Source: Sycon ciliatum (Eukaryota > Porifera > Calcarea > Leucosolenida > Sycettidae). From it: a DNA stretch of 64,000 bases. The stretch is taken from positions 3,376,101 through 3,440,100 of the forward strand of contig NC_088651.1 in NCBI RefSeq assembly GCF_964019385.1, given 5' to 3'. A program made the translations under genes and the position numbers. Positions 1 to 64,000 of this stretch are shown in pieces; within the stretch, counting starts at the first letter, position 1; each line of letters begins with the position of its first letter. The notes under the pieces were generated by a model that saw nothing but the letters and a program-made list of their open reading frames with translations, made no database searches and was not told the DNA's origin.

Positions 1-83
1 ACCAATCAAACGGGCCCTCGGCCATTCTCTTGATATCATGGGGAGCGCATATCACTATGTCCACTTCGAACAAATACTAACTA

Positions 84-780
84 CAATTTCAAATTTGGAT
101 TTAACGGAGAATTTCCAAGAGCAGTAGGTGGCATGAGGCCTCTAATTTCCTAAAATAATTTTAATCGTTGAAGAATTTTACCCGCGTCTTTGTTATTAAT
201 TGCTTTTCGGTGCTTCGGCACAAAGGACGTCGTCCAACACTGGGAAATATTCCTCTCGCCCGATCCAATTGGTTTCCATAGTCATTTGTGTGAATCCCAT
301 TGCTCGCAATAGTATCGTCCAATTTGGACTGACTGTAGTGAACAATACCAACAGGAGGAGGGTCGAGCAGTATCATGAGTCAGTGAGTGAAGCGGATCAG
401 GAGGAACCACTCTGGTCACGGGACGAGCAGATAGGAAATGGGAGACAAGTGGTATGTATAAAAAGGGAGGATGAGACGGATGATCAGAGGCTTGAAGAGG
501 AATTGGATGACGAACCGGTCGGTGAAGCGACAGAGGACGAGGCCGATGACAGTAATGATAAGGATCGTGAGGGTGGCGAGCGGAACGAGGAAGAGGACGA
601 TGAGATTAACGAGGAGGAGTAGGGTGGGAAGGAGCGAGATGAGACGGATGAATGTGTTGATCGTAAGATGTCGGCTGTGTATCTTCACTTGTTATCTCGT
701 CCTGACTGTCTTGGTGTGTATGATGACTCTCAATTTTCTGTACTGTGTCGTGCGCGTTATGTCCAACAGTTGAAAGTACA
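84..780 (+). pseudogene. Decayed ORF block at head of array unit 1
   Basis: Frame 200-622 reads as a 140-residue product whose last 60 residues are almost all Asp/Glu/Arg. After a TAG the same frame continues to about 780 with a Cys/His-containing segment. The block recurs at 9247-10026 and 13313-14100. The TAG after the acidic run is shared by all three copies, while other stops and a one-base insertion differ. A second plus frame (471-773) is Arg-rich and ends in a hydrophobic helix. The complementary strand is hydrophobic simply because GAN codons complement NTC codons. I cannot decide which frame, if any, is or was coding, and I recognise no family. Confidence 0.35.
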
Positions 781-1388
781 TGAGGCAGTTTGTACGTAAT
801 CTTGTTACTTTTTTGCGTTTTATTGCACTTTTTTCTTGATGGTATTTCTAACACCTTTCCATTTACAGTACTTACCTTCAATTTCTTTGGTTGTATCCTT
901 TAGTTCCGTGTTTTTTCCCACTGATGATAGGAACGAGAAAATCGATTCTGGTTTTCAATAAAATTTTATTATAAAATACACAGTAATTCATGTCGAACAA
1001 GTAACGAAGTTGTGTGATGTCTGTGGTCTTCATCCTATTCATAGCTATATTTATATTGTAACCTCCACGTGGATTATTTGAATAATAATCCTGTCTCGCA
1101 ATTTCGTAATATGTAGAACGATGTTACCTGATGAGCGTTGTGCGAACGCCAGTTTGATGCATTTCCATATTTTCATCGTTCCTATTGGTGTTCTTCACAA
1201 TACATCTTCATCATAGCTATTTCTTTGTCCATCACCACCTTCTGTACCTTCTGCTGATTCTGCATACGTGTATTGCAGTGTTCTGTCACCCCGCAGCCTG
1301 TTCATGCAATGCAAAAGACGTTGTAGCGTCATAGTGTAGACAGGGTCCACAAACCTACCCAGTACAATGTTTGGGTTTCAAACTCAAA

Positions 1389-1394
1389 TTTATT
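1389..1394 (-). terminator. Polyadenylation signal of array copy 1
   Basis: AATAAA on the minus strand, 162 bases 3' of the stop codon of the 1557-1706 gene. It is also present downstream of copies 2 (3473-3478), 3 (5557-5562), 4 (10659-10664) and 6 (16846-16851). Copy 5 carries AATATA at the same place. Confidence 0.5.
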
Positions 1395-1556
1395 TTGATA
1401 AGCCAGCAAGTAGTTCTTGGTTATTCTGCGTGAGTGCATCAGCAGCGCATCTACGATTGGGTTGCCAGCGGTGCATGGATGCGTGAGTTAAGCATTGCAT
1501 GCATGAGTTCAGCAGCGTATGTCACAGCATAGCAGCCTACATATTCAAAGCTCTTA

Positions 1557-1706
1557 CTAGTCAAGACAGTAAACCAACACGTAGAGAAATATGAAAAACA
1601 AAATTAAAACGCAGAAAACAACCCACAACCATAGCTCTTCCTCGTCGTCTTCTCGGGGTACGAATAGCTTCCTGCCACCAGGAGTGGGCTGCCTTCGTGG
1701 TCCCAT
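1557..1706 (-). CDS. Tiny single-pass membrane protein, array copy 1
   Basis: A 49-residue single-exon frame. Residues 1-13 are basic and Pro-rich (MGPRRQ start), residues 18-24 are an acidic cluster (REDDEEE), and residues 25-47 are one continuous hydrophobic helix starting LWLW, with two residues after it. A C-terminal helix after a short charged head is the tail-anchored arrangement, so a membrane location with a cytosolic N-terminus is inferred. I chose the ATG at 1704-1706 because the frame extends further upstream only through non-ATG codons. TATAAATA lies about 70 bases upstream (1773-1780), and AATAAA about 160 bases after the stop (1389-1394). Six array copies keep this frame open, and the only indel is a 3-base deletion in copy 6. 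I do not recognise the family and assign no function. Confidence 0.7.
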   Translation of the reverse strand: MGPRRQPTPGGRKLFVPREDDEEELWLWVVFCVLILFFIFLYVLVYCLD

Positions 1707-1772
1707 TGTCGGTTCTGTTATGTTGCACGTGGTCGAAGAGTCTTCGGGCAAAGATTGACAAATCCCCTTCGA

Positions 1773-1780
1773 TATTTATA
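1773..1780 (-). promoter_or_regulatory. TATA box of array copy 1
   Basis: TATAAATA on the minus strand, about 67 bases 5' of the chosen ATG, in a CTATAAATATCG context. The same octamer is kept in copies 2, 3, 5 and 6. Its spacing to the ATG would give a 5' leader of about 40 bases. Confidence 0.6.
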
Positions 1781-3214
1781 GCACTAAAGAGGTTTGTACC
1801 GCGTCACTAAATTCCAATCGTATCAGGTACAAACCAGCAGTTCTAGATTCGGTTGCTGATTGTATCATCGTAACTACTTTTTTATCGTAACTACTCATCA
1901 CTTTGATGTCGACCAAACTCGTTAGGAAGTGCCAAACTGTAATCAGGTAATGCGAATATTGAAGCAAACAGCGAGGAGACAATATGATAATCCCAATCAA
2001 TACCACAAACTTAATCGACATTTGTGTACACTTTATTCATGCCATGTAAAACGGTGGAGACAATGTGCGTGGTAGCAAGTCTTCAGTGTGCAATCATCTT
2101 CTAGCTAGTCCTGATTGTTTCAATTCGCATTCCGACTTTTCTTTCACTGTATTGTGCCGTGGTCGTCATTGTTATATTTAAACCCCTACATTTCTTTTCA
2201 ATTGGTAGTATCAAGAGGCTCGGTGGTATTTATCTTCCTTGTAACTACATTTGTGCGCAAAAAGGATTTTCTCTCCAACCCTGTAATACCATAATAATTC
2301 TGCTGGTTTGCTGACATATACATTCTCCGAGTCTTTTCGACGACGCACGCGCTTCGAGCCTATTGGAGAGGTTTCCTTCGTGCACTTGGCCGGGCTTTAC
2401 ACTACAAGGTCGGTGCCCAGCACGTGCTCTCACACTGCTCTGCGGCAAAGTCCGCGTTTCTCTGAAAAAAGGTGACGTCAACAAAAAATTCCGCCGTGGG
2501 CGGGGTATCTGCAGATTGTGCAGGAGAGATCCGGAGTTGCACACTCTTGTTTATGTACTCTTGACATTAGCTATCTGCGAGGCTGAATTTTACTTTTCTG
2601 CAGCGACCTTTTCCTGCATGAATTCTGAGCAGTAACATTGCTCGGTTTACAAAATTCAGGATGAATGTGTTGATCGCAAGATGTCGGCTGTGTATCTACA
2701 ATTGTTATCTCGTCCTGTACTGTGTCGTTCGCGTTATGTCCAACAGTTGAAAGTACATGAGGCAGTTTGTATACGTAATCATAAAGACTGTTTTGTGTAA
2801 GCAGAAAGAGCACGTTGTTTCACCGAAGTTGTATTCGTAGGTTGACACTTGGTTCAGTGCCTTCTCACCTTTGGTTACGTAATCTTGTTACCTTTTTGCG
2901 TTTTATTGCACTTTTATCTTGATGGTATTTCTGACACCTTTCCATTTACAGTACTTAACTTCAGTTTCTTTGGTTGTATCCTTTAGTTCCGTATTTTTTC
3001 CCACTGATGATAGGAACGCGAAAATCGATTCTGGTTTTCAATAATATTTTTGTTATAAAATACACAGTAATACATGTCGAACAAGTAACGTAGTTGTGTG
3101 ATGTCTGCGGTCTTCATCCTATTCATAGCTATATTTAAATTGTTACCGCCACGTGGATTATTTGAATAATAATACTGTCTCGCAGTTTGTTAATATGTAG
3201 AACGATGCTACCTG

Positions 3215-3517
3215 ATGAGCGTTGTGCGAAAGCCAGTTCGCAGCATTTCCATATTTTCATCGTTCCTATTGGTGTTCTTCACAATACATCTTCATCATAG
3301 TTATTTCTTTGTCCATCACCACCTTCTGTACCTTCTGCTGATTCTGCATACGTGTATTGCAATGTTCTGTCACCTCGCAGCCTGTTCATGTAATGCAAAA
3401 GACGGTGTAGCGTCATGGGGTAGACATGGTCCACACACCTACCCAGTACAATGTTTGGGTTTCAAACTCAAATTTATTTTGATAAGCCAGCAAGTAGTTC
3501 TTGGTTATTCTGCGTGA
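3215..3517 (+). CDS. Unrecognised 100-residue hydrophobic ORF (array, convergent)
   Basis: An ATG-initiated frame with two hydrophobic stretches (roughly residues 10-25 and 30-55, rich in Leu, Phe and His) and a polar tail. It runs convergently to the tiny membrane-protein gene and overlaps that gene's 3' untranslated region. Equivalent open frames lie at 5299-5601, 10401-10703 and 14473-14775. The frame is cut to 75 codons at 16588-16815 and has an early TGA in the copy at about 1131. Loss in two of six copies argues against strong constraint. It may be a by-product of a conserved 3' region. Confidence 0.25.
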   Translation: MSVVRKPVRSISIFSSFLLVFFTIHLHHSYFFVHHHLLYLLLILHTCIAMFCHLAACSCNAKDGVASWGRHGPHTYPVQCLGFKLKFILISQQVVLGYSA

Positions 3518-3640
3518 GTGCATCAGCAGCGCATCTACGATTGGGTTGCCAGCGGTGCATGGATGCGTGAGTTAAGCATTGCATGCATGAGTTCAGCAGC
3601 GTATGTCACAGCATAGCAGCCTACATATTCAAAGCTCTTA

Positions 3641-3790
3641 CTAGTCAAGACAGTAAACCAACACGTAGAGAAATATGAAAAACAAAATTAAAACGCAGAA
3701 AACAACCCACAACCATAGCTCTTCCTCGTCGTCTTCTCGGGGTACGAATAGCTTCCTGCCACCAGGAGTGGGCTGCCTTCGTGGTCCCAT
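3641..3790 (-). CDS. Tiny single-pass membrane protein, array copy 2
   Basis: Identical in sequence to the 1557-1706 copy, because it lies in the perfect 2084-bp duplication. It is 49 residues: basic/Pro head, REDDEEE acidic cluster, C-terminal membrane helix at 25-47. Its TATAAATA box is at 3857-3864 and its AATAAA at 3473-3478. Complete identity of gene and flanks means this copy gives no independent evidence of coding constraint. Confidence 0.68.
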   Translation of the reverse strand: MGPRRQPTPGGRKLFVPREDDEEELWLWVVFCVLILFFIFLYVLVYCLD

Positions 3791-3856
3791 TGTCGGTTCT
3801 GTTATGTTGCACGTGGTCGAAGAGTCTTCGGGCAAAGATTGACAAATCCCCTTCGA

Positions 3857-3864
3857 TATTTATA
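3857..3864 (-). promoter_or_regulatory. TATA box of array copy 2
   Basis: TATAAATA on the minus strand at the same spacing (about 67 bases) from the ATG as in copy 1. Confidence 0.55.
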
Positions 3865-5298
3865 GCACTAAAGAGGTTTGTACCGCGTCACTAAATTCCA
3901 ATCGTATCAGGTACAAACCAGCAGTTCTAGATTCGGTTGCTGATTGTATCATCGTAACTACTTTTTTATCGTAACTACTCATCACTTTGATGTCGACCAA
4001 ACTCGTTAGGAAGTGCCAAACTGTAATCAGGTAATGCGAATATTGAAGCAAACAGCGAGGAGACAATATGATAATCCCAATCAATACCACAAACTTAATC
4101 GACATTTGTGTACACTTTATTCATGCCATGTAAAACGGTGGAGACAATGTGCGTGGTAGCAAGTCTTCAGTGTGCAATCATCTTCTAGCTAGTCCTGATT
4201 GTTTCAATTCGCATTCCGACTTTTCTTTCACTGTATTGTGCCGTGGTCGTCATTGTTATATTTAAACCCCTACATTTCTTTTCAATTGGTAGTATCAAGA
4301 GGCTCGGTGGTATTTATCTTCCTTGTAACTACATTTGTGCGCAAAAAGGATTTTCTCTCCAACCCTGTAATACCATAATAATTCTGCTGGTTTGCTGACA
4401 TATACATTCTCCGAGTCTTTTCGACGACGCACGCGCTTCGAGCCTATTGGAGAGGTTTCCTTCGTGCACTTGGCCGGGCTTTACACTACAAGGTCGGTGC
4501 CCAGCACGTGCTCTCACACTGCTCTGCGGCAAAGTCCGCGTTTCTCTGAAAAAAGGTGACGTCAACAAAAAATTCCGCCGTGGGCGGGGTATCTGCAGAT
4601 TGTGCAGGAGAGATCCGGAGTTGCACACTCTTGTTTATGTACTCTTGACATTAGCTATCTGCGAGGCTGAATTTTACTTTTCTGCAGCGACCTTTTCCTG
4701 CATGAATTCTGAGCAGTAACATTGCTCGGTTTACAAAATTCAGGATGAATGTGTTGATCGCAAGATGTCGGCTGTGTATCTACAATTGTTATCTCGTCCT
4801 GTACTGTGTCGTTCGCGTTATGTCCAACAGTTGAAAGTACATGAGGCAGTTTGTATACGTAATCATAAAGACTGTTTTGTGTAAGCAGAAAGAGCACGTT
4901 GTTTCACCGAAGTTGTATTCGTAGGTTGACACTTGGTTCAGTGCCTTCTCACCTTTGGTTACGTAATCTTGTTACCTTTTTGCGTTTTATTGCACTTTTA
5001 TCTTGATGGTATTTCTGACACCTTTCCATTTACAGTACTTAACTTCAGTTTCTTTGGTTGTATCCTTTAGTTCCGTATTTTTTCCCACTGATGATAGGAA
5101 CGCGAAAATCGATTCTGGTTTTCAATAATATTTTTGTTATAAAATACACAGTAATACATGTCGAACAAGTAACGTAGTTGTGTGATGTCTGCGGTCTTCA
5201 TCCTATTCATAGCTATATTTAAATTGTTACCGCCACGTGGATTATTTGAATAATAATACTGTCTCGCAGTTTGTTAATATGTAGAACGATGCTACCTG

Positions 5299-5601
5299 AT
5301 GAGCGTTGTGCGAAAGCCAGTTCGCAGCATTTCCATATTTTCATCGTTCCTATTGGTGTTCTTCACAATACATCTTCATCATAGTTATTTCTTTGTCCAT
5401 CACCACCTTCTGTACCTTCTGCTGATTCTGCATACGTGTATTGCAATGTTCTGTCACCTCGCAGCCTGTTCATGTAATGCAAAAGACGGTGTAGCGTCAT
5501 GGGGTAGACATGGTCCACACACCTACCCAGTACAATGTTTGGGTTTCAAACTCAAATTTATTTTGATAAGCCAGCAAGTAGTTCTTGGTTATTCTGCGTG
5601 A
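5299..5601 (+). CDS. Unrecognised 100-residue hydrophobic ORF (array copy)
   Basis: Identical duplicate of the 3215-3517 frame within the 2084-bp duplication, convergent with the copy-3 membrane-protein gene. It has the same doubts about coding status. Confidence 0.22.
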   Translation: MSVVRKPVRSISIFSSFLLVFFTIHLHHSYFFVHHHLLYLLLILHTCIAMFCHLAACSCNAKDGVASWGRHGPHTYPVQCLGFKLKFILISQQVVLGYSA

Positions 5602-5724
5602 GTGCATCAGCAGCGCATCTACGATTGGGTTGCCAGCGGTGCATGAATGCGTGAGTTCAGCAGTGCATGCCTGAGTTCAGCAGCGTATTTTACAGCACAG
5701 CAGCTTACTTATTCAAAGCTCTTA

Positions 5725-5874
5725 CTAGTCAAGACAGTAAACCAACACGAAGAGAGATATGAAAAACAAAATTAAAAAGCAGAAAACAATCCACAACCAT
5801 AGCTCTTCCTTGTCGTCTTCTAGTGGTGCGAACGGCTTCCTTCCGCTAGCAGTGGGCTGCTTCCGTGGTCCCAT
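5725..5874 (-). CDS. Tiny single-pass membrane protein, array copy 3
   Basis: 49 residues, with the same architecture as copy 1 but about 14 amino-acid changes. The head reads MGPRKQPTASGRK, the acidic cluster is EDDKEE, and the helix at 25-47 stays fully hydrophobic with LWLW at its start and LVYCLD at its end. The replacements fall mainly in the linker before the acidic cluster and are conservative in the helix. TATAAATA is at 5941-5948 and AATAAA at 5557-5562. This divergent copy staying open is better evidence for a real gene than the identical pair upstream. Confidence 0.68.
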   Translation of the reverse strand: MGPRKQPTASGRKPFAPLEDDKEELWLWIVFCFLILFFISLFVLVYCLD

Positions 5875-5940
5875 TGTCGGTTCTGTTTCGTTGTACGTGG
5901 TCAAAGAGTCTTCGGGCAAAGATTGATAAATCCCCTTCGA

Positions 5941-5948
5941 TATTTATA
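5941..5948 (-). promoter_or_regulatory. TATA box of array copy 3
   Basis: TATAAATA on the minus strand, 67 bases 5' of the ATG of the 5725-5874 gene. Confidence 0.55.
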
Positions 5949-7200
5949 GCACTGAAGAGGTTTGTACCGCGTCACTACATTCCAATCGTATCAAGTGCAA
6001 ACAAGCAGTTCTAGCTTCGGTTGCTTATTGTATCATCGTACCCGCTTTTTTAATCGTAACTACTCATCACTTTGATGTTTACCAAACTCGTTAGGAATTG
6101 CCAAACTGTAATGCGAATATTGAAGTAAACAGCGTGAAGACAATAATTTATGATAATCCCAATCAATACCACAGACTGAATCGACATTTGTGTACACTTT
6201 ATTCATGCCATGTAAAACGTTGGAGACAATGTGCGTGGTAGCAAGTCTTCAGTGTACAATCATCTTCTAGCTAGTCCTGGTTGTTTCAATTCGTATTCCA
6301 ACTCTTCTTTCACTGTTTTGTGACGAGGTCGTTCATCACTTTGATGTCGACCAAACTCGTTAGGAAGTGCGACACTGTGATGCGAATATTGAAGCAAACA
6401 GCGAAGAGACAATACAATAATCCCAATCAATACCACAAACTGAATCGACATTTCTGTACACTTTATCCATGCCATGTAAAACGGTGGAGACAATGTGCGT
6501 GTTTGTTAGGAAGTGCCACACTTAATGCGAATATTGAAGCAAACAGCGAGCAGACAATATGATAATCCCATTTTCCTTTCAAATGGTGGTATCAAGAGTC
6601 ATGGTGGTACTTAACTTCCTTTGGTAAGTAATTACATTTGTGCGAGAAGAGCATTTTCTCTCCAATCCTGTAATGCCGTACATTTACCATATTCTGCTGA
6701 TTTGCTGAAATATACATTCTCCGAGTGATTTCAAGCTTACTGAATGTGAGAACATGTATCCGTTAGTGCTCCCCAACTGAAGAAAGAAGACGCATTGATG
6801 AAGAACCCACAGATCAAACTGAAAATTATGGGTGAGGGAAATGTTGCCTCATTCCTCCCCATTACCTATCTGCGAGGCTGAATTTTACTTTTCTGCAGCG
6901 ACCTATTCCTGCATGAATTCTGAGCAGTAATATTGCTTGGTTTACAAAATTCAGGATGTTATGCTATTTTCATGATTATTAACTAATTTTCTACCAATGT
7001 TACACCAGGTTTGGGATAATGATCGACAGCGAGCTAACACAATAGGCGTGATTCTTCTTCTTCTTCGTATTTATTTCAATTCGCAGCTTCGAACGGGCAA
7101 GAACCCAATAACATGAAAGCGAATGTGATAATGGCTACGGCCAAGTCAAGTCATATTGTGGGGAGCGCAAAAAATTATGTCCACTTCGAGCCAATACAAA

Positions 7201-7870
7201 CGAGAGAGCTTGGAAGCTCAGGGCCCTACGCTATGCTTTTTTGCCTTGATGACCTACACAAAAAAAAAGCATAGCATGTTATAAATTCTTTAAAAAATTC
7301 CTTTTTTTTAGACATAACCTGGGATTCGAACCCGCACTATCGCGCGCCCTGCATTCATCCCCCGATGCACTTCGCATACATACTAATTCTTCCAAGTTGT
7401 TTCACATTGTGATCTTGCATTTGAAAGCCCTATTTGAGTTATATGCATTGTGCAATTTGTGGCCAGCCGTCTTTGATGGCACGGTACGGTAGGGGATAGG
7501 GACGGGTCAGGTACGATCGAGGGTAATACGAAACCGTCTCCCTACCGTACCGTACCATCAAACACAGCTGGCCTAATACAGCTTCCCGCAATATTCAAAT
7601 AGGGCTTTCAAACGCAAGATAATAACGTAACGCAACTTGGAAGAATGGGTATGAATGCGAAGTGTATGGGGGAATGCATGTAGGGCGATAGTGCGGGTTC
7701 GAATCCCAGGATATGCCTGAAAAAAGGAGAATTGAAAAATTTATAACATCCTATGCTTTTTTGCCGTCAGATACGGATAGCGCCAGGCGTGACACAAACA
7801 AACACACAAACAAACACCAAACGAGAGAGCTTGGAAGCTCAGGGCCCTACGCTATGCTTTTATGCTTTTT
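7201..7870. repeat. Foldback segment with tRNA-like arms
   Basis: A large imperfect palindrome centred near 7530. The left arm (about 7320-7530) and right arm (about 7545-7710) are inverted copies. Each contains a GGTTCGAAYCC box resembling a pol III B box and a CCGTACCGTACC motif near the centre. The same segment recurs at 38335-38900 and 42100-42480, with half copies at 58650-58745. Confidence 0.7.
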
Positions 7871-8329
7871 TGCCTAGCTCATCGTACATGTTTTAAGAAC
7901 TGATGGAAATGTCTTTTTCCGTTGATTGGCCACATCACTGTATTGCAAAAACGTTTCCACATTTCACGTCAAATTTGAAATCGATCGGTATTTTTGCTCT
8001 CACATGCATCCATTGCTCAATCATGCATCATTTGCCCATAATTATTACAAACTTTGGCCTGCGATTTACTTTGGCCGGTTGGTACCAAGCGGCGAAATCA
8101 GCGAAATTAAATCGCCAGCGAAAATGAGTTGATTTTAATACAGTAATCGGATTTTCTGGCCTTTTTGTAGTAACACATGTACATTGACCTGTTGAGCCAA
8201 TGACGACGCCGAATGCATGGTTGCCTGTGGAGCACATTACATAACTTTACAGTCTCCTAAAATACGTATCCTGTCTGACGGCAAAAGAGGCTGCAGATTT
8301 AGTTTTTCTGCGCGTCGACGGGATGATTG

Positions 8330-8415
8330 CGATCGCGAAAGTTCAGCTCGCGTTATTTGGCTCGCACGTCGAAAAATCAACGCGAGTGACCTGCTGCTCA
8401 CGTCGAAAGTTGGAC
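8330..8415. repeat. Fragment of the MITE seen intact at 38434-38613
   Basis: The inner part of the 38434-38613 MITE (GTTCAGCTCGCG to CTGCTCACGTCG) recurs here with a few mismatches. It is embedded between two copies of a 100-bp direct repeat (8228-8330 and 8410-8505). Confidence 0.5.
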
Positions 8416-8501
8416 ATTACATAACTTTACAGTCTCCTTAAATACGTATCCTGTCCGACGCCAAAGGAGGCTGCAGATTTAGTTTTTCTGCGCGTCGACG
8501 G

Positions 8502-8790
8502 GATGTCTGTCCTGACGTTTACTGGGACCGGCGCTGACTCTGCCGATCACGGGCGTTCTGGACTCGACAGGATGTCTGTCCTGACGTTTCCTGGGCCCGG
8601 CTTAGACTCTGCCGATCACGGGCGTTCTGGACTCAACGAGATGTCTGTCCTGATGTTGCCTGGGACCGGCGGACTCTGCCAATCACGGGCGTTCTGGAGT
8701 CGACGGGATCTCTCTTCCGACGTTTCCTGTGACCGGCGCTGAATCGCTCGTTCACGCTTATTTTGGAGACGACGGGATCTCTCTTCCAAA
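8502..8790. repeat. 69-bp minisatellite A, about four copies
   Basis: Repeat starts at 8502, 8571, 8640, 8707 and 8776 give a period of 67-69 bp (motif GATGTCTGTCCTGACG and variants). It is internal to the Helitron-like element. An inverted set of about 1.5 copies is at 41728-41826 in the other full copy. Confidence 0.85.
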
Positions 8791-9059
8791 GTACCGGTAT
8801 GTTTATGCTGACGCATCCTATCACCTATTCGGCGTCTATTCTAATTTAATTTCCTCCTCGTCTCCCTATTTCTTTCCAAATCTCCCTCTACATCAGGGAG
8901 TCGTATACATAATACGACGAATATTGGTACGGTACGGGACAGATACAGGAGCCCGCAAATATTGTGGACAGCTGTAATGTACAATCCTGTAGAGCCTTTG
9001 TAGTCACAGATACGGGACAGATACGGGACAGATACGGGATAGCTCCAGCCGTGACACAA

Positions 9060-9105
9060 ACAAACAAACAAACAAACAAACAAACAAACAAACAAACAAA
9101 CACCA
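9060..9105. repeat. (CAAA)n microsatellite
   Basis: About eleven CAAA units adjoin minisatellite B. The complementary GTTT tract occupies the same place in the 41092-42600 and 58334-58848 copies. Confidence 0.9.
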
Positions 9106-9106
9106 A

Positions 9107-9244
9107 ATTAAAGCTGTGTGGACCCTGGCTAGCGCCAGACGTTACTGAAGTAACGTCTTCTGCATAGCTACGGGAATTAAAGCTGTGTGGACCCTGGCTA
9201 GCGCCAGACGTTACTGAAGTAACGTCTTCTGCATAGCTACGGGA
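9107..9244. repeat. 69-bp minisatellite B, two copies, element 5' end
   Basis: Two exact 69-bp units (9107 and 9176) contain a short perfect palindrome around ACGTTACTGAAGTAACGT. The same unit occurs twice at 41092-41218 and three times at 58334-58540, always forming the 5' end of the Helitron-like element. Confidence 0.9.
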
Positions 9245-9246
9245 AT

Positions 9247-10026
9247 TAAAATTTCCAATTTGGACTTAACGGAGAATTTCAAAGAGCAGTAGATGGCATG
9301 TGGCCTCTAATTTCCTAAAATAATTATAATCGTTGAAGAATTTTACACGCGTCTTCGTCATCAATTGGTTTTTGCTACTTTGGCACAGAGGACGTCGTCC
9401 AACACTGGGAAATATTCCTCTCCCCAACCCATTTGGTTTCCATAGTCATTTGTGTGAGTCCCAGCACTGGCAATGGTATCGTCAAAATTGGCCTGGCTGT
9501 TGTGGACAGTATCAACAGGAGGAGGGTCGGGCAGTATCATGAGTCTGTGAGTGAAGCGGATCTGGAGGAACAACTCTGGTCCCGGAACGAGCAGCTAGCA
9601 GATGGGAGACAAGTGGTGTGTACAGAAACGGAGGATGAGACGGATGATCAGAGGATGGAAGAGTAATTGGATGACGAAACGGTTGGTGAAGAGACAGAGG
9701 ACGAGGCAGATGATGGTAGTGATAAGGGTCGTGAGGATGACGAGCGGAACGAGGAAGAGGACGATTAGATGGACGAGGAGGAGTAGGGTGGGAAGGAGCG
9801 AGATGAGACGGATGAATGTGTTGATCTTAAGAAGTCGGCTGTGTATCTACACTTGTTATCTCGTCCTGACTGTCTTGGTGTGTATGACGAGTCTCATTTT
9901 TCTGTACTGTGTCGTTCGCGTTATGTCCAACAGTTGAAAGTACATGAGGAAGTTTGTATACGTATTCATAAGACTGTTTTGTGTAAGCAGAAAGAGCGCG
10001 TTGTTTCACCGAAGTTGTATTCGTAG
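9247..10026 (+). pseudogene. Decayed ORF block, array unit 2
   Basis: Homologous to 84-780. In the acidic frame (from 9433) two new stops appear inside the Asp/Glu run in addition to the TAG shared by all units. The frame then continues to 10026 ending in PKLYS. The alternative Arg-rich frame is open from an ATG at 9602 to 9937 and ends in a hydrophobic helix of about 22 residues. The coding frame is undecided. Confidence 0.3.
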
Positions 10027-10400
10027 GTTGACACTTGGTTCAGTGCCTTCTCACCTTTGGTTACGTAATCCTGTTACCTTTTTGCGTTTTACTGCAGTTT
10101 TATCCTGATGGTTTTTCTAACACCTTTCCATTTACAGTACTTAACTTCAGTTTCTTTGGTTGTATCCTTTAGTTCCGTATTTTTTCCCACTGATGATAGG
10201 AACGAGAAAATCGATTCTCGTTTTCAATAATATTTTTGTTATAAAATACACAGTAATACATGTCGAACAAGTAACGTAGTTGTGTGATGTCTTCGGGCTT
10301 CATCCAATTCATAGCTATATCTAAATTGTTACCTCCACGTGGATTATTTGAATAATAATACTGTCTCGCAGTTTGGTAATATGTAGAACGATGCTACCTG

Positions 10401-10703
10401 ATGAGCGTTGTGCGAAAGCCAGTTCGATGCATTTCCATATTTTCATCGTTCCTATTGGTGTTCTTCACAATACATTTTCATCATAGTTATTTCTTTGTCC
10501 ATCACCACCTTCTGTGCCTGCTGCTGATTCTGCATACGTGTATTGCAATGTTCTGTCACCCTGCAGCCTGTTCATGTAATGCAAAAGACGTTGCAGCGTC
10601 ATGGGGTAGACTGGGTCCACACACCTACCCAGTACAATGTTTGGGTTTCAAACTCAAATTTATTTTGATAAGCCAGCAAGTAGTTCTTGGTTATTCTGCG
10701 TGA
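10401..10703 (+). CDS. Unrecognised 100-residue hydrophobic ORF (array copy)
   Basis: Open counterpart of 3215-3517 in unit 2, same ATG and stop, with about seven amino-acid changes. It overlaps the 3' region of the 10827-10976 gene on the opposite strand. Confidence 0.25.
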   Translation: MSVVRKPVRCISIFSSFLLVFFTIHFHHSYFFVHHHLLCLLLILHTCIAMFCHPAACSCNAKDVAASWGRLGPHTYPVQCLGFKLKFILISQQVVLGYSA

Positions 10704-10826
10704 GTGCATCAGCAGCGCATCTAAGATTGGGTTGCCAGCGGTGCATGCATGCGTGAGTTCAGCAGTGCATGCATGAGTTCAGCAGCGTATGTCACAGCAT
10801 AGCAGCCTACATATTCAAAGCTTATA

Positions 10827-10976
10827 CTAGTCAAGACAGTAAACCAACACGAAGAGAAATATGAAAAACAAAATTATAACGCAGAAAACAATCCACAACC
10901 ATAGCTCTTCCTCGTCGTCCTCTAGTAGTGCGAATGGCTTCCTTCCGCTAGCAGTGGGCAGCTTCCGTGGTCCCAT
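10827..10976 (-). CDS. Tiny single-pass membrane protein, array copy 4
   Basis: 49 residues: head MGPRKLPTASGRK, acidic cluster EDDEEE, membrane helix at 25-47 starting LWLWIV. The upstream TATA-like octamer (11042-11049) reads TATAAATG, one base off the other copies. AATAAA is at 10659-10664. The frame is open despite being in a unit separated from copies 1-3 by the 2-kb Helitron-like insertion and sharing only about 80 percent of residues with copy 1. Confidence 0.7.
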   Translation of the reverse strand: MGPRKLPTASGRKPFALLEDDEEELWLWIVFCVIILFFIFLFVLVYCLD

Positions 10977-11041
10977 TCTTGCTTCTGTTTCCTTCTACGT
11001 GGTCAAAGAGTCTCGGGCAAAGATTGACAAATGTCAATCGA

Positions 11042-11049
11042 CATTTATA
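11042..11049 (-). promoter_or_regulatory. Variant TATA box of array copy 4
   Basis: TATAAATG at the position where other array copies have TATAAATA. Confidence 0.4.
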
Positions 11050-11747
11050 GCACTAAAGAGGTTTGTACCGCGTCACTACATTCCAATCGTATCAAGTACA
11101 AACCAGCAGTTCTAGATTCCGGTGCTTATTGTATCATCGTACCTACTTTTTTTATCGTAACTACTCATCACTTTGATGTCCACCAAACTCGTTAGGAAGT
11201 GCCAAACTGTAATGCGAATATTGAAGCAAACAGCGGGGAGACAATAATGATAATCCCAATCAATACCACAGACTGAATCAACATTTGTGTACGCTTTATT
11301 CATGCCATGTAAAACTGTGGAGACAATGTGCGTGGTAGGAAGTCTTCAGTGTACAATCATCTTCAATTCGTATTCCGACTCTTCTTTCACTGTATTATGA
11401 CGTGGTCGTCATTGTTATGGACTACAGTTAAATGTTTTGGAAGCCGTTTTATCATCTTTTGTGCAAGTCTATTTTGTGTGTACAGAAAGATAGTATAATT
11501 GGGTTGAAATTGTTCAAGTAACGTGTCGTTGTTGATGCGGCCAAGCCTGGCCGTTAATGTTTAGGTGAAATGTACTGCTGCTATGTGTTATCACTTTGTC
11601 CTTCCTTCTTTCTTTCTCTTATTATATTTTGTATTTTTTCATTTGCAAGTCTAATAATTCAACTCTAACATTTCCTTTCATATGGTGGTATCAAGAGTTT
11701 TGTGCGCAAAGCGGATTTTCTCTCGAACCCTGTAATGCCGTACATGT

Positions 11748-12797
11748 TTTGTTTTTTTTTTGTTTTTTTTGTTTACAAAAAACCACACACCATTTGATGG
11801 CACAAAGCAGCAAGGCAGCGATGAGACATATGGAATGGCAGGAGTGGGGGAGAGGCAGGGGCAGCTTGACCGACCATAGGGTCTCGGCTTCATTGCAACC
11901 CAAGCGCTCCACAAAAACAAAATATTACAGAAAATACGCAGTGGGGGGGGGGGGGTAGATAACTGGGGATTACGGGGAAAAGTATGCACACTAAAAAGTT
12001 ATCAGAGAGTCAACGAAGTGAATGGAGGAGGGAACAGAGTTAGAGCTTTTTTCGTCTTTTTTCTTTGATTCATAGCCTGTCCGTTGCCCACTCCCAGCGG
12101 GTAAGGCGCAGGTGGGCGTAGACCTTTTCTTTGAACGTCTGCAGTCCTTTCCTTGTTGGCTGGTTCAGCAGAACGCACTGCGGGAGCTGGTTCCAGACCT
12201 CCACAACAGCGTCAGGGAAGGACCAAAGAACATCATTCCGTGCTCTGGGCGGAAGAGTGGAAGTGAGCTGAAACTGGTGTGAGGGATGCTTTTGTGTGCG
12301 TCGGCTATGGCGTGATGTGTTGTTCGCTCGGGGTGGAAGAAGGGTGAGAAGCATGTCTGGGCCAGTTGAAAAGTGGAGCTTGTACAGAAAGCAGAGTGCT
12401 CCGACCATTCTCCGGATGCCCAAGCTAGGGAGGTAGGCTCCGTCACCGATTAGGTGAAGGCCACAGCGTTGGATGGCAGTGAGGCGAGCCAGAGTGGTGG
12501 GTGCAGCGCTCATCCACACGAGCATGCCATACTCCAAAACAGGGCGGACAAAGCCCTTGTAGATCACTCCACGGCACCTGGAGTCCAGCACTCGCGAGGC
12601 TTTCCGGAGGAAGCCGAGACGCTGCGAGCCTCGAATAGCCAATTGCCTGATATGAGCTGTGAAGGACAGGTGTTGGTCAAACAGCACACCCAGCAGCTTC
12701 AGCTGGTCGACTTCCGGAACAACTGTGCCCTGGAATACAATCGGTGGGACGACGACTGTGTTGCGATGGTGAGAAATCAGGAGAGACTGAGACATGT
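11748..12797 (-). mobile_element. 5'-truncated LINE insertion with 6-bp target duplication
   Basis: The flanks ACATGT (11742-11747 and 12792-12797) duplicate a site that is uninterrupted at about 17978-17983 in the neighbouring unit. On the minus strand the insert ends in an A-rich tail (T-rich at 11748-11772 as printed), includes a G/C homopolymer at about 11944, and carries the 3' end of a reverse-transcriptase ORF. Insertion post-dates the unit duplication. Confidence 0.85.
12070..12790 (-). pseudogene. LINE reverse transcriptase, C-terminal part
   Basis: About 240 codons open to a stop at 12070. The motif order LLGVLFDQHLSF, then YKGFVRPVLEYGMLVW, then VWNQLP is the standard region after the RT palm in Jockey/CR1-type LINEs. 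The catalytic RT motifs are missing because of 5' truncation. The nearest relatives in the window are 59340-60170 and 63393-63926. Confidence 0.8.
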
Positions 12798-13312
12798 ACC
12801 ATATTCTGCTGATTTGCTGAAATATACATTCTCCGAGTGATTTCAAGCTTACTTAATGTGAGAACATGTATCCGTTAGTGCTCCCCAACCGCCGAAAAAA
12901 GACGCATTGACGAAGAAACCACAGAGCAAACTCAAAATTCTGGGTGAGGGAAATGTTGCCTCATTCCTCCCCATTACCTATCTGCGAGGCTGAATTTTAC
13001 TTTTCTGCAGCGACCTATTCCTGCATGAATTCTGAGCAGTAACATTGCTCGGTTTACAAAATTCTGGATGTTATGCTATTGTCATGATTACTAACTAATT
13101 TTCTATCAATGTTACACGAGGTTTGGGATAATGATCGACAGCAAGCTAACACAATAGGCGTGATTCAACTTCTTCTTTGCATTTATTTGAATTCGCACCT
13201 TCAAACGGGCAAGAACCCAATAACATGAAAGCGAATGTGATAATGGCTATCGCCAAGTCAAGTCATATCATGTGGAGCGCATCAAACTATGTCCACTTCG
13301 AGCAAATACAAA

Positions 13313-14100
13313 TTACAATTTCCAATTTGGACTGAGCGGAGAATTTCAAAGAGCAGTAGATGGCATGTGGCCTCTAATTTCCTAAAATAATTATAATCGT
13401 TGAAGAATTTGACCCGCGTCTTCGTTATCAGTTGCTTTTGGTTACTTCGGCACAGAGGACGTCGTCCAACACTGGGAAATATTCCTCTCCCCAACCCATT
13501 TGGTTTCCATAGTCATTTGTGTGAATCCCAGCACTGGCAATAGTATCGTCAAAATTGGCCTGACCCGTTGTGGACAGTACCAACAGGAGGAGGGTCGGGC
13601 AGTATCATGGGTCTGTGAGTGAAGCGGATCTGGAGGAACAAATCTGGTCCGGGAACGAGGAGCTAGCAGATGGGAGACAAGTGGTCTGTACAGAAACGGA
13701 GGATGAGACGGATGATCAGAGGATGGAAGAGTAATTGGATGACGAAACGGCTGGTGAAGAGACAGAGGACGAGGCAGATGATGGTAGTGATAAGGGTCGT
13801 GAGGATGACGAGCGGAACGAGGAAGAGGACGATGAGATGGACGAGGAGGAGTAGGGCCGAAAGGAGCGAGATGAGACAGATGAATGTGTTGATCTTAAGA
13901 TGTCGGCTGTGTATCTACACTTGTTATCTCGTCCTGACTGTCTTGGTGTGTATGATGACTCTCATTTTTCTGTACTGTGTCGTTCGCGTTATGTCCAACA
14001 GTTGGACAAAGCACATGAGGCAGTTTGTATACGTATTCATAAGACTGTTTGGTGTAAGCAGAAAGAGCACGTTGTTTCACCGAAGTTGTATTCGTAGGTT
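13313..14100 (+). pseudogene. Decayed ORF block, array unit 3
   Basis: Third copy of the 84-780 block. A one-base insertion near 13563 breaks the acidic frame. The shared TAG after the acidic run is present. The Arg-rich frame is open from 13670 to 14179 (169 codons) and contains the hydrophobic helix. The frame ending in PKLYS is open from an ATG at 13900. Confidence 0.3.
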
Positions 14101-14472
14101 GACACTTGGTTCAGTGCCTTCTCACCTTTGGTTACGTAATCTTGTTACCTTTTTGCGTTTTACTGCAGTTTTATCCTGATGGTATTTCTAACACCTTTCC
14201 ATTTACAGTACTTAACTTCAGTTTCTTTGGTTGTATCCTTTAGTTCCGTATTTTTTTCCACTGATGATAGGAACGAGAAAATCGATTCTGGTTTTCAATA
14301 ATATTTTTGTTATAAAATACACAGTAATACATGTCGAACAAGTAACGTAGTTGTGTGATGTCTTCGGGCTTCATCCTATTCTTTAGCTATATTTAAATTG
14401 TTACCTCCACGTGGATTATTTGAATAATAATACTGTCTCGCAGTTTGGTAATATGTAGAACGATGCTACCTG

Positions 14473-14775
14473 ATGAGCGTTGTGCGAAAGCCAGTTCGAT
14501 GCATTTCCATATTTTCATCGTTCCTATTAGTGTTCTTCAAAATACATTTTCATCATAGTTATTTCTTTGTCCATCACCACCTTCTGGACCTTCTGCTGAT
14601 TCTGCATACGTGTATTGCAATGTTCTGTCACCTCGCAGCCTGTTCATGTAATGCAAAAGACGTTGTAGCGTCATGGGGTAGACAGGGTCCACACACCTAC
14701 CCAGTACAATGTTTGGGTTTCAAACTCAAATATATTTTGATAAGCCAGCAAGTAGTTCTTGGTTATTCTGCGTGA
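14473..14775 (+). CDS. Unrecognised 100-residue hydrophobic ORF (array copy)
   Basis: Open counterpart of 3215-3517 in unit 3. It faces the 14899-15048 gene. Coding status is doubtful, as for the other copies. A shortened copy (75 codons) is at 16588-16815. Confidence 0.22.
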   Translation: MSVVRKPVRCISIFSSFLLVFFKIHFHHSYFFVHHHLLDLLLILHTCIAMFCHLAACSCNAKDVVASWGRQGPHTYPVQCLGFKLKYILISQQVVLGYSA

Positions 14776-14898
14776 GTGCATCAGCAGCGCATCTACGATT
14801 GGGTTGCCAGCGGTGCATGCATGCGTGAGTTCAGCAGTGCATGCATGAGTTCAGCAGCGTATGTCGCAGCATAGCAGCCTACATATTCAAAGCTCTTA

Positions 14899-15048
14899 CT
14901 AGTCAAGACAGTAAACCAACACGAAGAGAAATATGAAAAACAAAATTATAACGCAGAAAACAATCCACAACCATAGCTCTTCCTCGTCGTCCTCTAGTAG
15001 TGCGAATGGCTTCCTTCCGCTAGCAGTGGGCAGCTTCCGTGGTCCCAT
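14899..15048 (-). CDS. Tiny single-pass membrane protein, array copy 5
   Basis: 49 residues, the same predicted protein as copy 4. TATAAATA is at 15114-15121. The polyadenylation hexamer is changed to AATATA at the homologous position. The flanks differ from copy 4 at many positions while the protein is unchanged, which fits constraint on the product. Confidence 0.7.
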   Translation of the reverse strand: MGPRKLPTASGRKPFALLEDDEEELWLWIVFCVIILFFIFLFVLVYCLD

Positions 15049-15113
15049 TGTTGCTTCTGTTTCCTTCTACGTGGTCAAAGAGTCTCGGGCAAAGATTGAC
15101 AAATCCCCTTCGT

Positions 15114-15121
15114 TATTTATA
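15114..15121 (-). promoter_or_regulatory. TATA box of array copy 5
   Basis: TATAAATA on the minus strand, same spacing to the ATG as in copies 1-3. Confidence 0.55.
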
Positions 15122-17017
15122 GCACTAAAGAGGTTTGTACCGCGTCACTAAATTCCAATCGTATCAAGTACAAACCAGCAGTTCTAGATTCGGTTGCTTA
15201 TTGTATCATCGTACCTACTTTTTTTATAGTAACTACTCATCACTTTGATGTAGACCAAACTCGTTAGGAAGTGCCAAACTGTAATCAGGTAATGCGAATA
15301 TTGAAGCAAACAGCGAGGAGACAATATGATAATCCCAATCAATACCACAGACTGAATCGACATTTGTGTACACTTTAATCATGCCATGTAAAACGGTGGA
15401 GACAATGTGCGTGGTAGCAAGTCTTCAGTGTACAATCATCTTCTAGCTAGTCCTGATTGTTTCAATTCGCATTCCGACTTTTCTTTCACTGTATTGTGCC
15501 GTGGTCGTCATTGTTATATTTAAACCCCAATATTTCTTTTCAATTGGTAGTATCAAGAGGCTCGGTGGTATTTATCTTCCTTGTAACTACAATTGTGCGC
15601 AAAGAGGATTTTCTCTCCAACCCTGTAATACCATAATAATTCTGCTGTTTTGCTGACATATACATTCTCCGAGTCTTTTCGACGACGCAAGCGCTTCGAG
15701 CCTTTTGGAAAGGTTTCCCTCGTGCACTTGGCCGGGCTTTACACTACAAGGTCGGTGCCCAGCACGTGCTCTCACACTGCTCTGCGGCAAAGTCCGCGTT
15801 TCTCTGAAAAAAGGTGACGTCAACAAAATTCCGCCGTGGGCGGGGTATCTGCAGATTGTGCAGGAGAGATCCGGAGTTGCACACTCTTGTTTATGTACTC
15901 TTGCCATTAGCTATCTGCGAGGCTGAATTTTACTTTTCTGCAGCGACCTTTTCCTGCATGAATTCTGAGCAGTAACATTGCTCGGTTTACAAAATGCAGG
16001 ATGAATGTGTTGATCGCAAGATTTCGGCTGTGTATCTACAATTGTTATCTCGTCCTGACTGTCTTGGTGTGTATGATGACTCATTTTTCTGTACTGTGTC
16101 GTTCACGTTATGTCCAACAGCTTAAAGTACATGAGGCAGTTTGTATACGTATTCATAAGACTGTTTTGTGTAAGCAGAAAGAGCGCGTTGTTTCACCGAA
16201 GTTGTATTCGTAGGTTGACACTTGGTTCAGTGCCTTCTCACCTTTGGTTACGTAATCCTGTTACCTTTTTGCGTTTTACTGCAGTTTTATCCTGATGGTT
16301 TTTCTAACACCTTTCCATTTACAGTACTTAACTTCAGTTTCTTTGGTTGTATCCTTTAGTTCCGTATTTTTTCCCACTGATGATAGGAACGAGAAAATCG
16401 ATTCTGGTTTTCAATAATATTTTTGTTATAAAATACACAGTAATACATGTCGAACAAGTAACGTAGTTGTGTGATGTCTTCAGGCTTCATCCTATTCATA
16501 GCTATATCTAAATTGTTACCTCCACGTGGATTATTTGAATAATAATACTGTCTCGCAATTTGTTAATATGTAGAACGATGCTACCTGATGAGCGTTGTGC
16601 GAAAGCCAGTTCGATGCATTTCCATATTTTCATCGTTCCTATTGGTGTTCTTCACAATACATTTTCATCATATTTATTTCTTTGTCCATCACCACCTTCT
16701 GTACCTTCTGCTGATTCTGCATACGTGTATTGCAATGTTCTGTCACCCTGCAGCCTGTTCATGTAATGCAAAAGACGTTGTAGCGTCATGGGGTAGACAG
16801 GTTCCACACACCTAATCAGTACAATGTTTGGGTTTCAAACTCAAATTTATTTTGATAAGCCAGCAAGTAGTTCTTGGTAATTCTGCGTGAGTGCATCAGC
16901 AGCGAGCGCATCTAAGATTGGGTTGCCAGCGGTGCATGCATGCGTGAGTTCAGCAGTGCATGCATGAGTTCAGCAGCGTATGTCACAGCGTAGCAGCCTA
17001 CTTATTCAAAGTTCATA

Positions 17018-17164
17018 CTAGTCAAGACAGTACACCAACACGAAGAGAAATATGAAAAACAAAATTATAACGCAGAAAACAATCCACAACCATAGCTCTT
17101 CCTCGTCTCCTAGGGGTGCGAACGGCTTCCTTCCGCTAGCAGTGGGCAGCTTCCGTGGTCCCAT
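17018..17164 (-). CDS. Tiny single-pass membrane protein, array copy 6
   Basis: 48 residues. One codon is lost by a 3-base deletion in the acidic linker, which now reads PLGDEEE. Head and helix match copies 4 and 5. TATAAATA is at 17231-17238 and AATAAA at 16846-16851. It lies 2119 bp from copy 5, so an internal duplication like that in unit 1 also occurred in unit 3. That the sole indel among six copies is in frame supports translation. Confidence 0.7.
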   Translation of the reverse strand: MGPRKLPTASGRKPFAPLGDEEELWLWIVFCVIILFFIFLFVLVYCLD

Positions 17165-17230
17165 TGTTGCTTCTGTTTCCTTCTACGTGGTCAAAGAGTC
17201 TTCGGGCAAAGATTGACAAATCCCCATCGA

Positions 17231-17238
17231 TATTTATA
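17231..17238 (-). promoter_or_regulatory. TATA box of array copy 6
   Basis: TATAAATA on the minus strand, 67 bases 5' of the ATG. Confidence 0.55.
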
Positions 17239-18531
17239 GCACTAAAGAGGTTTGTACCGCGTCACTAAATTCCAATCGTATCAAGTACAAACCAGCAGTT
17301 CTAGATTCCGGTGCTTATTGTATCATCGTGCCTACTTTTCTTATCGTAACTACTCATCACTTTGATGTCGACCAAACTCGTTAGAAAGTGCCAAACTGTA
17401 ATGCGAATACTGAAGCAAACAGCGAGGAGACAATAATTAGGATAATCCCAATCAATACCACAAACTGAATCAACATTTGTGTACACTTTATTCATGCCAT
17501 GTAAAACGGTGGAGACAATGTGTGTGGTAGCAAGTCTTTAGTGTACAATCATCTTCTAGCTAGTCCTGATTGTTTCAATTCGTATTCCGACTCTTCGTTC
17601 ACTGTATTGTGACGTGGTCGTCATTGTTATGGACAACAGTTAAACTTCTTGGAAGCCGTTTTATCATCGTTTGTGCAAGTATATTTTGTGTGTACAGAAA
17701 GATAGTATAATTGGGTTGAAATTGTTCAAGTAACGTGTCGTGTTTGATGCGGCCAAGCTTGGCCGTTAATGTCTAGGTGAAATGTACTGCTGTTATGTGT
17801 TATCACTTTGTCCTTCTTTCTTTCTTTCCCTTATTTGTATTTTTTCATTTGCAAGTCTAATATTTCAAAATTTCCTTTCAAATGGTGGTATCAAGAGTCA
17901 TGGTGGTACTTAACTTCCTTTGGTAAGTAATAACATTTGTGCGAGAGGAGGATTTTCTCTCCAATCCTGTAATGCCGTACATGTACCATATTCTGCTGAT
18001 TTGCTGAAATATACATTCTCCGAGTGATTTCAAGCTTACTGAATGTCAGAACATGTTTCCGTTAGTGCTCCCCAACTGCCGAAAAAAGACGCATTGACGA
18101 AGAACCCACAGATCAAATTCAAAATTCTGGGTTAGGGAAATGTTGCCTCATTCCTCCCCATTACCTATCTGCGAGGCTGAATTTTACTTTTCTGCAGCGA
18201 CCTATTCCTGCATTAATTCTGAGCAGTAACATTGCTCGGTTTACAAAATTCCGGTTGTTATGCTATTGTCATGATTACTAACTAATTTTCTACCAATGTT
18301 ACACCACGTTTGGGATAATGATCGACAGCGAGCTAACACAATAGGCGTGATTCTTCTTCTTCTTCGTATTTATTTCAATTCGCAGCTTCAAACGGGCAAG
18401 AACACAATAACATGAAAGCGAATGTGATAATGGCTACGGCCATACGGAGAATGCTGCTACAAATCTAATATTAGTGTTTAATGAGGAGGAGAATGAGAAA
18501 GAGAGTGTGAATTGTTTCAGTGTAGAGAGAT

Positions 18532-18571
18532 CGTGTGTGTGTGTGTGTGGCGGCGGGGGGGGGGGGGGGGG
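18532..18571. repeat. (GT)n and poly-G simple repeat
   Basis: Alternating GT followed by a run of about 18 G, just beyond the end of the tandem array. Confidence 0.9.
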
Positions 18572-18774
18572 TCAACAGAAATTTTGCTTTTCCACAGTTA
18601 CAGTGTTTATGCGATGACCTGCGTCCGGAACTTCTGGGTGTGATGAATGGCCCGGAGGTTTTCAGGAAGTGAAATCCATTTCACTGCACCCCTGCTAGCA
18701 AAGCGCCCCTTCGTACCTCAATGTCTCGTATTTGGGAGTAAATCGATTTGCGGAATTTCCATTTGAAAGCACTC

Positions 18775-18780
18775 TTTATT
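18775..18780 (-). terminator. Polyadenylation signal for 18831-19112
   Basis: AATAAA on the minus strand, 51 bases beyond the stop codon. Confidence 0.45.
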
Positions 18781-18830
18781 AATGTCCAGAATCTGCCTAG
18801 ATCGAGCAACAGGGAAGGGATGCCGACATG

Positions 18831-19112
18831 CTACTGTGTCGCGGTCTTGATTTCAAAGTGTTCTTTCAAAAACCTGTATATCAAGTAGATGATGACAATA
18901 ATCAGAGCTACCGACAAAAAGTAGACAGTCCAACAGCACCGCCATCCGATTAACGCGTTCCGCTGTTCTCCATTATGTTCATCTTCATTGCGTTCGTAAA
19001 GGTAGTTTGGATCACCTGCGGGTTGCGGCTGTACGGCAAATTCATTCGTAGGATTAACCTGTTCGGCGCCTTGTCTTGCCCTAGAGGCAGCACGAGCGGG
19101 AGAACGAAGCAT
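18831..19112 (-). CDS. Small single-pass membrane protein, 93 residues
   Basis: ATG at 19110-19112. Residues 1-20 are basic and Ala/Arg-rich, 20-55 polar with an acidic patch (YERNEDEHNGEQ), 61-82 a strongly hydrophobic helix rich in Ile/Val/Tyr, then 11 polar residues. This is tail-anchored or type II architecture without a signal peptide. AATAAA lies at 18775-18780, 51 bases after the stop, and no clear TATA box is seen. Unlike the array gene it is single copy here. No homology is recognised. It resembles the other small genes in size, lack of introns and helix placement, not in sequence. Confidence 0.6.
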   Translation of the reverse strand: MLRSPARAASRARQGAEQVNPTNEFAVQPQPAGDPNYLYERNEDEHNGEQRNALIGWRCCWTVYFLSVALIIVIIYLIYRFLKEHFEIKTATQ

Positions 19113-19847
19113 TGCGGAAAAAGAAGCTAGATAACTTTTCTAGGCGGGAATGAATGCAAGAACTTGAGTTATCCTCTCCGGATTGTTAATCAGTATGATT
19201 GTTTTGTTACGCTGTAGTGAAACAGTAGAATCATGTGTGTGCGTGCTGAATGTGGCCAGCATGGACCATTATTTTTATGGATCACGCTAGTGATCGTACT
19301 AGCAGAGTAAAACCCATACACTGTCTCCACTATCACGTACAACTGCTGCAGCGCACTACCAAAGACCAGGACAGCGGATAGGCAAAACCAGGGTTGTGTA
19401 TATAGAACTTCCTGGCTAAAGCAAGTACTTACTTGGAATGCCTTCAAAGCTTTGGGTTTTCGTAAGAAAAAGACTGAGAAATGACGGAATGAAAATAATA
19501 TTTTTCGCTTCATGAACCGGTGGCGGTCACCTTCTCAATTTCGTTCAAACATTTGTTTCGCAGTCTAGATCAAGAAGCTGGGGAGCAAAGACAGACAATT
19601 TCAGTGTCTGACACTAGAGCAGCTCGCAGGGCCAGACGATCGCAGTGAAATGTTTTTCGGTGAAACGTCGTTCTGTGAATGGGCGTTCTGTGAACGCGTT
19701 TTCGGTGAACCGTCGGGATACCGATCAAATGGCGCTGCCGACAGCGAAGTTGGATCGCCTCCGTCGTTCTTTGTAGCAAAGAAGTTTTGTTGGCGAGTAC
19801 ATTAGACGGAGAACTAGCTTACGGCGTTACGTGCCACTCAGCTCTCA
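19113..19847. other. No gene recognised
   Basis: No supported coding frame. Around 19650-19720 a short motif, TTCGGTGAA / TTCTGTGAA, recurs four times, perhaps the end of a MITE, but no partner end was found. Confidence 0.4.
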
Positions 19848-20310
19848 CAATGGCATGCGTGTAGAGTAATGTAGGAATTTGGCGTTCGGTAATGTAGAAT
19901 TCGTGTTCGCAAAGCTTCCCCCTTTTCTGCTTACCTTTGATATTCCTGCGCCACCCAAGTAGGGTGGTGTGCGACTTTGCTGCTTCGAATTGTAGTTAGA
20001 CCGCTTAGTCAAGTACCTTACAGGTCTCTTCATCGTCCAGTAGTAATCTACATTCTGTGTTCCCGTGTTGCTATAGGTTGTGTTCAATTTCATTGCACTG
20101 ATATTCCCCTCTTTGGTCTCCCCTTTACCGAGTTCAAAGGGTGTTGGTTAGCGCCACTGAGATGTGTTTTACGGTAGGTGTCGGGTCTTCGAATGTCTCA
20201 GTACTCTGTCAGTTTTGTGCCTAGTGGTTGCACTTTCTGATTTTCTGATTCTAGAATCTAGTTTCAGTGGTGAACAGTTACTCTTAACTCGTTTCCATAA
20301 TGTCCTTTTC
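19848..20310 (+). repeat. Dispersed repeat family R3, copy 1
   Basis: About 460 bp beginning near a CAATG-GCATG segment, with CACCCAAG-GGGTGG in the middle and GAATGTCTCAGTACTC near the end. The same segments in order occur at 24755-25225, partly at 24300-24620 and 33100-33250. It has no ORF and its class is unknown. Confidence 0.7.
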
Positions 20311-20464
20311 CTTTCTTTCTTGTCTTATTTTTTGTTTTATTTATTTTTTGTTGACATTGCAACACCATTATTGTGGAAAGGTCACAACAATAAGAGACAG
20401 GATCAAAAGGAAAGCTTTACAATAATAATAATAATAAAACGTAGCCTGTAAAATGTAAAAAGTC

Positions 20465-21750
20465 ACTGAGTACAGTTTAATTCAATATCCCTACTGTGCT
20501 GTATTTCAAAGCTGTTTGAGCGCATTGTGTACGATCAGCTATATCGACACTTGTCCCCGTACTTGCAAACCATGCAGTCTGGTTTACGGCGAGGATACTC
20601 CACGGCTCTGCACCTAGTCCACCTTATCCAAAACATCATGCAGTCCCGATATTTGAAAGAACATACTGGCATGTGCTTCTTTGACCTGGCGAAAGCCTTT
20701 GACACTGTTTGGCATAGAGGCCTGATTGCCAAGTTGGGTGTCTATGGCATTGGTGGCAACCTGCTTTGTTTCTTTGAAAGCTACCTAACTGACCGGTTAC
20801 AGGCTGTACGCGTCGGCAGCACCCTCTCGTCTCCCCAGGCAATTAATTCTGGTGTGCCACAGGGGTCAACCCTGGGGCCACCATTCTTTTAGTCTACGTC
20901 AATGATCTACCGATGTCTGTCCCTAACGTTTCACTGTTCGCCGATGACACCACAGTTTCCGCTTCAAATAGTTGCAGGCAATTGCTAGTTAATGACGTCC
21001 AGAAAAAGAAAAACTCCACCATTTCTTGGATGTCGACTTGGAAGCTGAGGCCGAACACTAGCAAGATCAAAGTGATGTTCTTCTGTAGCGGTGCTAGTGA
21101 TCAGTTCTGTAATGTGCCTTTATTATGTCCTGGCAGCTCATTGACCATAGAAATTGTCCATGAACATTAGCACCTTGGTATAATTATTGACGACTGTCTA
21201 ACATGGGCTCCTCATGTAGACTATATTTGCAAGAAAACTAGTAGTGTTCTCGGCATACTATATCCTCATCGTTTTCATTTGCCAAATACATGCCGGTCTA
21301 TGTTTTATCGCTCGTATTTATTACCTATTTTCCAGTATGCATGTCAGTCTTGGTGTAGTCTAAGTCAACATCTTGGGAACAAACTTGAAATCCAACATAA
21401 ATCTCTTCTTAAATATATAAGCAGCGTTTATTTCCTAGTCTTGAGTTCTATTGTATCAGCAATACTCAGCCACTGCAAGATAATCGCAAACAGCAGCTTT
21501 GCATTTTGGTCCACAGAATTCGCCTAGGTAAAATTCCCATTCATCTCCCCGTATTCAATTGGTTTTCTCTGTCCCCGTCCACTCGTAAAAGTTTCTCACT
21601 TCCCCGTGCTAATTCAGCCGGATTTACCATTTCTCCTATGTTTTTGTCCTACAGCCTTTGGCTGCAACTTCCCCAGCATGTTAAGACATCAAAATGTCTT
21701 TCAAGCTTTAAAAATGCACTCCGATTGCATAATGTAGTACGATAGTACGA
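20465..21750 (+). pseudogene. Decayed Jockey/CR1-type LINE reverse transcriptase
   Basis: Three broken frames give consecutive RT motifs: FDLAKAFDTVWH (about 20680-20715), SGVPQGSTLGP (about 20850-20882), FADDT catalytic motif (about 20937-20951), then HLGIIIDD, YRSYLLPIFQYACQSW and a C-terminal WLQLP. At least two frameshifts and one stop separate them. A short ATA microsatellite (20422-20436) and A-rich DNA precede it. It is a pseudogene fragment of a non-LTR element. Confidence 0.85.
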
Positions 21751-21959
21751 TAGGATCTCATTGCTAGATTCTTGTATATCCTTCTTTCTTCTCTTTTTCT
21801 ATATTCCTTTTTTTCTTTTCTTGAAGTTGGTTGCTCCAACGAGGAGCACACGCTTCTTGCCGAACTTGACACTTGACTGACTCACGACTGCCATCCGGAG
21901 CACACCAGGAGCACGTCGCACCTTCCGCTCGGCAAACCTGAAAGAAAGCACCACTCCAT

Positions 21960-22005
21960 GCTCAATACACAGTGTTTCGGGGAATTCACCCCTCATCAGT
22001 TGAGC
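21960..22005 (-). ncRNA. Minimal type I hammerhead ribozyme
   Basis: Minus-strand order: stem I strand GCTCAA, core CTGATGA, stem II GGGG-loop-CCCC, core GAAA, a 2-bp stem III (CA/TG) with a 3-nt loop CTG, cleavage dinucleotide TA, then stem I partner TTGAGC. All invariant core bases are present. The very short stem III is typical of hammerheads in Penelope-like elements. Confidence 0.8.
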
Positions 22006-22280
22006 TTGAGTAGGCTGAGGAAGATTGTGCCTGAAAAGCTCCACTTATATACTGCTCTCCAGGCCAAACCATCACCAGGGATACAAACTTACAGAGACGC
22101 TTTGTTTCCAGCGCGACAAACACCTCGTGAAGCCCCAGGTAGCAGCGTGAGTCAGAGTCGCTCATGGAGTTGTGCTAAACAGACGTTGAGAGCCAGTATA
22201 GCTATTCACAACGCTGTCACCTCCAACAACTAGTCGCACGTTCGCGTGAGGGACAACAATACGAACTTAGAAGTTCTCAA

Positions 22281-22326
22281 GCTCAAATGATGAGGGGTGA
22301 ATTCCCCGAAACACTGTGTATTGAGC
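22281..22326 (+). ncRNA. Hammerhead ribozyme with mutated core
   Basis: Inverted partner of 21960-22005. Stems I, II and III are intact but the core reads ATGATGA in place of CTGATGA. C3 is essential for cleavage, so this copy is probably inactive. Confidence 0.7.
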
Positions 22327-22646
22327 AGGGAGTGGTGCTTTTTTTCAGGTTTGCCGAGCGGAAGGTGCGACGTGCTCCTGGTGTGCTCCGGATGGCAGTC
22401 GTGAGTCAGTCAAGTGTCAAGTTCGGCAAGAAGCGTGTGCTCCTCGTTGGAGCAACCAACTTCATGACATTACCGCCGAAGTCGCAACTTCTAAGTTCGT
22501 TTTCTTTTCTTGCCGTGGTTGGCTATCACCCCTCTCTCGCACTTTGCGTGCCAATTGGTCATGAATCACGAGTTGAGTGAAATAAATAAAATAAAATAAA
22601 TGTCCAGTATTTGTAATAAAAATAATCTGCTGCAATTTATAGATTC

Positions 22647-23270
22647 TCACATGCGTGCAACCTGGGCCTCAGCAACAACCAGCTCAGCAGACTTCGGATG
22701 CCGAACCGATCGCTCACGGAAAAGACCCCGTGAACCCCGCAAACACATGATGCACGATCGCAACAGGGCAAATGAGAGACGGCATCTGATGTAAGTTATT
22801 ACGTGGGAGTACTGCTCCTTCCTTCTTTCCGCTCTCAATAACGCGATTCGGCGATAGAGTGATGTCGCCGCTCTTCCCATGCCAACACTTGCCGACAGCA
22901 CAACAGGCATGAACGTCGCATGCTCCACCTCTCTCACTCTCTCTTCATAACATCGTCGCTTTTCTTTTTCATGGTCCCGATAGACAGTGGTGTGTGGTGC
23001 AGATCGATTTCAGGGTGCATGATGATTAAAAACCCGTATATCAAGTAAAGTGCGCTCAAAACGACCGCCCCACTAACCACTGACCGCTGCATCAAGCCGC
23101 GCATGCTCCTCCACAATAGCAGACCTGTATCTCATTTGCTCTTCAGTGAGTGGCTGCAGCAGTGGCTCAATGGAGACATTGTGACAGGTCTCTTGAGGGA
23201 GAGAGGCTGTCACACCGGATCTCATTACCCACCAAGGGGACATGACAAGGCATTGTCAATACCATTGTCC
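22647..23270 (-). pseudogene. RLE-type LINE endonuclease-domain fragment
   Basis: Minus-strand frames give in order ALSCPLGG, EPLLQPLT, a DARLD-like segment, FERTLLDIRVF (endonuclease core), then EVEHATFMPVV and IRCRLSFALLRSCIMCLRG. This is the C-terminal zinc-knuckle plus restriction-like-endonuclease region seen intact at 47775-48523, but from a different subfamily, with two or more frameshifts. A small hydrophobic frame at 22934-23104 is a by-product of this fragment. Confidence 0.75.
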
Positions 23271-23289
23271 CGTCCACAACCCGGTTATG

Positions 23290-23620
23290 TATTAAAAAAT
23301 AAGGATTTTTAAAGAATTTATAACATCCCTATGCTTTTTGTTGTCTAGGTCATCAAGGCAAAAAAGCATAGAGTAGGGCCCTGAGCTTCCAAGCTCTCTC
23401 GTTTGGTGTGTGTTTGTTTGTTTGTGTCACGCCTCGCACTATCCCGTATCTGTCCCGTACCGTACCGTACCATCAAACACAGTTGGTTACAAACCAGACA
23501 GTTGGCCACAATATTTGCTGGCGCCATCCCGTATCTGTCCCGTACCGTACCGTACCATCAAACATAGCCGGCCACAAACAGCTCGCCACAATATTCGTCG
23601 TATTATGTATACGACTCCCT
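23290..23620 (+). mobile_element. Helitron-like element fragments
   Basis: The 3' end with the GAGCTTCCAAGCTC hairpin and TCTCG stop is at 23388-23401. It is followed directly by the GTTT-rich start and CCGTACCGTACC segments of the same family. Confidence 0.65.
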
Positions 23621-23638
23621 GATGTATCTCTTAATTTG

Positions 23639-24209
23639 CTAAATCCTATATATAGGATTTTGGTCATATTTTTCAACTCAAAATGGGTGTGGCATGAGAA
23701 TAGGAAAAAGTATGTGACCAATTCTTCTTTGCTAGGTTTTAGTAGATATCGAGAGTTGAATAAGATAATTTTTTTAAACACTAACCTCTCAGGCTCATCT
23801 CCTTGCCCAATATTACTAAGGCCTGTGCCCTATTTTTCGAATCCTTTATATAGGATTTGAGATGTTATTGGACCTTGTTTTATCCTTAAAACTGGTAGTT
23901 TCATGATGGCATGTGCGATATGTCGTCATGAAACCACCCCGTGCCACACCTGCAATGTTCTTCTGCACATTCACTGCTTCAGTCCTTTCCATGACAGCAG
24001 CTGAACAATTTTGCTCAAATTTCCAATTATTGCTGAAAATGGGTATTCATCAGAAATATTATCGCCCTATGAATCTAAAATGTAAACATTCATGCCTCAA
24101 ACAAATTTACAACTTCCATGAAAACCATTATGCCGTTATTATTGGTCGTGGTGACCAATAACAACGGCATAAAAGGCACGCATTTTCAAATCCTATATAT
24201 AGGATTTTT
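23639..24209. repeat. Element bounded by AATCCTATATATAGGATTT palindromes
   Basis: The 19-bp palindrome occurs near 23642 and 24188, with a variant near 23850. The flanks (TTAATTTGC at 23630 and GCAAATTAA at 24216) match as an inverted pair, part of an older foldback arm that also occurs at 8820-8910 and 41590-41700. It looks like a MITE inserted into the loop of that arm. No ORF. Confidence 0.5.
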
Positions 24210-24299
24210 GGCCAGCAAATTAAGAGATAGGGAGATTTTTTTGGAAAGAAATAGGGAGAGGAGGAGGAAATGCAATTACACTGGACGTTAGTTGCCAAA

Positions 24300-24620
24300 T
24301 AGGTGATAGGATGCGTCAAATATCGTACTGGTCTCGTCATCGTCCAGTAACAATCGACATTCTTTGTTCCGTTGGGACTGTAGCTTTTGCTCGTTTTCGT
24401 TGCGCTTGCCTTCCCCTCTTTGGTCTTTCCATAACCTTGAACCTTCCAAGTTGGAAGGCTGTCGGTTAGCGCTACGGCGATGTGTTGAAGCTAGGTGTCA
24501 GGACGCCGAATGTCTCAGTACTCTGTCAGTTTACTGCCTAGTTATCGCACTTTCTGACTGTATATAGTATCATGTTACAGTGATGGAGAGTTACTCTTAA
24601 CTCGTATTCATTATAATTAT
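24300..24620 (+). repeat. Repeat family R3, copy 2 (partial)
   Basis: Matches the second half of 24755-25225 almost base for base (CGTCCAGTAACAATCGACAT through GTTACTCTTAACTCGTAT). Confidence 0.75.
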
Positions 24621-24754
24621 CCTTTTATCTTCTACATTTATTTATGGCTCAACACCCGAGTTTCAAATTGCACACCTGATGAGCCGTCACGAACCATACG
24701 GCGAAACGTATACGTCGTGTGAAACAACTTCTTTTGTAGTCAACTAGTCCATCA

Positions 24755-25225
24755 CAATGTCATGCATGAGGAGTACTGTAGGAGTTTTGGTTTCGGCTTG
24801 TACAATTCGTGTTCGCAAAGCCTCCCTTTCTTTACTTATCTTTGATATTTATGACCCACCCAAGTTGGGTGGTGTGCTGCTTTGCTGCTTCAAATTGTAG
24901 TTAGACAACTTTGTCAAATATCGTACTGGTCACGTCATCGTCCAGTAACAATCGACATTCTTTGTTCCGTTGGGACTAAAGCTTTTGTTCGTTTTCGTTG
25001 CGCTTATCTTCCCCTCTTTGGTCTTTCCATAACCTTGAACCTTCCAATTTGGAAGGCTGTCGGTTAGCGCTACGGAGATGTGTTGAAGCTAGGTGTCAGG
25101 ACGTCGAATGTCTCAGTACTCTGTCAGTTTTGTGCCTAGTTATTGCACTTTCTCACTGTATATAGTATCATGTTACAGTGATGGAGAGTTACTCTTAACT
25201 CGTATCAATATGTCCTTTTCTCCTC
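24755..25225 (+). repeat. Repeat family R3, copy 3
   Basis: A full-length copy corresponding to 19848-20310, with the CACCCAAGTTGGGTGG hairpin in the middle. Confidence 0.75.
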
Positions 25226-25229
25226 TACA

Positions 25230-25480
25230 ATAATAACAATCTTATTTTATAATGGATGTTATGGTAAGGGGCAGATAGTTCCACAGAGTGTCTGGCTGAC
25301 ACAGAATCATAGAAGATAGTATGCGGCCATGACTATCTAAGACTAATTGTTTGGATGGCGCCCACTTTTAGTAACGGTAATGTGGAACTTTGCGAGGTAA
25401 TTAGGGTGCGAATAGATGTATATAAAAAAGAGTGACAACTGAAAGAAACTGCCGTCTAAAGTGAAGGGATTGAATATTGA
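25230..25480 (-). pseudogene. LINE RT C-terminal remnant
   Basis: The minus-strand frame contains an HPNYLAKFHITV-like and an LDSHGRILSSMIL-like segment, matching the C-terminal region seen at 56576-56887. It is too decayed for a single frame. Confidence 0.5.
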
Positions 25481-25560
25481 ATAGCTTCTTCAGATTTTAT
25501 TTAGTTTCCAATTTATCAAAGGTTGTCAATTTGTGCTTTAAAACGGATATACATACACTA

Positions 25561-25718
25561 TCAATAAACTGTTGAACGGTACCTTTCGGCTGTTGAATAA
25601 TACAAGAAACTAACTCTCCTCCCCTTCGTTGTTTGAAGTTATTGGTGCGAGTGATGGCTACTGAGGGTAGGAATGGTCGGCTTTAGAGCGCATGGAGGAG
25701 GAGAGTTAGTTTCTTTTA
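25561..25718. mobile_element. Small MITE-like insertion
   Basis: It is flanked by the direct repeat ATACATACACTA (25549-25560 and about 25719-25730). It contains a 19-bp inverted repeat AAGAAACTAACTCTCCTCC (25603-25621 and about 25696-25714). No ORF. Confidence 0.5.
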
Positions 25719-25764
25719 TACATACACTAGCTTGATTTAGTAAACGGTGGCGTTAGTGGACATA

Positions 25765-25998
25765 TTACAGCGGTACTAAAATTTCCTTGATCTTTTTTTT
25801 AATTAATACAACATCTTCCTGCGCTAATGCACGGATGTTATTGTTTTTCAAAATTGATATACAGACCATCAAAGTGTACCAGAAAAGTTCGTTAGCACTC
25901 TGAATGTCTTGCACAGAGGAGCGAGATATGCCCGTTAGAAGAAGAGCACAAACAAGCGGGTTGGGTATGGTGCATTCGTGAAAGGTCCAGAAAATCAT
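25765..25998 (-). CDS. Unrecognised 77-residue ORF
   Basis: ATG at 25996-25998. The product has a Cys-containing hydrophobic N-terminal third, a middle helix FWYTLMVCISIL and a Lys/Ile-rich end. No signal peptide or known motif. It could be an exon or a chance frame. It neighbours the 26308-26523 gene on the same strand. Confidence 0.3.
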   Translation of the reverse strand: MIFWTFHECTIPNPLVCALLLTGISRSSVQDIQSANELFWYTLMVCISILKNNNIRALAQEDVVLIKKKIKEILVPL

Positions 25999-26128
25999 GA
26001 GCCAACTAACAGTTCAGCGGATTCTCAGCACACTCTTCTCTGAGAATGCGAGTCTCACGTCACGAAAACGGAGTAGGCCACAACAGCTCTTTTTATCAAG
26101 AACATACAACTCTTGTCAAAATAATTTT

Positions 26129-26134
26129 TTTATT
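26129..26134 (-). terminator. Polyadenylation signal of 26308-26523
   Basis: AATAAA on the minus strand, about 175 bases after the stop, a 3' region length like those of the array gene and the 30004-30177 gene. Confidence 0.45.
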
Positions 26135-26307
26135 CAATGACAAACAATCAGCTCTGAGCTGTTTTGCTCTTCAATGCTTATTGGTGAAGAAAACTCTGAA
26201 TGTTGTGCTGGCAAATTTGATGTTCCTAACGGAGGGTATTGTTCCATTCTCCTCCCTCGACATTTTTCCAGGTAGTGCCAGCGTTCAATTGTAATCGCTG
26301 GAATTGG

Positions 26308-26523
26308 TTAAACTTGTGGGCGCGGTATGTCGAACCATTCTCGCAAGATCATCAAACCCACGATAATGGCAACCACAACCCAAAATTCCCAATGCGAGTT
26401 TGGGTCAAACTTCTCCTCGTAAATCAGCTCTTCGACTTCCCAGTATGGTACATGCTGCCGGTTAGGTGACGCTTCACGGTCGCTGTCGTCTCCGCCGTCT
26501 CCGTTCCTGGCATGGCCATTCAT
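26308..26523 (-). CDS. Small acidic single-pass membrane protein, 71 residues
   Basis: ATG at 26521-26523. Residues 1-44 are strongly charged (Asp-rich 8-17; conserved PYWEVEEL at 26-33; YEEKFDPNSH at 35-44). Residues 45-60 form a short hydrophobic helix WEFW..IVGLMIL, followed by REWFD and a proline-rich end. TATAAAA is at 26634-26640, about 115 bases upstream, and AATAAA at 26129-26134. Three related but broken copies (29468, 31846, 32140) differ from it mostly at third codon positions, so the family was under protein-level constraint. This is the only intact member in the window. The function is not recognised. Confidence 0.75.
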   Translation of the reverse strand: MNGHARNGDGGDDSDREASPNRQHVPYWEVEELIYEEKFDPNSHWEFWVVVAIIVGLMILREWFDIPRPQV

Positions 26524-26633
26524 CTTGGTTTAACGACAATGAACAACACTAACCAAATCAACGCAAAGCTGGTGTGGATTTTCGTTGCAAAACAAAGCTG
26601 TGGAAGGTCAGACTTAAACTCTTCTGCCACACG

Positions 26634-26640
26634 TTTTATA
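26634..26640 (-). promoter_or_regulatory. TATA box of 26308-26523
   Basis: GGCTATAAAACG context on the minus strand, about 111 bases 5' of the ATG. Confidence 0.55.
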
Positions 26641-26778
26641 GCCATTTTTTGGTATCTTTGTAGTACAGGCTTAAGTCCTGCACGTATGGCGGTAGTACAC
26701 TTGCATGACGTATTTATGACACAGACAGGAGATCAGGGTGTGTACGTAATATTAAAATTTAATATTATTTACTTATAC

Positions 26779-26955
26779 AAAGGCACACAAAGAAAATCTT
26801 GGCAAATTAATTCCGTTGTGACTCAGAGTTTCATGGCTGAACCAATCATCAGACAACGATAATGGAATAGGATCGTTGTCTGATGATTGATTCAGCCATG
26901 AAACTCTGAGTCACAACGGAATTAATTTGCCAAGGTTTTCATGGTGTGCCTTTGT
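26779..26955. repeat. Long hairpin, arms about 84 bp
   Basis: The left arm 26779-26862 and right arm 26870-26955 are nearly perfect inverted copies separated by a short loop at 26863-26869. No ORF is supported. It could be a foldback or MITE. Confidence 0.8.
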
Positions 26956-27100
26956 GTACGCCGCTCTGACTGAATCAGGCATTGAGCACTCTTGCAGAAC
27001 CAAAGCATATTGCCTCTGTATTTTACTTATATTACGTAATCAGGTGGTGTGCTTCACTGTGCGAAGAGTGCTCAATACCCATGCAGGGCAGAGCCTTGTA

Positions 27101-27257
27101 CACAAGAGAGAGATTGGAAGCTTTGTTACAACTCTAGTTATACGTATTACTACCATCATCAGGCAACCTGATGATCCTGATGATCCTGATGATCCTGATG
27201 ATCGTGATAGTACAGGAAAATCAGAGTTGTAACAAAGCGTCCAATCTCTCTCTTGCA
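27101..27257. repeat. Second hairpin with GATCCTGAT repeats in the loop
   Basis: Arms of about 36 bp (27101-27136 and 27221-27257, AGAGAGATTGGAAGC and inverse) enclose a loop with four tandem GATCCTGAT units (27170-27205). It lies next to the 26779-26955 hairpin, and both include the motif ATTGAGCACTC in opposite orientations (26983 and 27064). Confidence 0.7.
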
Positions 27258-27380
27258 AACTTGCAAAATAATCCCGACAAACTTCAGAGCTGTCAATAAA
27301 TTCAGTTTGGTCAAAGCAGTGGTCTACGGGAAGGTAACACAGCAAAAAATAACGTAAAATGGAGAGTTTTCAAGAATACC

Positions 27381-27427
27381 ACCCAAAACGTTCCTGGGGT
27401 CCAAAAGGACCCCAGTATACTGGGAAC
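27381..27427. repeat. Short hairpin
   Basis: CTGGGGTCC-AAAA-GGACCCCAG forms a perfect 9-bp stem with the flanking GTTC/GAAC continuing it. Possibly a MITE end. Confidence 0.5.
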
Positions 27428-27512
27428 GTAGGAAAAAGTCAACAGTGAATGAGGGTTAAACATGATGTATGATGCACTCCAAACTGTTTGACTGTTTAGT
27501 TTTACTCATGTG

Positions 27513-27810
27513 GCAGTCAGGCACAGTGGGTTGGTCAAAGACCATGATTGAGATACGAGAGGTACGTGGTTCAAGTCCTACCTGGGAGCGGTTTTTCCAG
27601 CCGTGCTACTACCCACAGTCAACTGGGAACTTGTGGCCAGGCACAAGGGGTACATGGATGCAGCTAATGGGGTCGTTAGTGGTTGTGAGACTTACCCACT
27701 CACCCCCAACGTTAGGCGCTGCATCTGCCGCTAGGGTTTATCGGGTGTTAGCGGCCGTCGTGAGTTCCCTTCGGGAACGGATACTATAATTTACTTTGCT
27801 TACTTACTTA
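27513..27810 (+). mobile_element. tRNA-derived SINE, copy 1
   Basis: A head of about 75 bp with a plausible A box (CACAGTGGGTTGG) and a B box GGTTCAAGTCC (27568-27578), a tRNA-unrelated body, and a CTTACTTACTTAC tail. The same head and body recur at 37335-37600. Confidence 0.75.
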
Positions 27811-28160
27811 CGTGTGGCTGTCAGTTTGTTGTTGTTCAAATGAAAGAGTAGTGAAGAACTCCAGGGATTCGTATTGTGCTTGTCTTCCCTTTAAATAACG
27901 ATGGCGTGAATCCTCTGTAGCCTTGCCATGATTCTAATTTGGAATGCCCACGGATGCACAGAGTCTTTGGCTACACTCACAAAACACCTCCCCAAAAAAT
28001 GCTTCCAATTCTTTTCAAATGTTCACCACAATCAAAATAGTTAAGGGCGTCTCGCTAGGACTGAGAATTAATCCATTTTGTGATCGGTTTAGGGTTAAGG
28101 CTAGCAATTTTTGGGGCTAACCACTCGTGTTATACACCTTTCTGCACATGGTAGCACCCA
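27811..28160. other. No gene recognised
   Basis: No supported frame or repeat beyond a short match to the region flanking the hAT end. 28161-28168 is the 8-bp sequence that pairs with the hAT target duplication at 31760-31767. Confidence 0.4.
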
Positions 28161-28167
28161 CTAGGCC

Positions 28168-28378
28168 TTGACGGATTATGCTAGCATAATGTTTCGCATA
28201 ATTCCTACCAAAATCTAATAATCGCATAATTCGAGGCAAATTGCATACGAATCGGTTATATAATTGGAATTATCCGCCTGTTCACATCAAATTCCATACA
28301 ATTGTACATGCTCTACAAGTACAAGTACACCAGGAAGTCGTATGTTTCCGACTCCCTTGATAAACATGTCTAGTCCAA
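28168..28378 (-). mobile_element. hAT non-autonomous element, right end (displaced by inversion)
   Basis: Begins TAGGCCTTGACGGATTATGC and matches the inverted right 200 bp of the complete element at 60557-61043. The bases before it (GCACCCAC) are the exact reverse complement of the 8 bases before the left end at 31768 (GTGGGTGC). Confidence 0.75.
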
Positions 28379-28379
28379 C

Positions 28380-29460
28380 CTTTTTTTACTTGAATTCCTG
28401 AGCTGATGTGGCCTACTCCGTTCGCGTAGGGGGAGACCAGTGTCCTCAGGCACATGCCTCCTGGATGTTTGGAGAGCAGAGTGCGCTAGGCACCGGCGGA
28501 TTGTGCCGGCTAAAAAAAAGGCAGAACATTTTCTTATAAGTTTCATGCACGTTTGGTATGTGGATAAAGAAATGATGCAGAATTCGAGCAATTGCCCGCC
28601 GTAAGGTTTGTATGGTTCTGCCAATTTCACAGCTTTTCGAGCAGAATCTGCCACCTTTTCGAGCAGAATCCGCCTGTAGCTGTGCCTGACACGCGAAAGT
28701 GTGCAGAATTTTGCTCCAAGTCCAAAAAAGTCCAAAAATCACGCTAAAAACCACGTATCGGGCGGGCTGCACGCCGGCGGGCGAAGCCCGCCGCCTTGCA
28801 GCAGGACTTTTGCCAGCACCCTCGTGACGTTGCAGATATGTGGCTTGATTATTGTAGTTGGCGTTGATTTTGAGTCATGTCAAGAAGTCAGGTAGAATTC
28901 AGTACCAGGCAGTGGTGGAACGTGAGCGAAAGTCTTTGCCGATTTTGGAGGGTATCCTGGATTCGGTTTGAAGCGCTGTGGAAATGGCTTGCTATGGAGG
29001 TACCAGCACTGGATGTTGTATCAAAGGTACGACCTCGTAGCACACCCGGAACCTAAAAAAATTCAAATTGACTTGGGTCTGTGGAAGTCTGCCCACTCCT
29101 GCCGTGTTGACATATTCCAGGGCCACGTTGAGGAGCCCTATCCCACCACCCATGGCTGCTTCTGGACGTAGTTGTAGGTTTTGATCCTGCGCACGGACAG
29201 AATTGGCTAGAAAATGTGAAAAATGTAAATGTATTTGTTTGGCTCCTGGGTGGCTCGCAAACCGTGGCACTATGCCGGAATTTTGAGTTTTTCCGGCCTG
29301 TAAAGCCTGTCAGTGAGGCGCAAGAACTTTTAAATCATGTCCAGAGGGCCAGCATAGTAGAAGGAGTGCGTGGTGCAAATTTCACTCAAATCCATCGAGA
29401 GACACCAAAGTTACGGTCAATTGAATGCCATATGAAATTTAGGACCATGCTGCTACCTTA
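28380..29460. repeat. Segmental duplicate S, copy 1
   Basis: Matches 30380-30670 and 31145-31740 piecewise (for example CTACTCCGTTCGCGTAGG near 28416 and 30413, CACGCGAAAGTGTGCAG near 28690 and 31155). Several frames are open in places but change from copy to copy, so none is supported. Confidence 0.75.
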
Positions 29461-29467
29461 AACAACA

Positions 29468-29672
29468 ATCAACGGCCATATCAAGAACAGAGACGACAGC
29501 GACGGCAGCGACCATGAAGCTTCACCCAATCGGCAACTTATACCGTACTGGGAAGTGGAAGAGCTGCTTTACGAGGATAATTTTGACCCAAACTCACTTT
29601 GAGAAAATGGGATAGCGGTCTCCATTATCGTTGGTTTGTTGATGTTGCGAGAATGGTTCGACAAACAAAAAT
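29468..29672 (+). pseudogene. Broken copy of the 26308-26523 membrane-protein gene (1)
   Basis: Collinear with the intact gene through the acidic head, PYWEVEEL and the helix IVGLLMLREWF. The start codon is ATC, and codon 45 (Trp in the intact gene) is TGA at 29600-29602. The same TGA is in the two other broken copies. Confidence 0.8.
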
Positions 29673-30003
29673 TTGATCAGGGCTCAACAATTTCGCGTAC
29701 GGGAATCTCATCGCGCGACGGTCGTGCGATGGGTTTCCAGTACGCCGGATGAAGTATGAATCAGGCTTTTTACGTATGAAAGTTGCCCTAGCTCCCCGGA
29801 GCGTACGACATACGGATTTTCGTACGTCATTTCGTAGAGCAAAACCTTCCTATTTAATGGACGAGAGGAGGCAATGTTCCCGGTGCTATAGCATACGTTC
29901 AATAGACACGTCTCATGTTACCTGTTTGGACTCGTCCTGGAATAAGTTCGTGAACAGTTTTTTCCGTCGTCTTGGTGTTTGTACTGCCTAATTGTGAGCA
30001 GAA

Positions 30004-30177
30004 ATGGCACCTAGCGAGAAGCCAAGCAAGGAGGGGAGCGAGGAGGAGCCTCTCATCCCCCGCGAGGGAAAGGACGGCCCATGCCAGAGTTCAGCGAAGC
30101 TTGTATTATCATTGGCTTTTTTCCTATTGTTGTTGGTGTTTATTTACCTCTTGACTTTCTGGTTGTTGCATCGGTAG
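30004..30177 (+). CDS. Tiny single-pass membrane protein, 57 residues
   Basis: ATG at 30004. Residues 1-24 are charged (MAPSEKPSKEG, EEEP, LIPREGKD) and 33-55 form one hydrophobic helix ending WLLHR. The layout matches the array protein, including the MGP/MAP start and the PRE motif before the helix. About 30-120 bases after the stop are four 22-24 bp units with CCGCTGA..TC.CGCATGCAT, also found 3' of the array genes, which supports common descent. AATAAA is at 30355-30360, and a weak TATTTAA at 29851-29857. A probable dispersed paralogue of the array gene; function unknown. Confidence 0.65.
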   Translation: MAPSEKPSKEGSEEEPLIPREGKDGPCQSSAKLVLSLAFFLLLLVFIYLLTFWLLHR

Positions 30178-30209
30178 GATGTTACGCTCTGTAGATTAGG
30201 TGTACACAC

Positions 30210-30302
30210 CGCTGAACTCCCGCATGCATTCACCGCTGAGCTCACGCATGCATCCACCGCTGAGTTCCCGCATGCATGCACCGCTGGCCACTAGCTCATG
30301 CA
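30210..30302 (+). repeat. 22-24 bp tandem motif in the 3' region of 30004-30177
   Basis: ACCGCTG starts at 30210, 30234, 30256 and 30280. The inverse motif occurs 3' (minus strand) of the array genes, for example 1435-1545 and 10700-10800. Confidence 0.7.
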
Positions 30303-30354
30303 TGCATCGCTAATGCATTCACGCAAGACAGATGATTGCTGATTGTTGTTATTC

Positions 30355-30360
30355 AATAAA
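30355..30360 (+). terminator. Polyadenylation signal of 30004-30177
   Basis: AATAAA, 178 bases after the stop codon. Confidence 0.5.
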
Positions 30361-30379
30361 AAATTATTTTGAAAACCAT

Positions 30380-31740
30380 TTTTTTGACTTGAATTACTGA
30401 GCTGATGTGCCCTACTCCGTTCGCGTAGGGGGAGACCAGTTGCCTCAGGCACATACCTCCCGGGTGTTTGGAGAGCAGAGTGCTCTAGGCACCGGCGTAT
30501 TGCGCCGGCTAAAAAAAAGGCAGAACATGTTCTGATAAGTTTCATGCATGTTTGGTATGTGGATAAAAAAATTGAGCAGAATTCTAGGAATTGCCCGCCG
30601 TAAGGTTTGTATGGTTCTGCCAATTTCACAGCTTTTCGAGCAGAATCTGCCACCTTTTCCAGCAGATTACGCCTGTGCCTAGTTCAGTGCGTGGAGAATG
30701 CGACGAACTCTTAATTTGTTCATGATTTGGATTTTGGGCAAGTCTCACACCAACCTTGAATTTCGTTTTTTTGGTGGTTGCATAAGTAGAATTGAACTCG
30801 CGCATGCACTATCCGACCCTCCTAGCTTTGTTCACAAACAAATCTCCACCAGCTTTGCCTTGATTTGGTTTGTGTTGTTGATTGATAAGTTATCCCTGGC
30901 GTTATGGTGGCAGCCTGGTCGTAAAATCACCGAAAAATCGAATTTGTTAATTTATATCGAGTGCTACATCAGTTGAAAGAGCATGAATAGCTGCAAAATC
31001 TCTGAAAATGTTGTCTCGATCCGACCAGCCGTTCAAGAGTTATGGCCGAAAATGTGCCCTTGCAAGGAAGGATTTTTTTGTTGCACTCTGTCCTTTGTTG
31101 GCAGCACTGTTTTTGAATGTGAGCAGACCGTGCGCAACTTGTCGTATCATGGAAACACGCGAAAGTGTGCAGAATTTTGCTCCAAGTCTAAAAAAAAGTC
31201 CAAAAATCACGTCAAAAAACCACGTATTGGACTGTTCGCCCGCCGCCGTGCAGCAGGACTTTTGCCACACCCTTGTGCCAGCACCCTCGTTACGTTGCAG
31301 ATATGTGGCTTGATTATTGTAGTTGACGTTGATTTAGTGACTTTGTGAAGTTTGAGTCGTGTCAAGAAGTCGGGTAGGATTCAGTACCATGCAGTGGTGG
31401 AACGTGAGTGGTAGTCTTTGCCGATTTTGGAGGGCATCCTGGATTCGGTTTGAAGCGCTGTGGAAATGGCTTGCTGCGGAGGTACCAGCACTGGATGTTG
31501 TATCAAAGGTACGACCTCGTAGCACGCCCTGAACCTAAAAAAAATCAAAAATTGACTTGGGTCTGTGGGAGTCTGTGACAGAACGCCCACTCCTGCCGTT
31601 GTGACATATTCCAGGGCCACGTTGCAGGGCCCTATCCCACCACCCATGGCTGCTTCTGGACGTTGTTTTAGGTTTGGATCCTGGGCACGGACAGAATTGG
31701 CTAGAAAATGTGAAAAAAATTGTAAATGTATTTGTTAAAC
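30380..31740. repeat. Segmental duplicate S, copy 2 (interrupted)
   Basis: 30380-30670 and 31145-31740 match 28380-28680 and 28690-29290. The intervening 30670-31145 is absent from copy 1 and includes, at 30786-30905, an inverted copy of the 5' flank of the broken membrane-protein genes (compare 32015-32140). Confidence 0.7.
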
Positions 31741-31767
31741 CAGGTTTTACTGTTGAGGGTGGGTGCT

Positions 31768-31843
31768 AGGCCTTGACAGATTATGCTAATATATTCGTGA
31801 AATTATGCTTTTCGCATTGCTGAAAATTGCAGAATTGATCAGT
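31768..31843 (+). mobile_element. hAT non-autonomous element, left end (displaced by inversion)
   Basis: TAGGCCTTGACAGATTATGC through GCAGAATT matches the left 75 bp of 60557-61043. It is preceded by GTGGGTGC, the 8-bp target sequence found in inverted form at 28161-28168. Confidence 0.75.
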
Positions 31844-31845
31844 TG

Positions 31846-32012
31846 ATAATGATAATGGCAACCGCTACCCAAATTTCTCAATGTGAGTTTGGGTCAAAAT
31901 TATCCTCGTAAAGCAGCTCTTCCACTTCCCAGTACGGTATAAGTTGCCGATTGTGTGAAGCTTCACGGTCGCTGCTGTCGCTGTCGTCTCTGTTCTTGAT
32001 ATGGCCGTTCAT
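31846..32012 (-). pseudogene. Broken copy of the 26308-26523 membrane-protein gene (2)
   Basis: ATG retained at 32010-32012 and 44 codons collinear with the intact protein. TGA then replaces the Trp codon at the start of the membrane helix. The frame after the stop runs ten codons and is cut at the hAT junction (31843). A 44-residue soluble product is possible but would lack the anchor. Confidence 0.8.
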
Positions 32013-32139
32013 TGTTGTTTAGCGCCAAGGATAAAACTTATCAATCAACAACACAAACCAAATCAAGGCAAAGCTTGTGAAGATTTGTTTGTGAACAAAG
32101 CGTTGGAAGGTCGGATAGTGCATGCGCGAGTTCAATTCT

Positions 32140-32322
32140 AGAGACGACAGCGACAGGAGCGACCGTGAAGCTTCACCCAATCGGCAACTTATACCGTACT
32201 GGGAGGTGGAAGAGCTGCTTTACGAGGATAATTTTGACCCAAACTCACATTGAGAAATTTGTGTAGCGGTTGCCATTATCGTTGGTTTGTTGATGTTGCG
32301 AGAATGGTTCGACAAACCGTGC
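32140..32322 (+). pseudogene. Broken copy of the 26308-26523 membrane-protein gene (3)
   Basis: The first ten codons are missing. The rest is collinear, with the same TGA, and the homology continues into the 3' flank (32340-32450 aligns with the 3' region of the intact gene at about 26210-26300). Confidence 0.8.
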
Positions 32323-32449
32323 AAATTAATATAACCCCTTCCAGCTATTAAAACGGAACTCTGGCACTTGCCTGGAAGACTTTCGAGGTAGAAGAACAAA
32401 ACATTGCCCTCCATGACGAACGTCAAATTTACCAGCACAGCTTCTAGAA

Positions 32450-33080
32450 TTTCTGCTGACCATTAAGCGTTCCAAAATATCTAATTGTCTGCGACGTTCT
32501 TAGACGTTTCACGGGCGAAATTAGGTAATACTGCATCAATTATATTAATTTCCATTGTCGCTGTCGGTAAAATGCTCGGCATAAGGCACACTGTCAAAGG
32601 AACACTATGTGAACAAAATAACTTTTCAACTTTTCCAACCTAAAATAGTTCCTTAGACTTTGACACATGCACTTCTTTCAGCCGTAGGAGTTTCATTATA
32701 AGGCTATGTAGAAAACATCAAACAGATATCACGCATGTACATGTGGAATGGATGAAAATAGGATAAGGCCTGGGCTGCATGGGCAATTACTGAAAAAGCA
32801 CTGTTTCTCGGTTTTCTAGTACTCTGCGAGATAGACGGAATGACTTGCTAGATGATCACAATGGGTACAAGAGAGATTTTTGGCTGTGTTGCCACTCTGA
32901 GTTTCACGTATTACTACGATCGTCAGGCAATTGATGGCTCCAAAACAGGCAGCCTGAACATAAGGGGGAGCAAGGTTAGAAATACTGAGGGGAATCATAG
33001 CGAACGAGTCAAGTGCAGGCGAGAAGTTGTTTAGATTTCAGATTTAGAGCTATGGTGAGAGACAGTTGGAAAGTGTTTGG
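32450..33080. other. No gene recognised
   Basis: AT-rich sequence with no frame that resembles a gene and no repeat match found elsewhere in the window. Confidence 0.4.
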
Positions 33081-33099
33081 TTTGCGCCTTGGAGAAGTG

Positions 33100-33250
33100 T
33101 TGGAACGAGTGGTCAGGTCGCCGAATGTCTCAGTACTCCTTGTTCGTTTTGTGCAATTTTGTCGCACTCGCTGTCTGTATAAGATCTGATTTCGTTGGTG
33201 GACAGTTAATCATAAATCGTACCATTTTGTCCTTCTTCTTTCTTTCCCAG
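33100..33250 (+). repeat. Repeat family R3, copy 4 (3' part)
   Basis: GAATGTCTCAGTACTC and the following 120 bp correspond to 20190-20310 and 25105-25220 with moderate divergence. Confidence 0.6.
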
Positions 33251-33351
33251 CACCTAGAGCTATGCAGCACCAGCACTTCCGTTGTGAATAAAATAGAATA
33301 AAAAACTAGAATACTCACTCTTGCCGACACTATCTCCTTCTCTCACTTACA

Positions 33352-33475
33352 CCTTCATGCACACCCACACACACGACGAGCACACAAGAACACTCATTCT
33401 CCTAAATCTCACACACACACGCACACATGCATCCTCTAAATCTCACACACATAGACTCAAACACACACTCGATTG
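33352..33475. repeat. (CA)-rich microsatellite
   Basis: Repeated ACACACAC tracts interspersed with CTAAATCTCACACAC. Confidence 0.85.
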
Positions 33476-33943
33476 ATCAAAATGGTCGCACATTATGACA
33501 TATCCCTGCACACTAGGGTGTGAAAGACGCGTTGCAATGGCAGACAAAGATGCAGCATTGGCAAACAAGGAGGGCACGAGTAACAGGACTGACATAGATA
33601 CATAAAATAATGAATAAAGAATAGGAATGGGTTTATTCCCATACTGGAGCTCCCGCAATTCCGCCGACTTGACACTTGACTGACTCACCACTGCACACCG
33701 CGCGCCTATCGAACCTTCGACTCGGCAAACCTGAAAGAAAGCACCACTCTCTTCAGGCACAAATGTGGTGCAGATCGCTGGAATTCGTCCCTGCTTCTGT
33801 TCATATTTGCTCCACGCTATCAGACTTCCGCTCATCTATACAAAAACATATAGGGTACCTCGTAAGAAGGCCTTAGGCCTGTGGGAGGTCCCTATTCAAA
33901 ATTTAAATAATCAATAATAATAAAACTTCCTCAGCCTACTCAA

Positions 33944-33989
33944 GCTCAACGGATGAGGGGTGAATTCCCAAAACACTGTGTATTGCGCA
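33944..33989 (+). ncRNA. Degenerate hammerhead ribozyme
   Basis: Same layout as 56387-56432, but the core reads CGGATGA instead of CTGATGA, the CCGAAA junction is CAAAA, and stem I has a mismatch. Predicted to be inactive. Confidence 0.65.
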
Positions 33990-34079
33990 GGGAGTGGTGC
34001 TTTCTTCCAGGTTTGCCGAGTCGAAGGTTCGATGGACTTCTCGTGTGCTCTGGATGGCAGTCGTGAGTCATACAAGTGT

Positions 34080-34324
34080 CAGCGACCCTAGAGGTTGCGG
34101 GTTCGAGCCCCGCAGTCGCACATCTGACTGCAAAATCCCCGCGACGCAGCTCACCAGATCAAGGTGTGGGTCCTCTGCACTCAGTAGAGTCAAGTCAAGC
34201 GAGCAGCAACTCCCAGTGCCAAAAGGCGGGCTTACGCCCCGACATGGCTACTTCCCCTTGTCTAACCCCCAAGACGAACATTTAATCATAGTAGCCGACT
34301 GGCCGAAATAAAAATTAAAAAAAT
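34080..34324 (+). mobile_element. tRNA-derived SINE of a second family
   Basis: B box GGTTCGAGCCC at 34100-34110, a CTGGCCGAAATAAAA end and an A-rich tail. TACAAGT flanks both sides (34073 and 34325). The A-box region is reduced. It lies inside the older hammerhead element. Confidence 0.65.
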
Positions 34325-34419
34325 ACAAGTTTAAAGTCAGCGGAATAGCGCGAGCTCCAGTATGGCAGCAAACCCATTGCTAAAAAAATCATCGCCGAAG
34401 TCGCAACCAATATTTCGTG

Positions 34420-34985
34420 TACAAAACACTATATTCGGACTGAAGATAACGATGCACAAAAACCTAAACAGAGGCGATATCCTGGATGTGCCATTGGACC
34501 TGACAACTGGAAATGTCTGCGCCTACCGGCAACTCAACTACAGGTGCATGTATCACAACTACAGTGCAAGTCATTATCCATTAAAACTTTCATTCAAAAC
34601 CTTTCTGCATCGATCAGTGGACGGCTCACCGATATTTCTTACGAAGACGACGTGTTCAGTGGGGGAGGGGGGGGGGCTGCAAGAGGACACCGGGAGATTG
34701 CACAATGCATGTACTTTGGCCCACGTGACACGGACCACGTGTCACGGACCAGAAAGGTAATCGTCACCGGAACGTGAAGATGATAAAGATCAATCCTAAT
34801 ATAGTGGAATACACGGTTTATCGAGAACGTCATCATTCACATCGCTTCCTCCATCCGGTGGCCAAGCAGTTTCCTAGGCACTCATGTCTCATCATAATGT
34901 TTCGTTCGCACCAACATAAAGGTTAGCCACAACTACATGCATGATATTCCTAAACTTCCGTCAACACTACCTTCGACATCAGTCG
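34420..34985. other. No gene recognised
   Basis: Open stretches exist but lack any recognisable motif. A poly-G run is at 34663-34676. Confidence 0.35.
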
Positions 34986-35509
34986 CAAATTCAAGCAGAG
35001 AGTAAGCCTACTTTGTCACATGGCACATCGTCTTACACCGCAGGCCATGATGCTCCTCTACAAGTGCTATGTTAGACCTGTGATTGAGTATAGCGTCGTA
35101 GTGTGGTCCTTTCGTCTTCGTTCAAGTGACTTGACTGAGCTGGATAGAGTCCAGGCCAGGTTTGCAAGATCCTACCTTAGGAAACGCAAAATCCAAATCG
35201 ACTTTAAAGGGGAACTGTCGCCAAACATTTTCTTTGTCTTATCTTGTAGTTCGTTGGCTCCTGATCACGATGGCGTTATCCGTTTTTCTCTGCGATGGCT
35301 GGAAGTGGGTGAAAACTTGACAAGAAGGTGCCCAAAATTGTCCCAAAGTACCGAGTGACGTCACGCCGAAGTTGACCTCCACGCGTACATTCATCGTCAA
35401 AAACGAAGTCCAGCGCGTGTGCTGGTCGATCGAGCTAGCTGTTCCAATGTACGGTGCACGTGTGCCTTTTGAACTGTAACACAGATGGGTACGTCGTACC
35501 GAAGGAGAA

Positions 35510-35527
35510 TTATTATTATTATTATTA
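35510..35527. repeat. (ATT)n microsatellite
   Basis: Six ATT units inside the TTAA element. Confidence 0.85.
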
Positions 35528-35764
35528 GACACAATCTCATAGCATGTGACAAGCATAGCTAGTGCAGGGACAGAATCCCCTGAGACAAGGGCGTTGAGCC
35601 AGCCACGGCAATAGTAAGCTAGGAAAACCAAGCAAAAATAATATGAATTAAATCAGAAAATGAATGGAAAATTACAAAGAAAAACGATTAACGGAAGTGA
35701 GCACTATCAAAATTCGTGCATCACCCAGGTATTCGAGAATGTTCTTCGATGATAATTATTGCGT

Positions 35765-36813
35765 CTAGTTCAGTTGTGATAGTAGATCTTTAAACTGACC
35801 AATAGAAGAACAAGTTTTCAGACCGTATGGTAATGATAACCAATGAGAGTAGCAGGAAAACAAAGGGGACTTTAGATACTGGGCTGACTTAACAAGAGGC
35901 AGGGTGAGCGCGTTACGGGTTGAGCTTGTCGAAAACCAATTGTACTTCATCATGTGTGAAGGGGTTTTATGAAGAAATATCTTATGAACCAGTGTACAGA
36001 GATGGTGCTTATGACGAACGGAGAGAGGAGAAGTGTGTGCAAGTCGATAAAGGGCATCCGAAGGAAAACATCGATCCTTGTTGTAAAGAATTTTAAGTAT
36101 AAATCTATGGTGGACTTCTAATTGGCTCAGAGTTGTGTCAGAAAGGCCACACCAAGCGGTATCGCAATAGTCGAATATAGGGAGAATATAGCACTGATAA
36201 AATAAAAGTTTACACTGGATGGGCAAATGAGTGCAATGTGATTGTAGTACTATAAGGCTGAACTGGTTCGCTTGCATACACAGTTGACATGTGCAGCCCA
36301 AGAGAGTTTGCAGTCAAACATCACACCTAGATGTTTGTGCTGAGTAACAACACGGATAGGCATAGTCGAGTCAGGGAAGAATAATGGTTGATCAGGAGGG
36401 GATGAAGAAATATACATGGCTTCTGTCTTGTCTAAATTGGGCTGGAGTTTCGACGTTTGCATCCACATGACAGTGCTGTTGATGCGATGCTGCATGGTAA
36501 GGAGTAATTGTGCAGGGGAGGAATCAGAACAGATAAGGCCAGTGTCATCCGCATACAAACTAACATCGGGGACAACTGAAGGTAGGTCATTAACGTAAAG
36601 CAAGAATAACAAAGGACCCAGAATGGAACCTTGGGGCACTCCAGACGTTACAGGGAGGGGATCAGACAAGAAATAGAACAAGCGAACAGCCTGAGAACGA
36701 GCAGACAGATACGAGGATATCCAACGCAAGGCAGCATCCTCCACCCCGAAGGTGACCTTCAACTTGGCAAGTAAGCCACGATGCCAAACGGTGTCGAAAA
36801 TGCCAAAGATCAT
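35765..36813 (-). pseudogene. Jockey/CR1-type LINE reverse transcriptase with one frameshift
   Basis: The first frame (36813 to about 36270) contains FDTVWHRGLLAKL, SGVPQGSILGPLLFLLYVNDL and the catalytic YADDT, then HLGVMFDCKLSW. The second (36301-35765) continues with FYQCYILPIFDYCDTAW and a WLSLPYGLKT end. A shift near 36270-36300 separates them. It is 5' truncated, its 3' end is near 35700, and it is nested in the TTAA element. Confidence 0.85.
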
Positions 36814-36972
36814 GAGGCAGAGCTAGAGACCCACGTGCAGCTACACAGCCAAATCCAAATAAAAAGCAGCTGAGCTTTCACCTTTTTGACTTCTTCCGCG
36901 AAGATCTAAGTTTTATTTTGTGAGCACGGAAGTACGTCGTTGTTTTGAACTTTTCGTGTGAGGAACAACACG

Positions 36973-37045
36973 ATGATGAGTGCGTATGCAGAAAACAATA
37001 CTCTTCCGGCCGGCGATAACACCACCAACCCGAGCCCCAAAGGTA
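36973..37045 (+). CDS. Possible first coding exon of an unknown gene
   Basis: ATG ATG start, then a polar Asn/Thr/Pro-rich stretch (SAYAENNTLPAGDNTT). Two donor-like sites follow (AAAG|GTACGC at about 37042 and TGTAG|GTACGTG at about 37053). A strong acceptor (pyrimidine-rich ATTTCAG|AG) is at about 37127, and a further GAG|GTATGG donor at about 37188. An AAATAAAAAG box lies about 115 bases upstream. It could be the captured 5' end of a host gene inside the TTAA element. Unconfirmed. Confidence 0.3.
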
Positions 37046-37334
37046 CGCAATGTAGGTACGTGAAGGCGATTCATCTGGCGATGTTGCTGAAGATGCAGAT
37101 GACAAACTCCGACGTCTTTCATTTCAGAGCCGGGTGGGCAACACCGCCACCTTCGGCTTCGATACAACGACATCATTTTCAAGCACGAGGTATGGGTGTC
37201 ACACTAACAGCAAACAAACATCCTTCCACTCCTTCGTAATCACAAATAAAACAAAGAGCTGGAGCTTCGTGGAGGAAGTACCAGTGCGACAAACTGCTGT
37301 CGACTTTTGTTTATTTTGTCCCTTTTTGGCGTCA

Positions 37335-37600
37335 GGCAGGCAGGCATAGTGGAATGGTCTAAGACCATGATTGAGAAACAGAGGGTACCAGGTTCAAGTC
37401 CTGCTTGGAAGCGGAAGGATTTTTTCCAGCCGTGCTGCGACCCACAGTTAATTGGGAACTCGTGGCCTGGCACGAGGAAAACATGGATGCAGTGAATGGG
37501 ATTTTCGGTCTTTGACCACTTGCTGGTGAGCTGATCTACTCACCTCCCACCGCTTTAGGAGCTGCATTTGCGCCTTGATCCTTGAAGGGTGGTGGCGTTC
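37335..37600 (+). mobile_element. tRNA-derived SINE, copy 2
   Basis: GGCATAGTGGAATGGTC A-box region and GGTTCAAGTCC B box (37391-37401), body collinear with 27513-27810 (CCAGCCGTGCTRC, ACATGGATGCAG). The tail is eroded. Confidence 0.7.
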
Positions 37601-38329
37601 CTACGGATGCGGACAACCCGGCTTCCAGCCGAGTCTCACGCGAACTGTGAAATTTGGCGTTCTCATTGTGTACAACGTACACATCGAGTGTCCGACTTCA
37701 GAAGGCAAGCGTGCACCGTACATCGAACAGTTGGCTCGATCGACCAGCACGCGGGCTGGACTTCGTTTTTGACGATGAATGTACGCGTGGAGGTCAAGTC
37801 CGGCGTGACGTCACTCGGTACTTCGTGACAATTTTGGGCACCTTCTTTTCAAGTTTTCACCCACTACCAGTCATCGCAGAGAAAAACGAATAACACCATC
37901 GTGATCAGGAGCCAAAGAACTACAAGATAAGACGAAGAAACATTTGGTGACAGTTCCCCTTTAATACACCCAAGCAGGATCTGAATAAAAAAGCTAACAT
38001 TGAATCCCTTCTTTACCGCAGGCAGTTTTTAAGCTTGGTTACCATGCACAAATTTATTTTCAAGTATCGACGTTGCCTAGCTTCATTCCATTTCAATATC
38101 ACGCAGAGTGCGAGACGCCCTAACAAAATTATTCTCCCTAAAGCAAAGACCACATCAAAATCGATGTTTCTCTTCCAAACCTCCCTCTTATGGAACTGCC
38201 TCCCACCAAGACTAACTGCAGAACCATCCATTATTGCTTTCAAGAATAAGCTTCGCAAACTCGTTTGCAAGCATAGTGCTTCGCACTCCGGTATGCCTAC
38301 GCCATGTACATAAATTTTCAATTTTCTAT

Positions 38330-39026
38330 TTTTTCAGGCGTATCCTGGGATTCGAACCCGCACTATCGCCCTACATGCATTCCCCCATACACTTCGCATT
38401 CATACCCATTCTTCCAAGTTGCTTCACGTTATTAGAGAGGTTAAGATGCACGTTATTTCCGACGTGACGCGAAAGTTCAGCTCGCGTTATTTGCTCGCAT
38501 GTCGAAAAATCAACGCGAGCGACCTGCTGCTCACGTCGAAATTTGGAGTTTTACGCCAAGTTCGACGTGAATTTGCGCGTCACGTCGGAAATAACGTGCA
38601 TCTTAACCTCTCTATAATCTTGCGTTTGAAAGCCCTATTTGAATATTGCGGGCAGCTGTATGTGGCCAGCTGTGTTTGATGGTACGGTACGGAACTGGAG
38701 ACGGTGTCGTATTACCCTCGATCGTACCTGTCCCGTACCTATCCCCTACCGTACCGTGCCATCAAAGACTGCTGGCCACAATGCATATTCAAATAGGGCT
38801 TTCAAATGCAAGATCACAATGTGAAACAACTTGGAAGAATTAGTATGTATGCGAAGTGTATCGGGGGATGCATGCAGGGCGCGCGATAGTGCGGGTTCGA
38901 ATCCCAGGTTATGTCTTTAAAAAAAAGGATTTTTTTAAAGAATTTATAACATCCCTATGCTTTTTTTGTCTAGGTCATCAAGGCAAAAAAGCATAGCGTA
39001 GGGCCCTGAGCTTCCAAGCTCTCTCG
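38330..39026 (+). mobile_element. Helitron-like element, copy d (5' truncated)
   Basis: Foldback segment and 3' terminus as in 41092-42600, ending GAGCTTCCAAGCTC-TCTCG before TTA. The 5' minisatellites are missing. A MITE (38434-38613) is inserted in its left arm. Confidence 0.7.
38434..38613. mobile_element. 180-bp MITE with about 38-bp inverted repeats
   Basis: AGAGAGGTTAAGATGCACG at the left end and its inverse at the right end, continuing through TTATTTCCGACGTGACGCG. Other Helitron-like copies lack it at this position (for example 42190-42200). The target duplication is short, compatible with TA. Confidence 0.75.
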
Positions 39027-39033
39027 TTATTAT

Positions 39034-39378
39034 ATGGCCAGCATCATCGAACAACTCAACAACAACATGATCATTCGAACTAATCAACAGGCCAACGAAG
39101 GTGACAAAGCCACCTGGACTTGCAAGAGCTGCAAAGAAGGAAATATGCCTACTAGACGGAGCATGCCGGGCGGAGAGCATTGTGCATGTGGCAATATTAA
39201 CCACAGGCACACAGAAAGAAAGAATTATACTGTACAGTGTACTGACAGGAACATTATTCAAAAAATGCAGCATTCTATGACCACCCCTGATATATGCCCC
39301 ACAGACAGCACGAGGAGAACACGCGCCTGTCAGTATGTCTTGGAAAAGAAGGATAAGAAGATAACATTCAGCATCTAA
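39034..39378 (+). CDS. Unrecognised 114-residue Cys-containing ORF
   Basis: ATG start just after the Helitron-like 3' end. It contains WTCKSCKEGN and GGEHCACGN, a possible four-Cys metal site, then a basic stretch. A second frame (39378-39638) continues with basic, non-hydrophobic sequence. It could be a decayed mobile-element ORF. No family recognised. Confidence 0.3.
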   Translation: MASIIEQLNNNMIIRTNQQANEGDKATWTCKSCKEGNMPTRRSMPGGEHCACGNINHRHTERKNYTVQCTDRNIIQKMQHSMTTPDICPTDSTRRTRACQYVLEKKDKKITFSI

Positions 39379-39983
39379 TGGTCGGTACACCGCCAAGCAG
39401 CAGCCTACATGAACAAAACCAAATGTACGAAAATTGGCAATCGGACAAGCACCCAAGCATCTATCCCCGCAAGAAAATACGTAAACTCGTCTCCAAAGTG
39501 CCGCCACGAAAATCATTACCTTCCAAACTTCGCACCTTCAACATGCTTCACTTACTCCAGTGGCAGACAACCAGCGAACATGCTTATAACTTGAACTTGA
39601 AATATTCACGCTTTGATGTAGCTTGTTGCTTTGATTAAAACCTTATCTTGCTGGGTGTACTTAAAAAAATAGCACCAAGACTTATCTCATTTAGTATAAT
39701 TATCAGGATCGTCTAGCTCACAAAGAGCTTTTCCTCCTCTACTTCTCGTAATACTTTTATTGATTATGCCTTACTCGCAATTATACATTCCAAAGGTAGA
39801 GAGAGCAAAAGTCTTTCTATTGTCTCTCTATTCGTATGTTAAAGTGCAATTTGAAACTAAAAGAGACAGAGCGTTCTTAAAATGGCGTCCTAAAACTCAT
39901 GCAACCGCCTAGAATGGAATACAAGGATATATAGATTGTGAAGGAGGATATAATATTATGTGAGTTGGTTAACAGATCAACAT

Positions 39984-40265
39984 TCAACGTCGACCCAGAT
40001 GCACCTGCATGACGGAGGCAATAGCGCCTGTGACTATTCCACAGACACCAACGATGATCAAGACCTGCTTGTATGTGATCTTAGACTTGGGCTTAGCCTT
40101 GTCCGAGTTCGCTCGTGGCGCTACATCCATGACACCATTCTGCACTCCAGCCATGATATAATTGCTGTACTGTTCCATGACTTCATCATCAGAAATGTCA
40201 GAGGATGATGATGACGTTGGAAGCGGGTCTAGTTCTTCAATCACGGATTTTTCAGCGGATGCCAT
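39984..40265 (-). CDS. Small tail-anchored-type membrane protein, 93 residues
   Basis: ATG at 40263-40265. Residues 1-35 are acidic with a Ser run (TSSSSSDISDDE), 51-66 basic (KAKPKSKITYK), 67-88 a hydrophobic Ile/Val/Gly helix, then HLGRR. Acidic head, basic collar and C-terminal helix make a classic tail-anchored layout. The first AATAAA downstream is at 39756-39761. Single copy here, intronless, and unrelated in sequence to the other small membrane proteins of the window. Function not recognised. Confidence 0.65.
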   Translation of the reverse strand: MASAEKSVIEELDPLPTSSSSSDISDDEVMEQYSNYIMAGVQNGVMDVAPRANSDKAKPKSKITYKQVLIIVGVCGIVTGAIASVMQVHLGRR

Positions 40266-41091
40266 TTCTTCAGCCAAAATCCAACAGTTCTTTTGGAGTG
40301 CTTGGAATAATTTCTGAACTCGCAGCCCATCTCAAAGGAAACGAAAAATGAAGCAGCTAAAACATGATGGAAGTACCGTAGCGCCTGGTGTGTATATTGC
40401 TGTTCAAATACGGTAAGATACGGTAGAAACATTCACTTAGATACGGGACAGAAGCATGGGAAATCTAGCAGCTCAGGCTTAGCACACGTGACCTAGCACT
40501 AGAATTCGTAAAGGACCGTTGATACCAACCGTCTATAGCCAGGTGTTTGTCGTCCCTCCGGCCTTCAGTAGGTTCACCTAATTTCGATATGCCAAAAAAG
40601 GTTTAATCCGCTGCCATGTAATTGGGCCTATAGCCCGTTAGTACTTGCGAATTCAAGTAAAGAAACACAATAGAGTGGTTTCAAACCTTTGTCATGTGAT
40701 CAATCCTGTGCGGAAAGTGATCAGATCATGAGGAGAGTGGAACCAGGGAGCCGTAAAGTGCCGCTATTTTGCGACTCCCCGAGTGGAACCAACATGGCCG
40801 ACATCACGTGACCCTTAGATGCGGAGGTTGACTGGAATTGAAACCAACATGACTGCGTTCGCTTCCGCAGGCCACCACTACATGTATGCCTTTATACCTT
40901 TAGTGGCGAATGCAGACCTCACAAGTGAGTCAGGGGAGAGGAGGTGAGTCTCTCAACCAATCGGGCGTGTAACGGCCCATAACCGGCTAGTTTGTGTATT
41001 TCTGAACATTCAAGTGATGCTAACGCGGATCCCGCGAATATTATTATATTTTTATGACTGTTAAAGTAGTGTTTATTTTATTCCCGTAGCT
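40266..41091. other. No gene recognised
   Basis: Upstream flank of 39984-40265. No TATA box close to the gene, no frame with recognisable motifs and no repeat matches. Confidence 0.4.
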
Positions 41092-41218
41092 ATGCAGAAG
41101 ACGTTACTTCAGTAACGTCTGGCGCTAGCCAGGGTCCACACAGCTTTAATTCCCGTAGCTATGCAGAAGACGTTACTTCAGTAACGTCTGGCGCTAGCCA
41201 GGGTCCACACAGCTTTAA
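41092..41218. repeat. 69-bp minisatellite B, two copies
   Basis: The same unit as at 9107-9244, here forming the element's 5' end on the plus strand. Confidence 0.85.
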
Positions 41219-42600
41219 TTTGGTGTTTGTTTGTGTGTTTGTTTGTGTCACGCCTGGCGCTATTTTGTATCTATCCCGTACTGTACCGTACCAGCAAAGA
41301 CAGCTGGCCACAATATTTTTGTTTGTTTGTCCCATCGATATGCCTGGCGCTTTCCCGTACCTGTCCCGTATCATCAAGAGTACGGTACCATCAAGAGAAT
41401 GAGTATAATGCGAAGTGTATGGGGGAATGCATTCAGTGTAGTAACATTAAATTTTGTGTGGATGTGTGTGCGAGGCCGAGATCCCACTAGCAGGCTGGCT
41501 GGGCCGCCTGTCGACCAGCCCGGAAATCGCATGTAGGCCGATATCATAATAATTATAACGTATATACAGTCATGTAGATGTATAGCAGGGAGTCATATTA
41601 TGTAAACGAATCCCTGCTGTATGGGGAGATTTTCTGGAAAGATATACGAAGTAGGGAGACGAGTAAATGCAATCAGAATGGATGTTAGTTGCCGTCAGTA
41701 TAATAATAAGAAGAAGAAGAAGAACGCCCGTGATCGGCAGAGTCAGCGCCGGTCCCAGGAAACGTCAGGACAGACATCCCGTCGACTCCCGAACGCCCGT
41801 CATCGGCAGAGTCAGCGCCGGTCCCATAGCTATGCAGAAGACGTTACTTGTACTTCAGTATCTCATTGAAACGTTTTTGCAAAACAATGATGTAGCTAAT
41901 CAAAGGAAAAAGCATTTCCATCAGTTCTAACAACATGCACGATGAGCTAGGCAACAAAGCATAGCGCAGGGCCCTGAGCTTCCAAGCTCTCTCGTTTGGT
42001 GTTTGTTTGTGTGTTTGTTTGTGTCACGCCTGGCGCTATCCATATCTGACGGCAAAAAAGCATAGGATGTTATAAATTTTTCAATTCTCCTTTTTTTTAA
42101 GGCATATCCTGGGATTCGAACCCGCTCTATCGCCCTACATGCATTCCCCCATACACTTCGCATTCATACCCATTCTTCCAAGTTGCTTTACGTTATTATC
42201 TTGCGTTTGAAAGCCCTATTTGAATATTGCGGGCAGCTGTATGTGGCCAGCTGTGTTTGATGGTACGGTACGGGATACGGTGTCGTATTACCCTCGATCG
42301 TACCTGTCCCGTACCTATCCCTACCGTACCGTACCATCAAAGACGGCTGGCCACAATGCATATTCAAATAGGGCTTTCAAATGCAAGATCACAATGTGAA
42401 ACAACTTGGAAGAATTAGTATGTATGCGAAGTGTATCGGGGGATGCATGCAGGACGCGCGATAGTGCGGGTTCGAATCCCAGGTTTTCTTAAAAAAAAGG
42501 AATTTTTTAAAGAATTTATAACATCCCTATGCTTTTTTTTTGTCTAGGTCATCAAGGCAAAAAAGCATAGCGTAGGGCCCTGAGCTTCCAAGCTCTCTCG
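41092..42600 (+). mobile_element. Helitron-like element, copy b
   Basis: Begins TCCCGTAGC with two units of minisatellite B, then the GTTT tract, a partial foldback, (AAG)n, minisatellite A (41728-41826) and the full foldback. It ends with the hairpin at 42582-42595 and TCTCG. Flanks are T and TT. Same part order as 7201-9244 reversed, about 0.5 kb shorter through internal loss. Confidence 0.65.
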
Positions 42601-42628
42601 TTTACCATCGGATGCCTAAACAGTAATG

Positions 42629-42650
42629 TCATCATCATCATCATCATCAT
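42629..42650. repeat. (TCA)n microsatellite bounding the RLE-LINE cluster
   Basis: First of at least eleven TCA/ATC tracts (42629, 42904, 43040, 44060, 44283, 48640, 49548, 50024, 50774, 51301, 51446, 52315) that separate the element pieces. Confidence 0.9.
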
Positions 42651-42903
42651 GAGAAAAGCCTCTTTTACGGGCAAAGCAAATGTATATCATTACAATATGT
42701 AAAGTGAACAGGGGAAATCAACACAAAACCAACCGGAAAATGATGAAACACAAAAGCAGTCAAGGAAGTAAATCAATACAAAAACAAGCAATGAACACAG
42801 AGTAATAAAAGGGGAAAAACCAAATAGCATTATATTAAGTTGAGGCCAAAGGCAGCACCCTACTCCGCCTGGCGGCACTGGGCCAGAAATGAGTTCGGCT
42901 GTC
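42651..42903 (-). mobile_element. RLE LINE type C, 3' fragment
   Basis: Matches 50047-50300 almost exactly. Its 3' end abuts the TCA tract on the left and it is cut at a TCA tract on the right. Confidence 0.75.
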
Positions 42904-42904
42904 G

Positions 42905-42943
<39 letters not shown>

Positions 42944-43011
42944 GTGTAGGGTTCCACTCCTTCATCTTGGGAAATTGTGTTTTGTTTGCCCAAAGAAGTG
43001 GCTTCATCATC
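42944..43011 (+). mobile_element. RLE LINE type A, 3'-terminal fragment
   Basis: The last 68 bp of the type A element (GGGTTCCACTCCTTCATC to GTGGCTTCATCATC), followed by a run of about 28 A and then TCA repeats. Confidence 0.75.
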
Positions 43012-43014
43012 ATC

Positions 43015-43045
<31 letters not shown>

Positions 43046-43067
43046 CATCATCATCATCATCATCATC

Positions 43068-44031
43068 GCCCCTGGCGGAGCATGGCTTTCGTCTCACCAA
43101 GCGTGACTTCCGGGATGCTCTGGCATTGAGATATGCATGGCCGCTAGCCAATGCACCAGCAACCTGTGTGTGTGGTGAGCTGTTCTCAGTTGAGCATCAG
43201 CTATGTTGCGCCAGGGGCGGCTTCCCGACACTTCGTCATAACGAGATACGTGACCTGCTGGCGAGGGAATTGACTGAAGTCTGCACTGCCGTTTCGACAG
43301 AACCAGCGCTGCAACCTCTTTCTGGTGAGAGGTTTCCTCTTCGGTCAACGAACCGCCGAGAGGATGCGCGCCTGGACATAGCCGCTCGAGGGTTTTGGAC
43401 CCGTGGGGAGGAAGCTTTTTTTGATGTAAGGGTATTTTGCCCAGATGCTCCTTCCTACGGGTCCAGAACCCTCCCTGCATTGTACCAGCAGCACGAGCGG
43501 CGTAAGTGGAACGAATATGGGCCAAGAGTCACAAATGTAGAAAGAGCCGCTTTCACACCTCTCGTGTTCTCTGTGCATGGTGGTTGTGGGAGGCTGTGCA
43601 ATGTGTTCCTCAAGAGACTGTGCCAGATGCAGGCCGAGTCATCGGGATCTCACTATTCCCAGGTCATTGGTTTACTCCGCTGTCGGCTGTCTTTTGCTTT
43701 GCTGCGTGCTGCTGTGTTGTGCATACGTGGGGCTCGGTCACGGTACCACCATCCGGCGAGATGTTTTCATGATGTCTCGATTGCCGTGGCCGAGTCAGGT
43801 CTAGTTTGTTAAGTATCGTGCTGTGTCCTGACTGTGCATGCGGGATTGGTATGGCGCTTACCCTTTTGTTGCTGTTTTGTTGCTTTCATGCCTTTAAGCA
43901 TGTAATTGTGTTCAATTGTTATATTTCATGGAAAAACGATCTTTGCGTTGGATTCATTTAAACTATTATTTGTGTAGGGTTCCACTCCTTCATCTTGGGA
44001 AATTGTGTTTTGTTTGCCCAAAGAAGTGGCT
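43068..44031 (+). mobile_element. RLE LINE type A, 5'-truncated copy
   Basis: Joined to a TCA tract at its 5' end at CTGGCGGAGCATGG. It contains the whole zinc-knuckle/endonuclease domain and the complete 3' untranslated region, then A-run and TCA tract. It differs from 47783-48640 at only a handful of bases. Confidence 0.85.
43072..43812 (+). pseudogene. Restriction-like endonuclease domain of a type A LINE
   Basis: 246 codons in frame: CVCGELFSVEHQLC zinc knuckle, ARLDIAARGFW, catalytic FFDVRV, then LRCRLSFALLRAAVLCIRGARS. The frame is also open through the upstream microsatellite, giving a spurious Ser/Lys extension to 42889. No RT, so it cannot act alone. Confidence 0.8.
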
Positions 44032-44056
44032 TCATCATCAAAAAAAAAAAAAAAAA

Positions 44057-44097
<41 letters not shown>

Positions 44098-44282
44098 TAA
44101 TTATTTATTATTATTTATTCTTCTTTTACTAGGGAATTCCCAACAGGCGTCAGCGCCTTTTTACAGGGAACCCTAGGTATAATTTGATGGATGAGCGAAA
44201 TTCAGCTGGTGAACTAGACATGCGGCAAGCCGGTGGAAGTGTATTCCACCTGGCAGCGCCCAAATAAGAAATTGCACTAAAG
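44098..44282. mobile_element. Unclassified fragment between TCA tracts
   Basis: 185 bp with AGGGAATTCC / GGGAACCCT and a CAGGCGTCAGCGCC hairpin. It is not found elsewhere in the window. Probably another truncated element's 3' end. Confidence 0.4.
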
Positions 44283-44637
44283 CCATCATCATCATCATCA
44301 TTCATCATCGCTCAGTGGAGAACGGTTGGCAATTCTGAGGCTCTTGGTTTGCTTGGTTGACTTGGTTGCTGGAGAGGAACTGAGAAGCTTGACTTGGCTG
44401 GCGCTGCTGTCTGTTGCTGTTCGGTGGAGTGGTCATCACATTTTATCCTTTGGAGGCACCCATTGGAGGCACCCAATGGCCACCCAATGGCCAGTGTTAG
44501 ACCAGTGAGGAGAGGAGTGTGACTGCCTTGCTGCTGGAGGCAGTTTCTGACACGATTGGTGACTCTGGTCATACAGTCCTGATGCAGTCGTCACCTCAGT
44601 CATCCTCACACCTCCTATCCCTGCCAGTTCTGTCGCG

Positions 44638-47298
44638 ATGCCGTGCTGCAACTGCCAGATTGGTCGCAAATGTGTTAGATGCAGATGTGTTCGTGCGAAG
44701 AAGCGCTGTGTGGACTGCTACCCTGGTAGAGCTACCCCTAGCCTTTGTCACAACCAAACTGAATCCATCGCCTCGCAGCCTGCTGGCGCTGTTGGCGCTG
44801 GTATTGTGGTCAGTGGTGGTGGAGGATGTTCATCCAGCCAGCCATCTCAGCGAAACATATCACCGGAGGATAGCTCTGATGAATCCACTGCATCTGCAGA
44901 TGAGGGTTGTGGCAGTGGCAGGCGCGATGTCGACTCCTGGCTGCGTGTAGATCACCCACTTGGGATTCATCCCAGCTCTGATTCCTCGCCATTCTCCCCA
45001 AGTGACATAGTCGAGTGCGGTCTAGCCAGCGCGGTGCCATGTTGTCGCTGCCAAGCAGGGGGTACGTGCATACGATGCGCTTGTGTCAGGGCTGGCAGAG
45101 TTTGTAGTAACTGCTATCCTGGGAGGGGTCGACTTGGCACCTGTCGTAATGTTGCTTCGGTGCCTGGGGTCCCGAGCTCTCGGCCCCAGATTATTCAGAG
45201 TGGCACCTCTGCTGCAACTGCATTGATTCCGACAGCATCTCAGGTTGACTTGCTTACCAGTTTGGAGGAATCTGACTCTGGTGCGCCACTGATGAGTGTG
45301 GATTCGGGCGCTGGGGGTACTGTACAACAGGCAGTGCATGGGGAGGATGACTCACGGTCCACTCTTATCTCATCCCAACCCCAGCTATGCCCATCTACGG
45401 GGAATATCGATTTGCAGGCTACGGGTTCTGGTCATGCGGATGTGGATCCATTTTCGCAGGTGCTTGGCTCGAGCCAGCCGGACGCTGCCTCTCCAGTTCC
45501 CACCACCCCTCGGGTCTCCATGCCTTTTGACATGGCTGACATCTATCAGGAGGTGGCGAGTTGGGAAAAGAACCTCTTCCGGGCTCCGACCGGCAGTGTT
45601 GGCAAAGAGTTTGTTCGGACACTCACGTCAGAACTTCAAAAGTTCAATTCGTCCCGAGGAGCGGAAGCCACTGCTCTATATCGTTTCTTCCTGCTTCCAG
45701 CGTTGGTGCTCCAGCGAGTAGGTCGGAATTGCCCTGCCGCAGAGTGCTCTGACCACACTCGTCGCAGACTAAATTTATGGATCCAGGGTTCCTATATGGA
45801 GCTAGTGCAGGAGGGTCGAACTATTCAGCATATGCTCAAGACATCGCAGAATCGGAGATCCAGGCGTGGCGAAGACCCTGCTCATGAGTTTGGCCACTTG
45901 ATGGAACAGGGCCGAGTTCACTGCGCACTGAGAATGCTGGATAATGCAACCAAGCCCAAGTGTGATAAACCGGTCTTGGGCATGGACGACATCATTTCTG
46001 ATTCTCATCAATCCCAGTCAGTCCGTGAAATTCTCGTCGGGAAGCATCCGGGGTCGGCACCGGCAGCACCGGACATCCTGCTTCAGGAGGAGGCGGGCAA
46101 TGTCAGCAGTATCTACTTCGCCAGCGTCAATGGTGAGTTGATCAAACGCACTGCCCTTTCTCTGCATGGTTCTGCGGGTCCTTCCGGCCTGGACGCGGAT
46201 GCTTGGCGGCGGCTATGCACATGTTACAAAGGTGCATCTACTGATCTGCGTGAGGCAGTGGCGTGCTTCACACGCTTGATCTGTACCGACTCAGTCCCCT
46301 CCGGCTCACTCACACCGTACACAGCTTGCAGACTCATTGCCCTCAACAAGAACCCTGGCGTTCGGCCAATAGGGGTATGTGAAGTGTTTCGTAGACTGTG
46401 CTCCAAGGCGGCATTGTTTCTGATGAAACCCGACATTATGCAAGCCTGCGGACCAGTTCAGGCCTGCACGGGCATCCCGGCTGGGGTGGAGGCTATGGTG
46501 CACTCAATGACGGCTGCCTTTGCTTCGGAAAAGGCTGAGGCAGTGTTGCTAGTCGATGCTCGCAATGCCTTCAATAGCTTGAATCGCCGCGCTGCATTGC
46601 ACAATATTGCTCGAGTATGCCCCCCGCTAGCACAAATAACATTGAATACTTACCAAGACCCTGCATCCCTCTTTGTGCGTGGTGGCCAGTCTTTATTGTC
46701 ACAGGAGGGCACAACCCAGGGTGACCCTCTTGCGATGGCCATTTATGCCACGGCTCTCACCCCTCTCGTCAAGTCAGTCGGAACCAATGTTGCAGATGTG
46801 TGCCAGGGATGGTTTGCAGATGACTCGGCAGCTGCCGGAGGGCTCTCCCCATTGCGAAAGTGGTACAACCTCCTTAAGGAAGAGGGCCAAAAATACGGCT
46901 ACAACATCAACGAAACAAAAACGCAACTACTCGTCAAGCCTGGCTTTGAGTCCTTGGCTGCCGAGACTTTTGGTGACACAACTATCCACGTCAAGTCTCG
47001 TGGCGTACAGTATCTGGGCGCTGCTATCGGGACTGAGGCATTCCTCGGAGAATTCAAAGAGACAAAAGTAGAAGAGTGGGTGAAACATACAGAGATTTTA
47101 GCAAATTATGCCGCAACAGAGCCGCATGCAGCATACTCTGCGTTGACCCATGGCTTAGTCAACAGATGGAACTATGTGTTTCGAACTATGGCTGTTTCTG
47201 CGGAGGACTTGGCGCCGTTGGAGCGGGAGCTTCACTCCTCACTTCTACCGGAGCACTTCTACCGTGGGACAACCGAGCGTGCCTCTGAAAGACATTGA
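44638..47298 (+). CDS. LINE ORF: Cys-rich DNA-binding region and reverse transcriptase
   Basis: 886 codons from ATG 44638. Residues 3-38 and about 132-168 are two copies of a Cys-rich module (CCNCQIGRKCVRC.., CCRCQAGGTCIRC..), probably nucleic-acid-binding. The RT palm follows: LLVDARNAFNSLNR (about 637-650, first catalytic Asp), QEGTTQGDPLAMAIY (about 690-705) and WFADDSAAAGG (725-735, catalytic Asp pair). The thumb leads to LHSSLLPEHF. The frame ends at 47298 where one shift moves it into 47282-48523. All RT catalytic residues are present, so the element was active recently. The encoded protein would make cDNA on nicked target DNA. Confidence 0.85.
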   Translation: MPCCNCQIGRKCVRCRCVRAKKRCVDCYPGRATPSLCHNQTESIASQPAGAVGAGIVVSGGGGCSSSQPSQRNISPEDSSDESTASADEGCGSGRRDVDSWLRVDHPLGIHPSSDSSPFSPSDIVECGLASAVPCCRCQAGGTCIRCACVRAGRVCSNCYPGRGRLGTCRNVASVPGVPSSRPQIIQSGTSAATALIPTASQVDLLTSLEESDSGAPLMSVDSGAGGTVQQAVHGEDDSRSTLISSQPQLCPSTGNIDLQATGSGHADVDPFSQVLGSSQPDAASPVPTTPRVSMPFDMADIYQEVASWEKNLFRAPTGSVGKEFVRTLTSELQKFNSSRGAEATALYRFFLLPALVLQRVGRNCPAAECSDHTRRRLNLWIQGSYMELVQEGRTIQHMLKTSQNRRSRRGEDPAHEFGHLMEQGRVHCALRMLDNATKPKCDKPVLGMDDIISDSHQSQSVREILVGKHPGSAPAAPDILLQEEAGNVSSIYFASVNGELIKRTALSLHGSAGPSGLDADAWRRLCTCYKGASTDLREAVACFTRLICTDSVPSGSLTPYTACRLIALNKNPGVRPIGVCEVFRRLCSKAALFLMKPDIMQACGPVQACTGIPAGVEAMVHSMTAAFASEKAEAVLLVDARNAFNSLNRRAALHNIARVCPPLAQITLNTYQDPASLFVRGGQSLLSQEGTTQGDPLAMAIYATALTPLVKSVGTNVADVCQGWFADDSAAAGGLSPLRKWYNLLKEEGQKYGYNINETKTQLLVKPGFESLAAETFGDTTIHVKSRGVQYLGAAIGTEAFLGEFKETKVEEWVKHTEILANYAATEPHAAYSALTHGLVNRWNYVFRTMAVSAEDLAPLERELHSSLLPEHFYRGTTERASERH

Positions 47299-48523
47299 TA
47301 TTCTAAAGCTCCCGACACGGGATGGTGGGATGGCCCTTCCGGACCTCACGACTCGACCACGGTTTGAGCACCAGGGCTCCAAGCAAGTGTCCGGACCTAT
47401 GGTGAAGGAGGTTCTGGGCGATTTCGCTAAGGATAGCGATCCAATTTCTCTCGCTGGAGATGTGCCGGCTTCTGCAGATATTGCTGACCGTGGTGGAGCG
47501 TCTCCCACTCCCACGATGACGGCAACGGAGGTGCAGCCGCGGGAGGTCGCTGGCAACTCAAACCCTGGACCGGATGTGGCTGCTGATGTTGCTGGTGCTG
47601 GTACCCCCTTTCAGAGGATGATCGATGAAATGCGTCACAAAAAGCGTGTCGTCCACACCGAAAACCGGGAGCGCGCAAAGGCAGCCAGGAACAAAATAGT
47701 GGACACGAGCGATGAGATGACGAAGCGACGAATAGAAGAACACACGGAGAAAGGATCATCCTCATGGCTGAGCGTGCTGCCGCTGGCGGAGCATGGCTTT
47801 CGTCTCACCAAGCGTGACTTCCGGGATGCTCTGGCATTGAGATATGCATGGCCGCTAGCCAATACACCAGCAACCTGTGTGTGTGGTGAGCTGTTCTCAG
47901 TTGAGCATCAGCTATGTTGCGCCAGGGGCGGCTTCCCGACACTTCGTCATAACGAGATACGTGACCTGCTGGCGAGGGAATTGACTGAAGTCTGCACTGT
48001 CGTTTCGACAGAACCAGCGCTGCAACCTCTTTCTGGTGAGAGGTTTCCTCTTCGGTCAACGAACCGCCGAGAGGATGCGCGCCTGGACATAGCCGCTCGA
48101 GGGTTTTGGACCCGTGGGGAGGAAGCTTTTTTTGATGTAAGGGTATTTTGCCCAGATGCTCCTTCCTACGGGTCCAGAACCCTTCCTGCATTGTACCAGC
48201 AGCACGAGCGGCGTAAGTGGAACGAATATGGGCCAAGAGTCACAAATGTAGAAAGAGCCGCTTTCACACCTCTCGTGTTCTCTGTGCATGGTGGTTGTGG
48301 GAGGCTGTGCAATGTGTTCCTCAAGAGACTGTGCCAGATGCAGGCCGAGTCATCGGGATCTCACTATTCCCAGGTCATTGGTTTACTCCGCTGTCGGCTG
48401 TCTTTTGCTTTGCTGCGTGCTGCTGTGTTGTGCATACGTGGGGCTCGGTCACGGTACCACCATCCGGCGAGATGTTTTCATGATGTCTCGATTGCCGTGG
48501 CCGAGTCAGGTCTAGTTTGTTAA
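47282..48523 (+). CDS. LINE ORF continuation: zinc knuckle and restriction-like endonuclease
   Basis: 413 codons in the +1 frame relative to 44638-47298; the shift falls within TCTGAAAGAC. It contains LPTRDGGMALPDL, then the knuckle CVCGELFSVEHQLC (C-x-C-x7-H-x3-C) and the endonuclease core EDARLDIAARGFW..EEAFFDVRV with acidic residues intact. It ends with the conserved LRCRLSFALLRAAVLCIRGARS. It has no start of its own, so either the element is inactivated by a single indel or the frames are joined by a +1 shift. Confidence 0.8.
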   Translation, partial: PLKDIDILKLPTRDGGMALPDLTTRPRFEHQGSKQVSGPMVKEVLGDFAKDSDPISLAGDVPASADIADRGGASPTPTMTATEVQPREVAGNSNPGPDVAADVAGAGTPFQRMIDEMRHKKRVVHTENRERAKAARNKIVDTSDEMTKRRIEEHTEKGSSSWLSVLPLAEHGFRLTKRDFRDALALRYAWPLANTPATCVCGELFSVEHQLCCARGGFPTLRHNEIRDLLARELTEVCTVVSTEPALQPLSGERFPLRSTNRREDARLDIAARGFWTRGEEAFFDVRVFCPDAPSYGSRTLPALYQQHERRKWNEYGPRVTNVERAAFTPLVFSVHGGCGRLCNVFLKRLCQMQAESSGSHYSQVIGLLRCRLSFALLRAAVLCIRGARSRYHHPARCFHDVSIAVAESGLVC

Positions 48524-48671
48524 GTATCGTGCTGTGTCCTGACTGTGCATGCGGGATTGGTATGGCGCTTACCCTTTTGTTGCTGTTTTGTTGCTTTCAT
48601 GCCTTTAAGCATGTAATTGTGTTCAATTGTTGTATTTCATGGAAAAAAAAAATCATCATCATCATCATCAT

Positions 48672-49547
48672 GTGACCAAGCCGCTTTTACGGGCAACAAT
48701 ATTATGAATATAAAACGCAAGGTATTGTAAGAGCAATTTTCTGAAAATAATGTTAAAACACGAAATATAAAAATGCATTATCACACCGTAGCCACTTTTA
48801 TGGGCAAATTCCAATACAAGGCAATACGAAAACGAGGATGAAGTTCACCTTTTAACCCAAAGAAAAGACAAAAGATGTCAACAATCGAACTACAAATATA
48901 AAAAACAAACATCAGGTCATAAAAACTACTTTAAAACATAACCAAATGACAGCAAAGCGTGGAGAATGAGATTGACTTACAAAACAAAAGTAGTCCTACT
49001 ATGCTTACAAGACAGAATCTACCTACACCACTAAGGAAGAAACATTAAATGATTGCAGTCTCACAAACACCGGCCTCTATCTAACGACCCATCAAACAAT
49101 AACTCCTGAAATTCTTGACTGACTTTTTCTGGTAGGAGCTACGGCAGCCACGAAAACAGGTCACTGCCCAACGGAGTAAAGTGAACGAGAGCAGGCACCG
49201 CAATCGACCCATAACCAGCGAGTAGGCCAAGTCACTGTGTTTATCGACATACTGGGCTGCAAGACACTTGAGAAAGCGGTCTGCCTCCCGGCCACACATG
49301 CCATTCGTGGCGAAAACCAACGGGGTGAACGTGCCTCGGTCTATATTCACAACACGCGCTCCGTATTCCCGCTTTTTCATGCCTTCATGCTTTTGGAGAT
49401 GGCGCTGGACTTCTGGACGCGACAGCAGGTTTGGCTTTGGGTGAGTCACCCGAACATCAAAAAAAGCCTCCTGCTGCGTGGACCAGAAACCCCGCGCCCT
49501 CACATCGAGGCGAGCTTCGGATTTCCTGTTGGCTGTACGATGGGGAA
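48672..49547 (-). mobile_element. RLE LINE type B, 5'-truncated, minus orientation
   Basis: The 3' end at 48672 abuts a TCA tract, and the 5' break at 49547 abuts another. It shares its 3' sequence with 51318-51445 and 51500-52314. Confidence 0.8.
49081..49547 (-). pseudogene. RLE endonuclease domain, type B
   Basis: ARLDVRARGFW..QEAFFDVRVTHP then NIDRGTFTPLVF and LRCLLSFTLLRWAVTCFRGCRSSY. Open to its stop at 49081 but lacking everything upstream. Confidence 0.8.
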
Positions 49548-49569
49548 GATCATCATCATCATCATCATT

Positions 49570-50023
49570 TGAACAGCCTCTTCTACGGGCAAGCAAAAAC
49601 GCAATACATCAAAATTCAAATAGAATGAAAAAAGAGAGGAAAATGAACACAAAGTGCACTGGAACTCAATATAAAAAGGAACGCAAAGTGCAGTTGAACA
49701 CAATGAGCATGGGGCATAGGGCCACCAATCGGAGAAGACCGGCTCATAATGGAAAATAAAAGAACAAACATAAGACACCCGTACACATCAACATGCTCTA
49801 AGGGTATGGCAGCTTGTTAAAAAACTGTGGCGCTGGCGCTTGTATGATGCCCGCGAACCACGTATGCAGGTAATACACCAGCGGAGCAAACACAGCGACA
49901 ATACAGATCGAAGTTGTCCCATGACTACAGAATAATGTAACTCAGGATTTTTCTCAACAACAAGCGATACCAAATTTTTCAAAAAACGAGACCCCTCTGG
50001 CCCACACATGCCACACATGCCAC
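49570..50023 (-). mobile_element. RLE LINE type D, 5'-truncated, minus orientation
   Basis: A separate subfamily with its own 3' region (CTCTTCTACGGGCAAGC). It ends at TCA tracts on both sides. Its coding part (49788-50023) shows PEGSRFLKNLVSL and LRSVLSLCLLRWCITCIRGSRASY. Confidence 0.75.
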
Positions 50024-50046
50024 ACATCATCATCATCATCATCATG

Positions 50047-50772
50047 AGAAAAGCCTCTTTTACGGGCAAAGCAAATGTATATCATTACAATATGTAAAGT
50101 GAACAGGGGAAATCAACACAAAACCAACCGGAAAATGATGAAACACAAAAGCAGTCAAGGAAGTAAATCAATACAAAAACAAGCAATGAACACAGAGTAA
50201 TAAAAGGGGAAAAAACCAAAATAGCATTATATTAAGTTGAGGCCAAAGGCAGCACCCTACTCCGCCTGGCGGCACTGGGCCAGAAATGAGTTCGGCTGTC
50301 GCCTCTTGCCGTACGAACCGCGGCAACCGCGGAAGCAGGTGACTGCCCATCGCAGCAAGCAGAAAGACAAACGGGTGCGTAGTATGCCCATTACTAGTGG
50401 GTACTTCAGTTCAGTATGGCGCTCAACAAACAGGGAGGCCAATGATTTCAGGAATTGAGTAGTTTCTGGGCCACTAAAGCCGTACGTCGAGAACACAAGT
50501 GGCGTGAAGGAGCCGCGCTCCACGTTAACCACACGGCTGGCGTATTGATTTTTCTTGTTTCGCTCGTGAGACTTCAGCTGACTCAGGGCTTGTGATCGAG
50601 ACAACACAGACGCTGCGGGATGAGTGATCCGCACATCAAAGTAAGCGTCCTGTTGCCACGACCAAAAGCCGCGAGCCCGCACATCCAGACGAGCTTCTGC
50701 GCATCGGTTGAGGGAACGACCACCAGGCAAATGCTCACTGCTGCAGGGCAATAGCCGGGGCTCCGTCTCTAC
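50047..50772 (-). mobile_element. RLE LINE type C, 5'-truncated, minus orientation
   Basis: Between TCA tracts. Coding part 50257-50751: ARLDVRARGFW..QDAYFDVRITHP, NVERGSFTPLVFS, LRTRLSFCLLRWAVTCFRGCRGSY. Its 3' part is duplicated at 42651-42903. Confidence 0.8.
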
Positions 50773-50801
50773 GTCATCATCATCATCATCATCATCATCA
50801 T

Positions 50802-51290
50802 GTGATCACCATGTTCTCTGTGCATGGTGGTTGTGGGAGGCTGTGCAATGTGTTCCTCAAGAGACTGTGCCAGATGCAGGCCGAGTCATCGGGATCTCAC
50901 TATTCCCAGGTCATTGGTTTACTCCGCTGTCGGCTGTCTTTTGCTTTGCTGCGTGCTGCTGTGTTGTGCATACGTGGGGCTCGGTCACGGTACCACCATC
51001 CGGCGAGATGTTTTCATGATGTCTCGATTGCCGTGGCCAAGTCAGGTCTAGTTTGTTAAGTATCGTGCTGTGTCCTGACTGTGCATGCGGGATTGGTATG
51101 GCGCTTACCCTTTTGTTGCTGTTTTGTTGCTTTCATGCCTTTAAGCATGTAATTGTGTTCATTTGTTGTATTTCATGGAAAAACGATCTTTGCGTTGGAT
51201 TCATTTAAACTATTATTTGTGTAGGGTTCCACTCCTTCATCTTGGGAAATTGTGTTTTGTTTGCCCAAAGAAGTGGCTTCATCATCATCA
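50802..51290 (+). mobile_element. RLE LINE type A, strongly truncated copy
   Basis: Starts inside the endonuclease domain (FSVHGGCGRLCNVF) directly after a TCA tract and runs through the complete 3' end to A12 and a TCA tract. Nearly identical to 43557-44031. Confidence 0.85.
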
Positions 51291-51317
51291 AAAAAAAAAA
51301 ATCATCATCATCATCAT

Positions 51318-51445
51318 GTGACCAAGCCGCTTTTACGGGCAACAATATTATGAATATATAACGCAAGGTATTGTAAGAGCAATTTTCTGAAAATAATGTT
51401 AAAACACGAAATATAAAAATGCATTATCACACCGTAGCCACTTTT
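51318..51445 (-). mobile_element. RLE LINE type B, 128-bp 3' fragment
   Basis: GTGACCAAGCCGCTTTTACG onwards, cut at the next TCA tract. Confidence 0.8.
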
Positions 51446-51498
<53 letters not shown>

Positions 51499-51499
51499 G
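51446..51499. repeat. Long (ATC)n microsatellite
   Basis: About eighteen ATC units, the longest tract of the cluster, between two type B copies. Confidence 0.95.
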
Positions 51500-52314
51500 T
51501 GACCAAGCGGCTTTTACGGGCAACAATATTATGACTATAAAACGCAAGGTATTGTAAGAGCAATTTTCTGAAAATAATGTTAAAACACGAAATATAAAAA
51601 TGCATTATCACACCGTAGCCACTTTTATGGGCAAATTCCAATACAAGGCAATAAGAAAACGCGGATGAAGTTAACCTTGTAAACCCAAAGTAAAGACAAA
51701 AGATGTCAACAATAGAACTACAAATTTAAAAAAAAAACATCAGGTCATAAAAACTACTTTAAAACATAACCAAATGACAGCAAAGCGTGGAGAATGAGAT
51801 TGACTTACAAAACAAAAGTAGTCCTACTATGCTTACAAAACAGAATCTACCTACACCACTAAGGAAGAAACATTAAATGATTGCAGTCTCGCAAACACCG
51901 GCCTCTATCTAACGACCCATCAAACAATAACTCCTGAAATTCTTGACTGACTTTTTCTGGTAGGAGCTACGGCAGCCACGAAAACAGGTCACTGCCCAAC
52001 GGAGTAAAGTGAACGAGAGCAGGCATCGCAATCGACCCATAACCAGCGAGTAGGCCAAGCCACTGTGTTTATCGACATACTGGGCTGCAAGACACTTGAG
52101 AAAGCGGTCTGCCTCCCGGCCACACATGCCATTCGTGGCGAAAACCAACCGGGTGAACGTGCCTCGGTCTATATTCACAACACGCGCTCCGTATTCCCGC
52201 TTTTTCATGCCGTCATGCTTTGGAGATGGCGCTGGACTTCTGGACGCGACAGCAGGTTTGGCTTTGGGTTGCTTTGGGTGAGTCACCCGAACATCAAAAA
52301 ACATCAAGAAACCT
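51500..52314 (-). mobile_element. RLE LINE type B, third copy
   Basis: Same as 48672-49440 with small differences, including a short duplication (TTGGGTTGCTTTGGG) near 52265. Endonuclease frame 51909-52307. Ends in a TCA tract at 52315. Confidence 0.8.
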
Positions 52315-52384
52315 CATCATCATCATCATCTGCGTTGCCGAAAAAATAATAATAGTAAAATTTAAAAAAATAATAATAATAAAC

Positions 52385-52590
52385 CGGGCATTATGCAGCT
52401 GTGTAAGCAGTAGATGCACAGTGCGACTGCCAGGCATCTCTGTCAGATGCCAACTGGCAATTCTCATTTAGAGACATACCAGTCCACGAAACGATATTGT
52501 CAGCAAAGGAAATCTTCGGACGACCACGCTTTCTCTTACCATCCACGACACAAAACATCACGTCACGTTCAAGCTCGCAGCCAGATGGGC
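52385..52590 (-). pseudogene. RTE/CR1-type LINE C-terminal remnant
   Basis: GKRKRGRPKISFADNIVSWTG followed by ASDRDAW is the common C-terminal signature of endonuclease/RT LINE proteins. Upstream it decays. Confidence 0.7.
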
Positions 52591-52689
52591 GGCATGTGTG
52601 CCCGAAATAGGTCAGTTTGATATACACAACTCTAAAGAGGGCCGATAACGGAATAAGTAGAAAGGAAAAGAAAAAATAGAAAAAATGGA

Positions 52690-53055
52690 ATCCAGACATC
52701 AAGCAGTACAGTAATCAAGCACCAAATCGACTTCAAGCTTAGTACAAGAACTATCAAGATCATCGAGAAACTCAACAGATTCCAAAAAGATGGTCAAAAT
52801 ACTTCTTAAACGCCACTGGGTCTTTAAAAAGATCCCTGAGTTGGTTTGCGAATGTAGAGGTACGGTGGTGTCTGCGCCACTCGGCATGCAGTGTATTAAA
52901 GAAAATTGCGGGCCGATTAGAAAAAGAATTCACTCCATCAGTTGTTCGGTGCTTAGATATGGCAATGGAAGCATTAGGGTGGCTTCTAGTTCTAAGGCCT
53001 GTTGTGATCGGTGGAAATAATTCTGTTAGGGTAGGCAGTGAGATGATGACATGAT
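52690..53055 (-). pseudogene. LINE C-terminal remnant
   Basis: Minus frame with LPTLTELFPPITTGLRTRSHPN, FFNTLHAEWR and FKKYFDHLF near its end. It adjoins the hammerhead-family insertion at 53068. Confidence 0.5.
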
Positions 53056-53067
53056 TTCTATGAATAA

Positions 53068-53347
53068 TCATGAAGTTGGTTGCTCCAACGAGAAGCACAC
53101 GCTTCTTGCCGAACTTGACAATTGACTGACTCACGACTGCCATCCTGAGCACACGAGGAGCACACCTGTGTATTGGGCAGGGAGTGGTGCTTTCTTACAG
53201 GTTTGCTGAGCGGAAGGTGCGACGTGCTCCTCGTGTGCTCCGGATGGCAGTCGTGAGTCAGTCAAGTGTTAAGTTCGGCAAGACGCGTGTGCTCCTCGTT
53301 GGAGCAACCAACTTCATGACTATTACCGCGAAGTCGCAACTTCTAAG
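53068..53347. mobile_element. Short hammerhead-family element with 12-bp target duplication
   Basis: Flanked by TTCTATGAATAA at 53056-53067 and 53348-53359. Two inverted copies of the terminal 100-170 bp of the 21824-22499 family, with the hammerhead core deleted (only the 3' arm TGTATTGGGCAG remains near 53168). Confidence 0.75.
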
Positions 53348-53447
53348 TTCTATGAATAAACTGTAACTGGGCAAAGTTTAGAATCACATAGTTCTGCCCT
53401 ATTTTGTTGTTGTAGAAGTTTATTTGTGGTCACGTGAAACCACTCTA

Positions 53448-53640
53448 AACAGTGAAACCTGTCAAGGCGACCACTCGGATAAGGCGACCACCTGTCCCAG
53501 AAGACCACTGTTACATGTACCAGGACCAAGGGATGCTTTTTCCAGTCAAATGACCCTGGATAAGAAGACCACCTGGCCATGGAGACCACATTTTGAATGT
53601 CCCTTGAGTGGTCGTCTTAGACAGATTTCACAGTGTGTAC
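53448..53640. mobile_element. MITE with CAGTGAAACCTGTC-type ends
   Basis: The left end ACAGTGAAACCTGTC and right end GACAGATTTCACAGT form an imperfect inverted repeat. The interior is made of repeated GACCACCTG-like units in both orientations. Confidence 0.6.
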
Positions 53641-54479
53641 ATCCAATCGCGACCGTTGTTAGTATTCGGTGTAACAAGCCAAGCATGCCCGATTAGTGCA
53701 AACCCAAAACGGCACGCTTTACATTTCTAAAGAAGAGAGAAGGCGGCGATGAACCCACACTTTGTGGGCTTCTTATTTTCTCCATCAGTGCCTTGTTTCT
53801 AGTTCCTTCCTCGTAAGCTGCTTTATCCTTTTTTCGTTTTGGCTATGGTCCTGCATGGTCAATATTATCTTATACTGAGGGTTTTGCACTCCAGAAACCT
53901 TTGCAAAGGTTCGTTTTTAACGAATTTTATGTACTAACGAAATACGTTGTAACCGGACCTGTCATTGTCAACAGTTGTATAGACCACGTTTCGTTAGAGG
54001 ATTTCAGATTTCTATTTGCTAAAGCCAAGAAAAAGTAAAGGGGTTTATGTACTAACCGGACTCGTTGTAATAACAGACGACCTGTAATGCATTGAACTGT
54101 GTTTGGGTTACTAGTATGGGATCTAAAACCTTGGCGCAACCTTTTACCGTTGGTCTGCCAACATTGATCCTGATGCCCGTATCAACCTGCTGGTGAAGGG
54201 ATTCTGGACCGATAGCCGCTTGAGCAGCCTTGTCCACAGGAAAGCCGTTCGTTACGGCTTCCGGCAGCTTGCGGTATTCCGGGTCAGCAGCACCTTCGTA
54301 TAGCCAAGTTCGGAGAGGACTGTATGGCCGTTTCCTCTTCCTCATGCGACACCTGACGGAGAACACAGTTGCAGTGCTCGATTTCTTCCTAACCAGCTTC
54401 ATCCTCACGGTCTGTTGCACTTACTGTGTGTCTCCACGGGCAGTCTGCGACCTTGTGATCGGCACCCGGTCTCCACTGA

Positions 54480-55016
54480 GCCACTAACCGAAAAGGCGTC
54501 AGCTTCTCCAGTATTCGCACGAGTCGTGGAGACGTCAACTTATCCAGCATCTTGGCATTTAGGATAGGTACGAGCGGCTTATGATCGACTAGCTGCTCGG
54601 AATCAGCACCAGCCAGGAACAGTCTAGCCTTGTGGACTGCCTAGACTACCACCAGCAGTTCAATCTCCGTTGCAGAGTACCTGGCATCGGTCTCTGTGAC
54701 GTGCCGTGAAGCACACTGCACTAGACGCCACCGTCGTCCACTTGCTGCTGCCACAGTGCCATGCCGAGACCGTTTGACTGCGAGGCGTCTGTCTCGAGAC
54801 GAAGCGGCTGTGCTGGGTCGAAGGTAGCCAATACTCGACATAACAGCTCCTCTAGTATAGCTGTGAATGCCTGTGCTGCGGATCCTCCCAGACGAACTCA
54901 TTCTTTGGAGAGATCAGAGACCGGATCGGGAATAGAAGCTCCGCTAGGCGCGGCGTGAGCGCGTCGCACTTCTACACGAGTCCACAGAAGGACCGGACAT
55001 CAGTGCGGTTGGTGCG
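54480..55016 (-). pseudogene. Ty3/Gypsy RNase H remnant
   Basis: Starts with TDVRSFCGLV (normally contiguous with RT), then a degenerate RNase H with WRLVQCASRHVTETDARYS and a DHKPLVPILN-like end. Multiple stops. Confidence 0.75.
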
Positions 55017-55380
55017 GATTGGGAATTTGCATATAATATAATCTTTATTAAAGGATCTCCCAGAGGCGATGGCCTGTCGAGGGGATCTCCTGATGCAAAT
55101 CATGCAATAGAAATAAACAGTGAGGAAAACTACACGTGTTACAATATATGCTACATAAATTACCAATAAACATAGGGCTGGGTTGTTAAAAATAAAACAA
55201 TTAATTTAAATTTAGAAGTTGCGACTTCGGCGGTAATAGTCATGAAGTTGATTGTTCCAACTAGGAACACACGCTTCTTGCCGAACTTGACACTTGACTG
55301 ACTCACGACTGCCATCCGGAGCACACGAGGAGCACGTCGCACCTTCCACTCGGCAAACCTGCAAGAAAGCACCACTCCCT

Positions 55381-55426
55381 GCTCAATACACGGTGTTTCG
55401 GGGAATTCACCCCTCATCAGTTGAGC
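55381..55426 (-). ncRNA. Hammerhead ribozyme, intact core (copy 1)
   Basis: Minus strand: GCTCAA, CTGATGA, GGGG/CCCC stem II with a six-base loop, GAAA, CA-CCG-TG stem III, TA cleavage site, TTGAGC. Identical in layout to 55912-55957. Confidence 0.8.
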
Positions 55427-55911
55427 TTGAGTAGGCTGAGGAAGATTGTGCCTGAAAAGCACCACTTATATACTGCTCTCCAGGCCAAACCATCACCAGG
55501 GATACAAACTTACAGAGACGCTTTGTTTCCAGCGCGACAAACACCTCGTGAAGCTCCAGGAAGCAGCGTGAGTCAGAATCGCTCATGGAGTTGTGATAAG
55601 CAGACGTTGAGAGCCAGATAGCTATTCGCAACGCTGTCACCTCCAACAACTAGTCGCACGTCCGCGTGAGGGACAACAATACGAACTTAGAAGTTGCGAC
55701 TTCGGCGGTAATAGTCATGAAGTTGATTGTTGATTGTTTGTTGTTGGAGGTGACAGCGTTGCGAATAGCTCTGCTTATCACAACTCCATGAGCGATTCTG
55801 ACTCACGTCTCTGTAAGCGTCTCTGTAAGTTTGTATCCCTGGTGATGGTTTGGCCTGGAGAGCAGTATATAAGTGGTGCTTTTCAGGCACAATCTTCCTC
55901 AGCCTACTCAA

Positions 55912-55957
55912 GCTCAACTGATGAGGGGTGAATTCCCCGAAACACCGTGTATTGAGC
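55912..55957 (+). ncRNA. Hammerhead ribozyme, intact core (copy 2)
   Basis: Stem I 55912-55917 with 55952-55957, core CTGATGA 55918-55924, stem II GGGG 55925-55928 with CCCC, core GAAA, two-base-pair stem III, cleavage after A at 55951. The TATATAA box at 55866-55872 would start transcripts about 20 bases before the ribozyme. Confidence 0.8.
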
Positions 55958-56340
55958 AGGGAGTGGTGCTTTCTTGCAGGTTTGCCGAGTGGAAGGTGCG
56001 ACGTGCTCCTCGTGTGCTCCGGATGGCAGTCGTGAGTCAGTCAAGTGTCAAGTTCGGCAAGAAGCGTGTGTTCCTAGTTGGAACAATCAACTTCATGACT
56101 ATTACCGCCGAAGTCGCAACTTCTAAGTTCGTATTGTTGTCCCTCACGCGGACGTGCGACTAGTTGTTGGAGGTGACAGCGTTGCGAATAGCTATCTGGC
56201 TCTCAACGTCTGCTTATCACAACTCCTTGAGCGATTCTGACTCACGCTGCTACCTGGAGCTTCACGAGGTGTTTGTCGCGCTGGAAACAAAGCGTCTCTG
56301 TAAGTTTGTATCCCTGGTGATGGTTTGGCCTGGAGAGCAG

Positions 56341-56347
56341 TATATAA
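56341..56347 (+). promoter_or_regulatory. TATA box of hammerhead repeat
   Basis: TATATAAG, about 46 bases before the ribozyme. Equivalents at 55866-55872 (plus), 55467-55473 (minus) and 22045-22051 (minus). Confidence 0.5.
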
Positions 56348-56386
56348 GTGGTGCTTTTCAGGCACAATCTTCCTCAGCCTACTCAA

Positions 56387-56432
56387 GCTCAACTGATGAG
56401 GGGTGAATTCCCCGAAACACCGTGTATTGAGC
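56387..56432 (+). ncRNA. Hammerhead ribozyme, intact core (copy 3)
   Basis: Stem I 56387-56392 with 56427-56432, core CTGATGA 56393-56399, stem II GGGG 56400-56403 with CCCC 56410-56413, GAAA 56414-56417, stem III CA/TG with loop CCG, cleavage after 56426. It lies 475 bp from copy 2 in the same orientation, so an RNA spanning both could release a unit-length fragment. Confidence 0.8.
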
Positions 56433-56575
56433 AGGAAGTGGTGCTTTCTTGCAGGTTTGCCGAGTGGAAGGTGCGACGTGCTCCTCGTGTGCTCCGGATG
56501 GCAGTCGTGAGTCAGTCAAGTGTCAAGTTCGGCAAGAAGCGTGTGTTCCTAGTTGGAACAATCAACTTAATTAAT

Positions 56576-56887
56576 TTAAATGTCCAGGGATATACCACTA
56601 CAGTCAAATTTAAAACTTTTCACGTGCAAGCGACATTGCTGCTGAAATTTAGAAAGTGAATCTTGGGATGTCAGCCTTGGTGGAAGGCAGTTCCACAGCT
56701 TTCCGATTTTATGCAGAAAGAGAGAGGAAGAGATGCGGCCATGAGAATTGAAAATCAGTTTGTTTGGTCGGCGTGCGCTAGAAGAGATATTGATGTCAAA
56801 GCGGGATAGATAATCTGGGTGCCAATGGATATACTTGAACAAAATGGTGATGGAAATGTAAGTGCGTCGGAAGTGAAGGGATTCCAA
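56576..56887 (-). pseudogene. LINE RT C-terminal fragment inside Gypsy
   Basis: Contains HPDYLSRFDINISSSARRPN and LWNCLPPRLTSQDSLSKF. Its 3' untranslated part is at 55017-55211, on the other side of the hammerhead element. Related to 37961-38313. Confidence 0.75.
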
Positions 56888-56904
56888 ATTACACAGCCTA
56901 TTTA

Positions 56905-57800
56905 AATTATTCTTCGATTCATAGCGATCAAAATCAATCTTCGCAGACCGCAGCAGGCATCTGCAGATCTTTGCTTGTAAAATGTATCCTCCACTAAGCT
57001 ATGATCAGGACTGCAGCCATTCGGCGTCACCACAAATCCGCAGTACGATGGTCTGGGTGCCGCAAAGACGAATTTGCGGCGGTTCAGTGTTATTCGCTTC
57101 TCCGAGCTTGGAAAGCTGGCAAAGCTTGGGCACATTGCGGACCCTCTGGGTTTGCACCTCAAGCTCAGTGTCGTACACGATGACATCCTTGACCACTTTC
57201 TGAAGATTCGAAAACCTGGCGAACACTTCGTAAGTGCTCCGGTTGTGATCATCACCTGCCGACATACCAAGGCCCATGACAAACCCCTTGAAACGGTAGG
57301 CACCCCATGGCGACATGAACGTTGTGAGCTATACCGTCGAGGTATACCTGCCAGTAGCCATGTTAAGAGTCTAGGGTGATGAAGTAGTACTGTATCCCCA
57401 CTGGGATCGACGCGACGACCTCCCGAGGTGCTCGGGTTGGGTATGCGGGCCTCTTGACCCATTTATTTAGACCCATCAGGTTCACCGTGATGCACGGCTC
57501 AATGGAATTCTTCTTGGGGACAACCACCAGTGGGTGGCACCAAGTGTATGCTTCGCCGACAGGCACCTTCGCAATGACGCCCTTGTCCACCATGTCGGAC
57601 AGCTGTTTCTGCACAGCATCCCGCCGCTTTAATGGGATGAAGCGAGCGCGATACAGGCGGCATGGCAACGCGCCGGTGACTAGCTCGATGTGCATCGGCT
57701 CACCACTCATGGCCTTGAGCAGGGTATCCGAAAAAACCTTCTGGAAACTTTTCCAGCAAGGTCCGTCGAATTTCCTCAGCTGCCGTCGACGCAGCACCTA
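56905..57800 (-). pseudogene. Ty3/Gypsy reverse transcriptase remnant
   Basis: Two overlapping frames carry ARFIPLKRRDAVQKQL, HPLVVVPKKN, LMGLNKWVKRPAYPT and IPVGIQYYFITLDS, then TPWGAYRFKGFVMGLGMS. The catalytic YIDD-equivalent reads VIVYDTEL. After it comes ITLNRRKFVFA..YCGFVVTPNG. Frame changes near 57370 and 57200. Confidence 0.85.
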
Positions 57801-57850
57801 CTGACGTGTCGGCGACTTCGGATGTTTTTTCGGAGGGAGGGGGATGTGAG

Positions 57851-58333
57851 CCACTCGCGTTGTGCCCTTAGACGGGAGTAGGGGCAATGATGTAGGCGAT
57901 CATTTCGAATAGCGGACATGATGAGCTAGGAAAACAATCTTTCGAGCTCTCTCGTTGTTTTTTTGTTTACCCGTTTGACTAGCCTACATGCAGCATCACT
58001 ACATGCACTCAGCAGGCAAAAGCGCCGTAGAAGTCGCGAGGGTATTGTGGATTTTCACGAAAAATCCCTTATTTTGCATCCTTTTCGTACTCAACCCTAT
58101 GCTTAGCAAGATTATGCGCAGTTTTCTACAAAACCTGCGGGATTATCCTAGAGCTATGCTCGTTTTCAGAAAGCGCTAAATACTGTATAATAGGTAATCA
58201 GGTAATTTTTAGGTGTATTTAAGGTTCGGTACGAGCAGTCTGCCAGGTTTCAGGTGTGATGAAGAATTGGGGGATCCGCCTACCCCTCAAATACAGTGCA
58301 CACTCTAGTGCCTCATAGGTTGTGTATAATTAT
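57851..58333. other. No gene recognised
   Basis: A short remnant of the Helitron-like 3' end (GAGCTCTCTCG near 57940). Otherwise no frames or repeats that I can support. Confidence 0.35.
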
Positions 58334-58848
58334 TCCCGTAGCTATGCAGAAGACGTTACTTCAGTAACGTCTGGCGCTAGCCAGGGTCCACACAGCTTTA
58401 ATTCCCGTAGCTATGCAGAAGACGGTACTTCAGTAACGTCTGGCGCTAGCCAGGGTCCACACAGCTTTAATTCCCGTAGCTATGCAGAAGCCGGTACTTC
58501 AGGAACGTCTGGCGCTAGCCAGGGTCCACACAGCTTTAATTTGGTGTTTGTGTGTTTGTGTCACGCCTGGAGCTACGGTATCTGTCCCGTATCCGGCCCA
58601 TACCTGTGATTTTGGTGTTTGTTTGTTTGTGTGTATGTTTGTGTCACGCCTGGAACTAGGAAGAATTAGTATGTATGCGAAGTGTATCGGGGGATGCATG
58701 CAGGGCGCGCGATAGTGCGGGTTCGAATCCCAGGTTATGTCTTAAAAAGAAGGATTTTTAAAGAATTTATAACATCCCTATGCTTTTTTTGTCTAGGTCA
58801 TCAAGGCAAAAAGCATAGCGTAGGGCCCTGAGCTTCCAAGCTCTCTTG
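58334..58848 (+). mobile_element. Helitron-like element, copy c (internally deleted)
   Basis: Three 69-bp minisatellite B units (58334, 58403, 58472), GTTT tracts, one arm of the foldback with the B-box-like segment, then the hairpin and TCTTG before TTT. Flanked by T and TT with no duplication. Confidence 0.7.
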
Positions 58849-59340
58849 TTTAGTTGCCTGAATCAGTTCTCTACCGAAATAACCAAATTTTAAATTACAC
58901 CGAAAAACGTGATAATAATAATACAGTAATCTAGATACAGAACAGAACAACAAGGACAATCAAGGTTTGTTTGCTGCCACTTCAAGTTTCATGCTCTTGC
59001 AATCATCAAGCTACATGAAGATTGGGTGCCGACCATGCCAGTAAATATGCCAGGAGAAGGTGGCAGGAAAAGCTGTGAGAATGTGGAGGCTAGCGATGTT
59101 ATCTAACTTATCTTAGGCAGGAGTATGCTAGATGTAACGCTAGAAGTATCCGCGGGGCCTACCCTACGCCTACGGACCGCACACCGAACAAGTTCGGGCA
59201 TGTATATGTTTATGTGATGGGTGCCACTGAGAATTGAGGACACCTGTAAATTGAGGACACGTGACCTCAGCCTCTTGGGTATCCGTGCTTGTCAGGTTCG
59301 ACGGTAGTTCATGAACCAAGCACGGACAAATTAGTCCCAG
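58849..59340. other. No gene recognised
   Basis: Spacer between the Helitron-like copy and a LINE remnant. Nothing supportable was seen. Confidence 0.35.
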
Positions 59341-60310
59341 GGTGTGACCTTCGACCACAACTGCTGTTCCGCAACCATCTCCATCTGGCTGCAGTCAGAG
59401 CCAGCCAGCCCATTGGCTTCTTTAGAAAGCTGTGCCCAATACTCCACCGTAAGGGCGGCCTCAGCGTATAAAGGATTCATCCGCCCAACCATGGAATATG
59501 CTCAACTAGTCTGACAAGGCGCAGCCCAGTCCAAAAATGTTTTATCGCTCTTGTCCGCACACACTTTGCTATCACCCGTTATGAGCCCTCTGGATTCATT
59601 CCACGTAGAGTAGCGATGTCATAGCGCACTGTGTTAAATTACTACCACCCCGCATCATTCTATCTTATATTTTTATTAGATCCATAAATACAAATACGAA
59701 TACAAACCTCGAGAAGCTTGACCACATCTAGCAGCGGTACGTATAATATTATGTGAAACATTTTCCATGGGACCATGCTCCCAAGCTTATCATTGCGTGG
59801 GTAGGTCTGGAGACTCTGCTACCCGTTCGAGCTGCACTACACTTCCAGTCCAACACATCTGACAGACATGCTGCCACCTGCTGTCCCTGGGCCTGCCTGC
59901 CCCAGAACCCGCCACCAAAATTAAGTGAAACACTCCCATGCCTTCCGGTTGTCAAACCCCCTCCCAGCAAAAAGTCCTGACATCCTACACCGATCCTTCC
60001 CGCTCGGCCTACTCACGCCATGGAATGCTCTACCCTCTGACATCATGAAGGTTCTCCCATCGTAGGAAGCGCTGCAGCGCTTCAAGGCAGTAGTGCGCAA
60101 GTACCTCCTTGATCAAACTTGTGGGACTGCTGTCGATGTGTACTCCACCGACAAGCATACTACTAGTAGTTGGTGGATATAACTCTTTCTTCTTCCTTTC
60201 TTTTGAACCCCCCCCCCCCCCCCTGGTGCGCGTATTGTGCATGGATACCGAGACCTTTGGTCGGACGAGTTTTTTTTCTTTTTTGTTTTTTTACTTTTAT
60301 TCACAAACCC
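59340..60310 (+). pseudogene. Strongly decayed LINE 3' portion
   Basis: Frames give HLAAVRASQPIGFFRKLCPILH, then a broken RPTMEYAQLVW-like part, then TPWNALPSDIM and LQRFKAVVRKYL. This is the order seen in 12070-12790. A poly-C run is at 60211-60226. The 3' untranslated part includes CCGAGACCTTTGGTCGG, matched in antisense at 11870-11895. Confidence 0.7.
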
Positions 60311-60556
60311 AACTCGTAAAATAAAATTATGTGGACAAAACCAAACTGCTACTGAGTAGGGGCTTCACTGGGCAGCAGTGATGGTGAGGTACCAGGGGCT
60401 CCACCGACCAAAGGTCTCGGCTTCAATGCCACATGCACGCACCTCTCACCTCCCAATGCCCCACCCTACAGCGGTGCTAGCGGATACTAGTGGTCAGTCC
60501 CGACTCAATAGTTGTTTGTTCTGTCAACCCTCAACTTCTGTGTTCTGGTCGTATAT

Positions 60557-61043
60557 TAGGCCTTGACGGATTATGCTAATATTTTCGTTCAATTATGCTT
60601 TTCGCATTGCTGAAAAATGGCAGAATTATGCTATTTTTATGCTAAAAGTTATCATATTATGCCGCATTATGCTCACATATGCTGCTAATGTATATGATGC
60701 TTCTGTGCAAAATAACACGGGGATTTTTTTGTATAGGGCGTTGTACTGTAGTAGCAAAAGTTCAACGGGGTCAACGCGCCGTCCGACCTACAATTGTAGC
60801 TACGACCGTCACTGATTGTAGTGGACTGGACATGTTATCAAGGGAGTCGTAAACCTACGACTTCCTGGTGCATCTACTTGTACTTGTACTTGTAGAACAT
60901 GTACAACTGTATGGAATTTGATGCGAACAGGCGGATTATTCCAATTTATGCGATTCGTATGCAATTTGCCTCGAATTATGCGATTATTCGATTTTGGTAG
61001 GAATTATGCGAAAAATTATGCTAGCATAATCCGTCAAGGCCTA
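60557..61043. mobile_element. Complete non-autonomous hAT-type element, 487 bp
   Basis: The perfect terminal inverted repeat TAGGCCTTGACGGATTATGC at both ends is flanked by an exact 8-bp target duplication TCGTATAT (60549-60556 and 61044-61051). An 8-bp duplication is the hAT hallmark. The interior is rich in GCATAAT repeats and has no ORF. Confidence 0.85.
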
Positions 61044-61268
61044 TCGTATATTCGTTCGCCCTGCCACTTTTTCATCTTTGTTACTGATTTTGCCTCGAGC
61101 CGGGTTGGAATTCTTTGTAAAAAAGAAAAAAATGCACGAACTGTTCAAGAGTTCATTGTATGCTTGTGATGAGATTTTTCATCTTCGGCAGTAAGCAAAG
61201 TCTGTTGGCAATGTGGTATTGCGGGATGATTCAGTGTTTGCTTCCGTCGGAACACCCATATTATCATA

Positions 61269-61274
61269 TTTATT
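61269..61274 (-). terminator. Polyadenylation signal of the phosphatase gene
   Basis: AATAAA on the minus strand, about 150 bases after the stop codon. Confidence 0.45.
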
Positions 61275-61422
61275 GCAAATTCTTAAACCTCGTGTGGACA
61301 CATCCGCCAATGTGAAGAGATTTGTCGATATCCAACTACGGTCATAAGGAAAAGCAGGGAAGTAAATTTCTGCTCATATAATATTATTCACATAATAACT
61401 TGTAAGGTGTATGGGGTGTGTT

Positions 61423-62466
61423 CTACCGGAGAGGGTTCCCATTGCCTATCAGTTTGTAGTATAGAGCGTTTCTTGACAGATTTTTCGCAAACGCCGCGCG
61501 ATTCAGAAGCAAGGCGATGACTTTGTGCGCGTAGAGATACTGGACGTCACCCTGTATCATAGAATTTCGCTGTGAGCGCATGTGGCGTATAATCCCATAC
61601 AGATCAATACTGGTGGTCTGTGAGCTTAGGAGTTCCCTCACAACCGTATCGACTGCAATGAAAGTTCCCGTGCGGCCCACTCCGGCACTGCAGTGCACAA
61701 CAACAGGTCTTGAACTGGTTGTGTCGAAACTGCCCTCCTGACTATGGTACCGAACGGCGAGTACAAATCGGAGCAGGAGGTAAGGATCGCTGGGAGCACC
61801 ATAGTCGGCCCACTCAGTTAGTTGGTAGTGGTTTATGTCGCGGTATTTCGTCCCGGCCGACACGCGAATGCTGCGATACATGCCCCATGGGGTTTTCCTT
61901 TCAATAAGCATCCGCACTCGCAGTGGTCCCAGCTTGAGAGTATACTTCTCTTCAGGGAACAGTGGCCAGTAGCGGAACACTTTCGGAATGCCGTGCTCTA
62001 TGTTCTCTCCCAGCATTACCACAACCGTCGTACCTTGTTCATACACCATCTGCCAGAAGTCCCGCACAGTGTTGCACAGCGGTCCCTGCGTGGCTATATA
62101 AGCGTTGTGCTGCTGCGGATGATGGATGTAGTTGGCGTTGATGTAATCACCTCCAGATCCAGCGCCGAGCCTCACGCGGGAATGGTCAAAAGCTAAGACG
62201 TTCTTGTAGCGATTTTTTTCCAGATTTTCAGCGCGAACGGACACCATCGCGGCGGGTGCGGGTGACGTCCTATTCACTTCTGCATGTTCTCTCTTTATCT
62301 TCGCTTCGTTTTGGGAAACAAATTTGGGAAAGTTGCTGATGGGAATACATCTGGGAGAAGGTCCGTATACGGGACCACCTAAATTTTGAATATATCTAAT
62401 AGGCATGATCACAAAGTAGGAAAAGTTCGCAATGATAAAATCAATGATCTCCTTCAGAGATACCAT
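61423..62466 (-). CDS. Protein tyrosine phosphatase domain protein, single exon
   Basis: 347 residues from ATG 62464-62466. Residues 1-30 are hydrophobic with Lys/Arg ends (possible membrane association). The PTP domain follows in order: KNRY (84-87), DYINANYI (107-114), YIATQGPL (123-130), WAD loop (219-221), signature HCSAGVGRTG with Cys259 and Arg265 (258-267), Q-loop Gln305 and Gln309. It should hydrolyse phosphotyrosine: the nucleophile, P-loop Arg and general acid Asp221 are all present. The usual Pro of the WPD loop is Ala, which occurs in some PTPs with altered turnover. AATAAA is at 61269-61274. The lack of introns is unusual for animal PTPs and suggests a retrocopy or an intron-poor lineage. 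Confidence 0.88.
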   Translation of the reverse strand: MVSLKEIIDFIIANFSYFVIMPIRYIQNLGGPVYGPSPRCIPISNFPKFVSQNEAKIKREHAEVNRTSPAPAAMVSVRAENLEKNRYKNVLAFDHSRVRLGAGSGGDYINANYIHHPQQHNAYIATQGPLCNTVRDFWQMVYEQGTTVVVMLGENIEHGIPKVFRYWPLFPEEKYTLKLGPLRVRMLIERKTPWGMYRSIRVSAGTKYRDINHYQLTEWADYGAPSDPYLLLRFVLAVRYHSQEGSFDTTSSRPVVVHCSAGVGRTGTFIAVDTVVRELLSSQTTSIDLYGIIRHMRSQRNSMIQGDVQYLYAHKVIALLLNRAAFAKNLSRNALYYKLIGNGNPLR

Positions 62467-63079
62467 TGTGCGAGTTACGTTACCGAACCTTCTTCTGTTA
62501 TAGGTAGTCCATGCGGTGAAGGGCCTTTGGACATTTTTCTACACACAATAGATTTTATTACATACTGATATACGACAGGATGCATACGCTCAGAACCGCT
62601 TGTCATGTATTTATAATAATCTGTATTTCAGGATTACCAAAAGGCTGACGCCTACCGGGGGGGGGGGAATCTCCTGTTTGTGATGTGATTCAGGATAAAC
62701 TCCTTTTCTGTTGTTTATTGGTTTCTACACGTGTTTGATCGTACAGTGGTCTTTTTCCCACTCTATTGATATAAGTTTGCAAGACGTGTAATCCTCCAAA
62801 GCTCATGGCGGCTCTTGTCCAACGTCTGCGTTAAGCTGCGCTGAATCACACGGACACGGGAGATGTTTTAGAAAGCTGCTTTGGCCCTGTGCAGGCTACC
62901 ACGGTATGACATGTAAGGTGCCTTCTCAGGCATGATGGCAAGCCAGAAGATCCAGTCTACCCAGCAGCGTTTGCATGAGAGAACAGCTATCGCCTAGACA
63001 CAGGTACTATTGCATTGTGACCGTCGCCAAAGGCAGGCTATCCGTTTTCTTGATACGCTCAACTGTCTGGCCATATACT
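62467..63079. other. Upstream flank of the phosphatase gene; no gene recognised
   Basis: Contains a poly-G run at 62659-62667. No convincing TATA box within 100 bases of the phosphatase ATG and no supported frame. Confidence 0.4.
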
Positions 63080-63338
63080 GATTGTCACGGTTTTGTCTTC
63101 CTTTGTGACTATGAGTTTATGACCTCCTCTTCTTTCACGTTCACTCCTTTCGTACTATATTGTAATACACGTTACGATGTGCACTTTATTCAGACTGTTG
63201 TGTGTAGTGTTTGTCGTCGTATTGTCCCTCTCCGTATTGTCTCTCTCTCTCATCCATTACATGCATGCTCGTTGTAAATAACGCAGTCTTTGTCTTATCC
63301 CGCAATGCACTCTTGCACGGCTGCAGGCGAATACAACA
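63080..63338 (+). mobile_element. Putative LTR 3' part
   Basis: Ends TACAACA at 63338, directly followed by a primer-binding-site-like sequence. The beginning is uncertain; TGATTGTCACGG near 63079 is a candidate. Confidence 0.4.
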
Positions 63339-63386
63339 TGGTGGCAGCGGTGGGATTCGAGCACACGCCTCCGGAGAGACTGGAGA
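63339..63386 (+). other. tRNA-Leu-complementary primer binding site, extended
   Basis: TGG TGGCAGCGGTGGGATTCGA and the following 26 bases read as the complement of the 3' half of a eukaryotic tRNA-Leu, including the non-genomic CCA end, T arm and long variable arm (CGCCTCCGGAGAGACTGGAG). A normal PBS is about 18 bases; here the match runs to about 48. Confidence 0.6.
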
Positions 63387-63392
63387 CATATC

Positions 63393-63926
63393 CAGGTGTT
63401 AGATTACCATGGCCGGCTTTGTGCGTACAAGGGATTTGTGCGACCCATCCTCGAGTATGCTCCCCTTGTGTGGATGGGAGCTGCATCCAGCCACCTCGCC
63501 CGACTCGACCGTGTACAGAAACGTGCAATGGCCATTATTGGCCCTGGTGCCCTTCTCCAAAGCCTGTGCCACCGCCGGATTGTATCTGGGCTGGTATACC
63601 TGTACAAGCTCCAGTGCATCCCAGGACCACCCCAGCTCACCGCCATGATCCCCCCTCCAGCCAACCATGTAGAAGCTCGGCGCACCCGGAGTCAACCCCC
63701 TCCTGGCCAGCAGCACCATGTGCAGCTGCAGCAAGTCCTGGACAGGAGAGCACCTGACTATGCTTCTCGCTCCTTCCCGTTTTCTGTAGCCTCAGTATGG
63801 AATAGCTTGCCAAGCGAAATTTTAAGGGCTCCACTCAGCTTGAAGCGGCTCCACACGTTCAAAGTAGATGTCCATAAGTACCTCACGCACCAACACTGGC
63901 TGATGGCTACCGACTTCTACGGATGA
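63393..63926 (+). pseudogene. LINE RT C-terminal fragment
   Basis: 177 codons open to a stop: VLDYHGRLCAYKGFVRPILEY, LVWMGAASSHLARLDRVQKR, then VWNSLPSEILRAP and LKRLHTFKVDVHKYL. Same LINE family as 12070-12790, here from a less decayed copy. Its 5' part is missing and starts immediately after the tRNA-like segment. Confidence 0.8.
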
Positions 63927-64000
63927 ACTCTTGACTGTGGCACGGGCCATGTTCCTTGGTTCGGCTATGCTGATGATATTGGGCTTCATTTACCTTTTAT

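What the first reader, a model, noticed from the sequence alone, without database searches (positions are those of the whole stretch)
55212..56568. Hammerhead self-cleaving ribozymes in Penelope-like repeats
Four complete minimal type I hammerheads (21960-22005, 55381-55426, 55912-55957, 56387-56432) have every core base (CTGATGA, GAAA, TA cleavage site). Each has a 6-bp stem I, a 4-bp stem II and a 2-bp stem III. Such short-stem-III hammerheads are known from Penelope-like elements and animal retrozymes. Two same-orientation copies 475 bp apart could release a unit-length RNA that might circularise. No protein is encoded, so the element is non-autonomous.
Basis: partly seen in the sequence, partly recalled or inferred. 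Interest (0 to 1): 0.8.

Follow-up and report, generated by a model that had tools for sequence, protein, structure and literature searches.

The report
Ribozyme repeats inserted Penelope-style
Short non-coding repeats carrying a self-cutting RNA motif sit in this animal-type genome in a form that shows how they probably got there: the insertions look like the work of Penelope-type jumping-gene machinery copying a small RNA, perhaps a circle, outward from both sides of a cut in the DNA.

Summary
Confirmed: four intact minimal type I hammerheads at the stated coordinates, the only descriptor hits in the window (none in 300 simulated windows). The 55212-56568 element is one insertion inside a 13-bp target-site duplication: one minus-strand unit, then head-to-head about 1.6 plus-strand units. 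The 538-Mb genome holds many ~99% identical relatives. Of 39 array clusters sampled outside the window, 33 are two-armed, all head-to-head; 27 of 33 have one outer end at site A and the other at site B, 34-47 nt further along. At sequence level 25 of 29 insertions have duplications of at least 10 bp (mismatched pairs 1 of 506). Head-to-head arms, a one-sided tail and such duplications are published features of Penelope-like elements (PLEs), and an open-frame PLE here shows them too. Best reading: a non-autonomous PLE-type retrozyme mobilised in trans by PLE enzymes; a ribozyme-made circular template is possible but unproven. A paper I read calls PLEs only 'a strong candidate' for mobilising animal retrozymes; these insertions add structural evidence. 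No autonomous PLE sharing this unit was found: genome search was unreachable.

The parts
55199..55211 (.). left copy of 13-bp target-site duplication AATTAATTTAAAT
   Evidence: exact repeat at 56569-56581
55212..55726 (-). minus-strand arm: about one unit, outer end at site B (tail present), inner end near unit position 469
   Evidence: blastn against the unit
55254..55268 (-). hairpin GUUCC-UAGUU-GGAAC just upstream of site A (minus copy)
   Evidence: compensatory forms in relatives
55381..55426 (-). intact minimal type I hammerhead, minus arm
55740..55807 (+). scrambled short pieces of the unit (positions 70-100 and 116-153) at the arm junction
55815..56568 (+). plus-strand arm: unit positions 197-475 then a complete 475-bp unit, outer end at site A
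55866..55873 (+). TATATAAG, 52 bases upstream of the ribozyme core (candidate promoter)
   Evidence: a TATA box lies at -42 in the PLE loci L069, L017, L018; none found in L016, L013, L010
55912..55957 (+). intact minimal type I hammerhead, predicted cleavage after 55951
   Evidence: fold
56070..56084 (+). hairpin GUUCC-UAGUU-GGAAC upstream of internal site A
   Evidence: folds
56094..56140 (+). 'tail' between site A (after 56093) and site B (33-47 nt later in most insertions): starts (C)ATG, B mostly near TTCGT(A)
   Evidence: end mapping over arrays
56341..56348 (+). second TATATAAG
56387..56432 (+). intact minimal type I hammerhead, predicted cleavage after 56426
56569..56581 (.). right copy of target-site duplication
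21811..22512 (.). second insertion, of an older subfamily: 13-bp duplication TTTTCTTTTCTTG (21811-21823 and 22500-22512), minus arm with intact ribozyme 21960-22005, plus arm with core-mutated ribozyme from 22281
53056..53359 (.). third, very short insertion (arms about 100 and 190 bp, no ribozyme) with 12-bp repeat TTCTATGAATAA at its borders
33663..34081 (.). old decayed copies, ribozyme core broken

Best explanation
This is a non-autonomous Penelope-type retrozyme. Inferred cycle: a TATA promoter just upstream of the hammerhead transcribes a multimeric array; hammerheads cut the RNA into 475-nt units; a host ligase probably closes them into circles. A Penelope-like enzyme (reverse transcriptase plus GIY-YIG nuclease, supplied in trans) makes a staggered cut at AT-rich DNA. 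It starts reverse transcription from the 3' ends on both sides of the cut, one at site A beside a conserved hairpin and one at site B some 33-47 nt downstream. Copying runs part of the way, once or several times around the template. The two cDNAs are then joined by short microhomology, giving head-to-head arms inside an 11-16 bp duplication. Shown from sequence: ribozyme motifs, TATA box, recurrent A/B ends, head-to-head arms, duplications, microhomology, and a PLE with the same layout in the genome. Inferred: cleavage, circularisation, which PLE family acts, dual priming.
For: Copy number: the unit gave 2,239 first-look candidates in the 538-Mb genome, of which 40 were scored, giving 156 matches; the listed matches outside the window group into 39 array clusters. 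Architecture: 33 of the 39 are two-armed and 33 of 33 are minus-then-plus (head-to-head); 27 of 33 have one end consistent with A (match runs to the query end, 8 bases short of A) and one at B; 0 have two B ends. 14 of the 27 were read at sequence level and do reach A. Duplications: 21 of 23 insertions tested have a match of at least 10 bp versus 1 of 506 mismatched flank pairs, AT fraction 0.77; 4 of 6 further ones have at least 12 bp. Same signature in a PLE here: L069 has an 807-aa open frame with a GIY-YIG domain, an inverted arm, a tail at one end only, its own hammerhead-like core, TATA at -42 and a 9-12 bp duplication with one mismatch. Both tails start (C)ATG and end TTCGT. Published PLE features: tail between two RT start sites, both DNA strands cut and extended, AT-rich targets (PMC11167929, parts 1-2 of 4); head-to-head inverted pLTR, 31-bp tail, 8-10 bp duplications (PMC3846280, passages). 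Template unity: copies within an array are more alike than permuted (0.0050 vs 0.0095 divergence, 0 of 3000 permutations; opposite arms alone P=0.01; 60 copies, 22 arrays), and a seven-copy array keeps a 482-bp period in both arms. Joining: overlap of at least 2 nt in 11 of 23 junctions (random joins 16%), filler bases in 5 of 23.
Against: No autonomous PLE carrying this unit's own hammerhead, hairpin and tail was found; the PLEs seen have different ribozyme sequences. Genome search was unreachable from then on, so this is not a negative result. No RNA evidence. Six of 33 two-armed arrays lack clean A/B ends by the table: two are explained at sequence level (L057 with a 12-nt tail, L067 with a deletion in the tail), one runs into N, one (C1:936897) looks A-like on both sides, one (C1:22785516) ends 29 nt short of A, one (C10:5201716 = L060) has an internal end and no duplication. 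Single-armed copies L053 and the second element of L007 show no duplication, and L065 only 9 bp. Some duplications lie in simple repeats (L051, L059, L064) or share bases with the element end. 21 of 29 rare variants at sites covered in both arms are in one arm only, and 6 of the 8 shared ones come from one old insertion. Array period is not wholly constant: single outer copies of 480 (C4) and 477 bp (C235) occur. Only top-scoring, hence young, copies were sampled. TATA was absent upstream of the ribozyme in three of six PLE loci. Unit GC is 51%, above the under-50% reported for animal retrozymes.
Confidence: 0.82

Rival explanations
1. Snap-back or self-priming: one priming event, then the cDNA (or an antisense RNA) folds back and copies itself, making the inverted arm, as proposed for Adineta Penelope palindromes.
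For: Proposed in PMC3846280 (passages). The two inner breakpoints are slightly closer than shuffled (mean circular distance 95 vs 113 nt, P=0.045).
Against: Fold-back predicts nearly equal inner breakpoints in the two arms; only 2 of 37 pairs lie within 10 nt with the exact junctions (2.3 expected; 3 and 2.4 with the first values). It also predicts the same outer end on both sides, but ends are A on one side and B on the other in 27 of 33.
Confidence: 0.1
2. Linear multimeric transcripts of genomic arrays, not circles, are the template; the ribozyme is only a relic or trims the 5' end.
For: In the Anolis PLE, ribozyme-dead RNA was inserted as well in vitro (PMC11167929). 18 of 79 inner (5') ends fall in the 46-nt hammerhead (7.7 expected, P=0.0005) and 13 of 79 within 10 nt of the cleavage site (3.3 expected; the cluster was noticed before it was tested), which could be run-off on cut RNA or stalling at the fold.
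Against: Several arms run through the cleavage site for up to about four units (C235, L055) with array-specific, nearly constant period (475, 476 or 482 bp), which a monomer circle explains simply; a uniform linear multimer would do as well.
Confidence: 0.35
3. LINE-mediated twin priming (5' inversion) of a SINE-like RNA.
For: Inverted arms with duplications also occur in twin-primed LINE-1 insertions (recalled, no call); three window ORFs match the general RT family (LINE type is my reading).
Against: Twin priming uses a variable internal second site (recalled); here the second site is recurrent. No A-tail seen by eye at the printed ends.
Confidence: 0.04
4. Ordinary satellite or tandem array spread by DNA recombination, with the hammerhead as passenger.
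For: Tandem units and local homogeneity.
Against: 25 of 29 insertions tested have individual target-site duplications, arrays seen are short (largest noted 7 copies) and dispersed over many contigs.
Confidence: 0.02

Closest known systems
Metazoan non-LTR retrozymes (Cervera & de la Pena 2020, PMC7229834; abstract, Results part 1 of 3, Discussion and found passages seen)
   Same: Non-coding tandem units with type I hammerhead, duplications longer than 4 bp, high copy number, coexisting PLEs.
   Different: Unit 475-482 bp (reported circRNAs about 170-400 nt; genomic repeats 150-450 bp) and 51% GC (reported under 50%). Minimal short-stem-III hammerhead of the PLE kind. Head-to-head arms and recurrent A/B ends; the word 'inverted' does not occur in that main text.
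Canonical Penelope-like elements (PMC11167929, parts 1-2 of 4 read; PMC3846280, passages)
   Same: Minimal hammerhead upstream of the RT start region, pLTR-like unit with a TATA box, hairpin near the RT start, one-sided tail, head-to-head inverted arm, short AT-rich duplications, partial tandems.
   Different: No RT or endonuclease ORF; the whole element is a repeated pLTR-like unit; ribozyme-to-A distance 176 nt vs 91-112 nt in PLEs of this genome (A placed by eye except in L069).
Minimal hammerheads cleaving as dimers in PLEs (Lunse 2017; Cervera 2014; neither held, known only from passages that cite them)
   Same: Very short stem III.
   Different: Here stem III is 2 bp plus A15.1-U16.1, and stem I can extend past an internal loop; whether it works as monomer or dimer is untested.
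Schistosoma W-elements with hammerheads (PMC8490949, passages)
   Same: Satellite-like hammerhead repeats with some mobility evidence.
   Different: No PLE-type ends described in the passages seen.

Membership tests
Hammerhead ribozyme, type I (minimal) | CUGANGA, GAAA and UH core with three helices, stem I open | tested here: met
   4 descriptor hits, 0 in 300 simulated windows
Hammerhead ribozyme, type I (minimal) | Match to an Rfam hammerhead model | tested here: not met
   No match at gathering cut-off nor at E up to 10 in 1.6 kb; such models may need a longer stem III
Hammerhead ribozyme, type I (minimal) | Self-cleavage | not testable with these tools
   needs transcription assay
Metazoan non-LTR retrozyme | Non-coding tandem repeats, each with a type I hammerhead, dispersed with target-site duplications | tested here: met
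Metazoan non-LTR retrozyme | GC below 50% | tested here: not met
   unit GC 0.509; reported as a general trait in PMC7229834, marginal
Metazoan non-LTR retrozyme | Expressed as linear and circular RNA | not testable with these tools
   no RNA data
Penelope-like element, integration signature | Head-to-head inverted arm | tested here: met
   33 of 33 two-armed arrays among 39 clusters
Penelope-like element, integration signature | Tail of about 30-40 nt at one end only | tested here: met
   27 of 33 two-armed arrays with one A and one B end; tail 33-47 nt
Penelope-like element, integration signature | Short AT-rich target-site duplication | tested here: met
   21 of 23 with at least 10 bp, 77% AT; 4 of 6 further
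Penelope-like element, autonomous | ORF with telomerase-like RT and GIY-YIG nuclease | tested here: not met
   frames from the two plus-strand ribozyme AUGs are 80 and 87 aa, the first without Pfam match; hence non-autonomous
Derived from or mobilised by a specific PLE family | Autonomous PLE with the same hammerhead, hairpin and tail | tested here: inconclusive
   Only PLEs in held loci could be examined; similar layout, different sequence; genome search unreachable

The most novel reading that the evidence does not exclude
Each insertion records two simultaneous reverse transcriptions of one ribozyme-made RNA circle, primed from opposite sides of a staggered break by a PLE enzyme dimer that assigns site A to one side and site B to the other, then joined by microhomology. 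The ribozyme-derived circle would be the true transposition intermediate, and the tail a built-in mark of two-ended priming.
Probability: 0.4. Interest if true: 0.8.

Novelty: new variant of a known kind. Interest (0 to 1): 0.62.

Why it matters
[quoted passage not shown] Here many young, nearly identical insertions carry the PLE end signature, which is genomic evidence for that link. Because the unit is short and repeats, both reverse-transcription start sites, both arms and their junctions can be read for dozens of events, so models of Penelope integration (dual priming, snap-back, twin priming) and circular versus linear template can be tested by counting.

Tried and rejected
Rfam: no hammerhead; the only match, MIR394 at E=0.1, spans the inverted arms and is taken as an artefact of the palindrome. 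GIY-YIG hits as direct partner: none of L009-L018 resembles the unit beyond chance 11-17 nt matches. Exact ribozyme pattern in viral contigs: 0. Energy folds: shuffle z-scores unremarkable, so the ribozyme claim rests on core and stems, not on energy. PLE protein against the window: no match. Idea that breakpoints mark run-off exactly at the cleavage site: enriched around it, but several lie 4-9 nt beyond it, so stalling at the fold is as likely. Rows dropped: from the breakpoint count (79 ends) the window's main element, C9:11226377 and C2:12059524 (complex or masked junctions), while some of the 79 positions come from BLAST coordinates of arrays not fetched; from the duplication tests L005 (no A motif) and L003, L004, L006 (no outer A motif found). 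The first duplication run used wrong borders for several insertions and was replaced; the first within-array comparison mixed in neighbouring old copies and was replaced. Paper look-ups not held. Paper searches for retrozymes, PLE hammerheads, tails or head-to-head arms listed no paper whose title or abstract start reports a retrozyme with PLE ends; most subscription papers are not in that library, and the two key hammerhead-PLE papers are among those not held.

Full report
The window contains exactly four motifs fitting a strict hammerhead descriptor on either strand, at the coordinates given, and 300 first-order Markov simulations of the window contain none (coordinates). Rfam's models do not see them. 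A fifth copy at 22281 has a mutated core.

The window is part of an unnamed 538-Mb, 313-contig genome, and the unit is a high-copy repeat there (2,239 first-look candidates, 40 scored, 156 matches). I take the host to be an animal from its PLEs with GIY-YIG nuclease and a tyrosine-phosphatase ORF; the species is unknown. At 55212-56568 one unit lies on the minus strand, followed by short scrambled pieces and about 1.6 units on the plus strand, all between two copies of AATTAATTTAAAT.

The same plan recurs. Grouping the listed matches outside the window gave 39 clusters; 33 have both arms, all head-to-head. A plus-then-minus neighbourhood occurs once, between an old and a young copy about 105 bp apart. 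Outer ends are not random. Numbering the unit from the base after 56093, one end lies at 475 (site A, RNA ..CAAUCAACUU, sometimes with a few more bases) and the other 33-47 nt later (site B, mostly ..UUCUAAGUUCGU(A)). By the table 27 of the 33 have one A-type and one B end; none has two B ends. In that table A means that the match runs to the end of the query, 8 bases short of A; 14 of the 27 were read at sequence level and reach A. Two more are explained by sequence (L057, 12-nt tail; L067, deletion in the tail). The other four are one masked, one A-like on both sides and not fetched, one ending 29 nt short of A, and one with an internal end (L060). L063, single-armed in the table, proves by sequence to have a 37-nt second arm that is only the tail.

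Duplications. Among 24 insertions prepared for border analysis one (L005) lacked a recognisable A motif; of the other 23, 21 have a duplication of at least 10 bp (11-16), against 1 of 506 mismatched pairs; the duplications are 77% A+T. The two misses are L065 (9 bp, imperfect) and L060 (none). Of six further insertions with an outer A end in held loci, four have 12-14 bp and two, both seen as single arms, none. A few duplications lie in simple repeats, and some share one to four bases with the element end.

This is the signature published for Penelope-like elements. In PMC11167929 (parts 1-2 of 4 read) the Anolis enzyme cuts and extends both DNA strands and starts reverse transcription at two adjacent internal sites whose interval is the 30-40 bp 'tail' seen in genomes; its hammerhead lies just upstream. 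In PMC3846280 (passages) Adineta elements have head-to-head inverted pLTRs, a 31-bp tail at one end and 8-10 bp duplications. The present genome has PLEs too. L069 holds an 807-aa open frame with a GIY-YIG match, an inverted arm, a tail at one end only, a duplication of 9-12 bp with one mismatch (GTTGTCTTCC[T/C]A, its first three bases also at the element end) and an uninterrupted relative of the target in the same locus. Its layout parallels the retrozyme: TATA at -42 (retrozyme -52), hammerhead-like core, hairpin, site A directly before (C)ATG, tail ending TTCGT. In L016, L013 and L010, where A is placed by eye, a hairpin also precedes A, but no TATA box was found near the core. The retrozyme hairpin changes in a compensated way between subfamilies: GUUCC/GGAAC, GCUCC/GGAGC, GCUCCC/GGGAGC (few sequences).

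Template. Copies within an array are more alike than expected (60 copies, 22 arrays; mean divergence 0.0050 vs 0.0095 permuted, 0 of 3000 permutations as low), also between opposite arms (P=0.01). A seven-copy array at C1:97424057-97427162 keeps 482-bp spacing in both arms, while others have mostly 475 or 476 (single outer copies of 480 and 477). Reverse transcription starts 142 nt or more downstream of the cleavage site and many arms pass that site, so a cut linear monomer alone cannot be the template; a circle or an uncut multimer can. Inner ends are enriched in the hammerhead (18 of 79, 7.7 expected; best 49-nt scan window P=0.0006), suggesting stalling at, or run-off near, the ribozyme. 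Against a shared template, 21 of 29 rare variants at sites covered in both arms occur in one arm only, and six of the eight shared by both come from one old insertion; errors of reverse transcription and later mutation would also give this.

Mechanism. The two inner ends are nearly independent (2 of 37 pairs within 10 nt with exact junctions, 2.3 expected; mean distance slightly low, P=0.045), which disfavours fold-back copying. Junctions overlap by at least 2 nt in 11 of 23 cases (random joins 16%; P=2e-5 among 18 joins without filler) and hold filler in 5 of 23, as expected of end joining. The best reading is priming from both sides of a staggered cut at two different start sites, followed by microhomology joining. 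That both strands can be extended is published for the Anolis enzyme; that both are used in one insertion event is my inference.

Conservation. Three older copies (L066, L055, and the minus arm of the second window insertion; 89-95% identical over the probe) keep the ribozyme except for one shared loop change, while others are altered or broken (L046 with extra bases in stem II, window 33.9 kb, 22281). This agrees with selection on active sources but is too little to test.

Limits. Ribozyme activity, RNA circles and the driving PLE family are not shown. The genome service was unreachable, so the PLE census and a larger, unbiased array sample are missing. Literature was searched only in an open-licence library; PMC7229834 names PLEs as 'a strong candidate'. 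I therefore file this as a new variant of a known kind: a metazoan-type retrozyme that bears the PLE integration signature.

Noticed in passing
window 53056-53359: A third, tiny insertion of the same family (about 100-bp and 190-bp arms, no ribozyme) with TTCTATGAATAA at both borders; arms can stop before reaching the ribozyme.
   Followed up: partly
L067 minus arm near 2640, and L062 junction near 2190: L067 lacks a few bases around the cleavage site, and in L062 both arms end at that site with a short repeated filler; possibly scars of imprecise circularisation or of RT skipping.
   Followed up: partly
window 700-17600: A block of about 2.08 kb occurs in about six copies (tandem at 2,084-bp spacing near the left end, further copies near 10, 14 and 16 kb), with recurring CTGATGA...GAAA strings that do not pass the hammerhead descriptor.
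   Followed up: partly
window 44563-47298: 911-aa open frame with a reverse-transcriptase domain and a cysteine-rich N-terminal part; the frame after it (47159-48523) resembles one at 42844-43812.
   Followed up: no
window 61423-62538 (-): 371-aa frame with a protein-tyrosine phosphatase domain (E 1e-68), likely host coding sequence.
   Followed up: no
L010, L011, L013, L014, L016, L017, L018, L069: PLE loci with at least three distinct hammerhead-like cores (CTGATGAAGGC.., CTGATGATGGC.., CTGATGATGGTTATT..), several next to hairpins with GUGUG-like loops just before the presumed site A.
   Followed up: partly
window 55921-56163 (+): The AUG inside the ribozyme core opens an 80-aa frame in the repeat; in the Anolis PLE the ORF also starts at the ribozyme. 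No Pfam match.
   Followed up: partly
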